A stretch of 64,000 nt of DNA, from the NCBI GenBank assembly GCA_021775595.1, contig JAJFHN010000010.1, forward strand, positions 62,001-126,000, read 5' to 3'. Source of the stretch: Hyphomicrobiales bacterium (GTDB lineage Bacteria > Pseudomonadota > Alphaproteobacteria > Rhizobiales > Methyloligellaceae). The notes beneath the pieces are model-generated. The model did no database searches and was not told the DNA's origin. It saw only the letters and a list, made by a program, of their open reading frames with translations. The translations under genes and the position numbers were made by a program. Shown one piece after another: positions 1 to 64,000 of this stretch (positions are counted from its first letter, which is position 1; each line of letters begins with the position of its first letter).

Positions 1-879
1 ACCACCCCGATAGCGCTCTGCCGCCTCAAGCAGACGGTCGGTGGCGTCGTCGCGGCGGTTCAAAATGACGTCCTCGACGAGTTCCCTCAGCTCCGGCTTG
101 ATGTCGTCATAGATGGCGAGCTGACCGGCGTTGACGATCGCCATGTCGAGGCCGGCCGGAATGGCGTGAAACAAAAACACCGAATGCATGGCCTCGCGCA
201 CTTGGTTGTTGCCGCGAAACGAGAAGGAGAGATTGGAAATACCGCCCGATACATGAACGTGGGGGAGCGTCTCTTTGATGCGTCTGGCCGCCTCGATAAA
301 GGCGAGCGCATAACCATTGTGCTCCTCGATGCCGGTGGCCACGGCAAAGACATTGGGATCGAAGATTATGTCCTCGGGTGGAAAACCAATCTCGTCAATG
401 AGCGTCCTGTAAGCGCGTTCACAGATCGCAACCTTCCGGTCGGCCGTCTCGGCCTGACCGGTTTCGTCGAACGCCATGACAACCGCCGCCGCACCGTAAC
501 GGCGGATCTTGCGGGCCTGTTCCAGAAACGGCTTATCGCCCTCTTTGAGGCTGATCGAATTGACGATCGATTTGCCTTGCACGCATTTGAGGCCCGCCTC
601 GATGACCGACCATTTGGATGAGTCGATCATCACCGGCACCCGCGCGATATCGGGTTCAGAGGCAATGAGGTTGAGGAAGGTCGTCATCGCCGCTTCGGAA
701 TCGAGCATGCCCTCATCCATATTGACGTCGATGATTTGGGCACCATTTTCGACCTGCTCGCGGGCCACGTCGACGGCAGCCGCGTAATCATCGGCTTCGA
801 TGAGTTTGCGGAATTTGGCCGAGCCAGTGACGTTGGTCCGCTCGCCGATATTGACGAATGATTGGGCTGCGTTGCTCAC
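1..879 (-). CDS. metH2: Methionine synthase second chain, folate-binding part (partial, MetH2)
   Basis: This is the amino-terminal part of a B12-dependent methionine synthase chain; the carboxyl end lies beyond the left edge. The 293 visible codons form the pterin (methyltetrahydrofolate) binding barrel. They open with [13 protein letters not shown] and later show [11 protein letters not shown]-type and [10 protein letters not shown] motifs typical of MetH. Translation probably starts at a GTG (877-879) behind AAGGA. The break from the upstream homocysteine-binding chain falls in the natural inter-domain linker, so this looks like a real two-protein MetH, not a frameshift. The B12 and activation domains should lie outside the window. 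Last gene of the sahR-metF-metH1-metH2 operon. Confidence 0.9.
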
Positions 880-902
880 GTCGTTTGCGTCCTTGGCGTG
901 AT

Positions 903-1967
903 CTATTGGGGAAGCGCGTAGGGCTCGAGGCCCGAGAGGCGCATTCGCGGCTCGGGCACCGGCACCTCGCGAGGCGGATAAGGGCTGACAGCCTCGATGA
1001 CGGCTTTGATGTGGTCTGGCGAACTGCCACAGCAACCACCGATGATGTTGATGAGCCCGGATTGGGCCCATTCTCCGAGCAGCTCGGCCATCTCCTCCGG
1101 TGATTGATCGTACTCGCCCAATTCGTTCGGCAGGCCGGCATTGGGATAGGCGCAAATGAGCGTATCGGCGACCGCCGCCATATCGGCCACGGCCGGACGA
1201 AGTTGCTCGGCGCCGAACGCGCAATTCATTCCGGCAGCAAAGGGGTTGAGGTGCTGCATTGAATTCCAAAATGCTTCTGGCGTTTGGCCCGATAGATTGC
1301 GCCCCGACAGGTCGGTGATCGTGCCAGATACGATGATCGGGAGCTCAAGACCGAGTTCATCGAAGACCTCAAGCACCGCAAAGCCCGCCGCCTTGGCGTT
1401 CAGAGTGTCGAATACGGTCTCGATAAGCATGATGTCCGCGCCGCCCTCTATCAGGCCACGGACCTGCTCGCCATAAGCTTCGACAAGTTGATCGAAGGTC
1501 ACGTTGCGGAAACCTGGATTGTCGACATCGGGCGAGATCGATGCGGTCCGATTGGTTGGGCCGATCGCACCTGCCACGAAGCGCGGCTTGTCCGGTGTCT
1601 TGGCGCTCCAGCGGTCGGCGGCTTCGCGGGCCAACTGCGCGGCCGCGACATTCAACTCACGGGCGAGCCCGCCCAGGCCGTAATCGTCCAACGAAATCGA
1701 CGTGGCGTTGAAGCTGTTGGTTTCAACGATATCGGAACCCGCCTCGAAATAAGCGTCGTGGATGGCGCGAATGATGTCGGGCTGGGTCAAGGCCAATAGG
1801 TCGTTGTTGCCACGCAGATCGGAGGCGTGATCCTTGAAGCGCTCGCCGCGGTATTCGGCTTCGCCCAATTTGTGGCGCTGGATCATCGTTCCCATCGCGC
1901 CGTCGAGAAACAGGATTCGGGCCGCGGCGGCGGCCTGAAGCGTTTCCAGTGTTTCTTCGCGCGTCAT
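903..1967 (-). CDS. metH1: Homocysteine S-methyltransferase chain of split MetH
   Basis: 354 residues covering only the homocysteine-binding barrel of MetH. The zinc cysteines are visible as MNCAFGA and GGCCGSSP near the C-terminus, and the chain ends just after the SGLEP linker motif. It should bind zinc-thiolate homocysteine and receive the methyl group from the cobalamin chain encoded 23 bases downstream. Its ATG overlaps the metF stop codon (ATGA), which implies translational coupling. A single-chain MetH is about 1,230 residues, so this is one module. Two-chain MetH is known in other alphaproteobacteria. Confidence 0.93.
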
Positions 1968-2872
1968 GAAGAGACTTCCTCCTGCACGTCTTCACTCCCC
2001 AGTTGCAAACCAAGCTGGCTGCAGATCTGCTCCACAAGAGGGGCTCGATTGAGGGTGTAGAAATGAAACTCCCGAACGCCCGCCTCTTTAAGAGCAAGCG
2101 CCTGCTTGCCCGCCACATCTATCGCCACTTCGGCGTGCTCTTGGGGATTGTCTTCGAGCCCCTCGAAGCGCTTCACCAGCCAGTCGGGCACGTCGGTGCC
2201 ACAGCGCGCGGCAAAGCCCGCGACCTGCTTGAAATTGTGAATCGGGATCAAACCGGGCCGAATGGGCGCATCGATGCCGCGTGCCCGGGCCGCATCGAGA
2301 AAGCGAAAGAAGCCATCGTTATCGAAGAAGAATTGGGTGATCGCCCGACTCGCGCCCGCATCGATTTTTGCCTGCAGAATATCGAGGTCCTTCTCAAGGC
2401 CGACGCTCTCGGGATGGCATTCGGGATACGCCGATACCGAAATGTCGAAGTCGCCAATACGGCGAATCCCCGCCACCAGCTCGGCCGCGGTCGCATAGCC
2501 GTCGGGATGGGGTTCGAAGGCCGTGCCCAAACCCGTCACGGGATCGCCGCGCAGAGCCACCAGACGGCGAACGCCCATGTCGAGATAGCTGCGGATGACT
2601 TCGTCGACCTCGTCGCGCGAGGCGGCCACACATGTCAAATGCGCTGCCGGCACAAGTTGTGTCTCGTCAAGAATGCGCGCTACGGTTGCGTGGGTGCGCT
2701 CCCGCGTCGAACCGCCAGCGCCGTAGGTCACGGACACGAATTGAGGTCCGAGCGGCGCCAGTTGATTGATGGACGACCAAAGGGTCGCGGCCATCTTATC
2801 TGTCTTGGGCGGAAAGAACTCGAACGATACGCTCAACGGTTCTGCGGACATGGTCTGTTGTGCGTCTGTCAC
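1964..2872 (-). CDS. metF: 5,10-methylenetetrahydrofolate reductase
   Basis: About 302 residues. MetF reduces methylene-THF to methyl-THF with FAD and NADH and so feeds the methionine synthase encoded downstream. The family motifs FEFFPPKT near the start and ALRGDP in the middle are present. I chose the GTG at 2872 because it overlaps the sahR stop (GTGA) and has a GGAGG ribosome-binding site about 8 bases upstream. The ATG at 2851 would give 295 residues, equally close to E. coli MetF (296). The tight overlaps on both sides show that regulator and enzymes are cotranscribed. Confidence 0.93.
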
Positions 2873-3879
2873 GAAACGGCCTCCAGCTTTTTCGAGCGGC
2901 TCACTCGCGAGACAATGGGTTCGCGCTCGCCAAGCCAAAGACGGACCGTCAGTTTGTTGCCGCTCTCTTTCTTCTTAGGCTCGAGCTCGCGGACAGCCGT
3001 CATGGTCAAGCCGGCGTCCTCGAACCATTGAGCCATTTGATCGCGCTCGAATCCCAATCTCAAATGAGCGAATTCTTCGCGCAGAAAATCGAGACCGTGG
3101 GCTGCGAAATCGACCACCAGCAGGCGGCCGCCGGGTGCAAGAACGCGCGCGGCCTCGCGCAAGGCCGGCGCTGGATCGCTCAAAAAATGCAGCACTTGGT
3201 GCAGGATCACGGCATCAGCCAGTCCATCGCTCAATCCAAGACTGAACAAGTCGCCCTGGCGCACCTGGCAATGGCGCATGCCGGCCTGCTCTAGCTTTAC
3301 GCGGCCGTAGGCCAGCATATCGGGGTTCATATCAATGCCGATACCGCGCCGGACATAGGGCGCGAACAGTTCCATGATTCGTGCCGTTCCGGTGCCCAGA
3401 TCAACCAGCAGATCGAACGGACCCTCACCCAGCGCCGCAAGCATTGCCGCTTCGACCTGCTGTTCGGTGATATGTAGCGTGCGGATGCGATCCCATTGAT
3501 CGGCATGGGCCCTGAAATAGATCTGAGCGGCTTCGGCGCGCTCTTCGCGAACCGCCGCGGCGCGGTCGCGGTCGCGTTTCAAAACCACGTCTTCTGAATC
3601 CAATGCCCTGATGAACTCCTCCACGAGGCGCGCCGGCGCGCCGGTTTCGGCAAGCCGGAAAAACACCCAACTGCCCTCGCGGAAGCGCTCGATCAAGCCG
3701 GCGTCGGCGAGCAATTTGAGGTGACGGCTGATGCGCGGTTGGCTCTGTCCCAAGATGCGCGTCAGATCGCTCACATTGTGTTCGCCCCGGGCGAGCAGCG
3801 CCAAGAGCCTAAGCCTGGTTGCTTCGCCGGCCGCCTTGAGTGAGGCAAGCGCACCGGCGCTGGAGAGCGGGTCGGACAT
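2869..3879 (-). CDS. sahR: ArsR-family regulator with methyltransferase-like sensor domain (SahR-type)
   Basis: 336 residues with two parts. An ArsR winged helix lies at about residues 10-80 (recognition region SQPRISRHLKLL), followed by a class I methyltransferase fold with the SAM/SAH motif VDLGTGTARI at about 159-168. SahR regulators of Proteobacteria have this layout; the methylase-like domain senses S-adenosylhomocysteine, which releases the repressor from DNA and induces SAM-cycle genes including metF and metH. Here it heads the operon containing exactly those genes, and a perfect palindrome sits 41 bases upstream of its ATG. The function is inferred from architecture and context; the sequence does not show whether the domain also catalyses methylation. 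Confidence 0.85.
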   Translation of the reverse strand: MSDPLSSAGALASLKAAGEATRLRLLALLARGEHNVSDLTRILGQSQPRISRHLKLLADAGLIERFREGSWVFFRLAETGAPARLVEEFIRALDSEDVVLKRDRDRAAAVREERAEAAQIYFRAHADQWDRIRTLHITEQQVEAAMLAALGEGPFDLLVDLGTGTARIMELFAPYVRRGIGIDMNPDMLAYGRVKLEQAGMRHCQVRQGDLFSLGLSDGLADAVILHQVLHFLSDPAPALREAARVLAPGGRLLVVDFAAHGLDFLREEFAHLRLGFERDQMAQWFEDAGLTMTAVRELEPKKKESGNKLTVRLWLGEREPIVSRVSRSKKLEAVS

Positions 3880-3916
3880 GGCCGCGATGATCTCTGATGT
3901 CTGTTAACAAGAGTTT

Positions 3917-3944
3917 ACGATATAAAGATATCTTTATATGTCAA
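3917..3944 (-). promoter_or_regulatory. Promoter and SahR-type operator of the metF-metH operon
   Basis: A perfect 20-bp palindrome, atataaagatatctttatat, occupies 3920-3939. On the minus strand a TTGACA -35 box (3944-3939) abuts it, and a TATCGT -10-like box (3922-3917) overlaps its other edge with a 16-bp spacer. A repressor bound here would occlude the promoter. AT-rich sites with an AAAGATATCTTT core are what I recall for SahR-family operators; I could not verify this against a motif database. Confidence 0.75.
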
Positions 3945-4072
3945 TCGCAAATAGTTTGCGCAAGTCTCCTTGGCTGTAACCATGGGCCGGGTTGGGCTTT
4001 CGCATCCAGAGACAATTTGGCTAAGATAACTGCCATAGTCCGGTTTCAGTTCAGCCACATCAGCGAGCCCCC

Positions 4073-4936
4073 ATGCTTACCGCCGCAAAGATTTCCAAAT
4101 TCTCCATCAAATTCGCGCTTATCACCACTATATGCCTGACGACATTCGAGCTGACGGCGCCCGCCGCTCGGGCCGAAGCGCCAAGCGATGCCGGCAGCGC
4201 CGGTCTCGAGGCCGTGATCGCCGGCAATCACCGCGACCCAAAGAACGCCGCACGCGATACGTTCAGACATCCCAAAGAGACCTTGAGCTTTTTCGGCCTG
4301 AAACCGGATATGAGTGTGGTTGAGATTTGGCCCGGAACGGGCTGGTACACCGAGATCTTAGCGCCCTATCTCAAAGAAAGCGGCACCTATTATGCCGCCA
4401 GTTGGGACAAGGACGAAAAGCGCAGTTTTGTCCAAGAGAACTTGAAAAAATATCACGACAAACTGAAGAGCCGGCCGGATATCTATGACAAGGTCACGGT
4501 CACGGAACTCTCCAAATCCAAAACCAACATTGCGCCCGCCGGCTCGGCCGACATGGTTCTTACCTTCCGCAACGTTCACAATTGGATGCTGCATGGATTT
4601 GACCAGGCCGTGTTCGAGACAATGTTTGCCGTGCTCAAGCCGGGAGGTGTTCTGGGTGTGGTCGAACATCGCGCCGACCCCGAGGCCTTTCCTGATCCGC
4701 AAGCCAAATCGGGCTACGTGCAAGAAGATCAGGTGATCCAAATGGCCGAAGCGGCTGGATTTAAGCTGGTCGAAAAATCGGAAATCAACGCCAATCCACG
4801 CGACACCCGCAAGCACCCCAGAGGCGTGTGGACGCTGCCGCCGACTTTGCTGCTGAAAGACCGCAATCGCGAGAAATACCTCGCCATTGGCGAGAGCGAC
4901 CGGATGACACTGAAATTCGTTAAACCAGCGTCCTGA
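4073..4936 (+). CDS. Exported class I methyltransferase-fold protein (COG4798-like)
   Basis: 287 residues. A signal peptide is likely: a basic start, a hydrophobic stretch ending in TTFELTAPAARAEA, then the mature protein. The rest resembles predicted methyltransferases with a degenerate motif I, VVEIWPGTGWYTEIL, and a later VLKPGGVLGVVEHR stretch. SAM is a cytoplasmic cofactor, so an exported member is odd and may bind something else or act before export. It is divergent from the methionine operon with about 190 bases between the starts, but nothing links it to that pathway directly. Substrate unknown. Confidence 0.8.
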   Translation: MLTAAKISKFSIKFALITTICLTTFELTAPAARAEAPSDAGSAGLEAVIAGNHRDPKNAARDTFRHPKETLSFFGLKPDMSVVEIWPGTGWYTEILAPYLKESGTYYAASWDKDEKRSFVQENLKKYHDKLKSRPDIYDKVTVTELSKSKTNIAPAGSADMVLTFRNVHNWMLHGFDQAVFETMFAVLKPGGVLGVVEHRADPEAFPDPQAKSGYVQEDQVIQMAEAAGFKLVEKSEINANPRDTRKHPRGVWTLPPTLLLKDRNREKYLAIGESDRMTLKFVKPAS

Positions 4937-4952
4937 GGCCGCGCGCCGCCTG

Positions 4953-5378
4953 CTATTTCACGGTGATGGTGATCGTCTCCGATTCGATCGGCGGATCGTG
5001 CGGTATGTGGTTGAGGTCGCCGACGATCAGCTGAAGCGTGTGTTGACCGGGCGCGAGCTCGATGCTCGTTTCGGTCTGGCCGCCGCCGAAATGCTTATGG
5101 GTGTCGTCGGCTGGAATGGCGGCGTCATAGTCTTCGAGCTTTTGATCGATCAGCAGATGATGGTGGCCGGTCGCCGCCTTCTCGGTTCCTGCTGGCGCCA
5201 CTCCCAATCCCTTAAGACCAAAGCTTACGGTCAGCGGACTGGCGACTTGCGCGCCGTCGGTGGGCGTAATGAAATAGACCGCAGCGCTCTCTGGCGCCTT
5301 GGTGCGTTGTGCCCAGGCGGGCGCCGGAGTTATGAGAAGCGCGAAAACGAGCGCGGCTGCAACGCTGCTGTATTTCAT
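4953..5378 (-). CDS. DUF4399 domain periplasmic protein
   Basis: 141 residues with a clear signal peptide ending ...LITPAPAWAQ. The mature part has the DUF4399 pattern: VYFITPTDGAQVASPLTVSFGLKGLGVAP, then a GHHHLLID segment, DDTHKHFGGGQTE and a final beta-rich LQLIVGDLNHIPH. The repeated histidines could bind a metal, but this is inference. It converges on the exported methyltransferase-fold gene with a 16-base gap. The function of the domain is not established. Confidence 0.82.
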   Translation of the reverse strand: MKYSSVAAALVFALLITPAPAWAQRTKAPESAAVYFITPTDGAQVASPLTVSFGLKGLGVAPAGTEKAATGHHHLLIDQKLEDYDAAIPADDTHKHFGGGQTETSIELAPGQHTLQLIVGDLNHIPHDPPIESETITITVK

Positions 5379-5469
5379 TCTGCCTGTCTCCTGTTTGGTG
5401 GCTGTGGGCTTGTCTCTTCAAACTTAGCCTGGATATGGCGGGAGTGGGAGGAACATCAAGGCTGGCTGC

Positions 5470-7128
5470 TCAATCGCGGGTGAAGCGCTTGTACCGAATG
5501 CGCTTGGGAATGATCGAATCCTCACCCAACCGCCGCTTCTTGTCTTCTTCGTAGTCGGCAAAATTGCCTTCGAACCATTCGACGTGGGAATCACCCTCAA
5601 AAGCCAGCATGTGGGTGGCAATGCGATCGAGGAAGAAGCGATCATGGCTGATGATAACGGCGCAACCGGCGAAGTCCTCCAGGGCTGCCTCCAAGGCTGA
5701 GAGCGTCTCGACATCGAGATCGTTGGTCGGTGCGTCAAGCAGCAGCAGATTGGCGCCGAGCTGGAGCATCTTCGCCAGATGCACGCGGTTGCGTTCACCG
5801 CCCGAGAGCTGGCCGACCTTCTTTTGCTGATCGCCGCCGCGGAAATTGAACCAGCTGACATAGGCGCGCGATTGCACCTCGCGTTTGCCGAGCTCGATCA
5901 CGTCGTTGCCGCCTGAGATCTCCTCCCAGACCGTCTTGCCGTCGGCCAGCGTGTCGCGGCTCTGATCGACATAGCCGAGTTCGACCGTATCGCCGATCCT
6001 GATTTCGCCGGAATCAGGTTTCTCCTGTTCGGTGATCATCCGGAACAGCGTGGTCTTGCCAGCGCCGTTGGGTCCGATGACGCCAACGATGCCGCCGGCA
6101 GGCAGCTTGAAGGAGAGGCCATCGATCAACAGTTGATCGCCGAATCCCTTTGCCAGGTCCTTCGCCTCAATCACCAAATCACCCAACCTGGGTCCGGGGG
6201 GGATGGTGATCTGTGTCCGCTTGACGTCATCGCGATTGGCCTCGGCCAACAGCTCATCGTAGGCGCGAACGCGCGCTTTTGATTTGGCTTGGCGAGCCCG
6301 AGGGCTCGCTTGGATCCACTCGAGTTCGCGCTGCAAGGTCCGCTCGCGGGCTTCGTCATGGCTCTTTTCTACGCTCAGACGCTTCTGCTTCTGGCCCAGC
6401 CACGAAGAGTAGTTGCCTTCGTATGGAACGCCCTTGCCACGATCGAGCTCCAGCGTCCAACCGGTGATGTTGTCCAGAAAATACCGGTCATGGGTGACCA
6501 TCGCCACGGTACCGGTATAGGCCTGCAGAAAACTTTCCAGCCAGGCGACGGTTTCAGCATCCAGGTGGTTTGTCGGCTCGTCGAGCAGCAGAATGTCGGG
6601 CCGGCGCAACAGAAGACGGCAGAGCGCCACCCGGCGGCGTTCACCGCCCGAAAGCTTGTCGACCTGACTATCGCCCGGCGGGCAGCGCAAAGCTTCCATG
6701 GCCATCTCAACCCGAGACTCCAAGTCCCACAAATCATGCGCGTCTATTTCATCTTGCAGGCGCGACATCTCCTCGGCGGTTTCGTCCGAATAATTCACCG
6801 CCAGCTCGTTATAGCGCTCGAGCATCGCTTGCTTTTCGGACACGCCTTCCATGACGTTGCCGGCGACATCCTTGGTTGCATCGAGTTCCGGCTCTTGGGG
6901 CAGATAGCCGACCGTAATCCCCTCTGCCGCCCACGCCTCGCCCGTGAATTCGGTATCGAGACCCGCCATGATGCGCAGCAGCGTCGACTTGCCCGCGCCG
7001 TTGACGCCGACGACACCGATCTTGGCGCCGGGCAGAAATGACAGCGTGATGTCCTGAAGCACCGCCTTGCCGCCGGCATAGGCCTTCGACAAATGATTCA
7101 TGACATAAACGTATTGCGGTGTGCTCAT
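5470..7128 (-). CDS. ettA: Energy-dependent translational throttle protein EttA (ABC-F)
   Basis: 552 residues from the ATG at 7128; the open frame extends further upstream, but this start matches the family length (E. coli 555). It is an ABC-F ATPase with two ATP-binding cassettes and no membrane domain; EttA binds the ribosomal E site and gates early elongation according to energy charge. Cassette 1 has GVNGAGKST and an intact [11 protein letters not shown]. Cassette 2 has GPNGAGKTT and [11 protein letters not shown], but its Walker B reads [12 protein letters not shown]. The catalytic glutamate is therefore alanine (about residue 466, codon GCA at 5731-5733). That could abolish hydrolysis at site 2 or be an assembly error. 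Confidence 0.93.
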
Positions 7129-7245
7129 GGGTCGGGGTTGCCTCGAAGCGAAAAGAGAATCGCTGATGTGGAAGAGAGTGGCGGCTCTTCTAGCCAATCT
7201 GTCCGCCAGGCTCAATAATGCGATCGATAAAACAGGGAGACGACC

Positions 7246-7908
7246 TTGAACCAGCCCAACAGTTCACCGGCTCCAGATCAAAAGCAACTGCTCTATTTCG
7301 CCGATCCCATGTGCTCATGGTGCTGGGGCTTTTCACCGGTGATTATGGCGATCGCCGAAACCCATGGCGAGCGTCTTCCGATCCGGCCGATGATGGGCGG
7401 GCTGCGCCCTGGCACCGACAAGGCGATGGACGAAAGCGATAAAGGCGAGATCCGCAGTCATTGGGAGCACGTTCAAAGCGGCACGGGGCAGGATTTCGAC
7501 TTCGACTTTTTCGAGCGCGACGGTTTCGTCTACGACACCGAGCCGGCCTGCCGGGCAGTGGTGACGGCGCGGGGGCACGGTTCGGTCCAGGGCCTCGCGA
7601 TGCTGGCGCGATTGCATCGTGCGTTTTATGCGGAAAACCAAGACATCACCGATGCCGGCGTCGTCGCCAAGCTGGCGCTGGAAGAAGGGCTCGATGAGGG
7701 AAATTTCTCCGAGATTTTTGCCTCCGAGACCGCCAAGCAAGTGACCGAAGCCGACTTCCAGATTGCTCAGCGGCTTGGCATCCGGGGCTTTCCGACGCTG
7801 TTGGCCGGCACCGAACAAGAGGGTTTCGCGCTCGTCACCAACGGTTATCAACCGCTCGAGGCGCTGGCCGGGCCGATTGCGCAGTGGCTGGAAGATGAGG
7901 TCACCTGA
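7246..7908 (+). CDS. DsbA-family thioredoxin-fold protein (CSWC)
   Basis: 220 residues of a DsbA/FrnE-like oxidoreductase. The active-site motif PMCSWCWGF (cysteines about 23 and 26) follows the first strand LLYFAD, and a cis-proline segment GIRGFPTLL lies near residue 185. There is no signal peptide, so it is likely cytoplasmic, like the predicted protein-disulfide isomerases of COG3531. The proposed start is TTG at 7246, placed behind AGGGAG; no suitable ATG precedes the CSWC motif. It is divergent from ettA. The partner substrate is unknown. Confidence 0.85.
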
Positions 7909-7920
7909 GGACCTTGGCCA

Positions 7921-8955
7921 TCAAGCGCGAAACAGTTGCGGCAGGCGGTCCTTGATGTCGGCCGCCAAGCGGTCGAGATGATTGTCAGACATCGGGCGCA
8001 CGTCGCCGAGCGCTGCGGAAAAAGTCTCAATGCCCAAATTCGCAATGGACAGACAGCGGCACCAATCGTTGGCCAACAGCCATTGCCGGTACTCGGCCTC
8101 CTCCGGCTTGAAGGAGTGATGCTCGGGTGCGACGCCGATCACCGGCAAGCGCGCGGCGATCGCCTCCGAGAGCATTGTGCTTGAGTCCTCGGTGCAGACG
8201 ACGATATCGCTGCGGCCAAACAGCTTGGGCAGCGTGCCCGGACCAGCCCAGCGATAATCGATGAAGTCGGCGACGACGTTTTTGTCTTTGGCCAATTCGA
8301 ACACCGCCTCGCCAACGGATCTGTCGGTGCGGCGCGATGTGGATATCAGCCAGCGCGTCCCCCAGGCCGCCGAAAGCGCGCGAAGGAAAGCGATCAGCGC
8401 CTGCCATTCCTCCGTGCGATAACGGAACAGGCCAGAGTCCCCGCCGATCAGCAGACCGGCAAACTGGGGACGATTTGCGCCATTGAAGACGGGTACTGCA
8501 GCGGGCCGGCCAAGCGCATCGGGATCCATAGCGCTTGGCTTCAAGGTGACGAGATGGCGCGGACGCCCGGCAAAACGTTCATATGACGTGATGACCAAAG
8601 ACAGATCTTCCGGCGGCACGTCCCGCAGCGATCCGCAAAAAATATTCGGCACGTCCAGCGCGCGCGCCGCAGCTACATTGGCGGGCAAGGTCTCGCCGCC
8701 GGCTGAGAGCACGAGATCGGCATCGCCCAGCGCTTGCGGCCCAACGCCATAACCCAGACGCAGAATAAGCCGCGGCGGCAAACCTGCAGACAGCGCGCGC
8801 CGCAGGATGCGGGTCGGTATCAAGGAATTGCGGTCGATGCGCAGCTCGCGGATACTGGCAGACCCCAACCGCGCCAGAGCGGCTCCAACGCCCTCGGCCA
8901 AATGATAATGGCCGGGCCGCCCGTCGGAGAGCAGCAAGACTTTCAATTCATTCAT
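7921..8955 (-). CDS. ELM1/GtrOC1-family putative glycosyltransferase (copy 1)
   Basis: 344 residues of the mitochondrial-fission-ELM1-like family (DUF1022). The N-terminus LLLSDGRPGHYHLAEGV and the C-terminal CTEDSSTMLSEAIAARLPVIGVAP resemble the two Rossmann halves of GT-B glycosyltransferases. The family name comes from plant ELM1; the bacterial members are predicted sugar transferases with unknown acceptors. The gene overlaps nothing and converges on the DsbA-like gene. A second, divergent family member lies at 25191-26234. Confidence 0.8.
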   Translation of the reverse strand: MNELKVLLLSDGRPGHYHLAEGVGAALARLGSASIRELRIDRNSLIPTRILRRALSAGLPPRLILRLGYGVGPQALGDADLVLSAGGETLPANVAAARALDVPNIFCGSLRDVPPEDLSLVITSYERFAGRPRHLVTLKPSAMDPDALGRPAAVPVFNGANRPQFAGLLIGGDSGLFRYRTEEWQALIAFLRALSAAWGTRWLISTSRRTDRSVGEAVFELAKDKNVVADFIDYRWAGPGTLPKLFGRSDIVVCTEDSSTMLSEAIAARLPVIGVAPEHHSFKPEEAEYRQWLLANDWCRCLSIANLGIETFSAALGDVRPMSDNHLDRLAADIKDRLPQLFRA

Positions 8956-9050
8956 GCCGGCTCACCCATTGGCGTTGCGTCTGCGGCAGGCATCATTAGA
9001 GTCCAATCCAAATTATACCCAAGCACCCGCCGAAGAGAGTCTCCCAACAT

Positions 9051-11042
9051 ATGTCGCACGCTCGATCCCGCCTCATCCCCCGCACCAAGCTGTTTGGCAA
9101 TCCACAACGCGCCATGTGCCAGCTTGCTCCTGACGGCGCAACGCTTTCCTGGCTGGCTCCGCGCGATGGCGTGCTGAATATTTGGACCGCCCCAGCCGAC
9201 GACATCGACGCCGCCGAACCGGTAACCGATGATCGCGGGCGCGGCATTCGTTTTTATGCTTGGGCGCGCAGTGGATCGCATCTGATCTACATTCAAGACG
9301 AGGCCGGCAACGAGGATTGGCACGTCTACGCCACGCAGGCCCAAGGCGGACAAGCACGCGACCTGACGCCGATCAAGGGCGTGCATGCGCAAATTTCCGG
9401 CGCGAGCTGGGATCAGCCCAATGTGTTGATGGTGGGACTGAACGACCGGGATCCGCGCTGGCACGATATCTACCGGATCGACATTGAATCGGGCGAGCGC
9501 GAGCTCGTCGTCCAAAACGACATGGAATTCGGCGGCTTCACGCTCGATCGCGCGCTGCAGCCGCGTATCGCGCAAAAAACGCTGCTGCAGGAGGGTGGCC
9601 GCGAATTCTTCCGCTTCGATGGCGACACCTGGGAGCCCATCTTCCGGATTGGCCACGAGGACGAGCTCGCAACCGGTTTCATCGGCTTTGAGCGATCGGG
9701 TGATCACGCTCACATTTTGGATTCGCGCGGCCGCGACAAGGCCGCGCTGGGGCGCATGGCGCTGGCCACTTGCGAGGTCGAAATCGTCGCCGAAGATGAC
9801 AAGGCCGACATCTCGGATGTGCTGGCTCATCCCACCAGCTATGAGATCGAGGGCTATGGCACCAATTATCTTAAGTTGGAATGGACCCCGCTCGATGAGG
9901 CCATGGGGCAAGACCTTGCCCACCTACAGGGCGCGATCGAGGGCGAAATCCGCATCACCAGCCGCAGCAAGGCCGATGACCGTTGGATCGTATCGGCCGT
10001 CGCCGCCGATGCGCCCGAAACGACATATCTTTATGAGCGCGGCGCTCGCTCGCTGACCCGGCTGTTTTCGAGCCGGCCCGATCTCGAAAACGAAACGCTC
10101 AGTCCGATGCACCCGGTCGTCGTCCCGTCGCGCGACGGCCTGGAGCTGGTGTCATATCTTACGCTGCCCGCCGAGGCCGATATCGACGGCCGACCCGAGA
10201 AGCCGCTGCCAATGGTGTTGTTGGTCCATGGCGGACCCTGGGCGCGCGATGGCTATGGCTACAATCCCCAACACCAGTGGCTGGCCAATCGCGGTTACGG
10301 CGTGCTTTCGGTCAATTTCCGCGGCTCAACGGGCTTTGGCAAAGCGTTCGTCAACGCCGCCGATCTCGAATGGGGCGCGCGCATGCACGACGACCTGCTT
10401 GATGCGGTCGATTGGGCGCGCGAAGCGGGCATCGCCAAGCCAGAGATGGTGGCCATTATGGGCGGGTCTTATGGCGGCTATGCCACGCTGGCCGGGCTCG
10501 CGTTCACGCCAGAGGTATTTGCCTGCGGCGTTGACATTGTCGGGCCGTCGAACCTCGAAACGCTGCTTGCGACCATTCCGTCTTACTGGGCGTCGTTTTA
10601 TGAGACGCTGGCGCGCCGCGTCGGCGACCCGCGCAATGATAACGGCTTGGCGCTGCTGAAGGCGCGCTCGCCGCTCCATGCCGCAGACAGGATCGCCCGC
10701 CCGTTGCTGATCGGTCAGGGCGCCAATGATCCGCGCGTCAAGCAAGCCGAATCCGACCAAATCGTCACGGCCATGAAAGCCAACGATCTTCCTGTCACCT
10801 ATGTGCTCTATCCCGACGAAGGGCACGGCTTCGCCCGGCCTGAAAACCGCATGTCGTTTTACGCCATCGCCGAGGCCTTTCTGGCCCGCCATTTGGGCGG
10901 CGGCGCGGAGCCGTTTGGCGACGACTTTAAAGGCTCCAGTCTCGAGGTTCCCGAAGGCGCCGATCAGTTGGATGGGCTGCCCACTGCTCTGGCGCGCGAG
11001 TCTGACGGCCAAGCGGCGACGCAAGAGAAGGCGGGGGCATGA
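9051..11042 (+). CDS. S9 family prolyl-oligopeptidase-type peptidase
   Basis: 663 residues. The N-terminal half is a beta-propeller; the C-terminal half is an alpha/beta-hydrolase. The catalytic triad is visible: Ser about 473 in GGSYGGYA, Asp about 560 in GANDPR and His about 592 in DEGHGF. This is the acylaminoacyl-peptidase/DPP-like group that cleaves short peptides. No signal peptide is apparent, so a cytoplasmic location is likely. Its stop overlaps the ATG of the TerB-like gene (ATGA), indicating a two-gene operon. Confidence 0.92.
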   Translation: MSHARSRLIPRTKLFGNPQRAMCQLAPDGATLSWLAPRDGVLNIWTAPADDIDAAEPVTDDRGRGIRFYAWARSGSHLIYIQDEAGNEDWHVYATQAQGGQARDLTPIKGVHAQISGASWDQPNVLMVGLNDRDPRWHDIYRIDIESGERELVVQNDMEFGGFTLDRALQPRIAQKTLLQEGGREFFRFDGDTWEPIFRIGHEDELATGFIGFERSGDHAHILDSRGRDKAALGRMALATCEVEIVAEDDKADISDVLAHPTSYEIEGYGTNYLKLEWTPLDEAMGQDLAHLQGAIEGEIRITSRSKADDRWIVSAVAADAPETTYLYERGARSLTRLFSSRPDLENETLSPMHPVVVPSRDGLELVSYLTLPAEADIDGRPEKPLPMVLLVHGGPWARDGYGYNPQHQWLANRGYGVLSVNFRGSTGFGKAFVNAADLEWGARMHDDLLDAVDWAREAGIAKPEMVAIMGGSYGGYATLAGLAFTPEVFACGVDIVGPSNLETLLATIPSYWASFYETLARRVGDPRNDNGLALLKARSPLHAADRIARPLLIGQGANDPRVKQAESDQIVTAMKANDLPVTYVLYPDEGHGFARPENRMSFYAIAEAFLARHLGGGAEPFGDDFKGSSLEVPEGADQLDGLPTALARESDGQAATQEKAGA

Positions 11043-11437
11043 GCGACAAGTCCGAACGCGACAATTTGATCATGCGGGTGATGATCGCAATCGCCGCAGC
11101 CGATGATCGCTTGGTCGAGGACGAAACCGCAACGATCTGCGGTATCTACCAAAAACTGACCGGCGCCACGATTGGCGCCACCGAAGTCGCCCAAGCCATG
11201 GAGGCCGATGGCGCCGCTGACACTGACCGTCTGCGGAGCGAATTGGCGCAGCGACGCGACGAGCTCGACATGGCGACGAAAGAAATGCTGATCCGCGCCG
11301 CCTATATGGTGCTGATGGCCGACAGGCGCATTTCTGCAGGAGAGCGCAAGAAGCTGCACGACTATGCGGACGCCTTGGAAATCCCGGAAATTCACCTGAC
11401 TGCGATACTCGAAGACCTCTCATCGCTCAGCGACTGA
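11039..11437 (+). CDS. TerB-like (TerB/DjlA fold) protein
   Basis: 132 residues, all-helical and acidic, with the paired pattern of the TerB fold: MRVMIAIAAADDRLVEDE near the start and AAYMVLMADRRISAGERKKL near residue 100. Each half carries a D-x-x-(I/L)-x-x-x-E helix-turn. TerB-like proteins are linked to tellurite resistance or, as in DjlA, to chaperone contacts; a lone copy has no defined role. It is translationally coupled to the S9 peptidase, and no other ter genes are present. Confidence 0.8.
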   Translation: MSDKSERDNLIMRVMIAIAAADDRLVEDETATICGIYQKLTGATIGATEVAQAMEADGAADTDRLRSELAQRRDELDMATKEMLIRAAYMVLMADRRISAGERKKLHDYADALEIPEIHLTAILEDLSSLSD

Positions 11438-11529
11438 GCGCGCGATGGCGCGCGCGGGCGCGATTCCACAGTTCTTAACCATTCGCCTCTAGGCTCGCTT
11501 CCGGGTCGTGTTAGTTGGGGTGAGTAGCC

Positions 11530-12075
11530 ATGTGCGGGCTTGAGTCTCGCGTCGCACTGTTTGTCAGTTCTTTTCTTGTCGCGTTCGGTTTCTTTGTGGG
11601 CATGACGTACGCCCCGGATCTCGAGCAAGAGCGGCGCACATTCGTCGATACCTACTTCTTTGTTGGAAAATTCGCTCGGTCTGAATTGTTTCGGGCCGGC
11701 CTGGTTCGACCCGAGCCCGAAGACATTGGCGCCTCCACCCAGGGCTCCCGCGCCGAATTGGCGATACCGGTCAACAGCGCATTGCAAAAAGATCTGGAAC
11801 TGCTGATCGAATTTTCGCTCGATCCGAAACTGGCTCAGCGCGGCGTTGAAATCGTCGTCAACGGTGAAAAGCTCGCTGAGTGGACCTTCAAGCCGGGCAA
11901 ACGGCGGCTGGCGCGATCGCTGCGCATTCCCTCCGGCTTGTGGCAGCCGGGCGCGCCGCTGAACATAGCGATCTCCGCCAAGAAAGTGCGGACCATCGAA
12001 TCGGCGTCGGCAGCACTGCATCAGCCTACGCTCGGCATGATCCTTTATGCCGTTTCCGTCTATCAGATGTCTTGA
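11530..12075 (+). CDS. Membrane-anchored protein of unknown function
   Basis: 181 residues that I do not recognise. One hydrophobic segment at about residues 8-28 (ALFVSSFLVAFGFFVGMTYA) could be a signal anchor. The rest looks periplasmic and mostly beta (ELLIEFSLDP, VEIVVNGEKLAEW, LNIAISAKKV), suggesting an immunoglobulin-like fold. The ATG at 11530 follows GGTGAG. It stands alone between the TerB-like gene and the tRNA. Confidence 0.6.
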   Translation: MCGLESRVALFVSSFLVAFGFFVGMTYAPDLEQERRTFVDTYFFVGKFARSELFRAGLVRPEPEDIGASTQGSRAELAIPVNSALQKDLELLIEFSLDPKLAQRGVEIVVNGEKLAEWTFKPGKRRLARSLRIPSGLWQPGAPLNIAISAKKVRTIESASAALHQPTLGMILYAVSVYQMS

Positions 12076-12079
12076 ATTT

Positions 12080-12156
12080 TGGTGGGCCCGGCAGGACTCG
12101 AACCTGCAACCAGACGGTTATGAGCCGTCGGCTCTAACCAGTTGAGCTACGGGCCC
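12080..12156 (-). tRNA. tRNA with CAT anticodon (elongator Met, or Ile2)
   Basis: A complete 77-base cloverleaf on the minus strand. Acceptor GGGCCCG pairs with CGGGCCC; the D arm GCTC/GAGC, anticodon stem GACGG/CCGTC and T arm GCAGG-TTCGAGT-CCTGC all pair. CCA is encoded (12080-12082). The anticodon is CAT at 12120-12122. CAT is shared by initiator and elongator tRNA-Met and by tRNA-Ile2, whose C34 is modified by TilS; the paired acceptor end argues against an initiator. I cannot separate Met from Ile2 by eye. Confidence 0.95.
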
Positions 12157-12298
12157 ACCCCGTACGGCAGCGCAGCTATAGCAATTCAAGCGACGAAGCG
12201 GTAGCGGGCGTGTTCGCACGCTGCCGCAATGGCGACGGAATCGGCTGACAGGTTGCGTACCAGTCGAACACCCTCACGCATTCAGCGGACCAATTCCC

Positions 12299-13012
12299 AT
12301 GAAAAACATGACTTATTCGACCCTGCTCTTTCTCGCCATCTCACTGCTGGCTCTTTCCCCGGCACACGCAATCTCCAAGGACGACAGGCGGACGCTCGCG
12401 ATCAGCGCTACCGGCACCGTCAAGGCGCCGGCCGATATCGCCCATATTTCGACCGGCGTGGTCAGTGAAGCCAAGACCGCACGCGCCGCTCTCGATGCAA
12501 ATACCGCCGCCATGGCGGGCGTCGTTGGCGAACTCAAGTCCCAGGGCATCGAGCCCAAGGACATTCAGACATCCAACTTCGCCGTTTTTCCGCGCTATCA
12601 GAGAAACAAAGACGGCGTGACCCAATCGGTCATCATCGGCTACCGGGTGACGAATTCTGTGACGATTACCGTCCGCGATCTTAAGAGTCTCGGTGGAATT
12701 CTCGATTCCGTGGTGACGTTGGGCTCCAATAAAATCGGCGGCATCACCTTCGCCATCGATGATCCGACGAAACTGCGCGACGAGGCCCGCAAGCGGGCGA
12801 CTGCCGACGCCCTGCGAAAGGCAAAGCTCTATGCCGAATCCGCCGGCGTGGGTCTGGGCGAAATTCTCTCGATCAACGAAAATGTCATGTCGAGGCCACC
12901 CCGTCCGATGATGGCGCGTATGGCGATGGAGGCTAAGTCAGCCGACGTACCGATCGAATCGGGTGAGCTTTCGATTGAGGTGCAGGTCAATATTGTTTGG
13001 CAGATTGAGTGA
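12299..13012 (+). CDS. SIMPL domain (DUF541) periplasmic protein
   Basis: 237 residues with a signal peptide (LLFLAISLLALSPAHA). The mature protein starts with the family hallmark LAISATGTVKAPADIAHISTGV and has a second conserved stretch, ARKRATADALRKAKLYAESAGVGLGEI, at about 165-190. SIMPL proteins are exported or membrane-bound and often linked to oxidative-stress resistance, but their biochemistry is undefined. It stands alone downstream of the tRNA. Confidence 0.87.
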   Translation: MKNMTYSTLLFLAISLLALSPAHAISKDDRRTLAISATGTVKAPADIAHISTGVVSEAKTARAALDANTAAMAGVVGELKSQGIEPKDIQTSNFAVFPRYQRNKDGVTQSVIIGYRVTNSVTITVRDLKSLGGILDSVVTLGSNKIGGITFAIDDPTKLRDEARKRATADALRKAKLYAESAGVGLGEILSINENVMSRPPRPMMARMAMEAKSADVPIESGELSIEVQVNIVWQIE

Positions 13013-13194
13013 GCTTGCGCCAACAGGCTGACGGCGTTTGCGTGTTTCATGTTGTCAACGAGAGCTGCGCGGGTATTTACTGGCGCCGAATCTGGAGCGC
13101 CGCTCCGAATTTTCTCACGCGCTTGTGTCTTCTAAAAACATGGTGTGGCAGGCTATAGGTCGATCGAGACTGATCGCTGAATGATGGGTGAGGT

Positions 13195-14244
13195 ATGAAT
13201 ATAGAGACCGTCAAAGACTATTACGGCAAGACACTCAAGACGTCGTCCGACCTCAAGACCGAAGCCTGTTGCACGCCCGACGACATTCCGGATTTTGTCC
13301 GGGTCCTGCTCGCCAATATCCATCCCGAGGTTCTGACCAAGTACTACGGCTGCGGCCTGGTCACGCCGCTGGCGCTTGAGGGCGCGCGGGTTCTCGATCT
13401 GGGCTGCGGCGCGGGTCATGACGTCTATGCGCTTGCCCAGCTCGTCGGCGAACAAGGTGAAGTCGTCGGTGTGGATATGACGCCCGAACAATTGGATGTA
13501 GCGCGCGCGCATGTCGGCTGGCACACCGAAAAATTCGGATTCAGCGCCGACAACGTTCGCTTCCTGGAAGGTTATATCGAAGACCTGGGCGCGCTTGATT
13601 TGGAGCCCGCCAGCTTCGATGTGATCGTTTCCAATTGCGTCATCAATCTCTCGACCGACAAGCCCGCCGTGTTTGAAGGCGCCCGGGCCCTGCTTAAGCC
13701 CGGCGGTGAGTTCTATTTCTCAGACGTCTATGCCGACCGGCGGCTCTCCGATGAGCTGCGCAAAGATCCCGTGATCTATGGCGAATGCTTGGGCGGCGCC
13801 CTCTATTGGAACGACTTTAGCGATATCGCCAAACGAGCGGGCTTTAAGGATCCCCGCCTTGTGGCCGATCGGGTGCTTGAGATTTCGGACGCCGCGTTGG
13901 CCGCGAAGCTTGGTCAAGCACGTTTCTTTTCAGCGACTTACCGGTTGTTCAATATCGATGAGCTCGAACCGGCCTGCGAAGATTACGGCCAGGCCGTGAT
14001 CTATAAGGGCGGCATCGAGCATGCCGGCGACGCGTTCGTGCTGGATGATCATCATGTGATCGAAAAGGGCCGCACATTCCCGGTCTGCGGCAACACCTGG
14101 CGCATGCTCGAGGCCTCGCGCTTCAAAACCCATTTCGAATTCATCGGCGATTTCTCGACCCATTGCGGCATCTTCCCGGGATGCGGGACAACGCTGCCCT
14201 ACGGCGAGAAGGAGCCCGAGGCTAGCACCAGCGGCTGCTGCTAA
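13195..14244 (+). CDS. arsM: Arsenite S-adenosylmethionine methyltransferase
   Basis: 349 residues. ArsM methylates As(III) using SAM. Motif I is VLDLGCGAGHD (about 67-76). The cysteines that define ArsM are at the expected spacing: Cys25/26 in TEACC, Cys53 in YYGCG, Cys148 in SNCVINLS and Cys198 in GECLGGALYW. The Cys148-Cys198 distance of 50 equals that of the characterised algal enzyme. A C-terminal extension adds GCGTT and a terminal GCC. No arsR, arsB or arsC gene lies nearby; the only possibly related gene is an arsenosugar-type glycosyltransferase 46 kb away. Confidence 0.92.
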   Translation: MNIETVKDYYGKTLKTSSDLKTEACCTPDDIPDFVRVLLANIHPEVLTKYYGCGLVTPLALEGARVLDLGCGAGHDVYALAQLVGEQGEVVGVDMTPEQLDVARAHVGWHTEKFGFSADNVRFLEGYIEDLGALDLEPASFDVIVSNCVINLSTDKPAVFEGARALLKPGGEFYFSDVYADRRLSDELRKDPVIYGECLGGALYWNDFSDIAKRAGFKDPRLVADRVLEISDAALAAKLGQARFFSATYRLFNIDELEPACEDYGQAVIYKGGIEHAGDAFVLDDHHVIEKGRTFPVCGNTWRMLEASRFKTHFEFIGDFSTHCGIFPGCGTTLPYGEKEPEASTSGCC

Positions 14245-14277
14245 AGCAGCAGGTTGCAGGACGGCAGGCTTCTGGGA

Positions 14278-16305
14278 TCAGTTGTCCAGGAACGAGCGCA
14301 ATTTGCGTGAGCGCGAGGGGTGCTTCAATTTCCGCAAGGCCTTGGCTTCGATCTGGCGAATGCGCTCGCGGGTGACCGAGAACTGCTGCCCCACCTCTTC
14401 CAGCGTGTGGTCGGTGTTCATACCGATGCCAAAACGCATGCGCAGCACGCGCTCCTCGCGCGGGGTGAGAGAAGCGAGCACGCGGGTCGTTGTCTCACGC
14501 AGATTCGACTGGATCGCCGCGTCGATCGGCAAGACCGCGTTCTTGTCCTCAATGAAATCACCGAGATAGGAATCTTCCTCGTCGCCAATCGGCGTCTCGA
14601 GGCTGATCGGCTCTTTGGCGATCTTGAGCACCTTGCGCACCTTCTCGAGCGGCATGGCGAGCTTTTCGGCAAGTTCTTCGGGCGTCGGTTCACGGCCAAT
14701 CTCGTGCAACATCTGGCGCGATGTGCGCACGATCTTGTTGATGGTCTCGATCATGTGCACGGGTATGCGGATGGTGCGGGCCTGATCGGCGATCGAGCGG
14801 GTGATTGCCTGACGGATCCACCAAGTGGCGTAGGTCGAGAATTTGTAACCGCGGCGGTATTCAAATTTATCAACCGCCTTCATCAGGCCGATATTGCCTT
14901 CTTGGATCAGGTCAAGAAACTGCAGGCCACGGTTGGTGTATTTCTTGGCGATCGAAATCACCAACCGGAGATTGGCCTCGACCAGTTCCTTCTTGGCGAT
15001 GGCCGCTTCGCGTTCGCCCTTTTGCACGATTTGAACGATGCGGCGGAATTCCGAAATCTCAAGGCCGGTCTCGGTGGCGAGCGACTGGATCTCCTTGCGG
15101 AGGTCCTTGATCATGTCGCGCTCGGCTTTGACGAATTTTTCCCAACCCTTGCGCTTGAGCCGTCCCACTCGGCGCAGCCAGTTGGGATCAAGCTCATTGT
15201 CCTGATATTCGTTCAGAAAATCCAATCGGGCGACACCGTACGAATCGGCAAGTCGCAAAATACGCCCCTCAAAGCCCATCAGCCGGCGATTGATGTTGTA
15301 GAGCTGCTCGACCAAGGCCTCGATGCGATTGTTGTTGAGCGATAGGCTCTTGACGTTGGCGACAATCTCTTCGTCGAATTTCTGGTAGCGCTTTTCCTGG
15401 CTGGAGCTGAGCGAAGAAGCCTTCAGTTTCTTTTCGACCAGCTGGTCCTGCAATTTGCGCAATTTGCGGTAGTCGCCGGCAATCAAGTCGAAGGTCTCAA
15501 GCACTTGAGGCTTGAGCTCGGCCTCCATGGCGGCAAGCGACAGGGAGTTCTCCATGTCGTCGTCGTCGTCTTCTTCAAGTTCCTCGCGTTCGTTCGAGCT
15601 TTCGCCATCACCGGAGTCTTTGGCGGCATCAGCGCCATTGGCCTGTTCTGCGCCCGGCGTCCCATCGGCCGCCTTGGTCTCACCCTCAGCGCCCTCTTCG
15701 TCGTCGGGCGACTTTGGCGTTTCCTTGGCGTCGGGTCCGGCATATGTCGCTTCGAGATCGATGATGTCGCGCAGCAGAATGCGGCCCTCATTCAACTCGT
15801 CGCGCCAGATAATGATGGCTTGGAAGGTAAGCGGGCTTTCGCACAGACCCGCGATCATTGCCTCGCGGCCGGCTTCGATGCGTTTTGCGATGGCAATCTC
15901 GCCCTCGCGCGACAACAGTTCGACCGATCCCATCTCGCGCAGATACATGCGCACAGGATCGTCGGTGCGTTCAGCCGGCTCGGTGGTCTTTGTCTGCTTG
16001 GTCGGCAGCTGCGTTACGACGGCCGGGCGCGGGGCGGCACCCTCTTCGGCCTCCTCGGCCTCTTCCGTCTCTACGACATTGATTCCCATGTCCGAGAGCA
16101 TCGACATGATGTCCTCGATCTGCTCGGAGGAAACCTCCTCAGACGGCAAAACCTCGTTGAGCTCGTCATAGGTGACGTAGCCGCGCTGCTTGGCGGTTTT
16201 GATCAGCCGCTTGACAGCGGCGTCCGACATATCGAGAAGCGGTCCGTCTTGTCCCTCGCCGGACGCGGCTTCGCGATTCTCAGTTTGAGCGGTTTTCGTC
16301 GCCAT
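14278..16305 (-). CDS. rpoD: RNA polymerase primary sigma factor (sigma-70)
   Basis: 675 residues with the full primary-sigma layout: region 1.1 at the N-terminus ([25 protein letters not shown]), region 1.2 around [12 protein letters not shown], the core 2.1-2.4 segment ending in [17 protein letters not shown], and region 4.2 [17 protein letters not shown]. Between 1.2 and 2 is a long acidic, low-complexity stretch (about residues 195-255) rich in D, E, G and A, which is variable in the family. It follows dnaG in the classic order dnaG-rpoD. Confidence 0.97.
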
Positions 16306-16448
16306 GTACGTCTCCGAAAAACATCAATTACTCTTGATCCGGCCGAACCCGCCGTCTTCAAACAAATCGGGTGCGAACCACACAGTGAACGATGCTTCGC
16401 TTAATGCAGCATTAACTATGGGTCGCGCCATTTGCCAATTACCGCCTG

Positions 16449-18410
16449 TCACGCCGCCCTTGTGGGTTCCTGATTTGGCGGGCCGTAATCATCGCTGCTT
16501 GCTTCCGTGCCTTCGGCATTCAGCACTTGCAGGCGAATGTCAACAAGCTGCTCATAAGCCGTTTCGGTCCCTTCGTCCCGATATGCCTTTTCAGCAACTG
16601 CCAATTCCCGCTCCAGATCCAGCGCTTTGCGATGCAGCGCCAGCACCTGCCGCCAGCCCGCCTCCACATCGTGTGGTGATGCATGGGGCTCAGCAAATCC
16701 ATCGCTTTTATGTGTGATCGCGCGCTCGACGCGGGCGACAATAGCGCCAAAGCCCTGCTGATTCAATTGAGTACGAATGCCATCGGAATCAAGGGGTGAG
16801 GATAATGTGTGAACGCCGATAACGGCGTCGCGTAATTCGCTCAGCGGTTGGGTGGAAAGGCGCATTTCCGCGACTTCTTCGGCATATGTTTCTAGCAGCC
16901 ATGGGTGGTTAAGCAAGGTTTGCAAAATCAGCGCCTCGCGGGCGTTTAGGGCGAGGGCTGGCGTGCGCACCAGCGCACTTTGTTTGAGGCTGTCGCTGGC
17001 GCCGCCTTGGGCACGCGCTTCCCAAGGCCGGTCCTCCGGCCGGCCGCGCGTCCAACGCGAGCTGCCTTGGTCGCGGCGGGAACGGCCTGGCGCGTTGCGC
17101 TGGCCCTTGCCGCGAGTGCCCGCGCGCGGCCCTCCCCTGGCGTCTGCCACGGCGCGCTCGAAGCGCCGCCGCAATTCCTGCTGATATTGGTGGCGCACCT
17201 TGGGATCGCTGATTTGGCCAAGCAGAGACTCGATACGCATCTCCAGCGCCGCGCGGCGTTCGGGCGTTTCGAGCTGTTGGCGCGCCGCCTCGCGCCGCCA
17301 CAACACATCGGCAAGCGGCTGGGCAGCTTCAATAAGACCGCCAAAGGCTTCCCGGCCCGCATCGCGCAACACATCATCGGGGTCCTGACCAGCGGGCAAA
17401 AAGGCAAAGCGCAGGCTGAGACCGGGTTTGAGATCGGGTAAGGCGGTGTCGAGCGCGCGTGAAGCAGCCTTCTGTCCAGCCTCGTCACCATCGAAACAGA
17501 GCGTGGGCTCTTGCGCCATACGCCAGAGCAGCTGAAGCTGATTGGCCGTGAGCGCGGTGCCCAGCGGCGCGACAGCGTGATTGAATCCCGCACCCGCCAG
17601 TGCCACCACATCCATATAGCCCTCAACGACCAGGATCGCACCGCGGTCGTGGGCCGGACCGCGGGCGCGGGCGGCGTTGAACAGCACCGAACCCTTGTGA
17701 AACAACGGCGTTTCGGGCGAGTTGAGATACTTGGCCGGGTGGCTGGGATCGAGCGCGCGGCCGCCAAAAGCGATGACCCGGTCCTTCAAATCAGTGATTG
17801 GAAAAATGATGCGGTTCCGAAACCGGTCATAGGAGACAGCAATTTCTTCGCCCGCCACAACGATGCCGGAGCGCTCCATCTCTTCGGCCGTGAATCCCTT
17901 GGCGGCCAAGTGCTCCTTGATGGCATACCGATCCTTGGGCGCAAAACCGATGCGGAAGCGCTCGCGGTCTGTTTCGCTCACACCGCGGCCATCGAGATAA
18001 TTTCGGGCGTCACGCGCAGCCTTGCCCTCGAGTGCGGCCTTAAACCAAGTGGCCGCCTCTTCCATCAGCGCGCGCAAGCGGTCATTGCTGCGCTCGCGCT
18101 GCTCCAATTCGGGCGAAGCCTTGGGCACAGGCAAGCCCGCCTCTTGAGCCAGGCGTTCAACGGCTTCGTGAAATCCCAGGCCTTCGGTCTTCATCAGAAA
18201 GGTGAAAATGTCGCCGTGCTCACCGGATGCGAAACAATGATAGAAGCCCTTGGCGTCATTGACCGTGAACGAGGGCGTTTTTTCTTGCTTGAATGGACTG
18301 AGGCCGACGAACTCCCGGCCCTGGCGCTTGAGTTTCACGCGTTTGGCGACGACGTGCGACACGGGCAGCCGCGTGCGGATTTCGTCAAGGAATGTAGCGG
18401 GAAAGCGCAT
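16449..18410 (-). CDS. dnaG: DNA primase
   Basis: 653 residues. DnaG makes the RNA primers for replication. The TOPRIM core (VVEGYMDVVALAGAGF, LCFDGDEAGQKA) is intact. The N-terminal zinc ribbon is degraded: where zinc-binding primases carry Cys-x2-His...Cys-x2-Cys, this protein has Ser38, Lys41, Cys59 and Ser62 (GLSPFKQEKTPSF, YHCFAS). I recall similar loss in other Hyphomicrobiales. The middle linker (about residues 430-475) is arginine- and glycine-rich. Upstream yqeY and downstream rpoD suggest a macromolecular-synthesis cluster. Confidence 0.96.
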   Translation of the reverse strand: MRFPATFLDEIRTRLPVSHVVAKRVKLKRQGREFVGLSPFKQEKTPSFTVNDAKGFYHCFASGEHGDIFTFLMKTEGLGFHEAVERLAQEAGLPVPKASPELEQRERSNDRLRALMEEAATWFKAALEGKAARDARNYLDGRGVSETDRERFRIGFAPKDRYAIKEHLAAKGFTAEEMERSGIVVAGEEIAVSYDRFRNRIIFPITDLKDRVIAFGGRALDPSHPAKYLNSPETPLFHKGSVLFNAARARGPAHDRGAILVVEGYMDVVALAGAGFNHAVAPLGTALTANQLQLLWRMAQEPTLCFDGDEAGQKAASRALDTALPDLKPGLSLRFAFLPAGQDPDDVLRDAGREAFGGLIEAAQPLADVLWRREAARQQLETPERRAALEMRIESLLGQISDPKVRHQYQQELRRRFERAVADARGGPRAGTRGKGQRNAPGRSRRDQGSSRWTRGRPEDRPWEARAQGGASDSLKQSALVRTPALALNAREALILQTLLNHPWLLETYAEEVAEMRLSTQPLSELRDAVIGVHTLSSPLDSDGIRTQLNQQGFGAIVARVERAITHKSDGFAEPHASPHDVEAGWRQVLALHRKALDLERELAVAEKAYRDEGTETAYEQLVDIRLQVLNAEGTEASSDDYGPPNQEPTRAA

Positions 18411-18501
18411 GGGTGATTCGGGTAACTCCCAAGTCCCTGATTATAGGGAATTGGGGTGGTAATCGCGAATTATGATTGGCGCGCAGGGTCGCTTTGAGAC
18501 G

Positions 18502-18951
18502 CTATTTCAACAGCTCTTTCACAATTTGACTCGCTTTGCCGAAGTCCATTTGACCGGCGTAGCGCTCCTTAAGCGCGCTCATGATCCGGCCCATATCCCG
18601 CAGGCTTTCACCACCCATTTCCGTCACGACCGCCTCGCATGCCGCGCGCGTCTCGTTCTCGGCCATTTGCTCGGGCATGAACGTCTGGATGATGTCGATT
18701 TCTTCCTGCTCTTGCTGGGCAAGCTCGAGCCGGCCGGCATTTTCGTAGGCCTCGATCGATTCGCGGCGCTGCTTCACCATCTTGGCGAGGATTTCCAAAA
18801 TCTGGGTGTCGTTGAGACCGTCTTGGCCGCCGGAGCGGGCCGCGATGACGCGATCTTCGATTGCGGCATTGATCAAGCGCAGCGTCGACATGCGCCGTTT
18901 TTCTTGCGCCTTGATAGCCGCCTTGAGCGCAGCGTTTATTTTTTCACGCAT
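18502..18951 (-). CDS. GatB/YqeY domain protein
   Basis: 149 residues, the usual length of stand-alone YqeY. The protein begins MREKINAALKAAIKAQEKRRMSTLRLI, typical of this all-helical fold, which resembles the tRNA-contacting tail of the GatB amidotransferase subunit. Its own function is not proven. It precedes dnaG in the same orientation with a gap of about 90 bases and is divergent from carA. Confidence 0.9.
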   Translation of the reverse strand: MREKINAALKAAIKAQEKRRMSTLRLINAAIEDRVIAARSGGQDGLNDTQILEILAKMVKQRRESIEAYENAGRLELAQQEQEEIDIIQTFMPEQMAENETRAACEAVVTEMGGESLRDMGRIMSALKERYAGQMDFGKASQIVKELLK

Positions 18952-19154
18952 ATGAGGTCGCTTAACATGACGATGAAAGCCATAAGCCTAAAGCAGCGCT
19001 GGGTCACGAGCAACACGTTTTTTTAGTTTAACTCATTGAAAAACATGAAGAAAGTTATGCACAGATCGGTTGACCCGCCGACCCGATTCCCCTAGTCTCC
19101 GGCCAATTTGGCCAATATCGTGCTGCTGACCTTAGACAATGGCGCGTTCGGCCT

Positions 19155-20465
19155 GTGTCCGCTTCAGCCCTCTTTGGCACCGGTGCCATGACCTCTGCAA
19201 ATGATGCAACTGGATCCGCCTCGGTCAGCGGAAAACACGTCACGCGCGCAAACACGCCGCGGCGCGGCGGCGCGCCATTGCCATGGTCCGATAGAAAATC
19301 AACCGCCCGGCTGGTGTTGGATGATGGGCGCGTGATGACGGGCTACGGCATCGGCGCGGAGGGTACGGCGGCAGGCGAAATCTGCTTCAACACGGCGATG
19401 ACGGGCTACCAGGAAATCCTGACCGACCCCTCTTACGCCGGGCAAATCATCACCTTCACGTTTCCCCATATCGGCATTGTCGGCACCAACCCAGACGACG
19501 GTGAGACAACCAATCCGGCCGGATCGGCCGGCGTCCGAGGCTGTATTTTGCGCGCCGATCTATCGGAACCATCTAATTATCGCGCGCAGTCGAACCTCGA
19601 TGCCTGGCTCAAGACGCGCGGTATCGTCGGCATGTGCGGCCTCGACACACGCGCGCTGACCACGCTGATCCGCGAGAGCGGCATGCCGAACGCCGTTATA
19701 GCTCACAACGGCGCTGGCGATTTCGACATCGAGGCGCTTAGGAGCGAAGCGGCGAACTGGCCCGGAATTCAGGGCATGGACCTGGCGGCCGAGGTCACGT
19801 GCGGACAGAGCTACAGCTGGGATGAGACGCGCTGGGCCTGGGACAGCGGCTACGGCCGGCAGGAGGCGCCGAAGTACCATGTGGTTGCGATCGATTACGG
19901 CTTGAAATCCAATATTTTGCGTTCGCTTGCCTCGGAGGGCTGCAAGGTGACGGTGGTGCCGGCCAGCTCAACGGCAGAAGACGTTTTGGCGCGCAAACCG
20001 GATGGTGTTTTTCTCTCCAACGGTCCAGGCGACCCCGCAGCAACCGGCGCCTATGCGGTGCCCGAGATCAAGAAGATCGTGGCGTCGGGCACGCCGGTCT
20101 TTGGAATTTGCCTGGGTCACCAGATGTTGGCGATCGCGCTCGGCGCTACGACAAAGAAGATGCACCAAGGCCACCATGGCGCCAATCATCCAGTCAAAGA
20201 TTTTACCACCCAAAAGGTCGAGATCACGTCGATGAACCATGGCTTTACGGTGGATCGCGACAGCCTGCCGGCGGAGGTGGAGGAAACCCATGTCTCGCTG
20301 TTCGATGGCAGTAATTGCGGCTTGAAGCTCAAGGATCGGCCCGTGTTTTCGGTGCAATATCACCCAGAAGCATCGCCCGGACCCCAGGACAGCCACTATC
20401 TTTTCGTGCGGTTCGTGAATTTGATCCGTGCGGTCAAGGGCGAGAAACCGGTTGGCGAGCGATGA
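19155..20465 (+). CDS. carA: Carbamoyl-phosphate synthase small chain
   Basis: 436 residues from a GTG. CarA hydrolyses glutamine and channels ammonia to CarB for arginine and pyrimidine synthesis. The C-terminal glutaminase has the nucleophile Cys about 319 in FGICLGHQ and the catalytic-histidine region VQYHPEASPGPQD. The conserved N-terminal domain begins only near residue 50 (TARLVLDDGRVMTG), so the chain carries about 46 extra low-complexity residues compared with E. coli. Translation may instead start at the ATG at 19188. carB follows 71 bases downstream. Confidence 0.95.
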   Translation: MSASALFGTGAMTSANDATGSASVSGKHVTRANTPRRGGAPLPWSDRKSTARLVLDDGRVMTGYGIGAEGTAAGEICFNTAMTGYQEILTDPSYAGQIITFTFPHIGIVGTNPDDGETTNPAGSAGVRGCILRADLSEPSNYRAQSNLDAWLKTRGIVGMCGLDTRALTTLIRESGMPNAVIAHNGAGDFDIEALRSEAANWPGIQGMDLAAEVTCGQSYSWDETRWAWDSGYGRQEAPKYHVVAIDYGLKSNILRSLASEGCKVTVVPASSTAEDVLARKPDGVFLSNGPGDPAATGAYAVPEIKKIVASGTPVFGICLGHQMLAIALGATTKKMHQGHHGANHPVKDFTTQKVEITSMNHGFTVDRDSLPAEVEETHVSLFDGSNCGLKLKDRPVFSVQYHPEASPGPQDSHYLFVRFVNLIRAVKGEKPVGER

Positions 20466-20536
20466 ACATCATCGCGCCCAAACCGGCGAGCGCTTGCTCT
20501 TGATGCGCATTCAGTTATAAGCGGCGCCGACCCCAG

Positions 20537-23500
20537 ATGCCCAAGCGCACCGACATCAAATCCATTCTCATCATCGGCGCCGGACCTATTGTTATCGGTC
20601 AGGCCTGCGAGTTTGACTATTCGGGTACGCAAGCCTGCAAGGCCCTGCGCGCCGAGGGCTATCGCATTATCCTGGTCAACTCCAATCCGGCGACGATCAT
20701 GACCGATCCCGACGTCGCCGATGCCACCTATATCGAGCCGATCAGCGCAGACTTCCTCACCAAGATCATCGCCAAGGAGCGTCCTGACGCGCTGCTGCCA
20801 ACCATGGGCGGCCAGACGGCGCTCAATGCGGCGCTCACTCTCAACAAGCGGGGAGTGCTCGAAGAGTACGGCGTCGAGTTGATCGGTGCGCGCGCCGAAG
20901 CGATCGATATGGCCGAAGACCGGGAGCTGTTCCGCGAGGCAATGACGCGGATCGGTCTTGAGACGCCGTTGTCGATGCTTGCGCATGACCTAGCCGAGGC
21001 AGCGTCCGCGCTCGAGCACGTCGGACTACCGGCGATCATGCGCCCCTCGTTCACGCTTGGGGGAACCGGCGGCGGCATCGCCTTCAACCGCGAAGAGTAT
21101 TTCGAAATCGTCGAACAAGGGCTCGATGCATCGCCGACCAGCGAGGTGCTGGTCGAGCAGTCGGTGTTGGGCTGGAAGGAATATGAAATGGAGGTTGTCC
21201 GCGACCACGCGGACAACTGCATCATCGTGTGCTCGATCGAGAACATCGATCCGATGGGCGTGCACACGGGCGATTCGATCACCGTCGCGCCTGCCCTGAC
21301 CCTGACCGACAAGGAATATCAGGTGATGCGCAACGCATCGATCGCGGTGTTGCGCGAAATCGGCGTTGAGACCGGCGGTTCCAATGTGCAATTCGCCGTC
21401 AATCCCGAGGACGGCCGGCTCGTCGTCATCGAAATGAATCCGCGCGTCTCGCGCTCCTCGGCGCTTGCATCTAAGGCGACAGGTTTTCCGATCGCCAAGG
21501 TGGCGGCGCGGTTGGCGGTCGGCTACACGCTGGACGAGCTCGAAAACGATATCACCGGCGGTGCCACACCCGCCTCCTTCGAGCCGACAATCGACTATGT
21601 GGTGACCAAGATACCTCGCTTCGCCTTCGAAAAGTTTCCAGGCGCAGAGGCGACGCTGACCACCTCGATGAAGTCGGTGGGCGAAGCGATGGCGATGGGG
21701 CGCAGCTTTCCCGAGTCCCTGCAAAAAGCACTGCGTTCGATGGAAACGGGGATCTCGGGCCTCGATGAGGTGGCGATCAAGGGGCTGGGCCAAGGCGACG
21801 ACAAGAACGCCATCCGCGCGGCGCTCGCCACGCCTACGCCCGAGCGCCTTCTTAATGTCGCACAAGCGATGCGCCTGGGTGTCACACACGACCAGATCTA
21901 TGCCTCTTGCAAAATCGATCCCTGGTTTTTGGCTGAAATCCAGAGAATCGTGGACACCGAAGCGCGCGTGCGCGCACACGGCCTGCCCACCACGGCGGGC
22001 GCTTTCCGTGACCTCAAGGCACTGGGTTTTTCAGATGTGCGGCTTGGCGAGCTGGCCGACCTCAGCCCGCAAGAGGTGACCAAGGCCCGCCGCGCTCTTG
22101 AGCTTCGGCCCGTCTATAAGAGGATCGATACGTGCGCTGCCGAATTCGCTTCGCCCACCGCCTATATGTATTCGTCTTATGAGAATGGCCTTGACGATGC
22201 GCCAGTGAGCGAGGCGGCGCCCTCTGAGCGCGACAAGATCATCATTCTGGGTGGCGGGCCCAACCGCATCGGCCAGGGAATCGAATTCGATTATTGCTGC
22301 TGCCATGCCGCGTACGAGCTCTCGAGCGCGGGCTTTGAGACGATCATGGTCAACTGCAATCCCGAGACGGTCTCGACCGATTACGACACGTCCGACCGGC
22401 TCTATTTCGAGCCGCTGACGGAGGAGGATGTGCTCGAAATCGTGTCGACCGAGCAGCGTTCGGGATCGCTCAAGGGCTTGATCGTGCAGTTCGGCGGGCA
22501 GACGCCGCTCAAACTCGCGGCCGCGCTGGAGCGCGAAGGCATACCGATCTTGGGAACCTCGCCCGACGCCATCGATCTCGCCGAGGACCGCGACCGCTTC
22601 AAGGAGCTGATCGACGTACTCGGCCTGCGGCAGCCCAACAACGCCATTGCCCGAAGTGACGACCAGGCACGCGCCATCGCGGCGAAGATCGGCTATCCGC
22701 TGGTGATCCGACCCTCTTATGTGCTCGGCGGACGGGCCATGGAAATTGTGCATGACGACGCCCAACTCGATACCTACATCTCCGAAGCGGTTGTCGTTTC
22801 AGGATCGAGCCCGGTGCTGCTCGACTCTTATCTGCGCGACGCCATCGAAGTCGACGTGGACTGCCTCGCCGACGGCAAAGATGCATTCGTTTGCGGGGTG
22901 ATGGAACACATTGAAGAGGCGGGCGTCCATTCGGGCGACAGCGCCTGCTCGCTGCCTCCCTATTCGCTATCGCAACCGATCATCGACGAACTCAAGCGCC
23001 AAACAGTGGCGCTTGCGGGCGCGCTCAAGGTGGTCGGCCTGATGAACGTTCAATTTGCCATCAAGGATGACGACGTATTCGTGCTCGAGGTCAATCCGCG
23101 CGCCAGCCGCACGGTTCCCTTCGTCGCCAAAGTGATTGGCGAACCCATCGCCGGCATCGCCGCGCGCATCATGGCGGGCGAGCCGCTGGCCTCATTCGGT
23201 TTGGTCGAACGCAAGCTTGGTCATGTGGCCGTCAAGGAGGCGGTGTTTCCATTCGCCCGCTTCCCCGGCGTCGATACCGTGTTGGGGCCTGAGATGCGCT
23301 CCACCGGTGAAGTGATGGGGATCGATACGGATTTCGCGGCCGCCTTTGCAAAAAGTCAGCTCGGTGGCGGCACAAATGTGCCCGTTTCGGGCACGGTCTT
23401 CGTGTCGGTGAAGGACGCCGACAAGGACCGCATCATTCCTGCGGTCAAAGCGTTGTCGGAGATGGGCTTCAAGGTCATTGCCACCGGCGGCACCCAGCGA

Positions 23501-23785
23501 CATCTCGATGCCAACGGCATAACATGCGAGCCAATTAACAAGGTTCTGGAGGGACGCCCGCACGTTGTGGACGCCATGAAAAACGGCGATGTCGACATCG
23601 TCTTCAACACCACCGAGGGAGCGCGCGCGCTGACCGACAGCTACTCAATCCGCCGCACGGCCTTGCTCTACCACATTCCATATTATACAACGCTTGCTGG
23701 CGCCATGGCGGTTACCAAGGCGATCGAGGCCGTAAAGGCCGATATATTGAAGGTCCAACCACTTCAGAGTTACGTTAACCGATAG
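20537..23785 (+). CDS. carB: Carbamoyl-phosphate synthase large chain
   Basis: 1,082 residues, the expected size. It has two homologous ATP-grasp halves beginning [23 protein letters not shown] and, near residue 565, [22 protein letters not shown]. The C-terminal MGS-like allosteric domain ([30 protein letters not shown]) is complete. It condenses bicarbonate, ATP and CarA-derived ammonia. All features look ordinary. greA follows in the same direction. Confidence 0.98.
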
Positions 23786-23896
23786 GATCGAATCTGTCGG
23801 TGCGGGTGGTTGCGGCATCCCAACGGCAATCCCATAATCTGTATGCCGGAATAATATCGCCGCTGTTGGCGAAGAAAACGAATTGATGGTGACGAG

Positions 23897-24370
23897 ATGG
23901 AAAAAGTCCCCATGACGACGGAGGGCTACGAGGCCATAAAGGTGGAAATTCAGCACCTTAAGACCGTCGAGCGGCCGCGCATCATTCAAGCCATCGCCGA
24001 GGCGCGCGCCCATGGCGACCTGTCGGAGAACGCCGAGTACCACGCTGCTAAAGATCAGCAGGGCCTGACGGAAGCCCGCGTCGCCGATCTCGAGGACCAA
24101 CTCTCACGCGCCGACGTGATCGACGTCTCGAAGCTGTCTGGCAAACACGTGAAGTTCGGTGCGACGGTCACTCTGGTCGACGAAGATACCGAGGAAAAGG
24201 TCAGGTACCGCATCGTTGGCGAGTTTGAAGCCAACGTGAAAGACGCAAAGATTTCAATTACTTCACCCATTGCCCGGGCACTGATCGGCAAGACCATTGG
24301 CGATTCGGTTGAGGTTGCCACGCCGGGCGGCGGCAAATGCTATGAGATCTTGCAGGTCAAGTTCGCCTGA
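23897..24370 (+). CDS. greA: Transcription elongation factor GreA
   Basis: 157 residues, normal for GreA. The N-terminal coiled coil carries the acidic tip [13 protein letters not shown] (Asp and Glu that reach the RNA polymerase active site to stimulate cleavage of backtracked RNA). The FKBP-like C-terminal domain ends [21 protein letters not shown]. The ATG at 23897 lies behind GGTGACGAG. carAB-greA is a common alphaproteobacterial gene order. Confidence 0.97.
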
Positions 24371-24402
24371 AGCACTCATTGAATCTCCTCTACCTGCTTC
24401 AG
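24366..24402 (+). terminator. Possible hairpin terminator after greA
   Basis: A perfect 9-bp inverted repeat, cctgaagca at 24366-24374 and tgcttcagg at 24394-24402, includes the greA stop codon and has a 19-base loop. No strong T-run follows, so intrinsic termination is uncertain. It lies between the convergent greA and lrp-type genes. Confidence 0.35.
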
Positions 24403-24462
24403 GGCAGGGCATTTGCGCCGGTTGCGAAAATTCTCACGAAGATGAACTGACGCGGGTCCGGC

Positions 24463-24942
24463 TCAAACCGAATTCAGGATCGGAACGCCCGGCTCGCGCT
24501 TCGAGCGGCGAATGGCAAGCGACGTCTTGACGTGATCCACATTGGGCGCGGCTGTGAGTTCGTTGATGATGAAGTCCTGAAAGGCGGCCAGGTCCGGCGC
24601 AACACATTTCAAGATGAAATCGATTTCGCCGGAAAGCATGTGGCACTCGCGCACGATCGGCCAGGAGCGCACATGTTCTTCGAAAGCGACGAGATCGGCC
24701 TCAGCCTGGCTCTGCAGTCCCACCATGGCAAAGGCGACAACGTCGAAGCCCATCTGCTTCTCGTTGAGCAGCGCACAATAGCCTTCGACAAATCCCGCCT
24801 CTTCCAAGGCGCGAACCCGCCGCAGGCAAGGCGGCGCAGACAAGCCAACCCGGCGCGCCAGCTCAACATTGGTGACGCGTCCGTCGTCCTGCAGTTCGCG
24901 CAAGATCTTCCAGTCGGTTTCATCAAGACGTACGGAGACCAA
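24463..24942 (-). CDS. Lrp/AsnC family transcriptional regulator
   Basis: 159 residues. An N-terminal AsnC helix-turn-helix (LDETDWKILRELQDDGRVTNVELARRVGLSAP, about residues 5-40) is followed by a RAM/ligand domain with GEIDFILKCVAPDLAAFQDF. Such regulators sense amino acids and act as octamers. The predicted start is TTG at 24942 behind GGAGAA. It is divergent from the ELM1/2OG-oxygenase pair, about 250 bases apart, and could regulate it or distant genes; its target is not visible in the sequence. Confidence 0.9.
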   Translation of the reverse strand: MVSVRLDETDWKILRELQDDGRVTNVELARRVGLSAPPCLRRVRALEEAGFVEGYCALLNEKQMGFDVVAFAMVGLQSQAEADLVAFEEHVRSWPIVRECHMLSGEIDFILKCVAPDLAAFQDFIINELTAAPNVDHVKTSLAIRRSKREPGVPILNSV

Positions 24943-25190
24943 CGGCTCAATTCTCCAGTGGGCGTGATTTTCCGCACGTGCGCGCCATGGGCGGATGGAC
25001 GGCTTATGTGCGAACGGCTACAAGCGACCGCGCCAAGCACAACGGCTCCACGAGCGGGTATCTAGCAATATTATTTCAGATATAAGACCTTATCACAAAT
25101 GATTGCGCCCATTCACATCTTGATTGTTACTCAAGCTCGTGCGCCGTGCCCTCCGGGGCCGCCTGCATTTCGGATTGGGAGGCGCGGTAC

Positions 25191-26234
25191 GTGGTAAAAC
25201 CAACCAAGCGCAAGCCGCGTTCGCGGCGCGCGGCGCCGAAGCATACGGCTGGCACGCCACTCTCCAATAAAAGTGTGCTGGTGATCACCGACGGCAAGCC
25301 CGGCATGGAGGTACAGTGCGTCGGCGTGGCGCAGGCTTTGGGCGCTGTTCCCGCGATCAACCGCGTGGCGCCAGGCTGGCTCTGGCGCATGCTGGCGCCT
25401 TGGGGACCGCCGGACCCAAGCGACCGCGTGCGGCCGCCATGGCCCGACATTGCGATCGCGACCGGACGCCAGGCCATCCCGGCAGCGCGCGCACTGGCAC
25501 GCGATTGCGACGGCCAGACCTACACGGTCGTCATTCAAAACCCCCGCACAGGCTCCGGCACCGCCGACCTGATATGCGTACCGCAGCACGACCGCATCAG
25601 CGGCGACAACATCATTACGACGCTAACATCGCCGCATCCCTTCGCACCCGATGTGCTCACCAAATTGCGCAAAAAGCCTCCGGCCCAAATTGCCGCCCTG
25701 CCCCGCCCGCGCGTTGCCGTGATTTTGGGTGGGCCCAATGCCGTCTACCGGTTCAGTGCAGACGACGAAAACCGGCTGTCCCAATCGATTGCCGGATTGG
25801 CCAAATTGGGAGCGAGCTTCGTGATCACACCATCACGGCGGACGCCAGCCAGCTTGTTGAAGGCCGTGCTGGCCGCCAGCAAGAACGCGCAGCGCTATAT
25901 CTGGGCCGATGGTGACGAAGTCAGCTACGGGCACATTCTGGCCAGCGCCGATCAATTCGTGGTGACAGCGGATTCGGTCAATATGACCGGCGAAGCCTGC
26001 GCCAGCGGCAAGCCGGTATACGTCTTCAAGCCCTCGGGGGGATCGGCTAAATTCGCCTGGTTTCATGAAGCCTTGCGACAATATGGCGCGACACGCCCGC
26101 TGCCCGAACGCTTCAAGAGCCTTGAAAAATGGTCCTATGAGCCATTAGATGCTGCCGCCACGATCGCTCGGGAAATCGAGCGGCGTTGGTTGGACCGCGC
26201 GAGATCGAGCGGACAGTCTAACTCCAAGGCGTGA
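25191..26234 (+). CDS. ELM1-family putative glycosyltransferase (copy 2)
   Basis: About 347 residues. I chose the GTG at 25191 because GGGAGG lies about 9 bases upstream; the frame opens at 25146. A basic N-terminus (KPTKRKPRSRRAAPKH) is followed by the family motif LVITDGKPGMEVQCVGVAQAL, then ATGRQAIPAARAL, VILGGPNAVYRF and the C-terminal TADSVNMTGEACASGKPVYVF, as in ELM1/DUF1022 proteins with a GT-B-like fold. It overlaps the next gene by GTGA. The acceptor is unknown. Only distantly similar to copy 1 at 7921-8955. Confidence 0.85.
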   Translation: MVKPTKRKPRSRRAAPKHTAGTPLSNKSVLVITDGKPGMEVQCVGVAQALGAVPAINRVAPGWLWRMLAPWGPPDPSDRVRPPWPDIAIATGRQAIPAARALARDCDGQTYTVVIQNPRTGSGTADLICVPQHDRISGDNIITTLTSPHPFAPDVLTKLRKKPPAQIAALPRPRVAVILGGPNAVYRFSADDENRLSQSIAGLAKLGASFVITPSRRTPASLLKAVLAASKNAQRYIWADGDEVSYGHILASADQFVVTADSVNMTGEACASGKPVYVFKPSGGSAKFAWFHEALRQYGATRPLPERFKSLEKWSYEPLDAAATIAREIERRWLDRARSSGQSNSKA

Positions 26235-26878
26235 GCGTCAGTGAGAATCCCGTCATGAGCCATCTCAACATAAACAGGCTGAACCAGGCTGAGCTGCGCA
26301 AGGACCCGTTCGACTACACCGTCGTGCCGGGATTCCTTTCGACCAAGTCGCTTGGCAGCGTGATCGGCAGCTATCCCGACATATTCCAAGGCGGATCCTA
26401 TCCGCTCGATACGGTGACCGTTTCGCCCGACCTGCAAGCGGTGATTGATGAAATGAATGGACCTGAATTCGAGAAAGCGATCGAAGACAAATTCGGCGTC
26501 GAGCTTGCCGGGTTGCCGAAGATGTATTCACTGCGCGGCTATTGCAGAAAAAGCGACGGCAAAATCCATTGCGACTCCAAGGACAAGGTGATTACGGTCC
26601 TGCTCTATCTCAACGACACCTGGGCACACGAGGGCGGTAAGCTTCGCATCCTGCGCTCGGCCAACGATCTTGAGGCCTATAGCGAAGAGGTGCCCCCTGA
26701 TGATGGCACACTGCTGGTGTTCCGCCGCTCGGACACGTCATTTCACGGTCACGGGCCCTTCGAAGGTGTCCGTCGCTCGATCCAGATGAATTGGATGATC
26801 TCGGAAAACAAGCGCGCCTTTCACAAGATCCGCCACAAAATCTCAGCGGGCTTCAAGAAACTGGCGGCGGCCGAATAG
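26231..26878 (+). CDS. 2-oxoglutarate/Fe(II)-dependent oxygenase-like protein
   Basis: 215 residues from a GTG overlapping the previous stop; the ATG at 26255 is an alternative. The Fe(II)-binding HxD is seen in KIHCDSKDK (about His113, Asp115), and the distal histidine plus 2OG-binding arginine in TSFHGHGPFEGVRRSIQ. The fold matches small prolyl-4-hydroxylase-like oxygenases. Coupling to an ELM1-type putative glycosyltransferase suggests modification of the same molecule, possibly a sugar or lipid; this is inference. The C-terminal 25 residues are basic (KRAFHKIRHKI). Confidence 0.82.
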   Translation: MSVSENPVMSHLNINRLNQAELRKDPFDYTVVPGFLSTKSLGSVIGSYPDIFQGGSYPLDTVTVSPDLQAVIDEMNGPEFEKAIEDKFGVELAGLPKMYSLRGYCRKSDGKIHCDSKDKVITVLLYLNDTWAHEGGKLRILRSANDLEAYSEEVPPDDGTLLVFRRSDTSFHGHGPFEGVRRSIQMNWMISENKRAFHKIRHKISAGFKKLAAAE

Positions 26879-26981
26879 GCCCGATTGAACTTTCCACAGG
26901 CGTTCGCGGCGCTTGATTAGGCCGCCAATCGCCAATACATCAAACGTCTTACCCATTCATCGCGACGAGGCGCCAAAACCC

Positions 26982-27947
26982 ATGGCCGACACCCACGCCA
27001 AACTCATCATCATCGGGTCAGGACCGGCCGGCTATACGGCCGCGATCTATGCCTCGCGCGCCATGCTGGAGCCGATTGTCTTTGAAGGCATCCAGCCCGG
27101 CGGGCAGATGACGATCACCACTGACGTCGAGAATTATCCCGGATTCGCAGAAGTTATCCAGGGACCGTGGCTGATGGAGCAAATGAAAGCCCAGGCCGAA
27201 GCGGTCGGCACGCAGCTCATCGCCGACACCATCACCGATCTCGACCTCTCCCGCCGGCCGTTCACGATGACGAGCGACTCGGGAAAACGCTACAGCGCCG
27301 ATGCGGTCATCATCGCAACAGGCGCCCAAGCCAGGTGGCTCGGGCTGCCATCGGAGGAGAAATACAAGGGCTTTGGCGTTTCGGCTTGCGCCACGTGCGA
27401 CGGATTCTTTTATCGCGACAAACGCGTGCTCGTGGTGGGCGGCGGCAACACGGCGGCAGAAGAGGCTCTGTTTCTCACCAATTTCGCTTCGAAGGTCACG
27501 CTCATCCACCGGCGCGACGAACTGCGGGCTGAGAAAATTCTACAATCGCGAATTTTCAAGCACCCCAAGATCGACGTCGTTTGGGACACGGTGCTGGACG
27601 AGGTGCTTGGCGGGGGAACGCCACCTGGCGTCACCGGCGCGAGGCTCAAGAATGCCAAGACAGGCGCCGTTAGCGAAGTGGAGGCCGAGGGCATCTTCAT
27701 CGCCATCGGTCACGCGCCTTCGACCGAACTGGTCAAGGATAAGCTCGAACTCAAGCCCAATGGCTACCTGTTGACCGCGCCCGATTCCACCAGCACCGAC
27801 ATCGAAGGTGTTTTCGCAGCCGGCGATGTGACCGACGACATCTATCGCCAGGCCGTGACAGCAGCGGGCCAGGGCTGCATGGCGGCGCTGGAGGCTGAAA
27901 AATATTTGAGCGGACTAGAGGCGCGCCATAGCGAAGCCGCCGAATAA
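26982..27947 (+). CDS. trxB: Thioredoxin-disulfide reductase
   Basis: 321 residues from the ATG at 26982 (an upstream in-frame start would add 23 unconserved residues). TrxB moves electrons from NADPH through FAD to thioredoxin. The FAD motif is IIGSGPAGYTAAIYASRA, the redox site CATC is at about 136-139, the NADPH motif VVGGGNTAAEEAL follows, and the FAD-closing GVFAAGDVTDDIYRQ is present. Next to it, in the opposite direction, is msrP, another redox-repair gene, with 13 bases between the stops. Confidence 0.96.
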   Translation: MADTHAKLIIIGSGPAGYTAAIYASRAMLEPIVFEGIQPGGQMTITTDVENYPGFAEVIQGPWLMEQMKAQAEAVGTQLIADTITDLDLSRRPFTMTSDSGKRYSADAVIIATGAQARWLGLPSEEKYKGFGVSACATCDGFFYRDKRVLVVGGGNTAAEEALFLTNFASKVTLIHRRDELRAEKILQSRIFKHPKIDVVWDTVLDEVLGGGTPPGVTGARLKNAKTGAVSEVEAEGIFIAIGHAPSTELVKDKLELKPNGYLLTAPDSTSTDIEGVFAAGDVTDDIYRQAVTAAGQGCMAALEAEKYLSGLEARHSEAAE

Positions 27948-27960
27948 CCGCGGCCTCAGA

Positions 27961-28920
27961 TCATAAATAGAGCTGCTGGCCTTCCTTGTCGGTGTAGAGC
28001 GCCGCGACGAATTCGCCATAGCCATTGAAGAGCTGTGTCGGAATTTCCTCGTTCGTGCCGAGCACACGCTCCTTGGCCTGACTCCAGCGCGGATGACGAA
28101 CTTTCGGGTTCACATTTGCCCAGAAACCATATTCACGCGGCGTTATTTTTTCCCAAAAGCTCACCGGCTGCGTGTCGGTAAAGGATATGCGGACGATCGA
28201 TTTGATCGATTTGAAGCCGTACTTCCATGGCAGGGCCAGACGAATCGGCGCGCCGAATTGTTTGGCGAGCGGTTTGCCATAGGCGCCCGTCACCATGAAG
28301 GCCAAATCATTGTTCGCCTCTTCGATGGTGACGCCTTCGACATAGGGCCAAGGATACCAAAATGCCTGTTGGCCACTGGCGATCGCCTTGTTTTGGAAGG
28401 TTTCCAACCGCACAAATTTCGCGCCTGACAGCGGTTTGGCGAGCGCGACCAGATCGCGCATGGCAAAGCCCGACCAGGGGACGGTCATCGACCAGGCCTC
28501 AACGCAGCGATGGCGGTAGAGCCGTTCCTCGAGGCTCATCTTTGCGATCAGGTCATCGATCGAGATCGTGAAGGGTTTCTCGACCAACCCATCGATTTTG
28601 ATCTCCCAAGGGCGGATGGGCAGCGCTTGGGCGGCGCGCGATATCTGCTTATGAGAACCAAATTCGTAAAAGTTGTTGTACTTGGAATTCACCTTTTCGG
28701 GCGTAATCGGGCGGCTCAGTTTGAAGGTCTCGTTGCGCTTGACGGGATAGAGACCGGCTGTCGGGTCGGCTGAACCGGCGGCGTGCGCAAAACCAGGCAG
28801 CAGAGACGAGGCCGCGATGGCGCCTGCGCCCGTCATCAGCGTGCGCCGGTTGAGTGCGATATCCTCAGGTGTCGCGAGTGATTCAGGGATTTCCCATCCC
28901 TTGAGCGATTTGATCAGCAT
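27961..28920 (-). CDS. msrP: Protein-methionine-sulfoxide reductase catalytic subunit MsrP
   Basis: 319 residues from the ATG at 28920. MsrP is a periplasmic molybdopterin enzyme that repairs oxidised methionines. A twin-arginine signal is clear (LNRRTLMTGAGAIAASSLLPGFAHA), and the molybdenum ligand Cys lies in YRHRCVEAWSM. The closing WSQAKERVLG region is typical of YedY. The usual membrane partner MsrQ is not adjacent on either side; electron supply must come from elsewhere or from a distant msrQ. Confidence 0.94.
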   Translation of the reverse strand: MLIKSLKGWEIPESLATPEDIALNRRTLMTGAGAIAASSLLPGFAHAAGSADPTAGLYPVKRNETFKLSRPITPEKVNSKYNNFYEFGSHKQISRAAQALPIRPWEIKIDGLVEKPFTISIDDLIAKMSLEERLYRHRCVEAWSMTVPWSGFAMRDLVALAKPLSGAKFVRLETFQNKAIASGQQAFWYPWPYVEGVTIEEANNDLAFMVTGAYGKPLAKQFGAPIRLALPWKYGFKSIKSIVRISFTDTQPVSFWEKITPREYGFWANVNPKVRHPRWSQAKERVLGTNEEIPTQLFNGYGEFVAALYTDKEGQQLYL

Positions 28921-29111
28921 GTCCGTTCCCAATTCATCCGTGTTAGGCCCAATATGGTGCAGCGGCCCAACAGTACAAATCACGCTTTGGCGAGCAGCGC
29001 GTTATCGCGGGCAACCGCGCCCGCAAACGCGCAAAATGGCGTAGAGATCTCTCAGGCGGAACTTGCCTTGGGGGCGCGGCTGCTTCAATATTTCCGCTTT
29101 GCTGAAAATGG

Positions 29112-29414
29112 ATGCGCCGCATGTCGAAATGGAAAATTGTCGCGATTGCTCTGGTTGCTTTCCTGTTTGCTCCGCCACTCTTTAGCGCGGTGCTGCGGCC
29201 CTTTGCCCTTTCGTGCCGGCAGGACAACAGCATGCCGCTGGTCAAGGGCATCGAGCTTGAATTCTTCGAGTGCGATTTTGGCTGGCCGCAACCCTTTGAA
29301 TTTCTTGCTTTTACTTTTGCTTCCGGCTCCTACACCATGGCGCTGCTCGGTATGCTGTCGCTCGGATTGCTCAGTCTACTCGGCTGGATGGTTTGGATCG
29401 TTCGCACGACCTGA
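29112..29414 (+). CDS. Small two-helix membrane protein, unknown
   Basis: 100 residues with two hydrophobic segments: about 8-30 (IVAIALVAFLFAPPLFSAVL) and 72-95 (ALLGMLSLGLLSLLGWMVWIV). Two cysteines lie in the loop (LSCRQDN and FFECDFGW), suggesting a periplasmic disulfide. I do not recognise a family. It is divergent from msrP, but its sequence does not resemble the six-helix haem protein MsrQ. Confidence 0.55.
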   Translation: MRRMSKWKIVAIALVAFLFAPPLFSAVLRPFALSCRQDNSMPLVKGIELEFFECDFGWPQPFEFLAFTFASGSYTMALLGMLSLGLLSLLGWMVWIVRTT

Positions 29415-29432
29415 GCGTACGCTTAAGCGGTT

Positions 29433-30638
29433 TCAGCTGCTGGGAGCTTGGTAGGTCACCCGCCAAATCGCACCTGAAAAGTCGTCGCCAAAATAGAGCG
29501 TGCCATCGTCGGCTTCGATGATATCGAGGGGGCGCCCGCTGACCTCGCCCTCAGAGTCAAAGCCCGTCAGAAACGTTTTGTGGCTTATCCCGCCCGCGTC
29601 GTCCCAATGCAGCGAAACGATGCCAAAGCCAACCCGTTCGCGGCGATTCCAACTGCCGTGCTGGGAGACGAGCGCGGCACCCTGGAGGTCGGGCGATTTG
29701 GAATGGCGCAAAAACCGGATCGCCATGGGCGAAACGTGTGCGGGCAAATTGTAGACCGGTTTGCGCGCCGTAGAAACGCGTTCCGCGCCCTGGGTGCCGA
29801 GGTCGGGATCGGGAATGTCATCGCCATGGACATATGGCCAGCCATAGAAGCCTTCCTTGACGATGACGTTCACTTCGTCGGGCGGTGTGTCGTTTCCAAG
29901 CCTGTTGCGGCCCATATCCACGCCATAGAGATCACCCGTTAGAGGGTGCCAATCAAAGCCAATGGTGTTGCGCAAGCCCGTGGCGTAGATTTCCGCCTCT
30001 TCGCCTGGCCGAAACCTGATCATCGAGGCGCGCCAGGGATGGTCTTCGATGCAGGCATCGCAACTTGCGCCAATAGAGACGTAGAACCAGCCGTCGGGCC
30101 CTTTATTGATGGAGCGCGACCAGTAGCCGTCGCCCGTCGGCAAGCCATCGACCAAGACCTCTCGCTCGCCCACCACTTTGCCGTTTTCGGCGTCGTAGCG
30201 AATGCGGATGACGCGTCCGGTCTCGGCGATATACAGCCAGTCGCCGTCGAGCAGCAGACCGTGCGGGCTGCGCATATTGTCCATCAATGTTTCGACGCCA
30301 TCGGTGCGCCCATGACTGGTGCTGTCGGCCTTCACCAATTTCAATTCGGTACCAGGCGAAGCGACAATGATGTCGCCCTTGGGCGTCAAAACCATACCGC
30401 GCGCACGCCCCAAATCGGCGGCATAGAGATTGATCTGGAAGCCCGGCGGCAGACTGATGCGCTTCAAGAAAGCGGCTTGGGTCGAGAAGGTGGCGCTCAT
30501 CTCCGTCACGTCCGGCAACATGGCCAGAAACATGCGGCTCAAGCCGATCATGAATGCGACGGCGAGCGCGATTGCCGCCAGACCTTTCGCGGTCTGCCAG
30601 GCTGAGCGTTTCTCCCTCTTGTTTTCGGTGTCCGCCAT
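29433..30638 (-). CDS. Sorbosone-dehydrogenase-like beta-propeller protein (copy 1)
   Basis: 401 residues. A membrane anchor at about 17-35 (AAIALAVAFMIGLSRMFLAML) is followed by a six-bladed beta-propeller resembling L-sorbosone dehydrogenase and PQQ-dependent glucose dehydrogenases, with GRPLDIIEADDGTLYFGDDFSGAIWRV at the end. The segment SIGASCDACIEDHPW has a C-x2-C without the following His, so it is not a haem-c site; it could be a disulfide. The PQQ and substrate roles are not proven. A close paralogue is cut by the right edge at 63354-64000. Confidence 0.82.
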   Translation of the reverse strand: MADTENKREKRSAWQTAKGLAAIALAVAFMIGLSRMFLAMLPDVTEMSATFSTQAAFLKRISLPPGFQINLYAADLGRARGMVLTPKGDIIVASPGTELKLVKADSTSHGRTDGVETLMDNMRSPHGLLLDGDWLYIAETGRVIRIRYDAENGKVVGEREVLVDGLPTGDGYWSRSINKGPDGWFYVSIGASCDACIEDHPWRASMIRFRPGEEAEIYATGLRNTIGFDWHPLTGDLYGVDMGRNRLGNDTPPDEVNVIVKEGFYGWPYVHGDDIPDPDLGTQGAERVSTARKPVYNLPAHVSPMAIRFLRHSKSPDLQGAALVSQHGSWNRRERVGFGIVSLHWDDAGGISHKTFLTGFDSEGEVSGRPLDIIEADDGTLYFGDDFSGAIWRVTYQAPSS

Positions 30639-30787
30639 GGTTGCTTCGGTTTGTTCAGAACGGGGATCGGGCGAGAGGGACGAATTCTAATCCAAAGTCC
30701 GGATGGACGCGATGAAGTTTGCGCTCAACGGAATTGGGCCGAGCGAGGCCCGGCCCTTCTGATAATCGTGCGGTTGCTCACAAAGCC

Positions 30788-32836
30788 TCAAGCAGCTTCC
30801 TTGGCATGGCTCGCGAGCACCTGATCGGCGAGCTTGCCGGTCAGCTCCGCCAGATGATCAAAATTGGCGATAAAGGTGCCGACACCGGCTGTCGCCGAAC
30901 GCAACTCAATTATGAGATCTCCGAGCTCATTTTCAGGAATCTGTGCCTGAACCAGGTCCCAACTTGGCCAATCGGGCCTGCCGTCGAAGCCCAGAATCTG
31001 ACCGCGGCGGGACGAAATGATGCCGTTGACCTTGGCGGTCGCTTCCGACGGCACGGCGATCTCGACAGCCATGATCGGCTCAAGCAGCACCGGCTGACAT
31101 TGCGGCATGCCTTCGCGCATAGCGATCTGGCCTGCCGTACGGAACGCCATGTCCGATGAATCGACGCTGTGATACGAGCCGTCCTTCAAATTGACCGCGA
31201 CATCCACGACGGGAAAGCCGAGCGGACCGGACGTCAAATAGTCTCGAATGCCCGCCTCGACGGAGGGAATGTATTGCTTTGGCACCACGCCGCCGGTGAT
31301 GCTGTCGGAGAACTCAAAGCCCGATCCGCGCGGCAGCGGCTTGATGTCGACCACCACATCGCCGAATTGGCCATGACCGCCCGACTGCTTCTTGTGGCGG
31401 CCGCGCACTTCCATCGGCCTGCGGATGGTCTCCTTGTAGGGCACCTGTCGGGCGTGGGTATCGGCGGCAATGCCGTATTTGCGCGTCAGGCGCTCAAGCG
31501 CCACCCGCAAATGCATCTCCCCCTGCCCCCACAGCACCATTTCGCCGAGTTCCTGGTTGTGGCCCAGGCCGATAGAGGGATCCTCCTCGATGATCCGCCC
31601 AAGCGCCGAGGTCAGCTTGACCTCGTCCTTGCGCTCCTTGGCGGAGATAGCTTTGCCAAAAACCGGCCGTGGCGGCGGCGGCGCATCGATCTTGGTCGAT
31701 CCGGCTTTCTCAAGCCGCAATGTGTCGCCCGTCCTGACCGAGTCGAGGCGTCCGATGGCGACCGTATCGCCGGTCCTGCCCGAGCCGCCCTTATTGGGCT
31801 CATGGCCCAACAGTGTGAACAGACCAGATGCGCGCTCGTCGTCTTCCGCGCCATACAAGGATGAGCCATCGGCGATTTCGCCGGTCAATACGCGCGCCAG
31901 CGAAAGCTTCCCACCGTGGGCTGTGTGAATTGTCTTCATCACTTGGATGCAAGACGGCGCCCCGTCGACACCCAACCGCTTGGCCGTTTGAGAAACCGAA
32001 GGCGCCTCGTGACGCAGCGCCTTCAGCAGACGCAAGATTCCATTGCCGTTTTCCGCCGATCCCAGCAGAACGGGACAGATGTGACCTTCTCGCAGCTCAA
32101 CGCCCAGATCATCAAAGACCTTATCCTTGGGCGGTTCGAGGTCTTCGAGCAGCTGCTCCATCAGCTCGTCATCGTAGTCGGCGAGCTGTTCAAGCATCGA
32201 GTAGCGCGCCTCAGATTTGCGGTCCGAAATGGTTTCCGGTAGCTCAATCACTTCGCTTGGCTGATGCTCGCGGTAAACGAAGGCGCGCTCCAGGGCCAGG
32301 TCGACAAAGCCAGTAACGATCTCATTTTCCCAGATCGGGATCTGACGCAGCACCAGCGGCCTCGAGCTGGCGGGCTGCAGGGCTGTGAGCACGCTGCGGA
32401 CGTTGCCCTCGGCTTTGTCGATTTTGTTCAGAAACAAAAAATGGGGAATGCCGCGATCCTCGAGCTGCTTCAAGATCAATTGCAGCGCCGCAACTTTCTT
32501 GATGTCGGCTTCGCAAACAACGACTGCCGCGTCGCAGCCGGTCAGCGCGGCGTCGGCGTCGTAACGAAACTCAATGGATCCCGGGCAATCTACAAAGGTA
32601 TAGCTGTCGCCAAGAAATTCGGTCTGCGCCACGTTCAGTTCGACGCTCATGCCGTGGTCGCGCGCTTCCTGCGAAGCGTCGCCCACGGTGTTTTTTTCGT
32701 TGATGCTGCCCTGTCTGCCGATCGCCCCCGTGCGCGCTAAGATCGCTTCAAGCAACGTCGTTTTGCCGCTCAAATAGGGGCCGACCAACGCAATGCAGCG
32801 AGGACTGGTTCCATTTTGGGTGCCTACTTCGCCCAT
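30788..32836 (-). CDS. EF-G-like translation factor paralogue (EF-G2 type)
   Basis: 682 residues with EF-G domain order: G domain, domain 2, and domains III-V ending GVGTFIANFDHLAEL. P-loop GPYLSGKTT (19-27) and NKID are intact. Two GTPase features differ from canonical EF-G. The DxPGH motif reads DCPGSIEF, so the catalytic histidine is Ser87. The switch-I region (QEARDHGMSVELN) lacks the RGITI-type threonine. This group of EF-G homologues is widespread, but its job is unclear; GTP hydrolysis may be slow or work differently. The usual fusA is not in the window. Confidence 0.9.
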   Translation of the reverse strand: MGEVGTQNGTSPRCIALVGPYLSGKTTLLEAILARTGAIGRQGSINEKNTVGDASQEARDHGMSVELNVAQTEFLGDSYTFVDCPGSIEFRYDADAALTGCDAAVVVCEADIKKVAALQLILKQLEDRGIPHFLFLNKIDKAEGNVRSVLTALQPASSRPLVLRQIPIWENEIVTGFVDLALERAFVYREHQPSEVIELPETISDRKSEARYSMLEQLADYDDELMEQLLEDLEPPKDKVFDDLGVELREGHICPVLLGSAENGNGILRLLKALRHEAPSVSQTAKRLGVDGAPSCIQVMKTIHTAHGGKLSLARVLTGEIADGSSLYGAEDDERASGLFTLLGHEPNKGGSGRTGDTVAIGRLDSVRTGDTLRLEKAGSTKIDAPPPPRPVFGKAISAKERKDEVKLTSALGRIIEEDPSIGLGHNQELGEMVLWGQGEMHLRVALERLTRKYGIAADTHARQVPYKETIRRPMEVRGRHKKQSGGHGQFGDVVVDIKPLPRGSGFEFSDSITGGVVPKQYIPSVEAGIRDYLTSGPLGFPVVDVAVNLKDGSYHSVDSSDMAFRTAGQIAMREGMPQCQPVLLEPIMAVEIAVPSEATAKVNGIISSRRGQILGFDGRPDWPSWDLVQAQIPENELGDLIIELRSATAGVGTFIANFDHLAELTGKLADQVLASHAKEAA

Positions 32837-32972
32837 GTGTTCCTCCTGTTCTTACGCATATTTTTAAGCACGCCGCATCTGAAGGCGGCATGGGCTGACA
32901 ACATCGTTGCAACTGGAATCAGCTCTGGCAAGTTTTCTTGCCAAGAATGCTTGCTTGGCGGAGATTTCGAAC

Positions 32973-33470
32973 ATGTCGAGCCACCTGAAAATCGTCCACC
33001 TTGCTGACGTGCCCGAAGTCATTCCGGTGCTTGAACAGTTGTTCGCCCAAGAATGGGAACCCTATTACGGCGCACTGGGCCCCGGGGACGCGGCGCGTGA
33101 CCTTGCGGAAAGTTGCCAGCACGATGAACTTCCCGTCGCGTTGGTCGCGATCGATGCCGATGGCAGCGTGGCCGGCACGGCGGCGCTCAAAACCCAATCA
33201 GTTGGCTCCGAAGTCGCTCCTGGGCCCTGGCTCGCAGCGTTTGTCGTCCAGCCCGACAACCGCCGCCAAGGCGTTGGCAATGCGCTGGTCGGTGCGATCG
33301 AACGCGAGGCCAGGAGGCTTGGCTTGACTTCGATTTTCGTTTCGACGGACGCGGCGGAGGGGATCATCAAGCGGCGGGGCTGGCGCCGCGTGGGCGCGGC
33401 GGTCTCGTTGCGCGGGGAAGTGGCGGTTTACTCGCTCGATCTATCGCCAAGCCCGTCTCCAGGCCAGTAG
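32973..33470 (+). CDS. GNAT family N-acetyltransferase
   Basis: 165 residues from the ATG at 32973, which has GGAG 8 bases upstream. The acetyl-CoA loop is seen in FVVQPDNRRQGVGNALVGAIEREA (motif A, RRQGVG). The fold order ends with IFVSTDAAEGIIKRRGWRRVG. The acceptor cannot be predicted. It is divergent from the EF-G2 gene with a 136-base gap and convergent with the hydrolase. Confidence 0.88.
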   Translation: MSSHLKIVHLADVPEVIPVLEQLFAQEWEPYYGALGPGDAARDLAESCQHDELPVALVAIDADGSVAGTAALKTQSVGSEVAPGPWLAAFVVQPDNRRQGVGNALVGAIEREARRLGLTSIFVSTDAAEGIIKRRGWRRVGAAVSLRGEVAVYSLDLSPSPSPGQ

Positions 33471-33519
33471 CAGCATTCGGTCTTGAGGATTGGCCGGGCG
33501 GTTCAGCAAAAGACGCCCC

Positions 33520-34407
33520 TCAAGAAACGGCCCGTTCGAGCTCCGGAACCGCGATCCATTCGAGCACGTCCGTGAAGTGATCGAACACCCAATAGTGACC
33601 CGCCCCGGAAAGACGCGTGAATTCGCAGCCTGGAATGAGGCCCGCCAGGACCTTGGCGGCATATGGGGGGACAACGGTGTCGGCATCGCCTTGCCAGATG
33701 CGGCAGCGGGCGCTGATTTGACTGAAATCGATTTCCCAAGGTTCAGAAAACAACCGCAAGTCCTGCACGCACCCATCTACTCCGGTGCGCACGCCTTCAT
33801 AGAAGCTTTCCACCAAATTGGCGGCAACGCGCGGCTGACGCAAAATTGCTCTGTCGGATGGTGTGCCGCGCGCGATGACCGCCTGCAGGGCGATGGTTGG
33901 CGCATTGACGATGTTCCAGCGCATTGCGCGGAACATCAGATTGCTGCGCCAATTCGATCTTGCGATGTCGATGAAAATGCGCCGTTCAAATCGCGACAGA
34001 CTGGCGGCGACATCCTCCTGGCCAAGGGGCCCGATAGGCGAAATGAAGGCGGCGTGGGTGACCCGCTCGCCCAGATGAGCAGCGCAGGCGGCCGTGTAAG
34101 GACCACCGCCCGAGACGCCCGCAAGCGCGAAGCGCTCGATGCTTAAATGATCCGCCAGTTCGGCAATATCGCGAGCCCAATTGGTCAGGCTGCGGTTGGG
34201 TTGGGGTGTCGAGAGCCCGCAGCCGGGCCGCTCGGGCGCGATCAGCCGCAAGCCCAACTCCTTCGCCCGGGCATCGGCCAGTTGAAACATGAAGCGCGAT
34301 CCCGGCGTACCGTGCAGGCCGAAAAACGGCGCGCCATCGCTGGCACCATATTCGGCAAATCCCATCTGACGTTTATCGGCCAGCCGTATGCTTTGATTTT
34401 CGTTCAT
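33520..34407 (-). CDS. Alpha/beta-fold hydrolase
   Basis: About 295 residues from the ATG at 34407; a GTG at 34428 would add seven. The oxyanion segment LHGTPGSRFMF and nucleophile elbow ALAGVSGGGPYTAACA (Ser in GVSGG) are typical; the acid and base lie in WQGDADTVVP and SGAGHYWVF. No signal peptide. Substrate not predictable. Confidence 0.88.
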   Translation of the reverse strand: MNENQSIRLADKRQMGFAEYGASDGAPFFGLHGTPGSRFMFQLADARAKELGLRLIAPERPGCGLSTPQPNRSLTNWARDIAELADHLSIERFALAGVSGGGPYTAACAAHLGERVTHAAFISPIGPLGQEDVAASLSRFERRIFIDIARSNWRSNLMFRAMRWNIVNAPTIALQAVIARGTPSDRAILRQPRVAANLVESFYEGVRTGVDGCVQDLRLFSEPWEIDFSQISARCRIWQGDADTVVPPYAAKVLAGLIPGCEFTRLSGAGHYWVFDHFTDVLEWIAVPELERAVS

Positions 34408-34482
34408 GATTTCAACGGCTTTGGCCACATTCGTGGGACGCGCTTGGAGAATGCTAATTGACGCCCGATCCGGCGGAGCGTC

Positions 34483-37400
34483 CTATTCGGCCGGCGCTGC
34501 TTGGGTCTTTACCACGCGCTTAGGCGTCGGCGTCTTGGTTTCCAGCGCGCCGACCACCAGGGTCAGCATAGGCGGCACGATAAGAAGCGTGAGCAACGCC
34601 GAGAACGATAAGCCACCAACCACGACCGAGCCCAGGCCACGGTAGAGCTCGGACCCGGCGCCGGGAATGAGCACCAACGGCAGCATGCCGAACACGGAGG
34701 TGAGCGTTGACATGAAGATCGGCCGAATGCGGTTTCGCGTGGCTTCGATGATGGCTGCATCAGGACTCATGCCGTCCTCGCGCAAATGGATCAGCGTCTG
34801 GTGGACGAGAAGAATGGCGTTGTTGACGACAATGCCAATCAAGATGACGAAGCCCAGCAGGGTGAGCATGTCCAAGGGCTGGTAAGAGAAAAGGTTGAGA
34901 ATGACCAAGCCGGCGACACCTCCCGCCGCGGCGAGCGGGACAGATAGCAAAATGATCAACGGATAGATGAAGCTCTCAAACAGGATCGCCATTACCAAAA
35001 ATACAATGATGATGGCGACGATTAGATCGCGCACCATGGCATTCCATGTCTGGCTCAACTTATCCGCCGTGCCTGAAATCTGAAGCTTGACGCCAGGCGG
35101 CAATCCCTTGGCTCGCAGAGGCGCGATCACGTCGGAGTTGATCTTTTCGATCGCTTCCTCAAGTGCCAATTGCGGCTTGGGAAGAATTTCAAGCGTCACC
35201 GTGCGCCGGCGTTCGCGATGGCGGATCTGGGTTGGTCCGGCGGTGATCGTGACATCGGCCATAGAGGAAACCGGCACGATCTGACCGGCCTCGGTCACCA
35301 CGGGTAAATTGGCGACGCCCTGGGTCGAGGTGATGTCGTGTTTGGGGCCCTTCAACATCAAGTCCAGCCGATCATTGCCAACGGTCACTTCGACGACGCG
35401 CAGACCGTCATTGAATGTGTCGATCGCTTCGCCAAGCTCGCGCGCCGTCACACCGTTGTCGGCGAGTTTCATACGGTTGGGTGTGACCCGCACTTCGGGC
35501 GCGCCGAGCTCGAGGCCCGGATTTGGCCTGAACTGATTGCCCTCTTGCAGGGGCAAAATTGTCGTGATCAGACCAGCGGCCTGCAGGGCGACGCCAAGAA
35601 CTTCCTCGAGTTCAGGTCCCGATACGTCGAGCTCGATCTTGCGGCCGCCACCCAGGCCACTGGCAAATATCGAAAGTTGATTGATGATTGCAAAGGTGCC
35701 CGGTTCGTCGAACACGGGTTTGGCGAGCACGTCCTTTAGTTCATGCGCCCTTGAGGGATCGACGGCGGCGGCGCCAAGAAATGTCGATGCACGCGTCGCG
35801 ACGAAAAAGAACCTGTCGATCTTTGGCGGTTCGTCGGAACCGGCTTCCTCGCCTGAGACATTTTTCCAATACGGTTTGATTTTGCTTTCGATGCGCTTGG
35901 CAATTTCCGTAGTGGTTTCGAGATTGTATCCAGGCGGCGGCAAGACGATGCCGAACATCAGATTTCGATTGCCGTCGGGCAAGTATTCAAGCTTGGGCAG
36001 GAACGCCCAGGCTCCAAGGGTGGCCACGATCGAAACCGATGAGACGACAATGAGCGCGGCGCGCCGGTCGCGCGTCACGTATTTGGTGAACTCGACCACG
36101 CGTTCGACAAATTCCGCCGCAAAGCGGTCGAGCACATCTAGGGGCAGCAAGGCGACGAACCGCTCAAGTAGATTGGGCGTTTTCTTGCGACGCCGATTTG
36201 TTTTCAGATAAGGCGCGATGAACGTCCTGACATTCTCGGGCAGCGGCGCCTTTTTCAACCACCCCACGATGAGCGGACGAAAATTGTTCGGCTTTGGATC
36301 GGCCAGCAAGCGGCTGGCCAGAGCCGGCAGGACGGTGATCGACACGACAAGCGAGAGCAGCACTGACACGGAGATCGCGACTGCGATATCGCGGAAGAGC
36401 TGACCAACTTCGAGCTGCATGATCAGAATGGGTATGAACACCATGACGGTCGTTAGCGCCGAGACAAGAACCGCGCCCCACACTTGCTTGGTGCCCTCAT
36501 AGGCGGCGACTGGAGCGGATTTGCCCGCTTCTCGAAAGCGGTAAATGTTCTCGAGCACGACAATCGCCGCATCGACGACCATGCCGACGGCGAATGCGAT
36601 GCCGGCAAGCGAAATCACGTTGATGGAGCGGCCCAGCGCCGCCATCGCAACGAATGAGCCGATCACCGAGACCGGAATGGCGATCGAGACAATCAGCGTC
36701 GCCCGCCAAGAACGCAGGAACAGCAGCAAGACAATGGCGGCAAGTGTTCCACCGAACCAAATGTTTTGGCGCACAAGCTGCACGGACGAATTGATGTAGA
36801 CCGTCTCGTCATAGACCTGAACGAGCTTCAAGCCTTGTGAGGGCACCTGTACCTCACTGAGTTCGCTCACAGCCTCGTCGATCCCGGCCATGGTTTCGAT
36901 CACGTTCGCGCCCGTTTCGCGCGTGGCGTTGAAGGCGATCGCCGCTTCGCCCTGAAGACGGATTTTTGAAGTCGGCTCCTTATAGGCAAAGTCGATATTC
37001 GCTACGTCCGAGAGCATAACCCGCGCCAAGCGCCCGGTAGCGGGATCGCGCATGGAGCGCAGGATGACATTGCGCACGGTCTCAAGGGTGTTGAGCTCCG
37101 CCTCGGTGCGCACCACGTAGCGGCGTTTGCCTTCATCCACGTCGCCGGCGCTGATCGCCGCATTCGCCCGCCGCAAGGACGAGAGGACCTGCGCCACCGT
37201 CAAGCCATAACGCGCCAGCAAAGACGGCTCGATCACAACTTCAATTTCGCGCTCGCTCCCGCCATAGGCGGTGACTTCGCCGATGCCGACGACGCGTTCG
37301 ATCCTGTCCTTGACGACATCTTCTACAAAATCGCCATACTCATGGATCGGCTTCTCATTTCCCGGTACGCGCGTGATGATGAACCAGGCGATCGGATTGT

Positions 37401-37800
37401 CTTCGGCGCCGGCCATTTTCAGATTTGGCTCGTCGGCCTCATCGGGATAACTCGTCACGCGATCGAGGCGATTGGAGACCAGCAGAAGCGCGCGGTCCAT
37501 TGGCGTCCCGACGGCGAATTCGAGCCTGATGCGGGCCCGTCCCTGTTCGGACGTGCTTGTGATTTCGCTCAGTCCGCCGATGCCTTTGAGCACCTCTTCC
37601 TGGCGGATGGTGATTTCGCGTTCGACTTCGGCGGGGGCGGCGCCCGGCCAATTCGTCGTGACTGTGATGACGGGCCTGTTGACGTCAGGGGCCAGCTGGA
37701 TCGGGATCGTCTGCAGTGCGACGATGCCGAACATCACCACCATGAGCACCACGGCGATGACGGCGCTGGGCCGGTCGATGGCGGTGCGGATCAGGTTCAT
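34483..37800 (-). CDS. RND efflux permease (HAE1/AcrB family)
   Basis: 1,105 residues, slightly longer than AcrB because of an insert with the basic stretch NRRRKKTPN at about 545. It is a proton-driven inner-membrane exporter with twelve helices and two large periplasmic loops. Helix 4 carries the paired aspartates in AVGMVVDAAIVVLENIYR; duplicated GFVILIGIVVNNAILLVHQ appears in the second half. Its start overlaps the adaptor stop (ATGA). No outer-membrane factor or regulator is beside it, so the substrate and outer channel are unknown. Confidence 0.95.
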   Translation of the reverse strand: MNLIRTAIDRPSAVIAVVLMVVMFGIVALQTIPIQLAPDVNRPVITVTTNWPGAAPAEVEREITIRQEEVLKGIGGLSEITSTSEQGRARIRLEFAVGTPMDRALLLVSNRLDRVTSYPDEADEPNLKMAGAEDNPIAWFIITRVPGNEKPIHEYGDFVEDVVKDRIERVVGIGEVTAYGGSEREIEVVIEPSLLARYGLTVAQVLSSLRRANAAISAGDVDEGKRRYVVRTEAELNTLETVRNVILRSMRDPATGRLARVMLSDVANIDFAYKEPTSKIRLQGEAAIAFNATRETGANVIETMAGIDEAVSELSEVQVPSQGLKLVQVYDETVYINSSVQLVRQNIWFGGTLAAIVLLLFLRSWRATLIVSIAIPVSVIGSFVAMAALGRSINVISLAGIAFAVGMVVDAAIVVLENIYRFREAGKSAPVAAYEGTKQVWGAVLVSALTTVMVFIPILIMQLEVGQLFRDIAVAISVSVLLSLVVSITVLPALASRLLADPKPNNFRPLIVGWLKKAPLPENVRTFIAPYLKTNRRRKKTPNLLERFVALLPLDVLDRFAAEFVERVVEFTKYVTRDRRAALIVVSSVSIVATLGAWAFLPKLEYLPDGNRNLMFGIVLPPPGYNLETTTEIAKRIESKIKPYWKNVSGEEAGSDEPPKIDRFFFVATRASTFLGAAAVDPSRAHELKDVLAKPVFDEPGTFAIINQLSIFASGLGGGRKIELDVSGPELEEVLGVALQAAGLITTILPLQEGNQFRPNPGLELGAPEVRVTPNRMKLADNGVTARELGEAIDTFNDGLRVVEVTVGNDRLDLMLKGPKHDITSTQGVANLPVVTEAGQIVPVSSMADVTITAGPTQIRHRERRRTVTLEILPKPQLALEEAIEKINSDVIAPLRAKGLPPGVKLQISGTADKLSQTWNAMVRDLIVAIIIVFLVMAILFESFIYPLIILLSVPLAAAGGVAGLVILNLFSYQPLDMLTLLGFVILIGIVVNNAILLVHQTLIHLREDGMSPDAAIIEATRNRIRPIFMSTLTSVFGMLPLVLIPGAGSELYRGLGSVVVGGLSFSALLTLLIVPPMLTLVVGALETKTPTPKRVVKTQAAPAE

Positions 37801-38930
37801 GAAGCGCCTTTGCCAACGCGCACCGCCGCGCCTGGCTGCAAGCGCTCATTGCCGCGCACGACAACTTCATCACCTGCCTTCAGGCCGTCGGTGACCTCCA
37901 TGCGGCTGCCAATGGATTCGCCCAGAGTAATGGTTCGTGGTTCGGCGACACCCTTACTGACCACATAGACCAGATCGCTGCCCTGGCGCTTCAGGACGGC
38001 ATCTTTATGGACGGTCAGAACGCGACGGTCGGCACTGATAGGAATTTCGATTCTAACCGATTGGGAATGGGCGAGCTGCCGGTCGTCGCCATCGAATTGT
38101 GCTTGGAAGCGCACCGTTCGCGTGCGCGTCAAAGGATTTTCAGACGGCAGGATCGCCCGCACATTCGCCATGTGCTTGCTGCCATCGTCGAGGATGACGC
38201 GCAGCGATCGCCCGGCCTTCAAGCCCGAGAGCCGCCGGGACGGGACATCGGCTTCGATCTCCAAATTGGTATCGCCAATAAGGCTTACGATGTCTTCGCC
38301 CCTGTCGACGAATGTGCCGACATCGGTGTGGCGGCGCACCACCACGCCATCGAACGGCGCGCGTATTTCGGCGTATGAGACGTCGAGCGATTTGCGTTTA
38401 AGCGCGGCGTTTTTTATCGCGGTGTTGGCAACGGCGCGGGCAACTTTGGCGGCGGCGACGGTGACTTTCTTTTCTGCATCCTCAAAGCGCGCTTGCGAAA
38501 ATGCGGACGATTTGCGCAACCCTTGCTGGCGGCGCAGATCCGTCTTGGCGAGTTCCAATTCGGCGACCCATGTCTGGTGCTCGGCCTGGGCTTCCGCAAA
38601 TTCGCTTTGCGCCAGATCACGATCGGCCTTCAGCGTCTCGGCGTCGAGCACGGCTAGGACTTCTCCCTTGGTGACGCGGTCACCGACCCGAACCTGAACA
38701 CTCTCAACCGGTCCGGCAACGCGGGCAGCCACGCCACCGGAATTGAGAGAAATCAGCCGACCTATAACCGGTACGGTCTGGCTCAGCGGCTCAAAGCGCA
38801 CGGCATCGACGCCCACCAGCGATGTTTGCTGTGCGAAGGCGTGCGTGCTCACGAGTAGACCAACGGCCATGATGGCAACGAGCGCCAACCACTTACACTG
38901 GTCGATCCATAGGTTGAGACGTAGCGTCAC
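37797..38930 (-). CDS. RND efflux periplasmic adaptor (MFP)
   Basis: 377 residues. A signal peptide (LALVAIMAVGLLVSTHAFAQ) is followed by lipoyl-like halves (GPVESVQVRVGDRVTKGEVLAVLD and RAPFDGVVVRRHTDVGTFVDRGE), a coiled-coil hairpin between about 100 and 165 and a beta-barrel, as in MexA/AcrA adaptors. No lipobox cysteine is seen. It is first in the operon and bridges the permease with an outer-membrane channel encoded elsewhere. Confidence 0.94.
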   Translation of the reverse strand: MTLRLNLWIDQCKWLALVAIMAVGLLVSTHAFAQQTSLVGVDAVRFEPLSQTVPVIGRLISLNSGGVAARVAGPVESVQVRVGDRVTKGEVLAVLDAETLKADRDLAQSEFAEAQAEHQTWVAELELAKTDLRRQQGLRKSSAFSQARFEDAEKKVTVAAAKVARAVANTAIKNAALKRKSLDVSYAEIRAPFDGVVVRRHTDVGTFVDRGEDIVSLIGDTNLEIEADVPSRRLSGLKAGRSLRVILDDGSKHMANVRAILPSENPLTRTRTVRFQAQFDGDDRQLAHSQSVRIEIPISADRRVLTVHKDAVLKRQGSDLVYVVSKGVAEPRTITLGESIGSRMEVTDGLKAGDEVVVRGNERLQPGAAVRVGKGAS

Positions 38931-39124
38931 TGGAAATACCTGTCTGTTGCTTCCATCTAAGATGCGCCGACAATAAAACGAAATTATAGCAGCTCAACGC
39001 TGCTCGATCGCACGCGCAATCAAGGTTTCGTGCGGCTGGGGCTCATGCCCTAGAGTATGGGCCCGGTGCGGCCCTTGGAGATCCGCAAAACAAACGCCAT
39101 GTGGCCCTCAAAGGACACGCTAAC

Positions 39125-39739
39125 ATGAGCAGATATGTATCAGACATCGCATTTACACCCACAGTTAAGAGTGAGCAGGAAAAACGCGGGTCGCGAAAGG
39201 GCTATCAGACACTGGCCGACAAGCGCGATTGGCAGAACAGCGTCACCGACGAGCTGTCCGCCTATTTGGCCGAGCGCGACAGTTTTTATATCGCAACCAC
39301 CAACAGCGCCGGCCAACCCTATATTCAGCATCGCGGTGGGCCGAAGGGGTTTGTCAAAGTGGTCGACGCGACCACACTGGCGATCGCCGATTTTGCCGGC
39401 AACCGGCAATACATCACACTTGGCAATCTGAGCGACAACGACAAAGTCGCATTGTTCTTCATGGATTATCCAAATAGGCACCGGGTCAAGATGTGGGGCC
39501 GGGCACGCTTTGTCGAAGACGACACGGAATTGCTGAAGAGCTTGACGGATGACGGCTATGAGGGCCGGCCCGAGCGCGCCCTGGTGATGAGCATCGATGC
39601 TTGGGACGTCAATTGTTCGCAGCACATCACGCCGCGATTGGACGGCGAACAAATCGCCCAAGTGAGCGAGAGCCTGATGGCGCGCATCGCCGAACTCGAA
39701 GCCGAAAACGCTGCGCTGAAGGCCGAGCTAGAGAGCTGA
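39125..39739 (+). CDS. Pyridoxamine 5'-phosphate oxidase-family FMN split-barrel protein
   Basis: 204 residues from the second in-frame ATG at 39125. The split barrel is recognisable from FYIATTNSAGQPYIQHRGG and FAGNRQYITLGNLSDNDKVALFFMDYP, where FMN phosphate and ring contacts usually lie. A C-terminal helix, ESLMARIAELEAENAALKAELE, looks like a short coiled coil and may dimerise the protein. Members reduce flavin-linked or small oxidised substrates; the specific role is unknown. Confidence 0.88.
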   Translation: MSRYVSDIAFTPTVKSEQEKRGSRKGYQTLADKRDWQNSVTDELSAYLAERDSFYIATTNSAGQPYIQHRGGPKGFVKVVDATTLAIADFAGNRQYITLGNLSDNDKVALFFMDYPNRHRVKMWGRARFVEDDTELLKSLTDDGYEGRPERALVMSIDAWDVNCSQHITPRLDGEQIAQVSESLMARIAELEAENAALKAELES

Positions 39740-39779
39740 GCGCGGCAACGCCGGCCAGCCTCCCTAACGCCTCGATCAC

Positions 39780-40718
39780 TTATCGCCTCCTTGCCCTGCG
39801 CATTACCGCCGGGGTCGAGCCATAGTGTTTCTTAAAAACGCGGATGAACGCCGCCTCCGAACCGTAGCCCGCGCACTCGGCGACATGCCGAATGCTGGCG
39901 TCGCTTTCGAGCAGCTGACGTCGCGCATGTTGCAAGCGCCATTGCGTCACATATGCCAGCGGCGCCATGCCGATCAGTCTGCGAAACCGTTCAGCGAAAG
40001 CCGTGCGCGACATGCCTGCCTCGCGACCAAGTGACTCGACGGTCCAGCGACCGATCGGATCGGCGTGGATGGCGCTCAGCGCGCGGCCGATTCTAGCATC
40101 GGTTATGCCAGCCAGAGAGCCGCTCGCTTCGCCCGTGCGTTCGACGTGAATTCGGATTGCTTGAATAAAGATGATCTCGGAAAGCCGGTAGACGATGGCG
40201 TCTCCGCCCGGTCTGTCGGATTGCGCTTCTGAGGTTGCGAACTTCATAATGCTTTCAAGCCATGTCTGATTGAGCGTCTCCGATCCCGTCACGTGAATGA
40301 ATGGCGGCAGAGCCTCCAAAAGCGGGTGCGGCGTATTGTCGTCAAACTCGAAATGCCCACACAGCATGGCAGTCGCATCGCCCCCATCGGGACCGCCAAG
40401 CACCAATGCGCCCTCGCCGGCAAAGCCCGTGTCCTTGACGACCTGATCAACGCTCGGCGCCGAGCCCTTGGGTCGATCTGAGAGAATATGCGCAGCCCCG
40501 TGCGGGATCACGATGAGATCGCCTTGACCGAGCCTGGCCGGCGCTTCAACTCCTTCGACGCGCACCCAACACTCGCCACGGGCAACCAAATGAAACCGGG
40601 CGACGTTTTTGTAGCTCGGCACCGCAACGCCCCAGGGAGACGAAAACTCGGTTCGGAAATAGATCGAGCCGCGTAATTTGACGGCTCCCAAAATGTCGCT
40701 CAATGCGTCCTTGGCCAT
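39780..40718 (-). CDS. AraC family regulator with N-terminal cupin
   Basis: 312 residues. The N-terminal cupin-like sensor (RGSIYFRTEFSSPWGVAVPS, LVARGECWVRVEG) belongs to the Cupin_6/AraC_binding type. The C-terminal pair of helix-turn-helices spans about residues 205-305 and ends with the AraC signature GYGSEAAFIRVFKKHYGSTPA. It is divergent from the DUF4383 gene, and the intergenic region carries matching repeats, so it likely regulates itself and that gene. Inducer unknown. Confidence 0.92.
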   Translation of the reverse strand: MAKDALSDILGAVKLRGSIYFRTEFSSPWGVAVPSYKNVARFHLVARGECWVRVEGVEAPARLGQGDLIVIPHGAAHILSDRPKGSAPSVDQVVKDTGFAGEGALVLGGPDGGDATAMLCGHFEFDDNTPHPLLEALPPFIHVTGSETLNQTWLESIMKFATSEAQSDRPGGDAIVYRLSEIIFIQAIRIHVERTGEASGSLAGITDARIGRALSAIHADPIGRWTVESLGREAGMSRTAFAERFRRLIGMAPLAYVTQWRLQHARRQLLESDASIRHVAECAGYGSEAAFIRVFKKHYGSTPAVMRRARRR

Positions 40719-40734
40719 GATTGGATCATGTCCT

Positions 40735-40789
40735 AATTGATAGATCGTCTCAAGAGATAGGACGATCTATCAATTTTCTAGGACGATCT
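40735..40789. promoter_or_regulatory. Repeated operator between araC-type gene and DUF4383 gene
   Basis: A perfect 15-bp inverted repeat lies at 40735-40749 (aattgatagatcgtc) and 40761-40775 (gacgatctatcaatt) with an 11-base spacer. The sequence taggacgatct occurs at 40758 and again at 40779, an exact two-turn (21 bp) direct repeat. Three related half-sites on one helical face fit an AraC-type dimer switch. No factor binding has been shown. Confidence 0.65.
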
Positions 40790-40916
40790 CCCATAGATCA
40801 TTCCATTGCCCCGCCCAATCTAAGGTCTGCGCCCCATGTTGATCGTTTCCGATGAAAGCCGGCAACGGCCTGGATGTCGCGCAAAAAGCAATTCGCATCA
40901 CTCTATGGAGAACATC

Positions 40917-41297
40917 ATGATCACAGCGAGAACTGCAGCCTCAGCCTTTGCCGCGACGTTCGTCGGCGTCGGCATTCTGGGCTTTGTCCCCAACCCGCTC
41001 GTCGCGCCGGACGGTGTATTCGCCGTCAACGCAATTCATAATCTTGTTCACGTCATCACCGGCGCCACGCTCGCAGCCGGCGCGATCTGGCTGGAAAAAC
41101 CAAAAACGACATTGCTGGTCGTCGGTGCTCTCTATGTGGTCGTGGCAATCGCAGGATTTCTAACGAGCGGCAACACGCTGCTTTGGCTCATCCATATCAA
41201 CACCGCAGACCGTTGGCTTCATTTGGCCCTAGCGGCCGTCATTCTGGCGGCTGGCGCTGCGCTGCCTGAAAAGGTTGAAGCTTCGCAGACAGCTTAA
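40917..41297 (+). CDS. DUF4383-like membrane protein
   Basis: 126 residues from the ATG at 40917, chosen because GGAG precedes it by 6 bases. Four hydrophobic helices are visible: AAFAATFVGVGILGFV, LVHVITGATLAAGAIWL, TLLVVGALYVVVAIAGFL and WLHLALAAVILAAGAAL. The loops contain the conserved NAIHNLVHV and HINTADRWLH patterns of the DUF4383 family. Function unknown. It is probably under control of the divergent AraC regulator. Confidence 0.82.
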   Translation: MITARTAASAFAATFVGVGILGFVPNPLVAPDGVFAVNAIHNLVHVITGATLAAGAIWLEKPKTTLLVVGALYVVVAIAGFLTSGNTLLWLIHINTADRWLHLALAAVILAAGAALPEKVEASQTA

Positions 41298-41325
41298 ACG
41301 ACCAGCCAACGTCGGTCGTCGCCGG

Positions 41326-41356
41326 ACCCGCCCAAAAGTTCTGCTTTTGGGCGGGT
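41326..41356. terminator. Bidirectional hairpin terminator candidate
   Basis: A perfect 13-bp stem, acccgcccaaaag with cttttgggcgggt, and a 5-base loop lie between the convergent DUF4383 and aspartate aminotransferase genes. It is strong and positioned for termination on both strands, although no T-run follows outside the stem. Confidence 0.7.
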
Positions 41357-41376
41357 TCTGCCCGTTCCGCTGCGCT

Positions 41377-43747
<2,371 letters not shown>

Positions 43748-44046
43748 AAGCGGGCTCCATTGCACGAACCGCCCCCCAATTCAGCATTTGCTAAGCATAT
43801 TCGACATTCATTGATTTGGGGTTACTTGCCGGTTCTGGCAAGGCGAGGTCAACGCATCGTGAGAAACACCAGGAATCAGGGGCTTTTCCGCACAGATTCT
43901 ATCGTGCCCGCATGACGCCAGCGTAACATTGGGCCGGTATGGCGTTTGGTCCCTCGCCCGCATTCGGCAAAGCGTTAAGCGCGCCTTAATGCGTGCATTC
44001 TTATCCTTGAGCCGCAATTCGCAGACGACGATGGCGCGGTAATTCC

Positions 44047-45282
44047 ATGATCGATTCCATACGCAGCGGCAGTTGGCTGACCGGCGAGCGGGTGTGGGCC
44101 TATACGCTTATTATGGTCGCGCTCACGATGGCGGCGATCGTGATCTGGGTCGCGCTCGCCGACGGACTCATAGACCGCAACGGCAAGCCGCTCGGCACCG
44201 ATTTTTCCAACGTCTGGTCTGCAGGAACGCTGGTGCTCGAGGGCACGCCCGAGGCATCTTACGACCCGGCCAACCATTACGAAGCCCAACGCAAGGCATT
44301 CGGCGGCCGCGACGTTCCATTTTACGGTTGGCATTATCCGCCGATGTTTCTGGGCATGGCCGCTTTGCTGGCCTTGTTCCCCTACGGCTTGGCGCTGGCG
44401 CTCTGGATGACCAGCACGTTGGCCGGCTATCTCGCCGCGATGCGGGCAATCGTCCCGACACAGGCATGCGGCGCCGTCATGCTGGCCGCGCTCGCTTATC
44501 CAGCCGTCTTCGTCAATATCGGACACGGCCAAAATGGCTTTCTGACTGCCGCCCTGCTTGGCGGCGCTCTCGTCCTGCTCGACCGCAAACCCGTTGTGGC
44601 GGGCGTGTTGATTGGCCTGCTTGCTTACAAGCCGCAGTTCGGCGTGCTGATTCCCCTTGTATTGGCGGCAACCGGCCGCTGGCAGAGCTTCGCTGCGGCG
44701 GCCATTACGGTGCTGGCAGCAGCTGGACTTTCGTTCCTCGCCTTCGGCACGGAAACGTGGCTCGCCTTTGGCGAGAGCACGGGCTTCACGCGCGATCATG
44801 TGCTGGAGGCCGGCGGCACCGGCTGGCAGAAAATCCAAAGCGCGTTCGCCGCGGCCCGCAGCTGGGGCGCGCCAACGGGCGTGGCTTATGGACTTCAGGC
44901 TCTCTTCGCGGTTTCAGCGGCGATTAGCCTCACCTGGCTGTGGCGTTCGCACGCGGCCTTCGCGCTGAAAGCAGCTGCATTGGCCGCCGCGAGCCTGCTG
45001 GCAACGCCCTATGTGCTCGATTACGACATGATGGTGCTGGCGGTGGCCCTCGCGTTCTTCGCCGCCCACGGGTTTGAGCGCGGCTTCCTGCCATACGAGA
45101 AAACACTGTTGGCAGCCGTTTGGCTGGCACCGCTTATCGCCCGCTCTGTCGCCGGCGCGACGGGCGTGCCGCTTGGCTTCATCGCTATTGCAATCCTGTT
45201 CATTCTCATCCTGCACCGCGCGGTCAGCGACCTCGCGGCAACGGATGCCTTCACACGGAGAGAGAACCTTGCCCAAGCTTGA
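44047..45282 (+). CDS. GT87-family polyprenyl-linked glycosyltransferase
   Basis: 411 residues, mostly hydrophobic with about ten predicted helices. The catalytic-acid region is PLGTDFSNVWSAGTLV, and the family pattern continues with GWHYPPMFLGMAALLALFPY. GT87/DUF2029 enzymes use polyprenyl-phosphate sugars to modify envelope molecules on the outer face of the inner membrane. It overlaps the GT2 gene by 14 bases and heads the set GT87-GT2-GtrA. The transferred sugar is unknown. Confidence 0.88.
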   Translation: MIDSIRSGSWLTGERVWAYTLIMVALTMAAIVIWVALADGLIDRNGKPLGTDFSNVWSAGTLVLEGTPEASYDPANHYEAQRKAFGGRDVPFYGWHYPPMFLGMAALLALFPYGLALALWMTSTLAGYLAAMRAIVPTQACGAVMLAALAYPAVFVNIGHGQNGFLTAALLGGALVLLDRKPVVAGVLIGLLAYKPQFGVLIPLVLAATGRWQSFAAAAITVLAAAGLSFLAFGTETWLAFGESTGFTRDHVLEAGGTGWQKIQSAFAAARSWGAPTGVAYGLQALFAVSAAISLTWLWRSHAAFALKAAALAAASLLATPYVLDYDMMVLAVALAFFAAHGFERGFLPYEKTLLAAVWLAPLIARSVAGATGVPLGFIAIAILFILILHRAVSDLAATDAFTRRENLAQA

Positions 45283-46258
45283 TCGCGTAGAAGAGGAGCT
45301 CGATGACCTGTTTCCGCAGTCGTCATGGGTGCGCAACAAGTCGATCGCCGTGCTGTTGCCTTGCTACAATGAGGAGGCTGCAATCGCAACGGTCATCGAC
45401 GGCTTTCAGAAGGCGCTGCCGGCAGCCAAGATTTACGTCTACGACAACAATTCGACGGACGCGACGCGCGCCAATGCGGCCAAGGCCGGCGCCATCGTCC
45501 GTTCCGAACCCCATCAGGGCAAGGGCAATGTCGTGCGGCGCATGCTGGCCGACATCGACGCCGACATCTACGTGCTGGCCGACGGCGACGCCACCTACGA
45601 TCCGACCGCGGCCGGCAAATTGATCGACACGCTGGCGTCGAACAATCTGGACATGGTCGTTGGCACGAGAAACGGTGGCGGCGAGGCCTACAGGCGCGGC
45701 CACCAGTTTGGCAACCAACTCTTCAATCGCATCGTGGCGACGTTGTTCGGTCCAGGCTTCAGCGATATTTTGTCGGGCTACCGCGTGCTCTCGCGACGCT
45801 TCGCCAAATCCTTTCCCGTCACGTCCTCGGGATTCGAGATCGAGACGGAACTCTCTGTGCATGCCCTCGATCTGAAGATTGCAACGGCGGAAATCGCGCT
45901 GCCCTATGGCGCCAGGCCCGAAGGCTCAGAGAGCAAGCTCAACACCTATCGCGACGGACTGCGTATCCTGGCGACGATTGCCATGCTCTATAAAGAGCTC
46001 AAGCCGTTCCGTTTTTTCGGCGCAATTGCCGCAGGCTTGATCCTTGTGGCGCTGGCGCTCGGGCTGCCCATTATCCACACCTTCCTGCAAACCGGCCTGG
46101 TGCCGCGCTTGCCCACTGCGGTTCTGGCAAGCGGCATCATGCAACTTGGCTTTTTCAGCTTGGGCTGCGGTTTTGTCGTGGAATCGGTGAGCCAAGGCCG
46201 TCGCGAAGCAAAACGCATGCGCTATTTGGATCTCCAGGCGATCGCCGGAAAATCATAA
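45269..46258 (+). CDS. GT2 glycosyltransferase with C-terminal membrane helices
   Basis: 329 residues from a TTG at 45269 behind GGAGAGAG; an ATG at 45245 is possible. A GT-A domain (LLPCYNEEAAIATVID, VYVLADGDATYDP with the DxD) is followed by DILSGYRVLSRRF and two C-terminal helices (FFGAIAAGLILVALALGLPII, ASGIMQLGFFSLGCGFVVE), as in dolichol-phosphate-sugar synthases and GtrB/ArnC. It should charge undecaprenyl phosphate with a sugar for the upstream GT87 enzyme. Confidence 0.9.
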   Translation: MPKLDRVEEELDDLFPQSSWVRNKSIAVLLPCYNEEAAIATVIDGFQKALPAAKIYVYDNNSTDATRANAAKAGAIVRSEPHQGKGNVVRRMLADIDADIYVLADGDATYDPTAAGKLIDTLASNNLDMVVGTRNGGGEAYRRGHQFGNQLFNRIVATLFGPGFSDILSGYRVLSRRFAKSFPVTSSGFEIETELSVHALDLKIATAEIALPYGARPEGSESKLNTYRDGLRILATIAMLYKELKPFRFFGAIAAGLILVALALGLPIIHTFLQTGLVPRLPTAVLASGIMQLGFFSLGCGFVVESVSQGRREAKRMRYLDLQAIAGKS

Positions 46259-46680
46259 TGCGCGCGGCAGGTCACGCACACGCGGATCTAGCGAGTTTCA
46301 TCCGGTTCTGCGCCGTCGGAGCGATCGGCTTTGCAGTCGATGCGGGCGTGCTGATGGCACTGCTGGCGCTCTACCCCGACGCGCTCATCGGCGCGCGGCT
46401 TGTTTCGATCCTCGTGGCGCTGACGCTGACTTGGGCGCTCAACCGGCGCCATACATTCAGTTCGCGCGACCCAAAATTAATCGCCGAATGGGGCCGCTTC
46501 ACTGGCGTCAACGGCCTGGGCGCAGCACTCAATTTCGCCACTTATTCCGCACTGCTTTACGCCTTTCCAAGCACGCCACCGCTCGCCGCGCTGGCAGCCG
46601 GATCGGCGCTCGCACTCGCTTTCAACTATTTGGGCTCGCGACGGTTCGTCTTTACGGGTGGATCCTCGCGCGCGGCTTAA
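46258..46680 (+). CDS. GtrA-family flippase-like membrane protein
   Basis: 140 residues with four helices. The GtrA signature appears as FIRFCAVGAIGFAVDAGVLMALL, LVALTLTWALNRRHTFSS and the closing FNYLGSRRFVFTGG. GtrA-type proteins are thought to flip polyprenyl-linked sugars. Its ATG overlaps the GT2 stop (TAATG), so all three genes are coupled and form a plausible charge-flip-transfer pathway. Confidence 0.9.
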   Translation: MRAAGHAHADLASFIRFCAVGAIGFAVDAGVLMALLALYPDALIGARLVSILVALTLTWALNRRHTFSSRDPKLIAEWGRFTGVNGLGAALNFATYSALLYAFPSTPPLAALAAGSALALAFNYLGSRRFVFTGGSSRAA

Positions 46681-46809
46681 TCCAACTCATGGGCCGGCAA
46701 AAGGCCAGTCTTCACAATTCCGCCATACATGGGGCGGGCCAGACACAAAATTTGTCCTCGCAGGCCTTATTCCCGGCCCACCAGCGCCTAAAAAGGATGG
46801 TTAGTAACG

Positions 46810-47337
46810 ATGCTTCTTGATGATCCGGCAAACCGAGGCAAGTTAATGAGAGTGTACGGTTCGACAAAACTCTTCCGCGACACCGCGGCTGACTTCGTCA
46901 CCGGTCTTCTTATTTTCTTTGCTGTCTACGGATTGGCCTTAATTGATTCACGCCAAGCATGGCCGGCACCCTCGGGCGCCGATGTCCTGCTGGTCCACCA
47001 CCAATCAAACACTGCGGGACAGCCAACAGGCGCAACCCGTGGATCTACGTCTTTGCAGTCGACAATCGATGGACGTGGCAACAGCGATAAGATCGTAATT
47101 GAAACGTTTCAACGCGCCACACCATCTCTCTCTTCTTCATCTCCAATGAAATCAGCCGGTATGCGGGTTGCTCAGCTGAGCAAATCACGTCCGGCTTATA
47201 CACCGCTTGGAACAACGGCCAATAATCGCATGGGTGCACTTGCGGCTATGGCGCTGTTCTTCGCGGCAATGTGTGCGGTGACGCTGGGATTTTGGCGACA
47301 CATCCGCCGCGCGTACGCCTCCCCGCGGCGGAATTAA
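46810..47337 (+). CDS. Two-helix membrane protein, unknown
   Basis: 175 residues. One hydrophobic segment at about 30-48 (VTGLLIFFAVYGLALI) and one at about 143-163 (GALAAMALFFAAMCAVTLGFW) flank a low-complexity Ser/Thr-rich loop (TPSLSSSSPM). I recognise no family. A GGATGG-like site precedes the ATG. It follows the GtrA gene by about 130 bases and could belong to the same envelope cluster. Confidence 0.5.
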   Translation: MLLDDPANRGKLMRVYGSTKLFRDTAADFVTGLLIFFAVYGLALIDSRQAWPAPSGADVLLVHHQSNTAGQPTGATRGSTSLQSTIDGRGNSDKIVIETFQRATPSLSSSSPMKSAGMRVAQLSKSRPAYTPLGTTANNRMGALAAMALFFAAMCAVTLGFWRHIRRAYASPRRN

Positions 47338-47338
47338 C

Positions 47339-47387
47339 GGGAGGAGGACCCGATGCCGGAACGGGGGCCGGCACAGTTCCTCCTCCC
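47339..47387. ncRNA. Two-tier hairpin with CCTCCTCCC: terminator or small RNA end
   Basis: A perfect 10-bp outer stem (gggaggagga at 47339-47348 with tcctcctccc at 47378-47387) encloses an inner 6-bp stem (tgccgg at 47354 with ccggca at 47368). It starts two bases after the preceding stop and lies between convergent genes. The CCTCCTCCC arm is an anti-Shine-Dalgarno sequence like that of alphaproteobacterial cuckoo/alpha-r14-type small RNAs. It may only be a bidirectional terminator. Confidence 0.5.
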
Positions 47388-47478
47388 ACCTTTCTCCCTG
47401 ATCCACAGACAGACCAAACGCAATGCGGCCGCTTGGCTGCAGTTCGTGGCGACATGACCGGTCTGTCAGACCAGCCGC

Positions 47479-48351
47479 TCACGCCTTGGCGAATTCATCG
47501 CGCCAATTTTGCGGAAGTCGACCCAGGCGTTTCTCCATAGATCGGCTCGTTGCGCTGAGCTGATGGCGCAGATGGTCGCGAAATCCCTCGGGCATTGTCG
47601 CGCGTTGCGAAGGATTGTAGCGGCGCTTCAGGTCGCCTGGCGGCGCCAGCGCATCTTTCACACCGATAAAGCGGCAAATGCGCTCGAGTGCCACTTGGCG
47701 ATCTGCATGGATATCCTCATAAAACTCAACCGCGATCTGGCCGCTATCGAACACGCGCTCGAGGTTCGCCAGCACGCCGGCGTAATCGCCATGCGCCTTG
47801 AATGATGCGGCGTCCGTCACCGTCGTAAACGCTTCAAATGAGAGCGCTCGCGCATCCATTCCAGTTTTCCGGCAGTGATGGAGGACCTGCGACCAGGCGC
47901 GTTCGACTGGATTTCGCACGATATAGAGCAGCCGCGCCTTCGGCGCCAAACGCTTGAGATGGTCGAAGCCCTCACGCCCGATCAGCGCGTATTCGGGCGT
48001 CGCCTCGCCCGCGAAAGCGCGGCCGGCGCGCTCGGCAAACAAGCTGCGATACCAGTCGTCGTCAATCGGGTCTTTCATATAGTCGCGGTACCATTCGCGT
48101 TGAGCGCGGTATTCCCCCCAACGGTGCAGCTGCGTCCAGTGCCGTTGATAGTATTTGCGGCGGCGCGAGCGACGCTTGTTATCGCTTAGGTGTTGGCTCA
48201 ATCCCTGGATGTGATCGAAATAATGGATCTCCTTAACCGGCGTCATGAAGATCTCGGGATGGTTCGCCAAGACACGCGCCAACCACGTCGTCCCTGCTTT
48301 CTGAGCTCCGAGGCAAACGAAAAATCGCTCGATCGTAGCCGCGTCATTCAT
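47479..48351 (-). CDS. PAPS-dependent sulfotransferase
   Basis: 290 residues. The 5'-phosphosulfate loop is FVCLGAQKAGTTWLARVL (about 11-28) and the 3'-phosphate site is YIVRNPVERAWSQVLHH. These are the hallmarks of carbohydrate/heparan-type sulfotransferases. It lies next to a polyprenyl-sugar glycosyltransferase cluster, so an envelope glycan is a reasonable but unproven acceptor. Confidence 0.9.
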   Translation of the reverse strand: MNDAATIERFFVCLGAQKAGTTWLARVLANHPEIFMTPVKEIHYFDHIQGLSQHLSDNKRRSRRRKYYQRHWTQLHRWGEYRAQREWYRDYMKDPIDDDWYRSLFAERAGRAFAGEATPEYALIGREGFDHLKRLAPKARLLYIVRNPVERAWSQVLHHCRKTGMDARALSFEAFTTVTDAASFKAHGDYAGVLANLERVFDSGQIAVEFYEDIHADRQVALERICRFIGVKDALAPPGDLKRRYNPSQRATMPEGFRDHLRHQLSATSRSMEKRLGRLPQNWRDEFAKA

Positions 48352-48453
48352 TGCTGCCGGAGCCCTAAGGTGATCGATTGAGGAGCTTTATGTGAATCCA
48401 TTCGCCATGTTAGGGTCGCGCGTTTCGAATCGTATTGTGAGGCAATATCAAAA

Positions 48454-48639
48454 ATGGGAATTACTCCTCCAACCAAGATGGTTTTTCGGTTGTCGATGGC
48501 GATCTGGATTTTTGCGCTGTTGATGTACTTCGTCAGCATTTTTACCGTTGGATTCCTCGCCACCTGTATGTTCGCATACTGGTTTGCCATGATTGCCTGG
48601 GCAGTCCTTGCAGCAGGCGTCGCTTTCAAAACCGTCTGA
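48454..48639 (+). CDS. Tiny two-helix membrane protein (a)
   Basis: 61 residues with helices at about 12-33 (LSMAIWIFALLMYFVSIFTVGFL) and 40-58 (WFAMIAWAVLAAGVAF). The layout and spacing (PPT at the start, a W-x-A-x-IA stretch, G-x-x-x-K at the end) resemble the 58-residue protein at 49454-49630. A GAGG-like site lies upstream. No family is recognised; it could be spurious, but the similarity between the two supports it. Confidence 0.5.
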   Translation: MGITPPTKMVFRLSMAIWIFALLMYFVSIFTVGFLATCMFAYWFAMIAWAVLAAGVAFKTV

Positions 48640-48717
48640 CAACAATTGGTGGTCGCCCGTTTGCTGGTTCAGCACGGGCGCCCAGCCATTGGCTTGCGAG
48701 CGTTGGCGTCAAACGCC

Positions 48718-49254
48718 TCAGCGGGCCTGCGCGATGCGCTGTTCGAGGCGCGCCAGACCAGCCTCGTAATCAGCGCCGATCCAGCGATCGAACATCAAGC
48801 CAATCCAACGCATCATCGGATTGTTTCCGACATCGGTCGAAAAGCCCCAAGTCACCTTGGTGCCCGCACCCGAGGGTTCGAGCGTGAAATCAGCCTCACC
48901 GCCGCCCTGCCCTTCGAACGACAGCACGACTTTGAGATACTTGTTGGGATCGCTCTCGATGATTTCTTGAGATCCCGTGCCGACCTCGGGATTGTCGCTG
49001 CGCCACGTCATGCGCGCACCAACGCCTTGGGGTGGTCCCTCAAACGTGTAGACGGTCTTGGGATCGCGTGCTGCCCAGGGTGACCACTCGTTGAACTTTC
49101 TATAGTCGTTCAAATAAGGAAACACGTCGGCCTCCGGCGCATTGATCACCCGCGAACGCGCGACTGAAATATTCTGTGGCAACGCGAAACTCACCGCCAC
49201 CAAAACGGCGGCAAGCAAAACGAGACCCAGGCCCAAACGCTTGATCGGATTCAT
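48718..49254 (-). CDS. SRPBCC-family (polyketide cyclase-like) protein
   Basis: 178 residues. A hydrophobic N-terminal segment (GLGLVLLAAVLVAVSFALP) anchors or exports it. The START-like fold begins VARSRVINAPEADVFPYLNDYRKFNEWSPWA and ends with WGFSTDVGNNPMMRWIG and a helix. Such domains bind hydrophobic ligands; no ligand can be named. It is flanked by two tiny membrane-protein genes. Confidence 0.85.
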   Translation of the reverse strand: MNPIKRLGLGLVLLAAVLVAVSFALPQNISVARSRVINAPEADVFPYLNDYRKFNEWSPWAARDPKTVYTFEGPPQGVGARMTWRSDNPEVGTGSQEIIESDPNKYLKVVLSFEGQGGGEADFTLEPSGAGTKVTWGFSTDVGNNPMMRWIGLMFDRWIGADYEAGLARLEQRIAQAR

Positions 49255-49453
49255 TGCCTTTTCCTCTTCAAGTCGAGCTGACGAGCATGCTTGGAAGCGG
49301 GCATGTCAACAGCTGCGGGATTGCTAACGCCCGCTGTCGCTCACATAATGCAACTGGCGCACCGGCGCCACCCCGTATCAGCGTCACAAACCGGTCCCAA
49401 GCGCTGCTGGCGGCACATGTGCCGCCCAGTGGCGAGAAAAAATCCAAGGAGAC

Positions 49454-49630
49454 ATGATCGTGAATCTGAGCGCACCGACGTTCCCAATTTTTGTTATTTC
49501 TCTCGTGCTTTTCCTGCTAGCGGTTATCGGCATGTTCATTCCGCTTCCCTTCGTCTCAGGCAATGCACTGTGGCTTGCGTTGATAGCTTATGTCGTTTTG
49601 CTCGTGGGCAATGTGGCAAAGGGTCTGTAG
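49454..49630 (+). CDS. Tiny two-helix membrane protein (b)
   Basis: 58 residues from the ATG at 49454; the GTG at 49460 (56 residues) fits the AAGGAG site spacing better. Two helices are seen: FVISLVLFLLAVIGMF and LWLALIAYVVLLVG, with FIPLPFVSGNA between. It resembles the small protein at 48454-48639 in length, helix spacing and the terminal G-x-x-x-KG. No family recognised. Confidence 0.55.
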   Translation: MIVNLSAPTFPIFVISLVLFLLAVIGMFIPLPFVSGNALWLALIAYVVLLVGNVAKGL

Positions 49631-49858
49631 CGGAGAGCCAAAGCTCGGCACGACAAATGAGCCGCGCGCGGCCGCCTGGTTTGGCGGCGCGCGGCGCATG
49701 GTTCCGGCGGCGTGGCCTGCGCTCAATCGTTTTCGATGAAGAGAAGCGATAACGCGGAGTTGACCACGCCCCATTTAGTGCTCTGAAGCGTTGTTCGGAC
49801 AACTCGTGCTAAGATATGACGCACAAGTAACCGACGGCTGTTTCCTTTCGAGGTTCGT

Positions 49859-50977
49859 ATGTTTTTGTATCTCGGCTGGGACGAGGCAATTCTTGCAGGA
49901 CAGCTAAGCGTCGACTTAACAAAGCTGCCGGCAATGGCCGAGATTTCCCCAGCTCGTGGACCAATGCTGGTCAAACTACTTTTGGCGGTGATGTGGCTTC
50001 TGCTGTCGCTAGCCATATTCTCGACATTTGCGCCAGCGCCAATTCGCATCAAAATGTTCTTGCTGGTGCCGCCGTTGGGCGGTCTCGCTATGATTGCGAT
50101 GTCGCTTTACGGCCTAATGCGCAGACGCCGGGTCCGCTTCGGCGAAGATCGCGTCGTGGTGCAAGACAGACACTGGTGGCGCAGCGTTGCTTGGTCGGCT
50201 CCCTATTTTGCCTTTCAGGGTGTGCGGTTGCGCAAGAAACTCATCAATGGCGGACCTACCGACCGCACTTTCCATATCGTCGAGCTGACCCACCCCAATC
50301 CAGCCATGTCGCTGCCGTTGCTGGTCACACACAATGAGCCGCCGCCACGCTCGGCCCTGGTGAGTGTGGCAAAATTGTTCGGACTGTCAGTGCTGGATGA
50401 CGACAATGCCGCCGAGGCATTCATGACGCAGGCCAAGGTATTCAATCGGCCGTTACGTGACCTGCCGCACGACCACAATCTGGCCGATCTCTACGACACC
50501 GGCGAGCCCTTACCGCGTGAATTGCAGGTCCAGAATGGGCCGGACGACACGCTCGCCGTCACGGTTTGGCCCCGTCGACCCTCGCGTGCCTGGCAGGTTG
50601 CTCTCGTCATTGGATCGCTATTGCTGCTGCTGTTCACCATTGCTCTGACGAACATCGTGATCCTGGTGGATATTCTGGTCGTTGTGGCGATCGCGGCGTA
50701 TGTCCTGGTGAACGGATGGCGCCGACGACGGCGTATAATCTTGAGTCACGAGGAGCTGATATGGGAGCCGCCCTCTTTGAATATCTCCGGCCAGACCGCC
50801 AGCCGGGTGAAGCTCTCAAATATTCGAGGAATATATATCGAGCAGCCCCAACCCAACGGCACGCCTCATATCGAAATTCGAACGGCGCGGGACAGCATAT
50901 TCCTGGGCCAAGGTCTCTCACCTGATTCACTTGATTGGCTGCGCCGGTTTCTGCTCTCGGCCATTGTGACCGCTTGA
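49859..50977 (+). CDS. Integral membrane protein of unknown function
   Basis: 372 residues. Hydrophobic segments pair up at about 39-58 and 64-82 (VMWLLLSLAIFSTF, LLVPPLGGLAMIAMSLYGL) and again at about 240-278 (VALVIGSLLLLLFTIALTNIVILVDILVV as two helices). Each pair is followed by a basic RRRR stretch and a beta-rich soluble domain (VRFGEDRVVVQD, IILSHEELIWEPP), so the protein looks internally duplicated. Family not recognised. Confidence 0.6.
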   Translation: MFLYLGWDEAILAGQLSVDLTKLPAMAEISPARGPMLVKLLLAVMWLLLSLAIFSTFAPAPIRIKMFLLVPPLGGLAMIAMSLYGLMRRRRVRFGEDRVVVQDRHWWRSVAWSAPYFAFQGVRLRKKLINGGPTDRTFHIVELTHPNPAMSLPLLVTHNEPPPRSALVSVAKLFGLSVLDDDNAAEAFMTQAKVFNRPLRDLPHDHNLADLYDTGEPLPRELQVQNGPDDTLAVTVWPRRPSRAWQVALVIGSLLLLLFTIALTNIVILVDILVVVAIAAYVLVNGWRRRRRIILSHEELIWEPPSLNISGQTASRVKLSNIRGIYIEQPQPNGTPHIEIRTARDSIFLGQGLSPDSLDWLRRFLLSAIVTA

Positions 50978-51033
50978 GAGACGGCTGCCGCACACCCTAG
51001 CCAGCGACGGAATGAGCCGTCATATTCAGTGTC

Positions 51034-53388
<2,355 letters not shown>

Positions 53389-53435
53389 AGGCGCGGTCCA
53401 ATCGTCTCGCGCCGTAGGCATCGTGGGAGACCAAT

Positions 53436-54260
53436 ATGGCGACAGCAATCGGCCGAACCATCTTGATACTCGTCTGTGTGGGCTTTCTCGCCGGCCAGTT
53501 CGCGCCGGCATTGCGCGCCGAGGAACGCACCGATGATTTCTTCCAGGTGGTCTTCGACGTGACGCCGAAAGCCGCGCCGGGCTTCGAGCAAGCCTTCGGC
53601 TATGCCGTCTTTATTCGCTACGACGGCAAGCAGATCCTGTTTGATACCGGCGCCAATCCGGACGTGCTCGCCAAGAATTTGAAACGGGCGGGCATCGCCC
53701 TCGAAGACCTCGATGTCGTCGCGGTCAGCCATCGCGATAACGATCATGCCGGCGGGCTGCCATTGATACGAAAGGCGCGCCCGGACCTGAAGGTGATCGT
53801 GCCCGAAGGTGACACGCTTGATGGCGGTCCCGTCGCGCCGCTCGCCGACCACATGGCGCTATCGGCCAATGTGCATCTGATCCGCACCCACGTCGATAAA
53901 CCGGCCATGGGCATCACGGACGAGCTTTCACTTGTCATCACCACGCAAAAGGGCCCCTACCTGATCACCGCCTGTTCGCACACGGGCCTGCCAACGATCC
54001 TCGACAAGGCCATCGAGGTAGCGGGCCAGGACATCTTCTTCCAGACCGGCGGTACCATGTATAAGTTTCGCTCGATGGAAAACACGAAGTCAGTGGTCAA
54101 GCACTTGAAGAAACGCAAGCTTGCCCAGGTGAGCCCTGGCCATTGCGGCATCGACCACGGCGCCATGCAACTCCTGGAGGAGAGCTGGGGCGAAGGTTAT
54201 GTCGCCTCGAAACTCGGCGAGCGCGTCACGCTGCCACCCCCGCCATCGGCTGGCGGCTGA
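53436..54260 (+). CDS. Exported MBL-fold metallo-hydrolase (COG1237-like)
   Basis: 274 residues. A signal peptide (TILILVCVGFLAGQFAPALRAEE) precedes a metallo-beta-lactamase fold with the metal motif SHRDNDHAGG, a later TACSHTGLP and PGHCGIDHGA. The HxxDNDHxGG form resembles COG1237 enzymes rather than the HxHxDH beta-lactamases. Substrate unknown. It is followed at 57 bases by an SRPBCC gene and then a VOC gene, suggesting one transcription unit. Confidence 0.85.
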   Translation: MATAIGRTILILVCVGFLAGQFAPALRAEERTDDFFQVVFDVTPKAAPGFEQAFGYAVFIRYDGKQILFDTGANPDVLAKNLKRAGIALEDLDVVAVSHRDNDHAGGLPLIRKARPDLKVIVPEGDTLDGGPVAPLADHMALSANVHLIRTHVDKPAMGITDELSLVITTQKGPYLITACSHTGLPTILDKAIEVAGQDIFFQTGGTMYKFRSMENTKSVVKHLKKRKLAQVSPGHCGIDHGAMQLLEESWGEGYVASKLGERVTLPPPPSAGG

Positions 54261-54316
54261 GACCACATCGCGAGCCGAACAACGCCTGCAAAAAATAAAC
54301 GCCTAAGGAGAGTTCC

Positions 54317-54742
54317 ATGCCAGATGTACATGCTTCACTCGTTATCGACGCGCCGATCGCGCAAGTCTGGGAGCAGATCAAAGACTTTCACGATTTTTCC
54401 TGGGCGCCTGGCATCGTCACGTCATGCGAGGATGTCGGCGACACGCCTGGAAATGCGCCGGGCGCCAAGCGGCTCATCAACGAAGCCTTGGTTGACCGCT
54501 TGCTGGAATACGATGCGGGCGCGCATGGCTACAAATACGCCATCGAAGAAGCGCCCTCACCTGTATCGCCAGCTGAGGTGAGCAATTTTGTCGGCCATCT
54601 ACGTCTGTCTCCGACGGGCGACAATCAAACCTTGGCGGAATACAGCGGCAGCTGGGAGGCCCAGGATGACGCGGCCGTCGAATTCATGGACGGAATCTAT
54701 TCGGGACTGTTGAAGGAACTGGCTCAGCAGGCCAACTCCTGA
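54317..54742 (+). CDS. SRPBCC-family protein
   Basis: 141 residues behind a strong AAGGAGAG site. The START-like fold is visible from VHASLVIDAPIAQVWEQIKDFHDFSWAPGI and the C-terminal helix FMDGIYSGLLKELAQQ. It has no signal peptide and is probably cytoplasmic. The ligand is unknown. It sits 16 bases ahead of the VOC-family gene. Confidence 0.85.
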   Translation: MPDVHASLVIDAPIAQVWEQIKDFHDFSWAPGIVTSCEDVGDTPGNAPGAKRLINEALVDRLLEYDAGAHGYKYAIEEAPSPVSPAEVSNFVGHLRLSPTGDNQTLAEYSGSWEAQDDAAVEFMDGIYSGLLKELAQQANS

Positions 54743-54758
54743 GTTTCGCGACAACTTG

Positions 54759-55310
54759 ATGGCAAAACTTCAATCCCAAGGCGTCCACCACATCACGCTG
54801 GTGGGCGCCGACCGCCAAACCTCGATCGACTTTTGGGAAGGCGTGCTCGGCATGCCGTTTGTATTTGAACAGCCCAATCTCGACGATCCGGAACAAAACC
54901 ACCTGTATTTTGACCCGGGCGATGGCCGGCTGATTACGATTTTTACCGAAGAGACGCGCAAAGCAGAAAGCGCGCCCAACCCAAATGGCATAGGCAATTT
55001 GCACCACATCGCCTTTGCCGTCTCGCGGGCAACCTATATCCAAGCCCAAAACCGGCTTGATGAGCGCGGCATTTTGCACTCGGGCGAAGTGGACCGCGGT
55101 TTCATGGATTCAATCTATTTTCGCGACCCGCTGGGTCAGCTGATCGAACTTGCCTGCTACAAGTTCGAGCCTCCGGCCGGCTGCAGCCATGCAGACGTAT
55201 TGCGCGAAGCCCACAGTATTCGCACTGCAGCAAAAGCGATCAATATCGACAGCGAGCATCTGGCCGACGCAATTGAAGCGTTGAGCAAAGGCGCCAAAAC
55301 CGTCAAATAG
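54759..55310 (+). CDS. VOC-family (glyoxalase/dioxygenase-like) protein
   Basis: 183 residues from the ATG at 54759. A pair of beta-alpha-beta-beta-beta units is seen: GVHHITLVGADRQTSIDFWEGVLGM and NLHHIAFAVSRATYIQAQNRL, with the metal-ligand candidates His in HHIT, His in LHHIAF and Glu in PLGQLIELACYKF. It may be a ring-cleaving dioxygenase or a glyoxalase-type enzyme. The last 40 residues form an unusual extra helix-rich tail (HADVLREAHSIRTAAKAINI). Confidence 0.85.
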   Translation: MAKLQSQGVHHITLVGADRQTSIDFWEGVLGMPFVFEQPNLDDPEQNHLYFDPGDGRLITIFTEETRKAESAPNPNGIGNLHHIAFAVSRATYIQAQNRLDERGILHSGEVDRGFMDSIYFRDPLGQLIELACYKFEPPAGCSHADVLREAHSIRTAAKAINIDSEHLADAIEALSKGAKTVK

Positions 55311-55432
55311 ATTACAGTTTCTTCATCATTAGCTTAAGACGCCACATAAGCGCCGCTATTGATTCGCCGAATCCTTCTCATATTCCCTCACCAATACTGA
55401 GTTTTTTGAAGATATTCTGATATTTTCTCTTC

Positions 55433-55472
55433 ATTCTGAGGCGAAGTTGCTGCCTAATTAACGCCTCAGAAT
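55433..55472. promoter_or_regulatory. 11-bp inverted repeat upstream of rlpA-like gene
   Basis: A perfect inverted repeat, attctgaggcg at 55433-55443 and cgcctcagaat at 55462-55472, with an 18-base loop, lies in an unusually AT-rich stretch (55311-55480) between the VOC gene and the RlpA-like gene. It could terminate the VOC operon or act as an operator. No T-run follows. Confidence 0.4.
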
Positions 55473-55603
55473 TTCCACGAGCGATTCACGATTTCGCCCC
55501 GTTCTCCAATACATTCCCGCATCGCACAATAAATACAACCGAACCGATTCGCGCGGCGTCTCCTAGAGGCGCGGTGAAGAGAATCATGTGGAGATTGAAT
55601 GTA

Positions 55604-55996
55604 ATGAAGATGCGGATTATTTCGATCGGCGCACTGGCGCTGGTGGCGACGGCGGGTCTCTCTGTTGCCAAACAAGGCTTCATTCAGCAGTGCGGAACTG
55701 CCTCTTGGTACGCGCTCACCTCGCCAACGGCCAATGGCGAGACTGCAGATCCAGACGCCATGACGGCAGCGCACAGGTCGCTGCCCTTCGGCACGTCGGT
55801 GAGAGTGGAAAATCTGCAGAACGGTCGCGCCCTGAGACTGCGCGTTAATGACCGCGGACCCTTTATCGACGGGCGTATCATCGATGTCACTCGCGCTGCT
55901 GCCGACAGGCTGGGCTTCAAGGATCAAGGCACGGTGCGCGTGCGCGTCACGGTCGCCGATGCAAGGCCCGATGGGCGCCGCAGCGGGTGCTCATAA
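55604..55996 (+). CDS. RlpA-like septal-ring lytic transglycosylase (DPBB domain)
   Basis: About 130 residues from the ATG at 55604; in-frame starts at 55574 (GTG) and 55586 would lengthen the signal peptide. After the signal (IISIGALALVATAGLSVA) comes a double-psi beta-barrel with the RlpA motifs QCGTASWYA, MTAAHRSLPFGTSVRV and VNDRGPFIDGRIIDVTRAAADRLGF. There is no SPOR domain, so it is a short form. It probably cleaves glycan strands lacking peptides. Confidence 0.87.
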   Translation: MKMRIISIGALALVATAGLSVAKQGFIQQCGTASWYALTSPTANGETADPDAMTAAHRSLPFGTSVRVENLQNGRALRLRVNDRGPFIDGRIIDVTRAAADRLGFKDQGTVRVRVTVADARPDGRRSGCS

Positions 55997-56264
55997 GGCC
56001 GCGGCGAGGCCACTTTTCTGCGCTAGGTATGGGAACAGCAGACCTGACTGCGAGCCTCGCGCACATTTTGCGACGGAAATGTCCCGCCGAAACGATTGAA
56101 GGCGGGGCCTCGGAAAATGCCGAAGGTTTCGGGGACGTGCCCCGTTCAGCGTCCGTTCATGTTTCGGCGCGCAAAATGCGCTGAAGATACGAAGCAGACA
56201 CGTCAATCATTCGCGCTTAGCCATCGGCAATGTGCCGGTGAACCAGAAAAGGGGGAGTGACCCA

Positions 56265-56624
56265 ATGACCAGTTCAATCGCAAAGGCCGCCGCACTCGCA
56301 ACCGTCATCGCTGTTGGCGCGATGGCCATTCCCGCACCAGCCGAAGCCGGACGCGGCGGACGGGCCGTAGCAGCAGGCGTTCTCGGTTTCGCCGCCGGCG
56401 CCATCATCGCGGGCTCAGCCGCACGCCGTCACAACGGCTATTACAATGACGACTATTATCGCAGGCCGCCGCCGCGCCGGGTCTATGCAGCGCCGCGGGC
56501 ATATTATTCGCCTGAGCCCTGGACGCCGGAATGGTACGATTATTGTTACGCGAAATACCGTTCGTTCGACGGGCGCACCGGCACGTACCAGCCCTATCAC
56601 GGTCCGCGCCGCTTCTGCCGCTAG
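56265..56624 (+). CDS. BA14K-like exported protein
   Basis: 119 residues from the ATG at 56265, behind GGGGGAG. A signal peptide (TVIAVGAMAIPAPAEA) is followed by a glycine/alanine-rich helix (AVAAGVLGFAAGAIIAGSAA) and a tyrosine-rich part. The C-terminus WYDYCYAKYRSFDGRTGTYQ...RRFC matches the BA14K pattern of two cysteines around TGTY, first described as a Brucella antigen with lectin-like activity. Confidence 0.82.
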   Translation: MTSSIAKAAALATVIAVGAMAIPAPAEAGRGGRAVAAGVLGFAAGAIIAGSAARRHNGYYNDDYYRRPPPRRVYAAPRAYYSPEPWTPEWYDYCYAKYRSFDGRTGTYQPYHGPRRFCR

Positions 56625-56688
56625 AGCGGCCGGCAGCGCAGCGATGGGTTGACGCCACATCGCAACCAAACAGTTCAGGCGGACGAAC

Positions 56689-57327
56689 TCAGGCCAAAAA
56701 TGGGTTCGTCCGCCTTTCTTCTCCGATAGTGGACGGCGGCCCATGGCCGCAAAAGAACGTCACGTCGTCGTCAAGCGGCAGCAGCTTGGTTTTGATCGCA
56801 TCTATCAGCGCATCATGATCGCCGTAGGGGAAGTCGGTGCGACCGATCGATCCCTTAAAGAGCACATCCCCCAACACAGCAAATTTGCTGGACGCGTCAA
56901 TGAAAACCACGTGGCCGGGGGTGTGGCCGGGACAATGCAGCACATCAAAACCGAAGGGGCCGAACTCGACCCGATCGCCCTCGCTCAACCAGCGGTCCGG
57001 CGCGACGACGCGCGCGTCGTTCATGCCGAATTCGGCGCCAGCCTCGGGCAGGCCGTCGAGCAGAAATGCATCCGCCTCATGCGGTCCTTCAATTGTCACG
57101 CCCAGGGCTTCGGCCAATTCGGCCGCGCCTCCTGCGTGATCTATATGACCGTGGGTGAGCAAGATTTTTTCAACGGCGAGCTGCTGGGCGTCGATGGCCT
57201 CGCGGATACGGTCAACCTCGCCGCCGGGATCGATCACTGTGGCCGCTTTGGTTTCCTCGTCCCATAAAAACAGGCAATTCTGCTGAAACAGAGTGACCTG
57301 CAGCAGACCGGCTTTCAAAGTTGGCAT
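56689..57327 (-). CDS. MBL-fold metallo-hydrolase, glyoxalase II-like (YcbL type)
   Basis: 212 residues. The binuclear-metal motif is LTHGHIDHAGGA (HxHxDH), with further ligands in HCPGHTPGHVVF, VLGDVLF and FFCGHGPPSTIGEE. The tail RRTNPFL is typical of the YcbL subgroup, shorter than glyoxalase II (about 250). It hydrolyses thioesters in related proteins. It converges on the BA14K-like gene with a 64-base gap. Confidence 0.92.
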   Translation of the reverse strand: MPTLKAGLLQVTLFQQNCLFLWDEETKAATVIDPGGEVDRIREAIDAQQLAVEKILLTHGHIDHAGGAAELAEALGVTIEGPHEADAFLLDGLPEAGAEFGMNDARVVAPDRWLSEGDRVEFGPFGFDVLHCPGHTPGHVVFIDASSKFAVLGDVLFKGSIGRTDFPYGDHDALIDAIKTKLLPLDDDVTFFCGHGPPSTIGEERRTNPFLA

Positions 57328-57465
57328 GGCGTCCCCCGATTATGGCGCAGCGTGGCCGAATCTGACTTGGCGCTGTTTAAAAACCGGGTAACTATCACCA
57401 TTTACAGTTCGTGGCCCGCAATAACGGCGCGGCGCAAACGGCTTGGCGCAAAGGGAGGCGACCTC

Positions 57466-57777
57466 ATGAAGCGTACACTCATCTTATCAGCTGCCATCGC
57501 TGTGGCATTGGGACCCCTATGGTTTGCCGCACCGGCGGCCAAAGCCGACGGACTGGGTCTGTTCAAACGCAACAACTCTGGATACAGCACCTCGCGTGCG
57601 AAAAAGAAGACCCGCCCGCAAGTTCGCGGCTTTGTGTTCCAGCCCGGCGGCTTTTCCTATCGGGCGCCGGACATCTATAGCTATGATTACATGGCCCGGC
57701 CGCCGAGTGATTTCGGCCCCTATTTGGACTACGGACTTTCGCCCACCGGCACGATCTCCAACGATCTGTATCACTGA
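57466..57777 (+). CDS. Small exported protein, unknown
   Basis: 103 residues from the ATG at 57466, chosen because GGGAGG precedes it; the frame is open from 57352. A signal peptide (LILSAAIAVALGPLWFAAPAAKA) is followed by a basic segment (SRAKKKTRPQVRGFVF) and a Tyr/Pro-rich end (IYSYDYMARPPSDFGPYLDY). No cysteine remains in the mature part. No family recognised. Confidence 0.6.
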   Translation: MKRTLILSAAIAVALGPLWFAAPAAKADGLGLFKRNNSGYSTSRAKKKTRPQVRGFVFQPGGFSYRAPDIYSYDYMARPPSDFGPYLDYGLSPTGTISNDLYH

Positions 57778-58096
57778 CAAGCGACCTGCCGTAAGAGCTG
57801 AATTTCATTGGTATTTTTCGCTTTTGAGCGCCGCTTTTGGCGACGCCAGAGGGTGCTAATGCGGGCGCCTGGGGGCGAATCACTTCTTGCCAATATTTGG
57901 TATGACCCATAAATTGCCGGTCAACCGGCAGTCTGTCGAACCGGTGGAGACCGAGTACCAGGCGTCAACGCACATCGCGGTACAGCCTTTCCCCGACTTC
58001 CGAATTGCCTGCCTGGTGCGGAGCTTGCCCGTCGAGGCCAGTTATTCGACAGGTTGTGCACCGATTTGATGCTGTGGGGAGAGGAGAACCCTTCAA
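57778..58096 (+). other. Gap upstream of the cold-shock gene
   Basis: These 319 bases hold no convincing gene. A short perfect inverted repeat, tgccgg-tcaa-ccggca, lies near 57915. The end carries a strong ribosome-binding site (GGGAGAGGAG) for the cold-shock gene. A long 5' leader, common for cold-shock mRNAs, is possible, but I cannot place the promoter. Confidence 0.4.
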
Positions 58097-58312
58097 ATGA
58101 GTCAGACTGGTACGGTCAAATTTTTCAATCACGCGCGCGGCTTTGGTTTCATCACACCAGATGATGGCGGCAAGGACGTTTTTGTGCACATTTCGGCATT
58201 GGAGCAATCCAATTTGCCCGCACTCGACGAAGGCGCACGCGTGACCTTCGAGACCCAGCCCGACCCGCGCGGCAAGGGCCCACAGGCGGTCAATTTGCAG
58301 ATGAGCGAGTAG
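58097..58312 (+). CDS. Cold-shock domain protein (CspA family)
   Basis: 71 residues, one cold-shock domain. RNP-1 appears as ARGFGFITPDD and RNP-2 as KDVFVHISALE. It should bind single-stranded RNA or DNA in the cytoplasm and melt secondary structure. A strong purine-rich site precedes the ATG, and a hairpin follows the stop. Confidence 0.96.
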   Translation: MSQTGTVKFFNHARGFGFITPDDGGKDVFVHISALEQSNLPALDEGARVTFETQPDPRGKGPQAVNLQMSE

Positions 58313-58357
58313 GCATTCGGCGCCATAGGCGGCGCCCATAGATCTCTAGATCTTTCG

Positions 58358-58386
58358 ACGGCGGGTGCGGCAACGGCGCCCGCCGT
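58358..58386 (+). terminator. Rho-independent terminator candidate after cold-shock gene
   Basis: An 8-bp GC-rich stem (acggcggg with cccgccgt) with a 13-base loop, 46 bases after the stop, is followed by the T-rich TGTCATTTG. The position fits termination of the cold-shock mRNA before the M20 peptidase gene. Confidence 0.6.
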
Positions 58387-58436
58387 TGTCATTTGACAAA
58401 GCGTAAGGCGACCCATGCGCAAAGGGAGAAGCGGCC

Positions 58437-59837
58437 ATGAAGCGCAACATTGACGCCGTCCTGCAAGCACTCGATGCGAACGGCGAAGACGCGCTCGCGC
58501 GGCTGTTCGAGTTTCTCGCGATCCCCAGCATTTCGACCGATCCCGCTTATGACGCAGATTGCCGACGGGCGGCCCAGTGGGTGTGCGATCAATTGAGCGC
58601 CATAGGTCTGCAAGCGACTGTCCACGCCACCGAGGGCAAACCGATGGTGGTGGCACACGCCAAAGAGGCGCAGAGAAAAGACTCTCCGCTGCACGTGCTG
58701 TTTTACGGCCATTACGACGTTCAACCGGTTGATCCGTTGGATCTATGGCACGCGTCCCCCTTCGAACCGCAGCTCAGCGAAGATCCGGTCAACGGCACGG
58801 TCATCGTGGCGCGCGGCGCATCCGACGATAAGGGTCAGTTGATGACGTTTTTGGAAGCTGCCCGGGCTTGGCACGACACGCATGGTCAGCTGCCGGTCTC
58901 GATCAGTTTTCTGTTTGAGGGCGAGGAAGAATGCGGCAGCCCTTCTCTGGCGCCCTTCCTGGCCGACCACATGGATGAACTGAAGGCCGATATCGCCTTG
59001 GTCTGCGATACCGGTCAATGGGACGCCGACTCACCTGCGATCACAACCCGACTGCGCGGCTTGGCATTTTCCGAGATCGTCCTAACGGGTCCCTCCCGCG
59101 ATCTTCATTCGGGAATGTATGGCGGGCCGGCCGCAAACCCCATCCGTGTATTGAGCGCGATTTTGGCGGGCCTTCATGACGATGAGGGCCGCATTCAAAT
59201 TCCGGGCTTTTATGACGACATCATTGAGCCGGACGATGCGCAAATGGCCCAATGGCAGGGCCTCGGCTTCGATGGCGGGCAATTTCTGGGCGAAATCGGA
59301 TTGAGCCGGCCGATGGGCGAAACCGACCGCAGCGTATTGGAGCAGCTTTGGGCGCGTCCGACGGCTGAGATCAACGGCATCAGCGGCGGTTATTCTGGTC
59401 CGGGCACCAAGACGGTTATTCCGTCTCAGGCCTCGGCCAAGGTTTCATTTCGTCTCGTGCCTGGCCAAGATCCCGATAGCGTGCTGAAGAAATTTCGCGC
59501 TTTCGTGACCGCGCGCCTGCCTGAAGACTGCAAGGTTGATTTCGTCGGCGAGGGTGGCACGCCGGCGGTCGGATTCGATGTGAATGCCCGACCGTTCCAG
59601 GCTGCCGCCGAGGCGCTCGCAGAGGAATGGGGCAAACCGCCCGTAATGATGGGCAGCGGCGCGTCGATCCCCATCGTCGAGTCGTTTCAGGGCGCCCTTG
59701 GAATGGAGTCGCTGATGCTTGGCTTTGCGCTCGATGACGACCGCATCCACTCACCGAACGAGAAATACAATCTCGCGAGCTTCAAGAAGGGTGCGCGCAG
59801 CTGGGCCCGTATTCTCGACAAGTTCGCGGCGCTCTAA
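58437..59837 (+). CDS. M20-family metallopeptidase (dipeptidase)
   Basis: 466 residues. The metal site is visible in order: His92 and Asp94 in FYGHYDVQP, the bridging Asp in GASDDKGQ, EGEEECGSP (catalytic and metal Glu), CDTGQWD and, at the end, IHSPNEKYNL. A dimerisation domain fills about residues 205-360. It is an ArgE/DapE/CPG2-type dipeptidase, cytoplasmic, with unknown specificity. Confidence 0.94.
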   Translation: MKRNIDAVLQALDANGEDALARLFEFLAIPSISTDPAYDADCRRAAQWVCDQLSAIGLQATVHATEGKPMVVAHAKEAQRKDSPLHVLFYGHYDVQPVDPLDLWHASPFEPQLSEDPVNGTVIVARGASDDKGQLMTFLEAARAWHDTHGQLPVSISFLFEGEEECGSPSLAPFLADHMDELKADIALVCDTGQWDADSPAITTRLRGLAFSEIVLTGPSRDLHSGMYGGPAANPIRVLSAILAGLHDDEGRIQIPGFYDDIIEPDDAQMAQWQGLGFDGGQFLGEIGLSRPMGETDRSVLEQLWARPTAEINGISGGYSGPGTKTVIPSQASAKVSFRLVPGQDPDSVLKKFRAFVTARLPEDCKVDFVGEGGTPAVGFDVNARPFQAAAEALAEEWGKPPVMMGSGASIPIVESFQGALGMESLMLGFALDDDRIHSPNEKYNLASFKKGARSWARILDKFAAL

Positions 59838-59846
59838 ACTCGGTAC

Positions 59847-60536
59847 CTATCGACGGGCCGAGTTATACAGCGCAGCCAATCGGTCAGGCGGGGCGCCAAG
59901 GTAATAGAGGACGTGCATAACGATCCAGCCCGTTACGATGCGCCAGCGCTTGCGCCCGGCAAAGCGGCGCGAAGAACTGACGATCGGTGGTTCTTCGATG
60001 CAGGTCGTCTTGCCCACCCGCTCCAGGCGCTGCGAGAAATCAAAGTCCTCCATCACGGCTATCGGTCGAATGCCGCCAAGTTGCTCGTAGACCGAGCGCC
60101 GGACGAAAATTCCAGAATCGCCGTAATAGAGTCCGCGACCACGAAACCAGGCATAGAAGTCGGTCAGCCACCGGGCAAATTCGGTGTCGCCGTCGAAGAT
60201 GATGCTGAAATTTCCGCCGACGATCTGATCATCGGCCTCGAGCGCGCGGACGATCGCAACGAGGCCGCCCGCGGGAAAAATCGTATCCGCATGCAAATGC
60301 AGCAAAACGTCGCCACGGGCCTCAGCGCAGCCCGCTGAAATTTGCTGTCCCCTGCCCCGCCGGGCTTCGAGCACGCGCGCTCCGGCTGCCTCGGCAACAC
60401 GTTTGGTGTCGTCCTCGCTGTTACCGTCGACGACAATGATCTCGCATTCTACCGGCTCGGCGCTCAAAACGCCGATCAATGGCGGCAGGCGGTCAGCTTC
60501 ATTGAGTGCTGGGATGATCACTGAAATCAACATCAT
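59847..60536 (-). CDS. TIGR04283-type arsenosugar biosynthesis glycosyltransferase
   Basis: About 229 residues from one of two tandem ATGs at 60536/60533. It is a compact GT2 domain: SVIIPALNEADRLPPLIGVL, IIVVDGNSEDDTKRVA, LLHLHADTIFP (HADT in place of DxD), GNFSIIFDG and VMEDFDFSQRLERVG. These match the family named for its link to arsenosugar clusters (with ArsM and ArsS). ArsM is in the window but 46 kb away and no ArsS is seen, so the role is inferred only. Confidence 0.82.
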   Translation of the reverse strand: MMLISVIIPALNEADRLPPLIGVLSAEPVECEIIVVDGNSEDDTKRVAEAAGARVLEARRGRGQQISAGCAEARGDVLLHLHADTIFPAGGLVAIVRALEADDQIVGGNFSIIFDGDTEFARWLTDFYAWFRGRGLYYGDSGIFVRRSVYEQLGGIRPIAVMEDFDFSQRLERVGKTTCIEEPPIVSSSRRFAGRKRWRIVTGWIVMHVLYYLGAPPDRLAALYNSARR

Positions 60537-60731
60537 CCAACCCTTAGAGACCGCCGGGGACCGATTGCCGCAACTTGGCTTATCCGTGCTTGACTTCGCT
60601 GCCTGTGACCGTCTTGTCTTCCACTGCAAAGCACTGATGTGCCGCGCCCGGCTCGGCCACATCTGACATCGCTTGGGCCGACGCAAATATCGGGCAGAAG
60701 CGTCATGACAATCAGGCAGTGAGGCATCCGA

Positions 60732-61433
60732 TTGGCGTTAAAAACAAGAAAGATGGCCTTAATGGCGCTTTTGGCTGTTTTGGCCATTTTGTTCATATCC
60801 AACCGTTTGGGATTGATCAGCACCTCGGGGCCGAGCTCACAGGGCGACAACCCATTCGCCTATTATGTTCTGGCACTCTCCTGGTCTCCCAGCTATTGCG
60901 CCAGCGAGGGGCGGGCCAAACGGGAGCGGCAGTGCAACGGCAAGCGGCTCTATGCTTTCGTGCTGCATGGCCTCTGGCCGCAATATGAAACGAAATGGCC
61001 GCAATTCTGTCGCACCGGAAAAAGCGCCTTTGTGCCTGAAAGCATCATTCAATCCATGCTGGATATTATGCCGTCGCGGCGGCTGATAATCCACCAATAC
61101 CGAAAACACGGAACGTGTTCTGGCCTCTCGCCAAAGGTCTATTTCGAAGCCGCCCGACGCCTGTTCGAATCCGTCAAAGTTCCGACGCGCTATTCCGGTT
61201 CACGCAATTTCATCAGCCTTCCGACAGAACAGATCAAGAGTGATTTCATCGCCGCGAACGACTGGCTGAGAGCGGACGGGATCGCGATTGCCTGCGGGCG
61301 CGGTCGCCGGCTGGATGAGGTGCGCATCTGTTTTTCCAAAGACCTGAGGCCGCGGGCCTGTGGCGCCAATGAGAGCCAGTCGGCGCTGTGCCGCCTGCCG
61401 CGGGTCGTACTGCCGCCTGTTCGCGGCCAATAA
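60732..61433 (+). CDS. Ribonuclease T2 family protein
   Basis: 233 residues from a TTG, or shorter from ATGs at 60753 or 60762. An N-terminal signal or anchor (MALLAVLAILFISNRLGL) precedes an RNase T2 fold with CAS I FVLHGLWPQ (His79) and CAS II IIHQYRKHGTC (His121, Gln122, His126); Gln takes the place of the usual catalytic Glu. Several cysteines suggest disulfides. It probably acts on RNA in the periplasm or outside the cell. Confidence 0.9.
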   Translation: MALKTRKMALMALLAVLAILFISNRLGLISTSGPSSQGDNPFAYYVLALSWSPSYCASEGRAKRERQCNGKRLYAFVLHGLWPQYETKWPQFCRTGKSAFVPESIIQSMLDIMPSRRLIIHQYRKHGTCSGLSPKVYFEAARRLFESVKVPTRYSGSRNFISLPTEQIKSDFIAANDWLRADGIAIACGRGRRLDEVRICFSKDLRPRACGANESQSALCRLPRVVLPPVRGQ

Positions 61434-61555
61434 CACACACGCGCGAGGAATGGAGAAACGCGTTGGGTCTTGCTCAAACCGCGCGCTCCTAGCATTCTTA
61501 AGCTCCAATCGCGACGTGCGCCGGCGCGATGCATAACCATGCGGGATAAGCGTCC

Positions 61556-62653
61556 ATGCGCGGCAGTACCCTAACGACAACCGTTTTGATTTTCATTGCG
61601 GCCGCCATGACCAGCCAGGTCGCGCGGGCGAAATCGGCGCAGGTCTTTAAGGTGTGGCAGGCGGCGTGTGACCACGGCGTGTGCGCGGCGGAAACCAAAT
61701 CGCTATCGGGCCAAACCTTACTGCGGATCAGCCGGTCAGCGAGCAGCGCAGCGCCATGGCACGTCTCGCTGCATGGGCTGGAGGGCCAGCTCGACAGGGA
61801 TACGCAAATCTCTTTCTGGCTCAACGGAACGCCAGCCGCCCGGCTTGAATCACCGGCCGCACTTCGGCTTATCGCGGGCAATCACTTCGTTGCTGATGAA
61901 AATGCGCTCGCCGCGCTGTTTCCTGGTTTGCGGGCGGGTCGGCGCCTGGCCGTCACCTACACACGCGCGCGCGGTGCGCGGCAAAGTCTCTCATTCTCGC
62001 TGAACGGACTCTCAAGCGCGCTGGCCTGGATCAGCGCTCAGCAACGGCGGTCAGGTTCGAAAGAGGCGGTGGGGGCGCCGGGCGCGCGCGGCCGGAAGCT
62101 GGCACAAGAGTCAACAGTGCAAGCGAGACAAAAAAAGATCGCCGATGCAAAATCGGCCCTGCCCGAGGCGATCGCGAAAACCCATGGCAGAGATGCCGAG
62201 TGCGACCTGCGTGAGCAGCAGCCAGACCTCTTTGCCAAGAGCATGGTGCGCGGCAAGCTCGACGCCGACAAGGTGCTGTTCATGCTGCCCTGCTTCGTTG
62301 GGGCCTACAACATGATCTTCCGGATCTATGTCTACGATGCGCGCTACCCGAACGATGTTCGGCCGGAATACTTTGCCTCCTATTCAGACCAGCGCGGTTG
62401 GTTTGGCAAAGCCAACTTGATCAATGCCGACTACGACCCAGAGAGCAAGACGATCACGGCCCGCGAGCTTGGGCGCGGACTTGGCGATTGCGGCAGCCTG
62501 TTGCGCTACCGCTGGACGGCGGACGGCCTGCGGCTCATCACATACCGTTACTGGGCAAAATGCGACGGCACGCATATGCCGAAGGATTGGCCTGTGATCT
62601 ACGAATATGAAAAGGATGGCCGCCCCGGCGCTGGCCGGCGTTCGCGTCGATGA
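61556..62653 (+). CDS. DUF1176 domain exported protein
   Basis: 365 residues. A signal peptide (TVLIFIAAAMTSQVARA) is followed by an N-terminal beta domain (FKVWQAACDHGVCAAETKS) and the DUF1176 C-terminal part with CDLREQQ, MLPCFVGAYNMIFRIYVYD, GLGDCGSLLRYRW and YWAKCDGT. Paired cysteines suggest disulfides. It carries a Lys/Ala-rich linker near residues 175-205. Function unknown; it is in the same direction as the RNase T2 gene. Confidence 0.85.
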   Translation: MRGSTLTTTVLIFIAAAMTSQVARAKSAQVFKVWQAACDHGVCAAETKSLSGQTLLRISRSASSAAPWHVSLHGLEGQLDRDTQISFWLNGTPAARLESPAALRLIAGNHFVADENALAALFPGLRAGRRLAVTYTRARGARQSLSFSLNGLSSALAWISAQQRRSGSKEAVGAPGARGRKLAQESTVQARQKKIADAKSALPEAIAKTHGRDAECDLREQQPDLFAKSMVRGKLDADKVLFMLPCFVGAYNMIFRIYVYDARYPNDVRPEYFASYSDQRGWFGKANLINADYDPESKTITARELGRGLGDCGSLLRYRWTADGLRLITYRYWAKCDGTHMPKDWPVIYEYEKDGRPGAGRRSRR

Positions 62654-63162
62654 GCGCGCGCATTTCGCCGTGGATCATTTTGTGGATAAGCTGTTGATAA
62701 TCCAATATGGCGCTGGCGTTGTTATATTTTTGCCGCCCCTGCCCCGATGCCCGGCTGTGCATTAACTGGCCGGGCCAGGCATTTTCCCGCCGCCGCAATG
62801 GCCCGCAAACGCGCGTTTTCACGCGATTGCGGGCGCACCATTGAGGTGGGCTTGGCCACTGCCTGCAGGCGCTTGGACCATCGCAGGTCCAATGCGTTTG
62901 CATTCAGATCTTGATGTGATGAAAAAAACTCGCCTGCTTCAGCGAAAATTCAGCGGAAAACGGTTGAATTCCGAACTCAAACACCACATGTCTACGCAGT
63001 CATAACGACGAATCAAGGGAAGCCGCAGCGCCGGCCCCCGGACATGGCGATCAAGGGCCAGATTACGAGACGTGCGTACGCAGTACATGGTCTCACGTCT
63101 TCTACGCCTGGTTCCCTCCGGCAAGACCGCCTACGCAGTCCGACCGCCAAGCGCTGACGGCT

Positions 63163-63184
63163 CCAGGGCAGTTACCTGCCCTGG
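63163..63184. repeat. Perfect 9-bp stem with TTAC loop
   Basis: ccagggcag at 63163-63171 pairs exactly with ctgccctgg at 63176-63184. It is not followed by a T-run on either strand, so it is either part of a structured RNA or a protein-binding palindrome. Confidence 0.6.
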
Positions 63185-63256
63185 GCAATTGGGTACAAGG
63201 GAATCTTGGGGAAATAAGGGCAATTAGTCACATTTGATTTGACAGCGTTCGAATCA

Positions 63257-63277
63257 GTCCAGCCGCATCGGCTGGAC
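63257..63277. repeat. Perfect 9-bp stem with three-base loop
   Basis: gtccagccg at 63257-63265 pairs with cggctggac at 63269-63277 around cat. It lies about 80 bases downstream of the stop of the minus-strand sorbosone-dehydrogenase-like gene and may help end that transcript. Confidence 0.5.
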
Positions 63278-63353
63278 ACCCCGTTTCCCGCCCTTTGCCG
63301 CGCACGCGGCGCCTGTAAAAAAACCAAGCCCGCCAGCTCCGCAGACCGACCGT

Positions 63354-64000
63354 CTATTCAGCGTCCGTGTGGACCACGCGCCAGATGACGCCCGAAAGGT
63401 CGTCAGAGACGTAAATGGTGCCATCGGGGGCTTCGACAACGTCAACGGGCCGTCCAACGACGTCCTCGTCCACCTCGAAGCCAGTTAAGAATGGCCGCTC
63501 TGTGATGTTGCCATCACCATCCCAGTGCAGCGAGACGACTTGATATCCCGATCTTGACGAGCGGTTCCAACTGCCGTGCTGGCTCACCAAAGCGGCGTTT
63601 TTGTAATCCGGTACTTTGGATGCTCGCAGAAACGCTAAACCGAGCGGTGCGGAATGGGCATCGAGGTTGTGGACGGGCTTGATGGCTTCACTGGCGCGGG
63701 CTTTGCCACGCTCGCCGAGATTGGGATCAGCGACATTGTCGCCATTAAAAAATGGCCAACCATAGAAGCCACCCTGTTTGATTTCATTGACCTCTTCGGG
63801 CGGGTTGTCGTCACCCAGCCAATCGCGGCCATTGTCGACGCCATACAGGCGGCCGGTATCGGGATGCCAATCAAAGCCGACCGTATTGCGCAGACCAGTC
63901 GCGTAAAGTTCCGGCTCCGAACCCGGCTTAAAGCGCACCATTGCGGCACGCCATGGATGGGCCTCGATGCAGACGTTGCAGGTTGAACCGATCGACACAT
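63354..64000 (-). CDS. Sorbosone-dehydrogenase-like beta-propeller protein (copy 2, partial)
   Basis: C-terminal 215 residues; the start lies beyond the right edge, since the frame reads ...VSIGSTCNVCIEAHPW, which is internal in copy 1. Shared blocks with copy 1 (29433-30638) include YATGLRNT-GFDWHP, PVHNL/PVYNL, ALVSQHGSWNR and the closing GRPVDVVEAPDGTIYVSDDLSGVIWRV. By eye more than half of the residues match. It keeps the same C-x2-C pair. Same predicted role, unproven. Confidence 0.85.
   Translation of the reverse strand, partial: VSIGSTCNVCIEAHPWRAAMVRFKPGSEPELYATGLRNTVGFDWHPDTGRLYGVDNGRDWLGDDNPPEEVNEIKQGGFYGWPFFNGDNVADPNLGERGKARASEAIKPVHNLDAHSAPLGLAFLRASKVPDYKNAALVSQHGSWNRSSRSGYQVVSLHWDGDGNITERPFLTGFEVDEDVVGRPVDVVEAPDGTIYVSDDLSGVIWRVVHTDAE

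Follow-up and report, generated by a model that had tools for sequence, protein, structure and literature searches.

A conserved 20-bp palindrome as the very probable SahR operator of the sahR-metF-metH1-metH2 operon in a family near Methyloceanibacter

SahR, a SAH-sensing repressor of Proteobacteria, has been published together with a 20-bp palindromic motif and a core regulon, which includes metK and is a statistical core, not a strict criterion (PMC4239095). The published sampling comprised 15 Rhizobiales genomes, 11 of them with SahR as the table reads, and SahR was listed for four of four Caulobacterales genomes (PMC4239095). Autoregulation was reported in Ensifer aridi (PMC8877191). SahR and its palindrome being already described (PMC4239095), the idea of such an operator is not new. 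Another line of work concerns ArsRM of Brevundimonas sp. M20, a member of Caulobacterales. ArsRM is encoded by the first gene of an arsRM-metF-HMT-metH operon, shifts its own promoter in gel shift assays, and was reported to methylate As(III); the palindrome quoted for it is CTTTATATAAAG (PMC10190100). The name SahR has no occurrence in the main text of that paper.

The window, that is, the whole 64-kb stretch of DNA analysed here, belongs to a family placed near Methyloceanibacter and Methyloligella, its best named relatives. It contains the perfect palindrome ATATAAAGATATCTTTATAT, which is composed of two copies of the half-site ATAAAGAT, with GAT and ATC adjacent at the centre (Table 1). 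Its length equals that published for SahR, the two having been compared by length and not by letters. No perfect palindrome in the window is longer, the next ones measuring 18 and 16 bp, and at up to three mismatches it is the sole match to itself; 100 dinucleotide shuffles of the window gave zero matches at that threshold. The GC content of the surrounding DNA is 59.6%. A scan of the minus strand predicted a promoter with a 16-bp spacer and 10 of the 12 consensus letters. The sequence-only reading had described a symmetric 20-bp palindrome within positions 3917-3944, filling the spacer behind a TTGACA box and lying 41 bases upstream of an ArsR/methyltransferase fusion gene. The symmetry and the location between the two boxes were confirmed; the edges of the palindrome overlap the last base of the -35 box, the A common to both, and the first three bases of the -10 box. 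The upstream position also stands, and the distance from the palindrome end to the sahR ATG at 3879 was corrected to 40 bases. Of 80 orthologous promoters, only 4 have TTGAC immediately next to the palindrome, so exact placement within the spacer of the predicted promoter is a feature of the lineage and not of the system.

Table 1. Features of the sahR operon and its promoter region in the window
Feature	Position	Strand	Basis
Proposed SahR operator, perfect 20-bp palindrome ATATAAAGATATCTTTATAT	3920..3939	none	Sequence and conservation at orthologous promoters
TTGACA, -35-like box	3939..3944	minus	Promoter scan, consensus match only
TATCGT, -10-like box	3917..3922	minus	Promoter scan, consensus match only
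sahR, 336 aa	2869..3879	minus	Pfam, conservation, structure model
metF, methylenetetrahydrofolate reductase	1964..2938 (ORF as listed)	minus	Pfam; linked in 80/80 named loci
metH1, homocysteine S-methyltransferase module of split MetH	903..1967	minus	Pfam; linked in 77/80 named loci
metH2, 5' part	1..900	minus	Genome reading frame, Pfam; linked in 69/80 named loci

The proposed order of a fusion gene followed by metF-metH1-metH2 was upheld by Pfam, which placed MTHFR and then homocysteine S-methyltransferase after sahR and recognized the pterin, B12 and activation domains of MetH in metH2. The latter gene runs past the left edge of the window, with 900 as its approximate start, and the true start of metF is probably an internal ATG near 2851, as judged by eye. 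Each linkage miss among metF, metH1 and metH2 lies in a locus whose DNA ends about 430 bases or less past the last gene found. As a side observation, the metH2-homologous part begins directly after metH1 in L047 and roughly 710-770 bp after it in L055, L057, L063 and L064, where an extra gene is possibly inserted between the two.

The regulator consists of an ArsR-type winged helix (about residues 20-75; HTH_5, 53.1 bits) and a class I methyltransferase-like domain (about residues 155-265; Methyltransf_11, 76.9 bits), both scores being above the cut-off. Among 81 proteins, the recognition helix Q45-H53 is nearly invariant, position 50 being I or V, as is the wing R65-F73, and the SAM-pocket residues D160, G162-T165 and D183 are conserved in 100%; the conservation of pocket and helix was also viewed in a 28-row SahR alignment. 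The structure model of the protein has a mean pLDDT of 85.7, and fold comparison with the PDB showed that it resembles SAH- and SAM-bound methyltransferases with an N-terminal domain, Rv2258c-SAH ranking first; with an rmsd of 15-19 for the whole-chain alignments, the comparison is informative for the domain folds only. A sequence search matched 25 solved chains, none of them named as a SahR. A single Cys, C204, is present in the protein.

Conservation of the palindrome was assessed in the regions upstream of sahR. The named set consisted of 79 named contigs and the window's own, L026 and L061 having been dropped since their upstream regions were too short. Up to three mismatches to the window palindrome were found in 76 of these 80 regions, with 0 mismatches in 6, 1 in 18, 2 in 37, 3 in 15, 4 in 2 and 5 in 2, and the site consensus derived from letter counts was AYATAAASATATSTTTATRT. 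The closest match in shuffles of this set had six mismatches (1600 single-letter and 800 dinucleotide shuffles). A class-wide sample of Alphaproteobacteria, which took 80 of 101 SahR matches and overlaps in part with the named set, gave 62 of 80 regions at three mismatches or fewer and 18 at four or more, and the best of its 800 shuffles were one with four and one with five mismatches. Nothing recognizable as the site was seen in the sahR upstream regions of G247 and G143 of that sample. An everted operator, with the half-site order of CTTTATATAAAG, was rejected as a second alphaproteobacterial class, as it occurred at up to three mismatches in 2 of the 80 class-wide regions vs. 62 for the window form; G134 was ambiguous between both forms. 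A full-length SahR was lacking in 10 of 121 genomes, and one of these, G031, nevertheless carries a site before ahcY.

The genes marked by the site were identified by scanning 30 genomes with a degenerate pattern at up to two mismatches, which matched 66 places. The pattern counted 60 matches on the forward and 58 on the reverse strand; for its reversed form, used as a control, the counts were 6 and 9. The 19 family genomes contributed 39 places, every one of them at sahR (19), ahcY (19) or metE (1, in G004), and in the 11 other genomes 23 of 27 places lay upstream of sahR, ahcY, metH, metE, metF or metK. Altogether, 62 of the 66 places were within about 500 bp upstream of one of these six genes, the two metE sites being about 450-500 bp from metE; two (G031:C376 and G032:C1) were not upstream of regulon genes and two further places were unassessed. 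Copies of metH, metE and metF that are unlinked to sahR in relatives, as called by Pfam, are also preceded by the site. A site before ahcY was present in 27 of the 29 genomes having this gene by profile score, the window organism included; G032 and G038 have ahcY without it, and G032 nevertheless has SahR.

In the window organism itself, a slightly relaxed pattern at up to three mismatches matched at sahR, at ahcY and twice in contig C36, four places in all. The ahcY site, ATATAAGGAATTCTTTATAT, lies 80 bp before the start. The assembly comprises 103 contigs and is 97.8% complete, and further sites could be missed. The two C36 sites were rejected as regulon members and treated as chance, given the AT-rich and phage-like character of the DNA around them. 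Of this 63-kb contig, 20 kb were read (5001-25000, L007); the GC content there is about 35%, vs. 60% in the host, phage-like ORFs occur beside a pair of group I introns, and the contig is probably a phage or a contaminant. Two relatives deserve a separate remark. Ahead of metE in G004 (G004:C733; L212 2517-2782), a SahR site is followed after 30 bp by a cobalamin riboswitch, and SAH and B12 apparently both control this gene. G036, a 2.3-Mb genome at 96% completeness, encodes a SahR-like protein at 35% identity and has sites at sahR and metF; no ahcY was found by a PF05221 search of its genome.

The sequence-only reading had taken the palindrome as the SahR operator of this organism and expected it to mark ahcY and metK elsewhere in the genome. 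The first claim gained support, as the site recurs before sahR across Alphaproteobacteria, before ahcY, and before unlinked metH, metE and metF. The whole-genome scan and listing of downstream genes that it had proposed divided the second: ahcY is marked, and metK is not. No site lies within 700 bp upstream of the organism's own metK, and the best match to the palindrome in the 10 kb around this gene has eight mismatches. The 700 bp upstream of metK held a site in none of the 19 family genomes examined. In the order as sampled, most metK loci are free of the site, 13 of the 109 examined having one, even though metK is a named core target of SahR. These loci represent 106 genomes, three of them with a second copy; for 102 loci the genome encodes SahR, absence of SahR having been assigned by hand from E-values. 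The profile cut-off for metK was 10, as no score fell between 4.6 and 13.3, and the set omits G031 (no upstream DNA), G020-G029, G100 and a fragment from G045.

In 93 of the 109 loci, metK is preceded by an XRE-type gene; the copy of the window organism (L010 5856-6281) is HTH_3 by Pfam. Upstream of the XRE-metK unit, a TTGAC promoter was conserved in 16 of the 18 family regions aligned, G017 having been left out, and neither an operator nor any other conserved element was detected in these 18 genomes. From this arrangement, metK is probably read together with the XRE-type gene from an operator-free TTGAC promoter. Two other accounts of metK were discarded. Strict mutual exclusion of the SahR site and the XRE gene seemed to hold in an initial 30 genomes but was contradicted by the larger set: nine of its metK loci have both, and in each of the nine the site lies between XRE and metK. 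Riboswitch control was searched for with Rfam at gathering scores, which found none in the own metK locus or in 17 others; the only match across those loci was the cobalamin riboswitch that precedes metE in L212.

The site, its conservation, the domain make-up of SahR and the two-operon regulon were established in silico, and a bare palindrome has become a testable two-operon regulon in a little-studied family. Because orthologous promoters carry the palindrome far beyond what shuffles give, it is very probably the operator of the SahR encoded in the window. By analogy with the studied orthologues, this protein would bind DNA, repress transcription and take SAH as its signal; the SAH step, taken alone, is likely. 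The simplest mechanism, and most likely the correct one, would be repression by promoter occlusion relieved by SAH. A SahR dimer would sit on the two half-sites and occupy the -35/-10 region, blocking transcription of sahR-metF-metH1-metH2, and binding at the second site would block ahcY. When SAH accumulates, it would enter the methyltransferase-like pocket and SahR would leave the DNA, turning on ahcY for SAH removal and metF, metH1 and metH2 for remaking methionine. In this scheme sahR would be autoregulated, and metK would lie outside the circuit in the window organism.

Several alternatives were weighed against this mechanism. SahR might bind the palindrome and respond to SAM, as for SamR, or to the SAM/SAH ratio and not to SAH. 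The pocket motifs suit SAM as well as SAH, the nearest PDB folds include methyltransferases solved with either ligand, and SAM is the proposed signal of the distant homologue SamR (PMC4239095). However, a regulon with ahcY and without metK suits a SAH sensor, whereas that of SamR has metK and no other SAM-cycle genes (PMC4239095), and SAM as the signal is considered unlikely. It is also quite unlikely, although compatible with a SahR operator, that the site doubles as a two-way operator for a divergent secreted methyltransferase-like gene at 4073-4936 on the plus strand. The start of that gene lies 134 bp beyond the far end of the palindrome, and a relative of it stands upstream of sahR in 8 of the 80 named loci, but such linkage is rare, some loci holding little upstream DNA, and a scan of 3700-4200 gave no promoter-like site facing the gene. 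Its methyltransferase-like product has a hydrophobic, signal-peptide-like start, as judged by eye. A more elaborate possibility is that SahR turns over SAM, with the conserved motif H-Q-x-L-H (H227-H231), R267 and H272 forming an active methyl-transfer site, in line with the activity claimed for its apparent orthologue ArsRM; the SAM/SAH state would be read partly by turnover, the regulon would be limited to SAH disposal and methionine rebuilding, and metK would be expressed from the XRE-linked promoter. This proposal is regarded as very improbable.

The residues in question connect SahR with ArsRM. H223, Q224, H227, Y228, F254, R263 and H268 of ArsRM correspond to H227, Q228, H231, F232, F258, R267 and H272 of SahR at a constant offset of 4. 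H227, H231, R267 and H272 are identical in 28 of 28 aligned SahRs, Q228 and F258 are kept in 27, and all 28 have F or Y at position 232; P296 of ArsRM falls on a variable position. On the basis of residue positions derived from text and of gene order, and not of the Brevundimonas sequence, ArsRM looks like a SahR orthologue, and the gel shift reported for it would be indirect evidence of operator binding. Two lines of work are joined in this way, one on a SAH-sensing repressor and the other on a claimed arsenite methyltransferase, which apparently concern the same protein. The cross-link may be new; among the papers found by searching for SahR together with arsenite, none concerned this point by its title. 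Given the apparent identity of SahR and ArsRM, the claim of arsenite methylation should be retested directly.

In arsenite methyltransferase (ArsM), a conserved Cys is required. The window protein was rejected as an ArsM, as its best arsenite methyltransferase model scored 50.7 bits vs. a cut-off of 263 and it contains one Cys. A related proposal, that it is mainly an arsenite-methylating enzyme binding its own promoter, with the palindrome coupling methylation of arsenic to the supply of methionine, is highly improbable. Brevundimonas ArsRM does head an operon of the same gene order, has DLGTGSG and was reported to methylate As(III) (PMC10190100), and its seven named residues map onto SahR at one offset. 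However, Cys134, proposed for the arsenic site, corresponds to T138, a position with Cys in 0 of 28 aligned SahRs; 5 of the 28 aligned segments are devoid of Cys, the low ArsM score and the single Cys of the window protein point the same way, and the 62 site-marked genes are methionine-cycle genes. The notion that an AT-rich symmetry arose here by chance, or that the palindrome is common to promoters in general, has almost no probability left, for although two of the four places at up to three mismatches in the own genome are chance-like and lie in the 35% GC contig C36, recurrence at orthologous promoters far exceeds shuffles and the conservation has already refuted it.

Compared with known systems, the putative SahR-operator pair of the window differs from each in some respect. 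The SmtB/ArsR metal-sensing repressors, chains of which were among the sequence matches, have the same ArsR winged-helix fold, but the match spans the wHTH only, and the window SahR has a single Cys and a methyltransferase domain. SamR of Xanthomonadales is a distant SahR homologue, encoded beside metH1-metH2 and likewise using a palindromic operator; its motif is of 24 bp, ATC-N10-GAT is common to SamR and the gamma SahR motif, and its regulon has metK without other SAM-cycle genes (PMC4239095). The window site was rejected as SamR-type, as GAT and ATC are adjacent at its centre and not arranged as ATC-N10-GAT, and metK is unmarked. ArsRM shares gene order and pocket residues at a constant offset with the window system, but it was published as an arsenite methyltransferase, and the half-sites of CTTTATATAAAG are in reverse order relative to the window palindrome (PMC10190100). 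SahR of Proteobacteria differs in that metK, a member of the published core, is unmarked in the window organism and the 19 family genomes; as published, it has the same ArsR-type wHTH and methyltransferase domain, heads a metF-metH operon, and has a 20-bp palindrome and ahcY in its regulon (PMC4239095).
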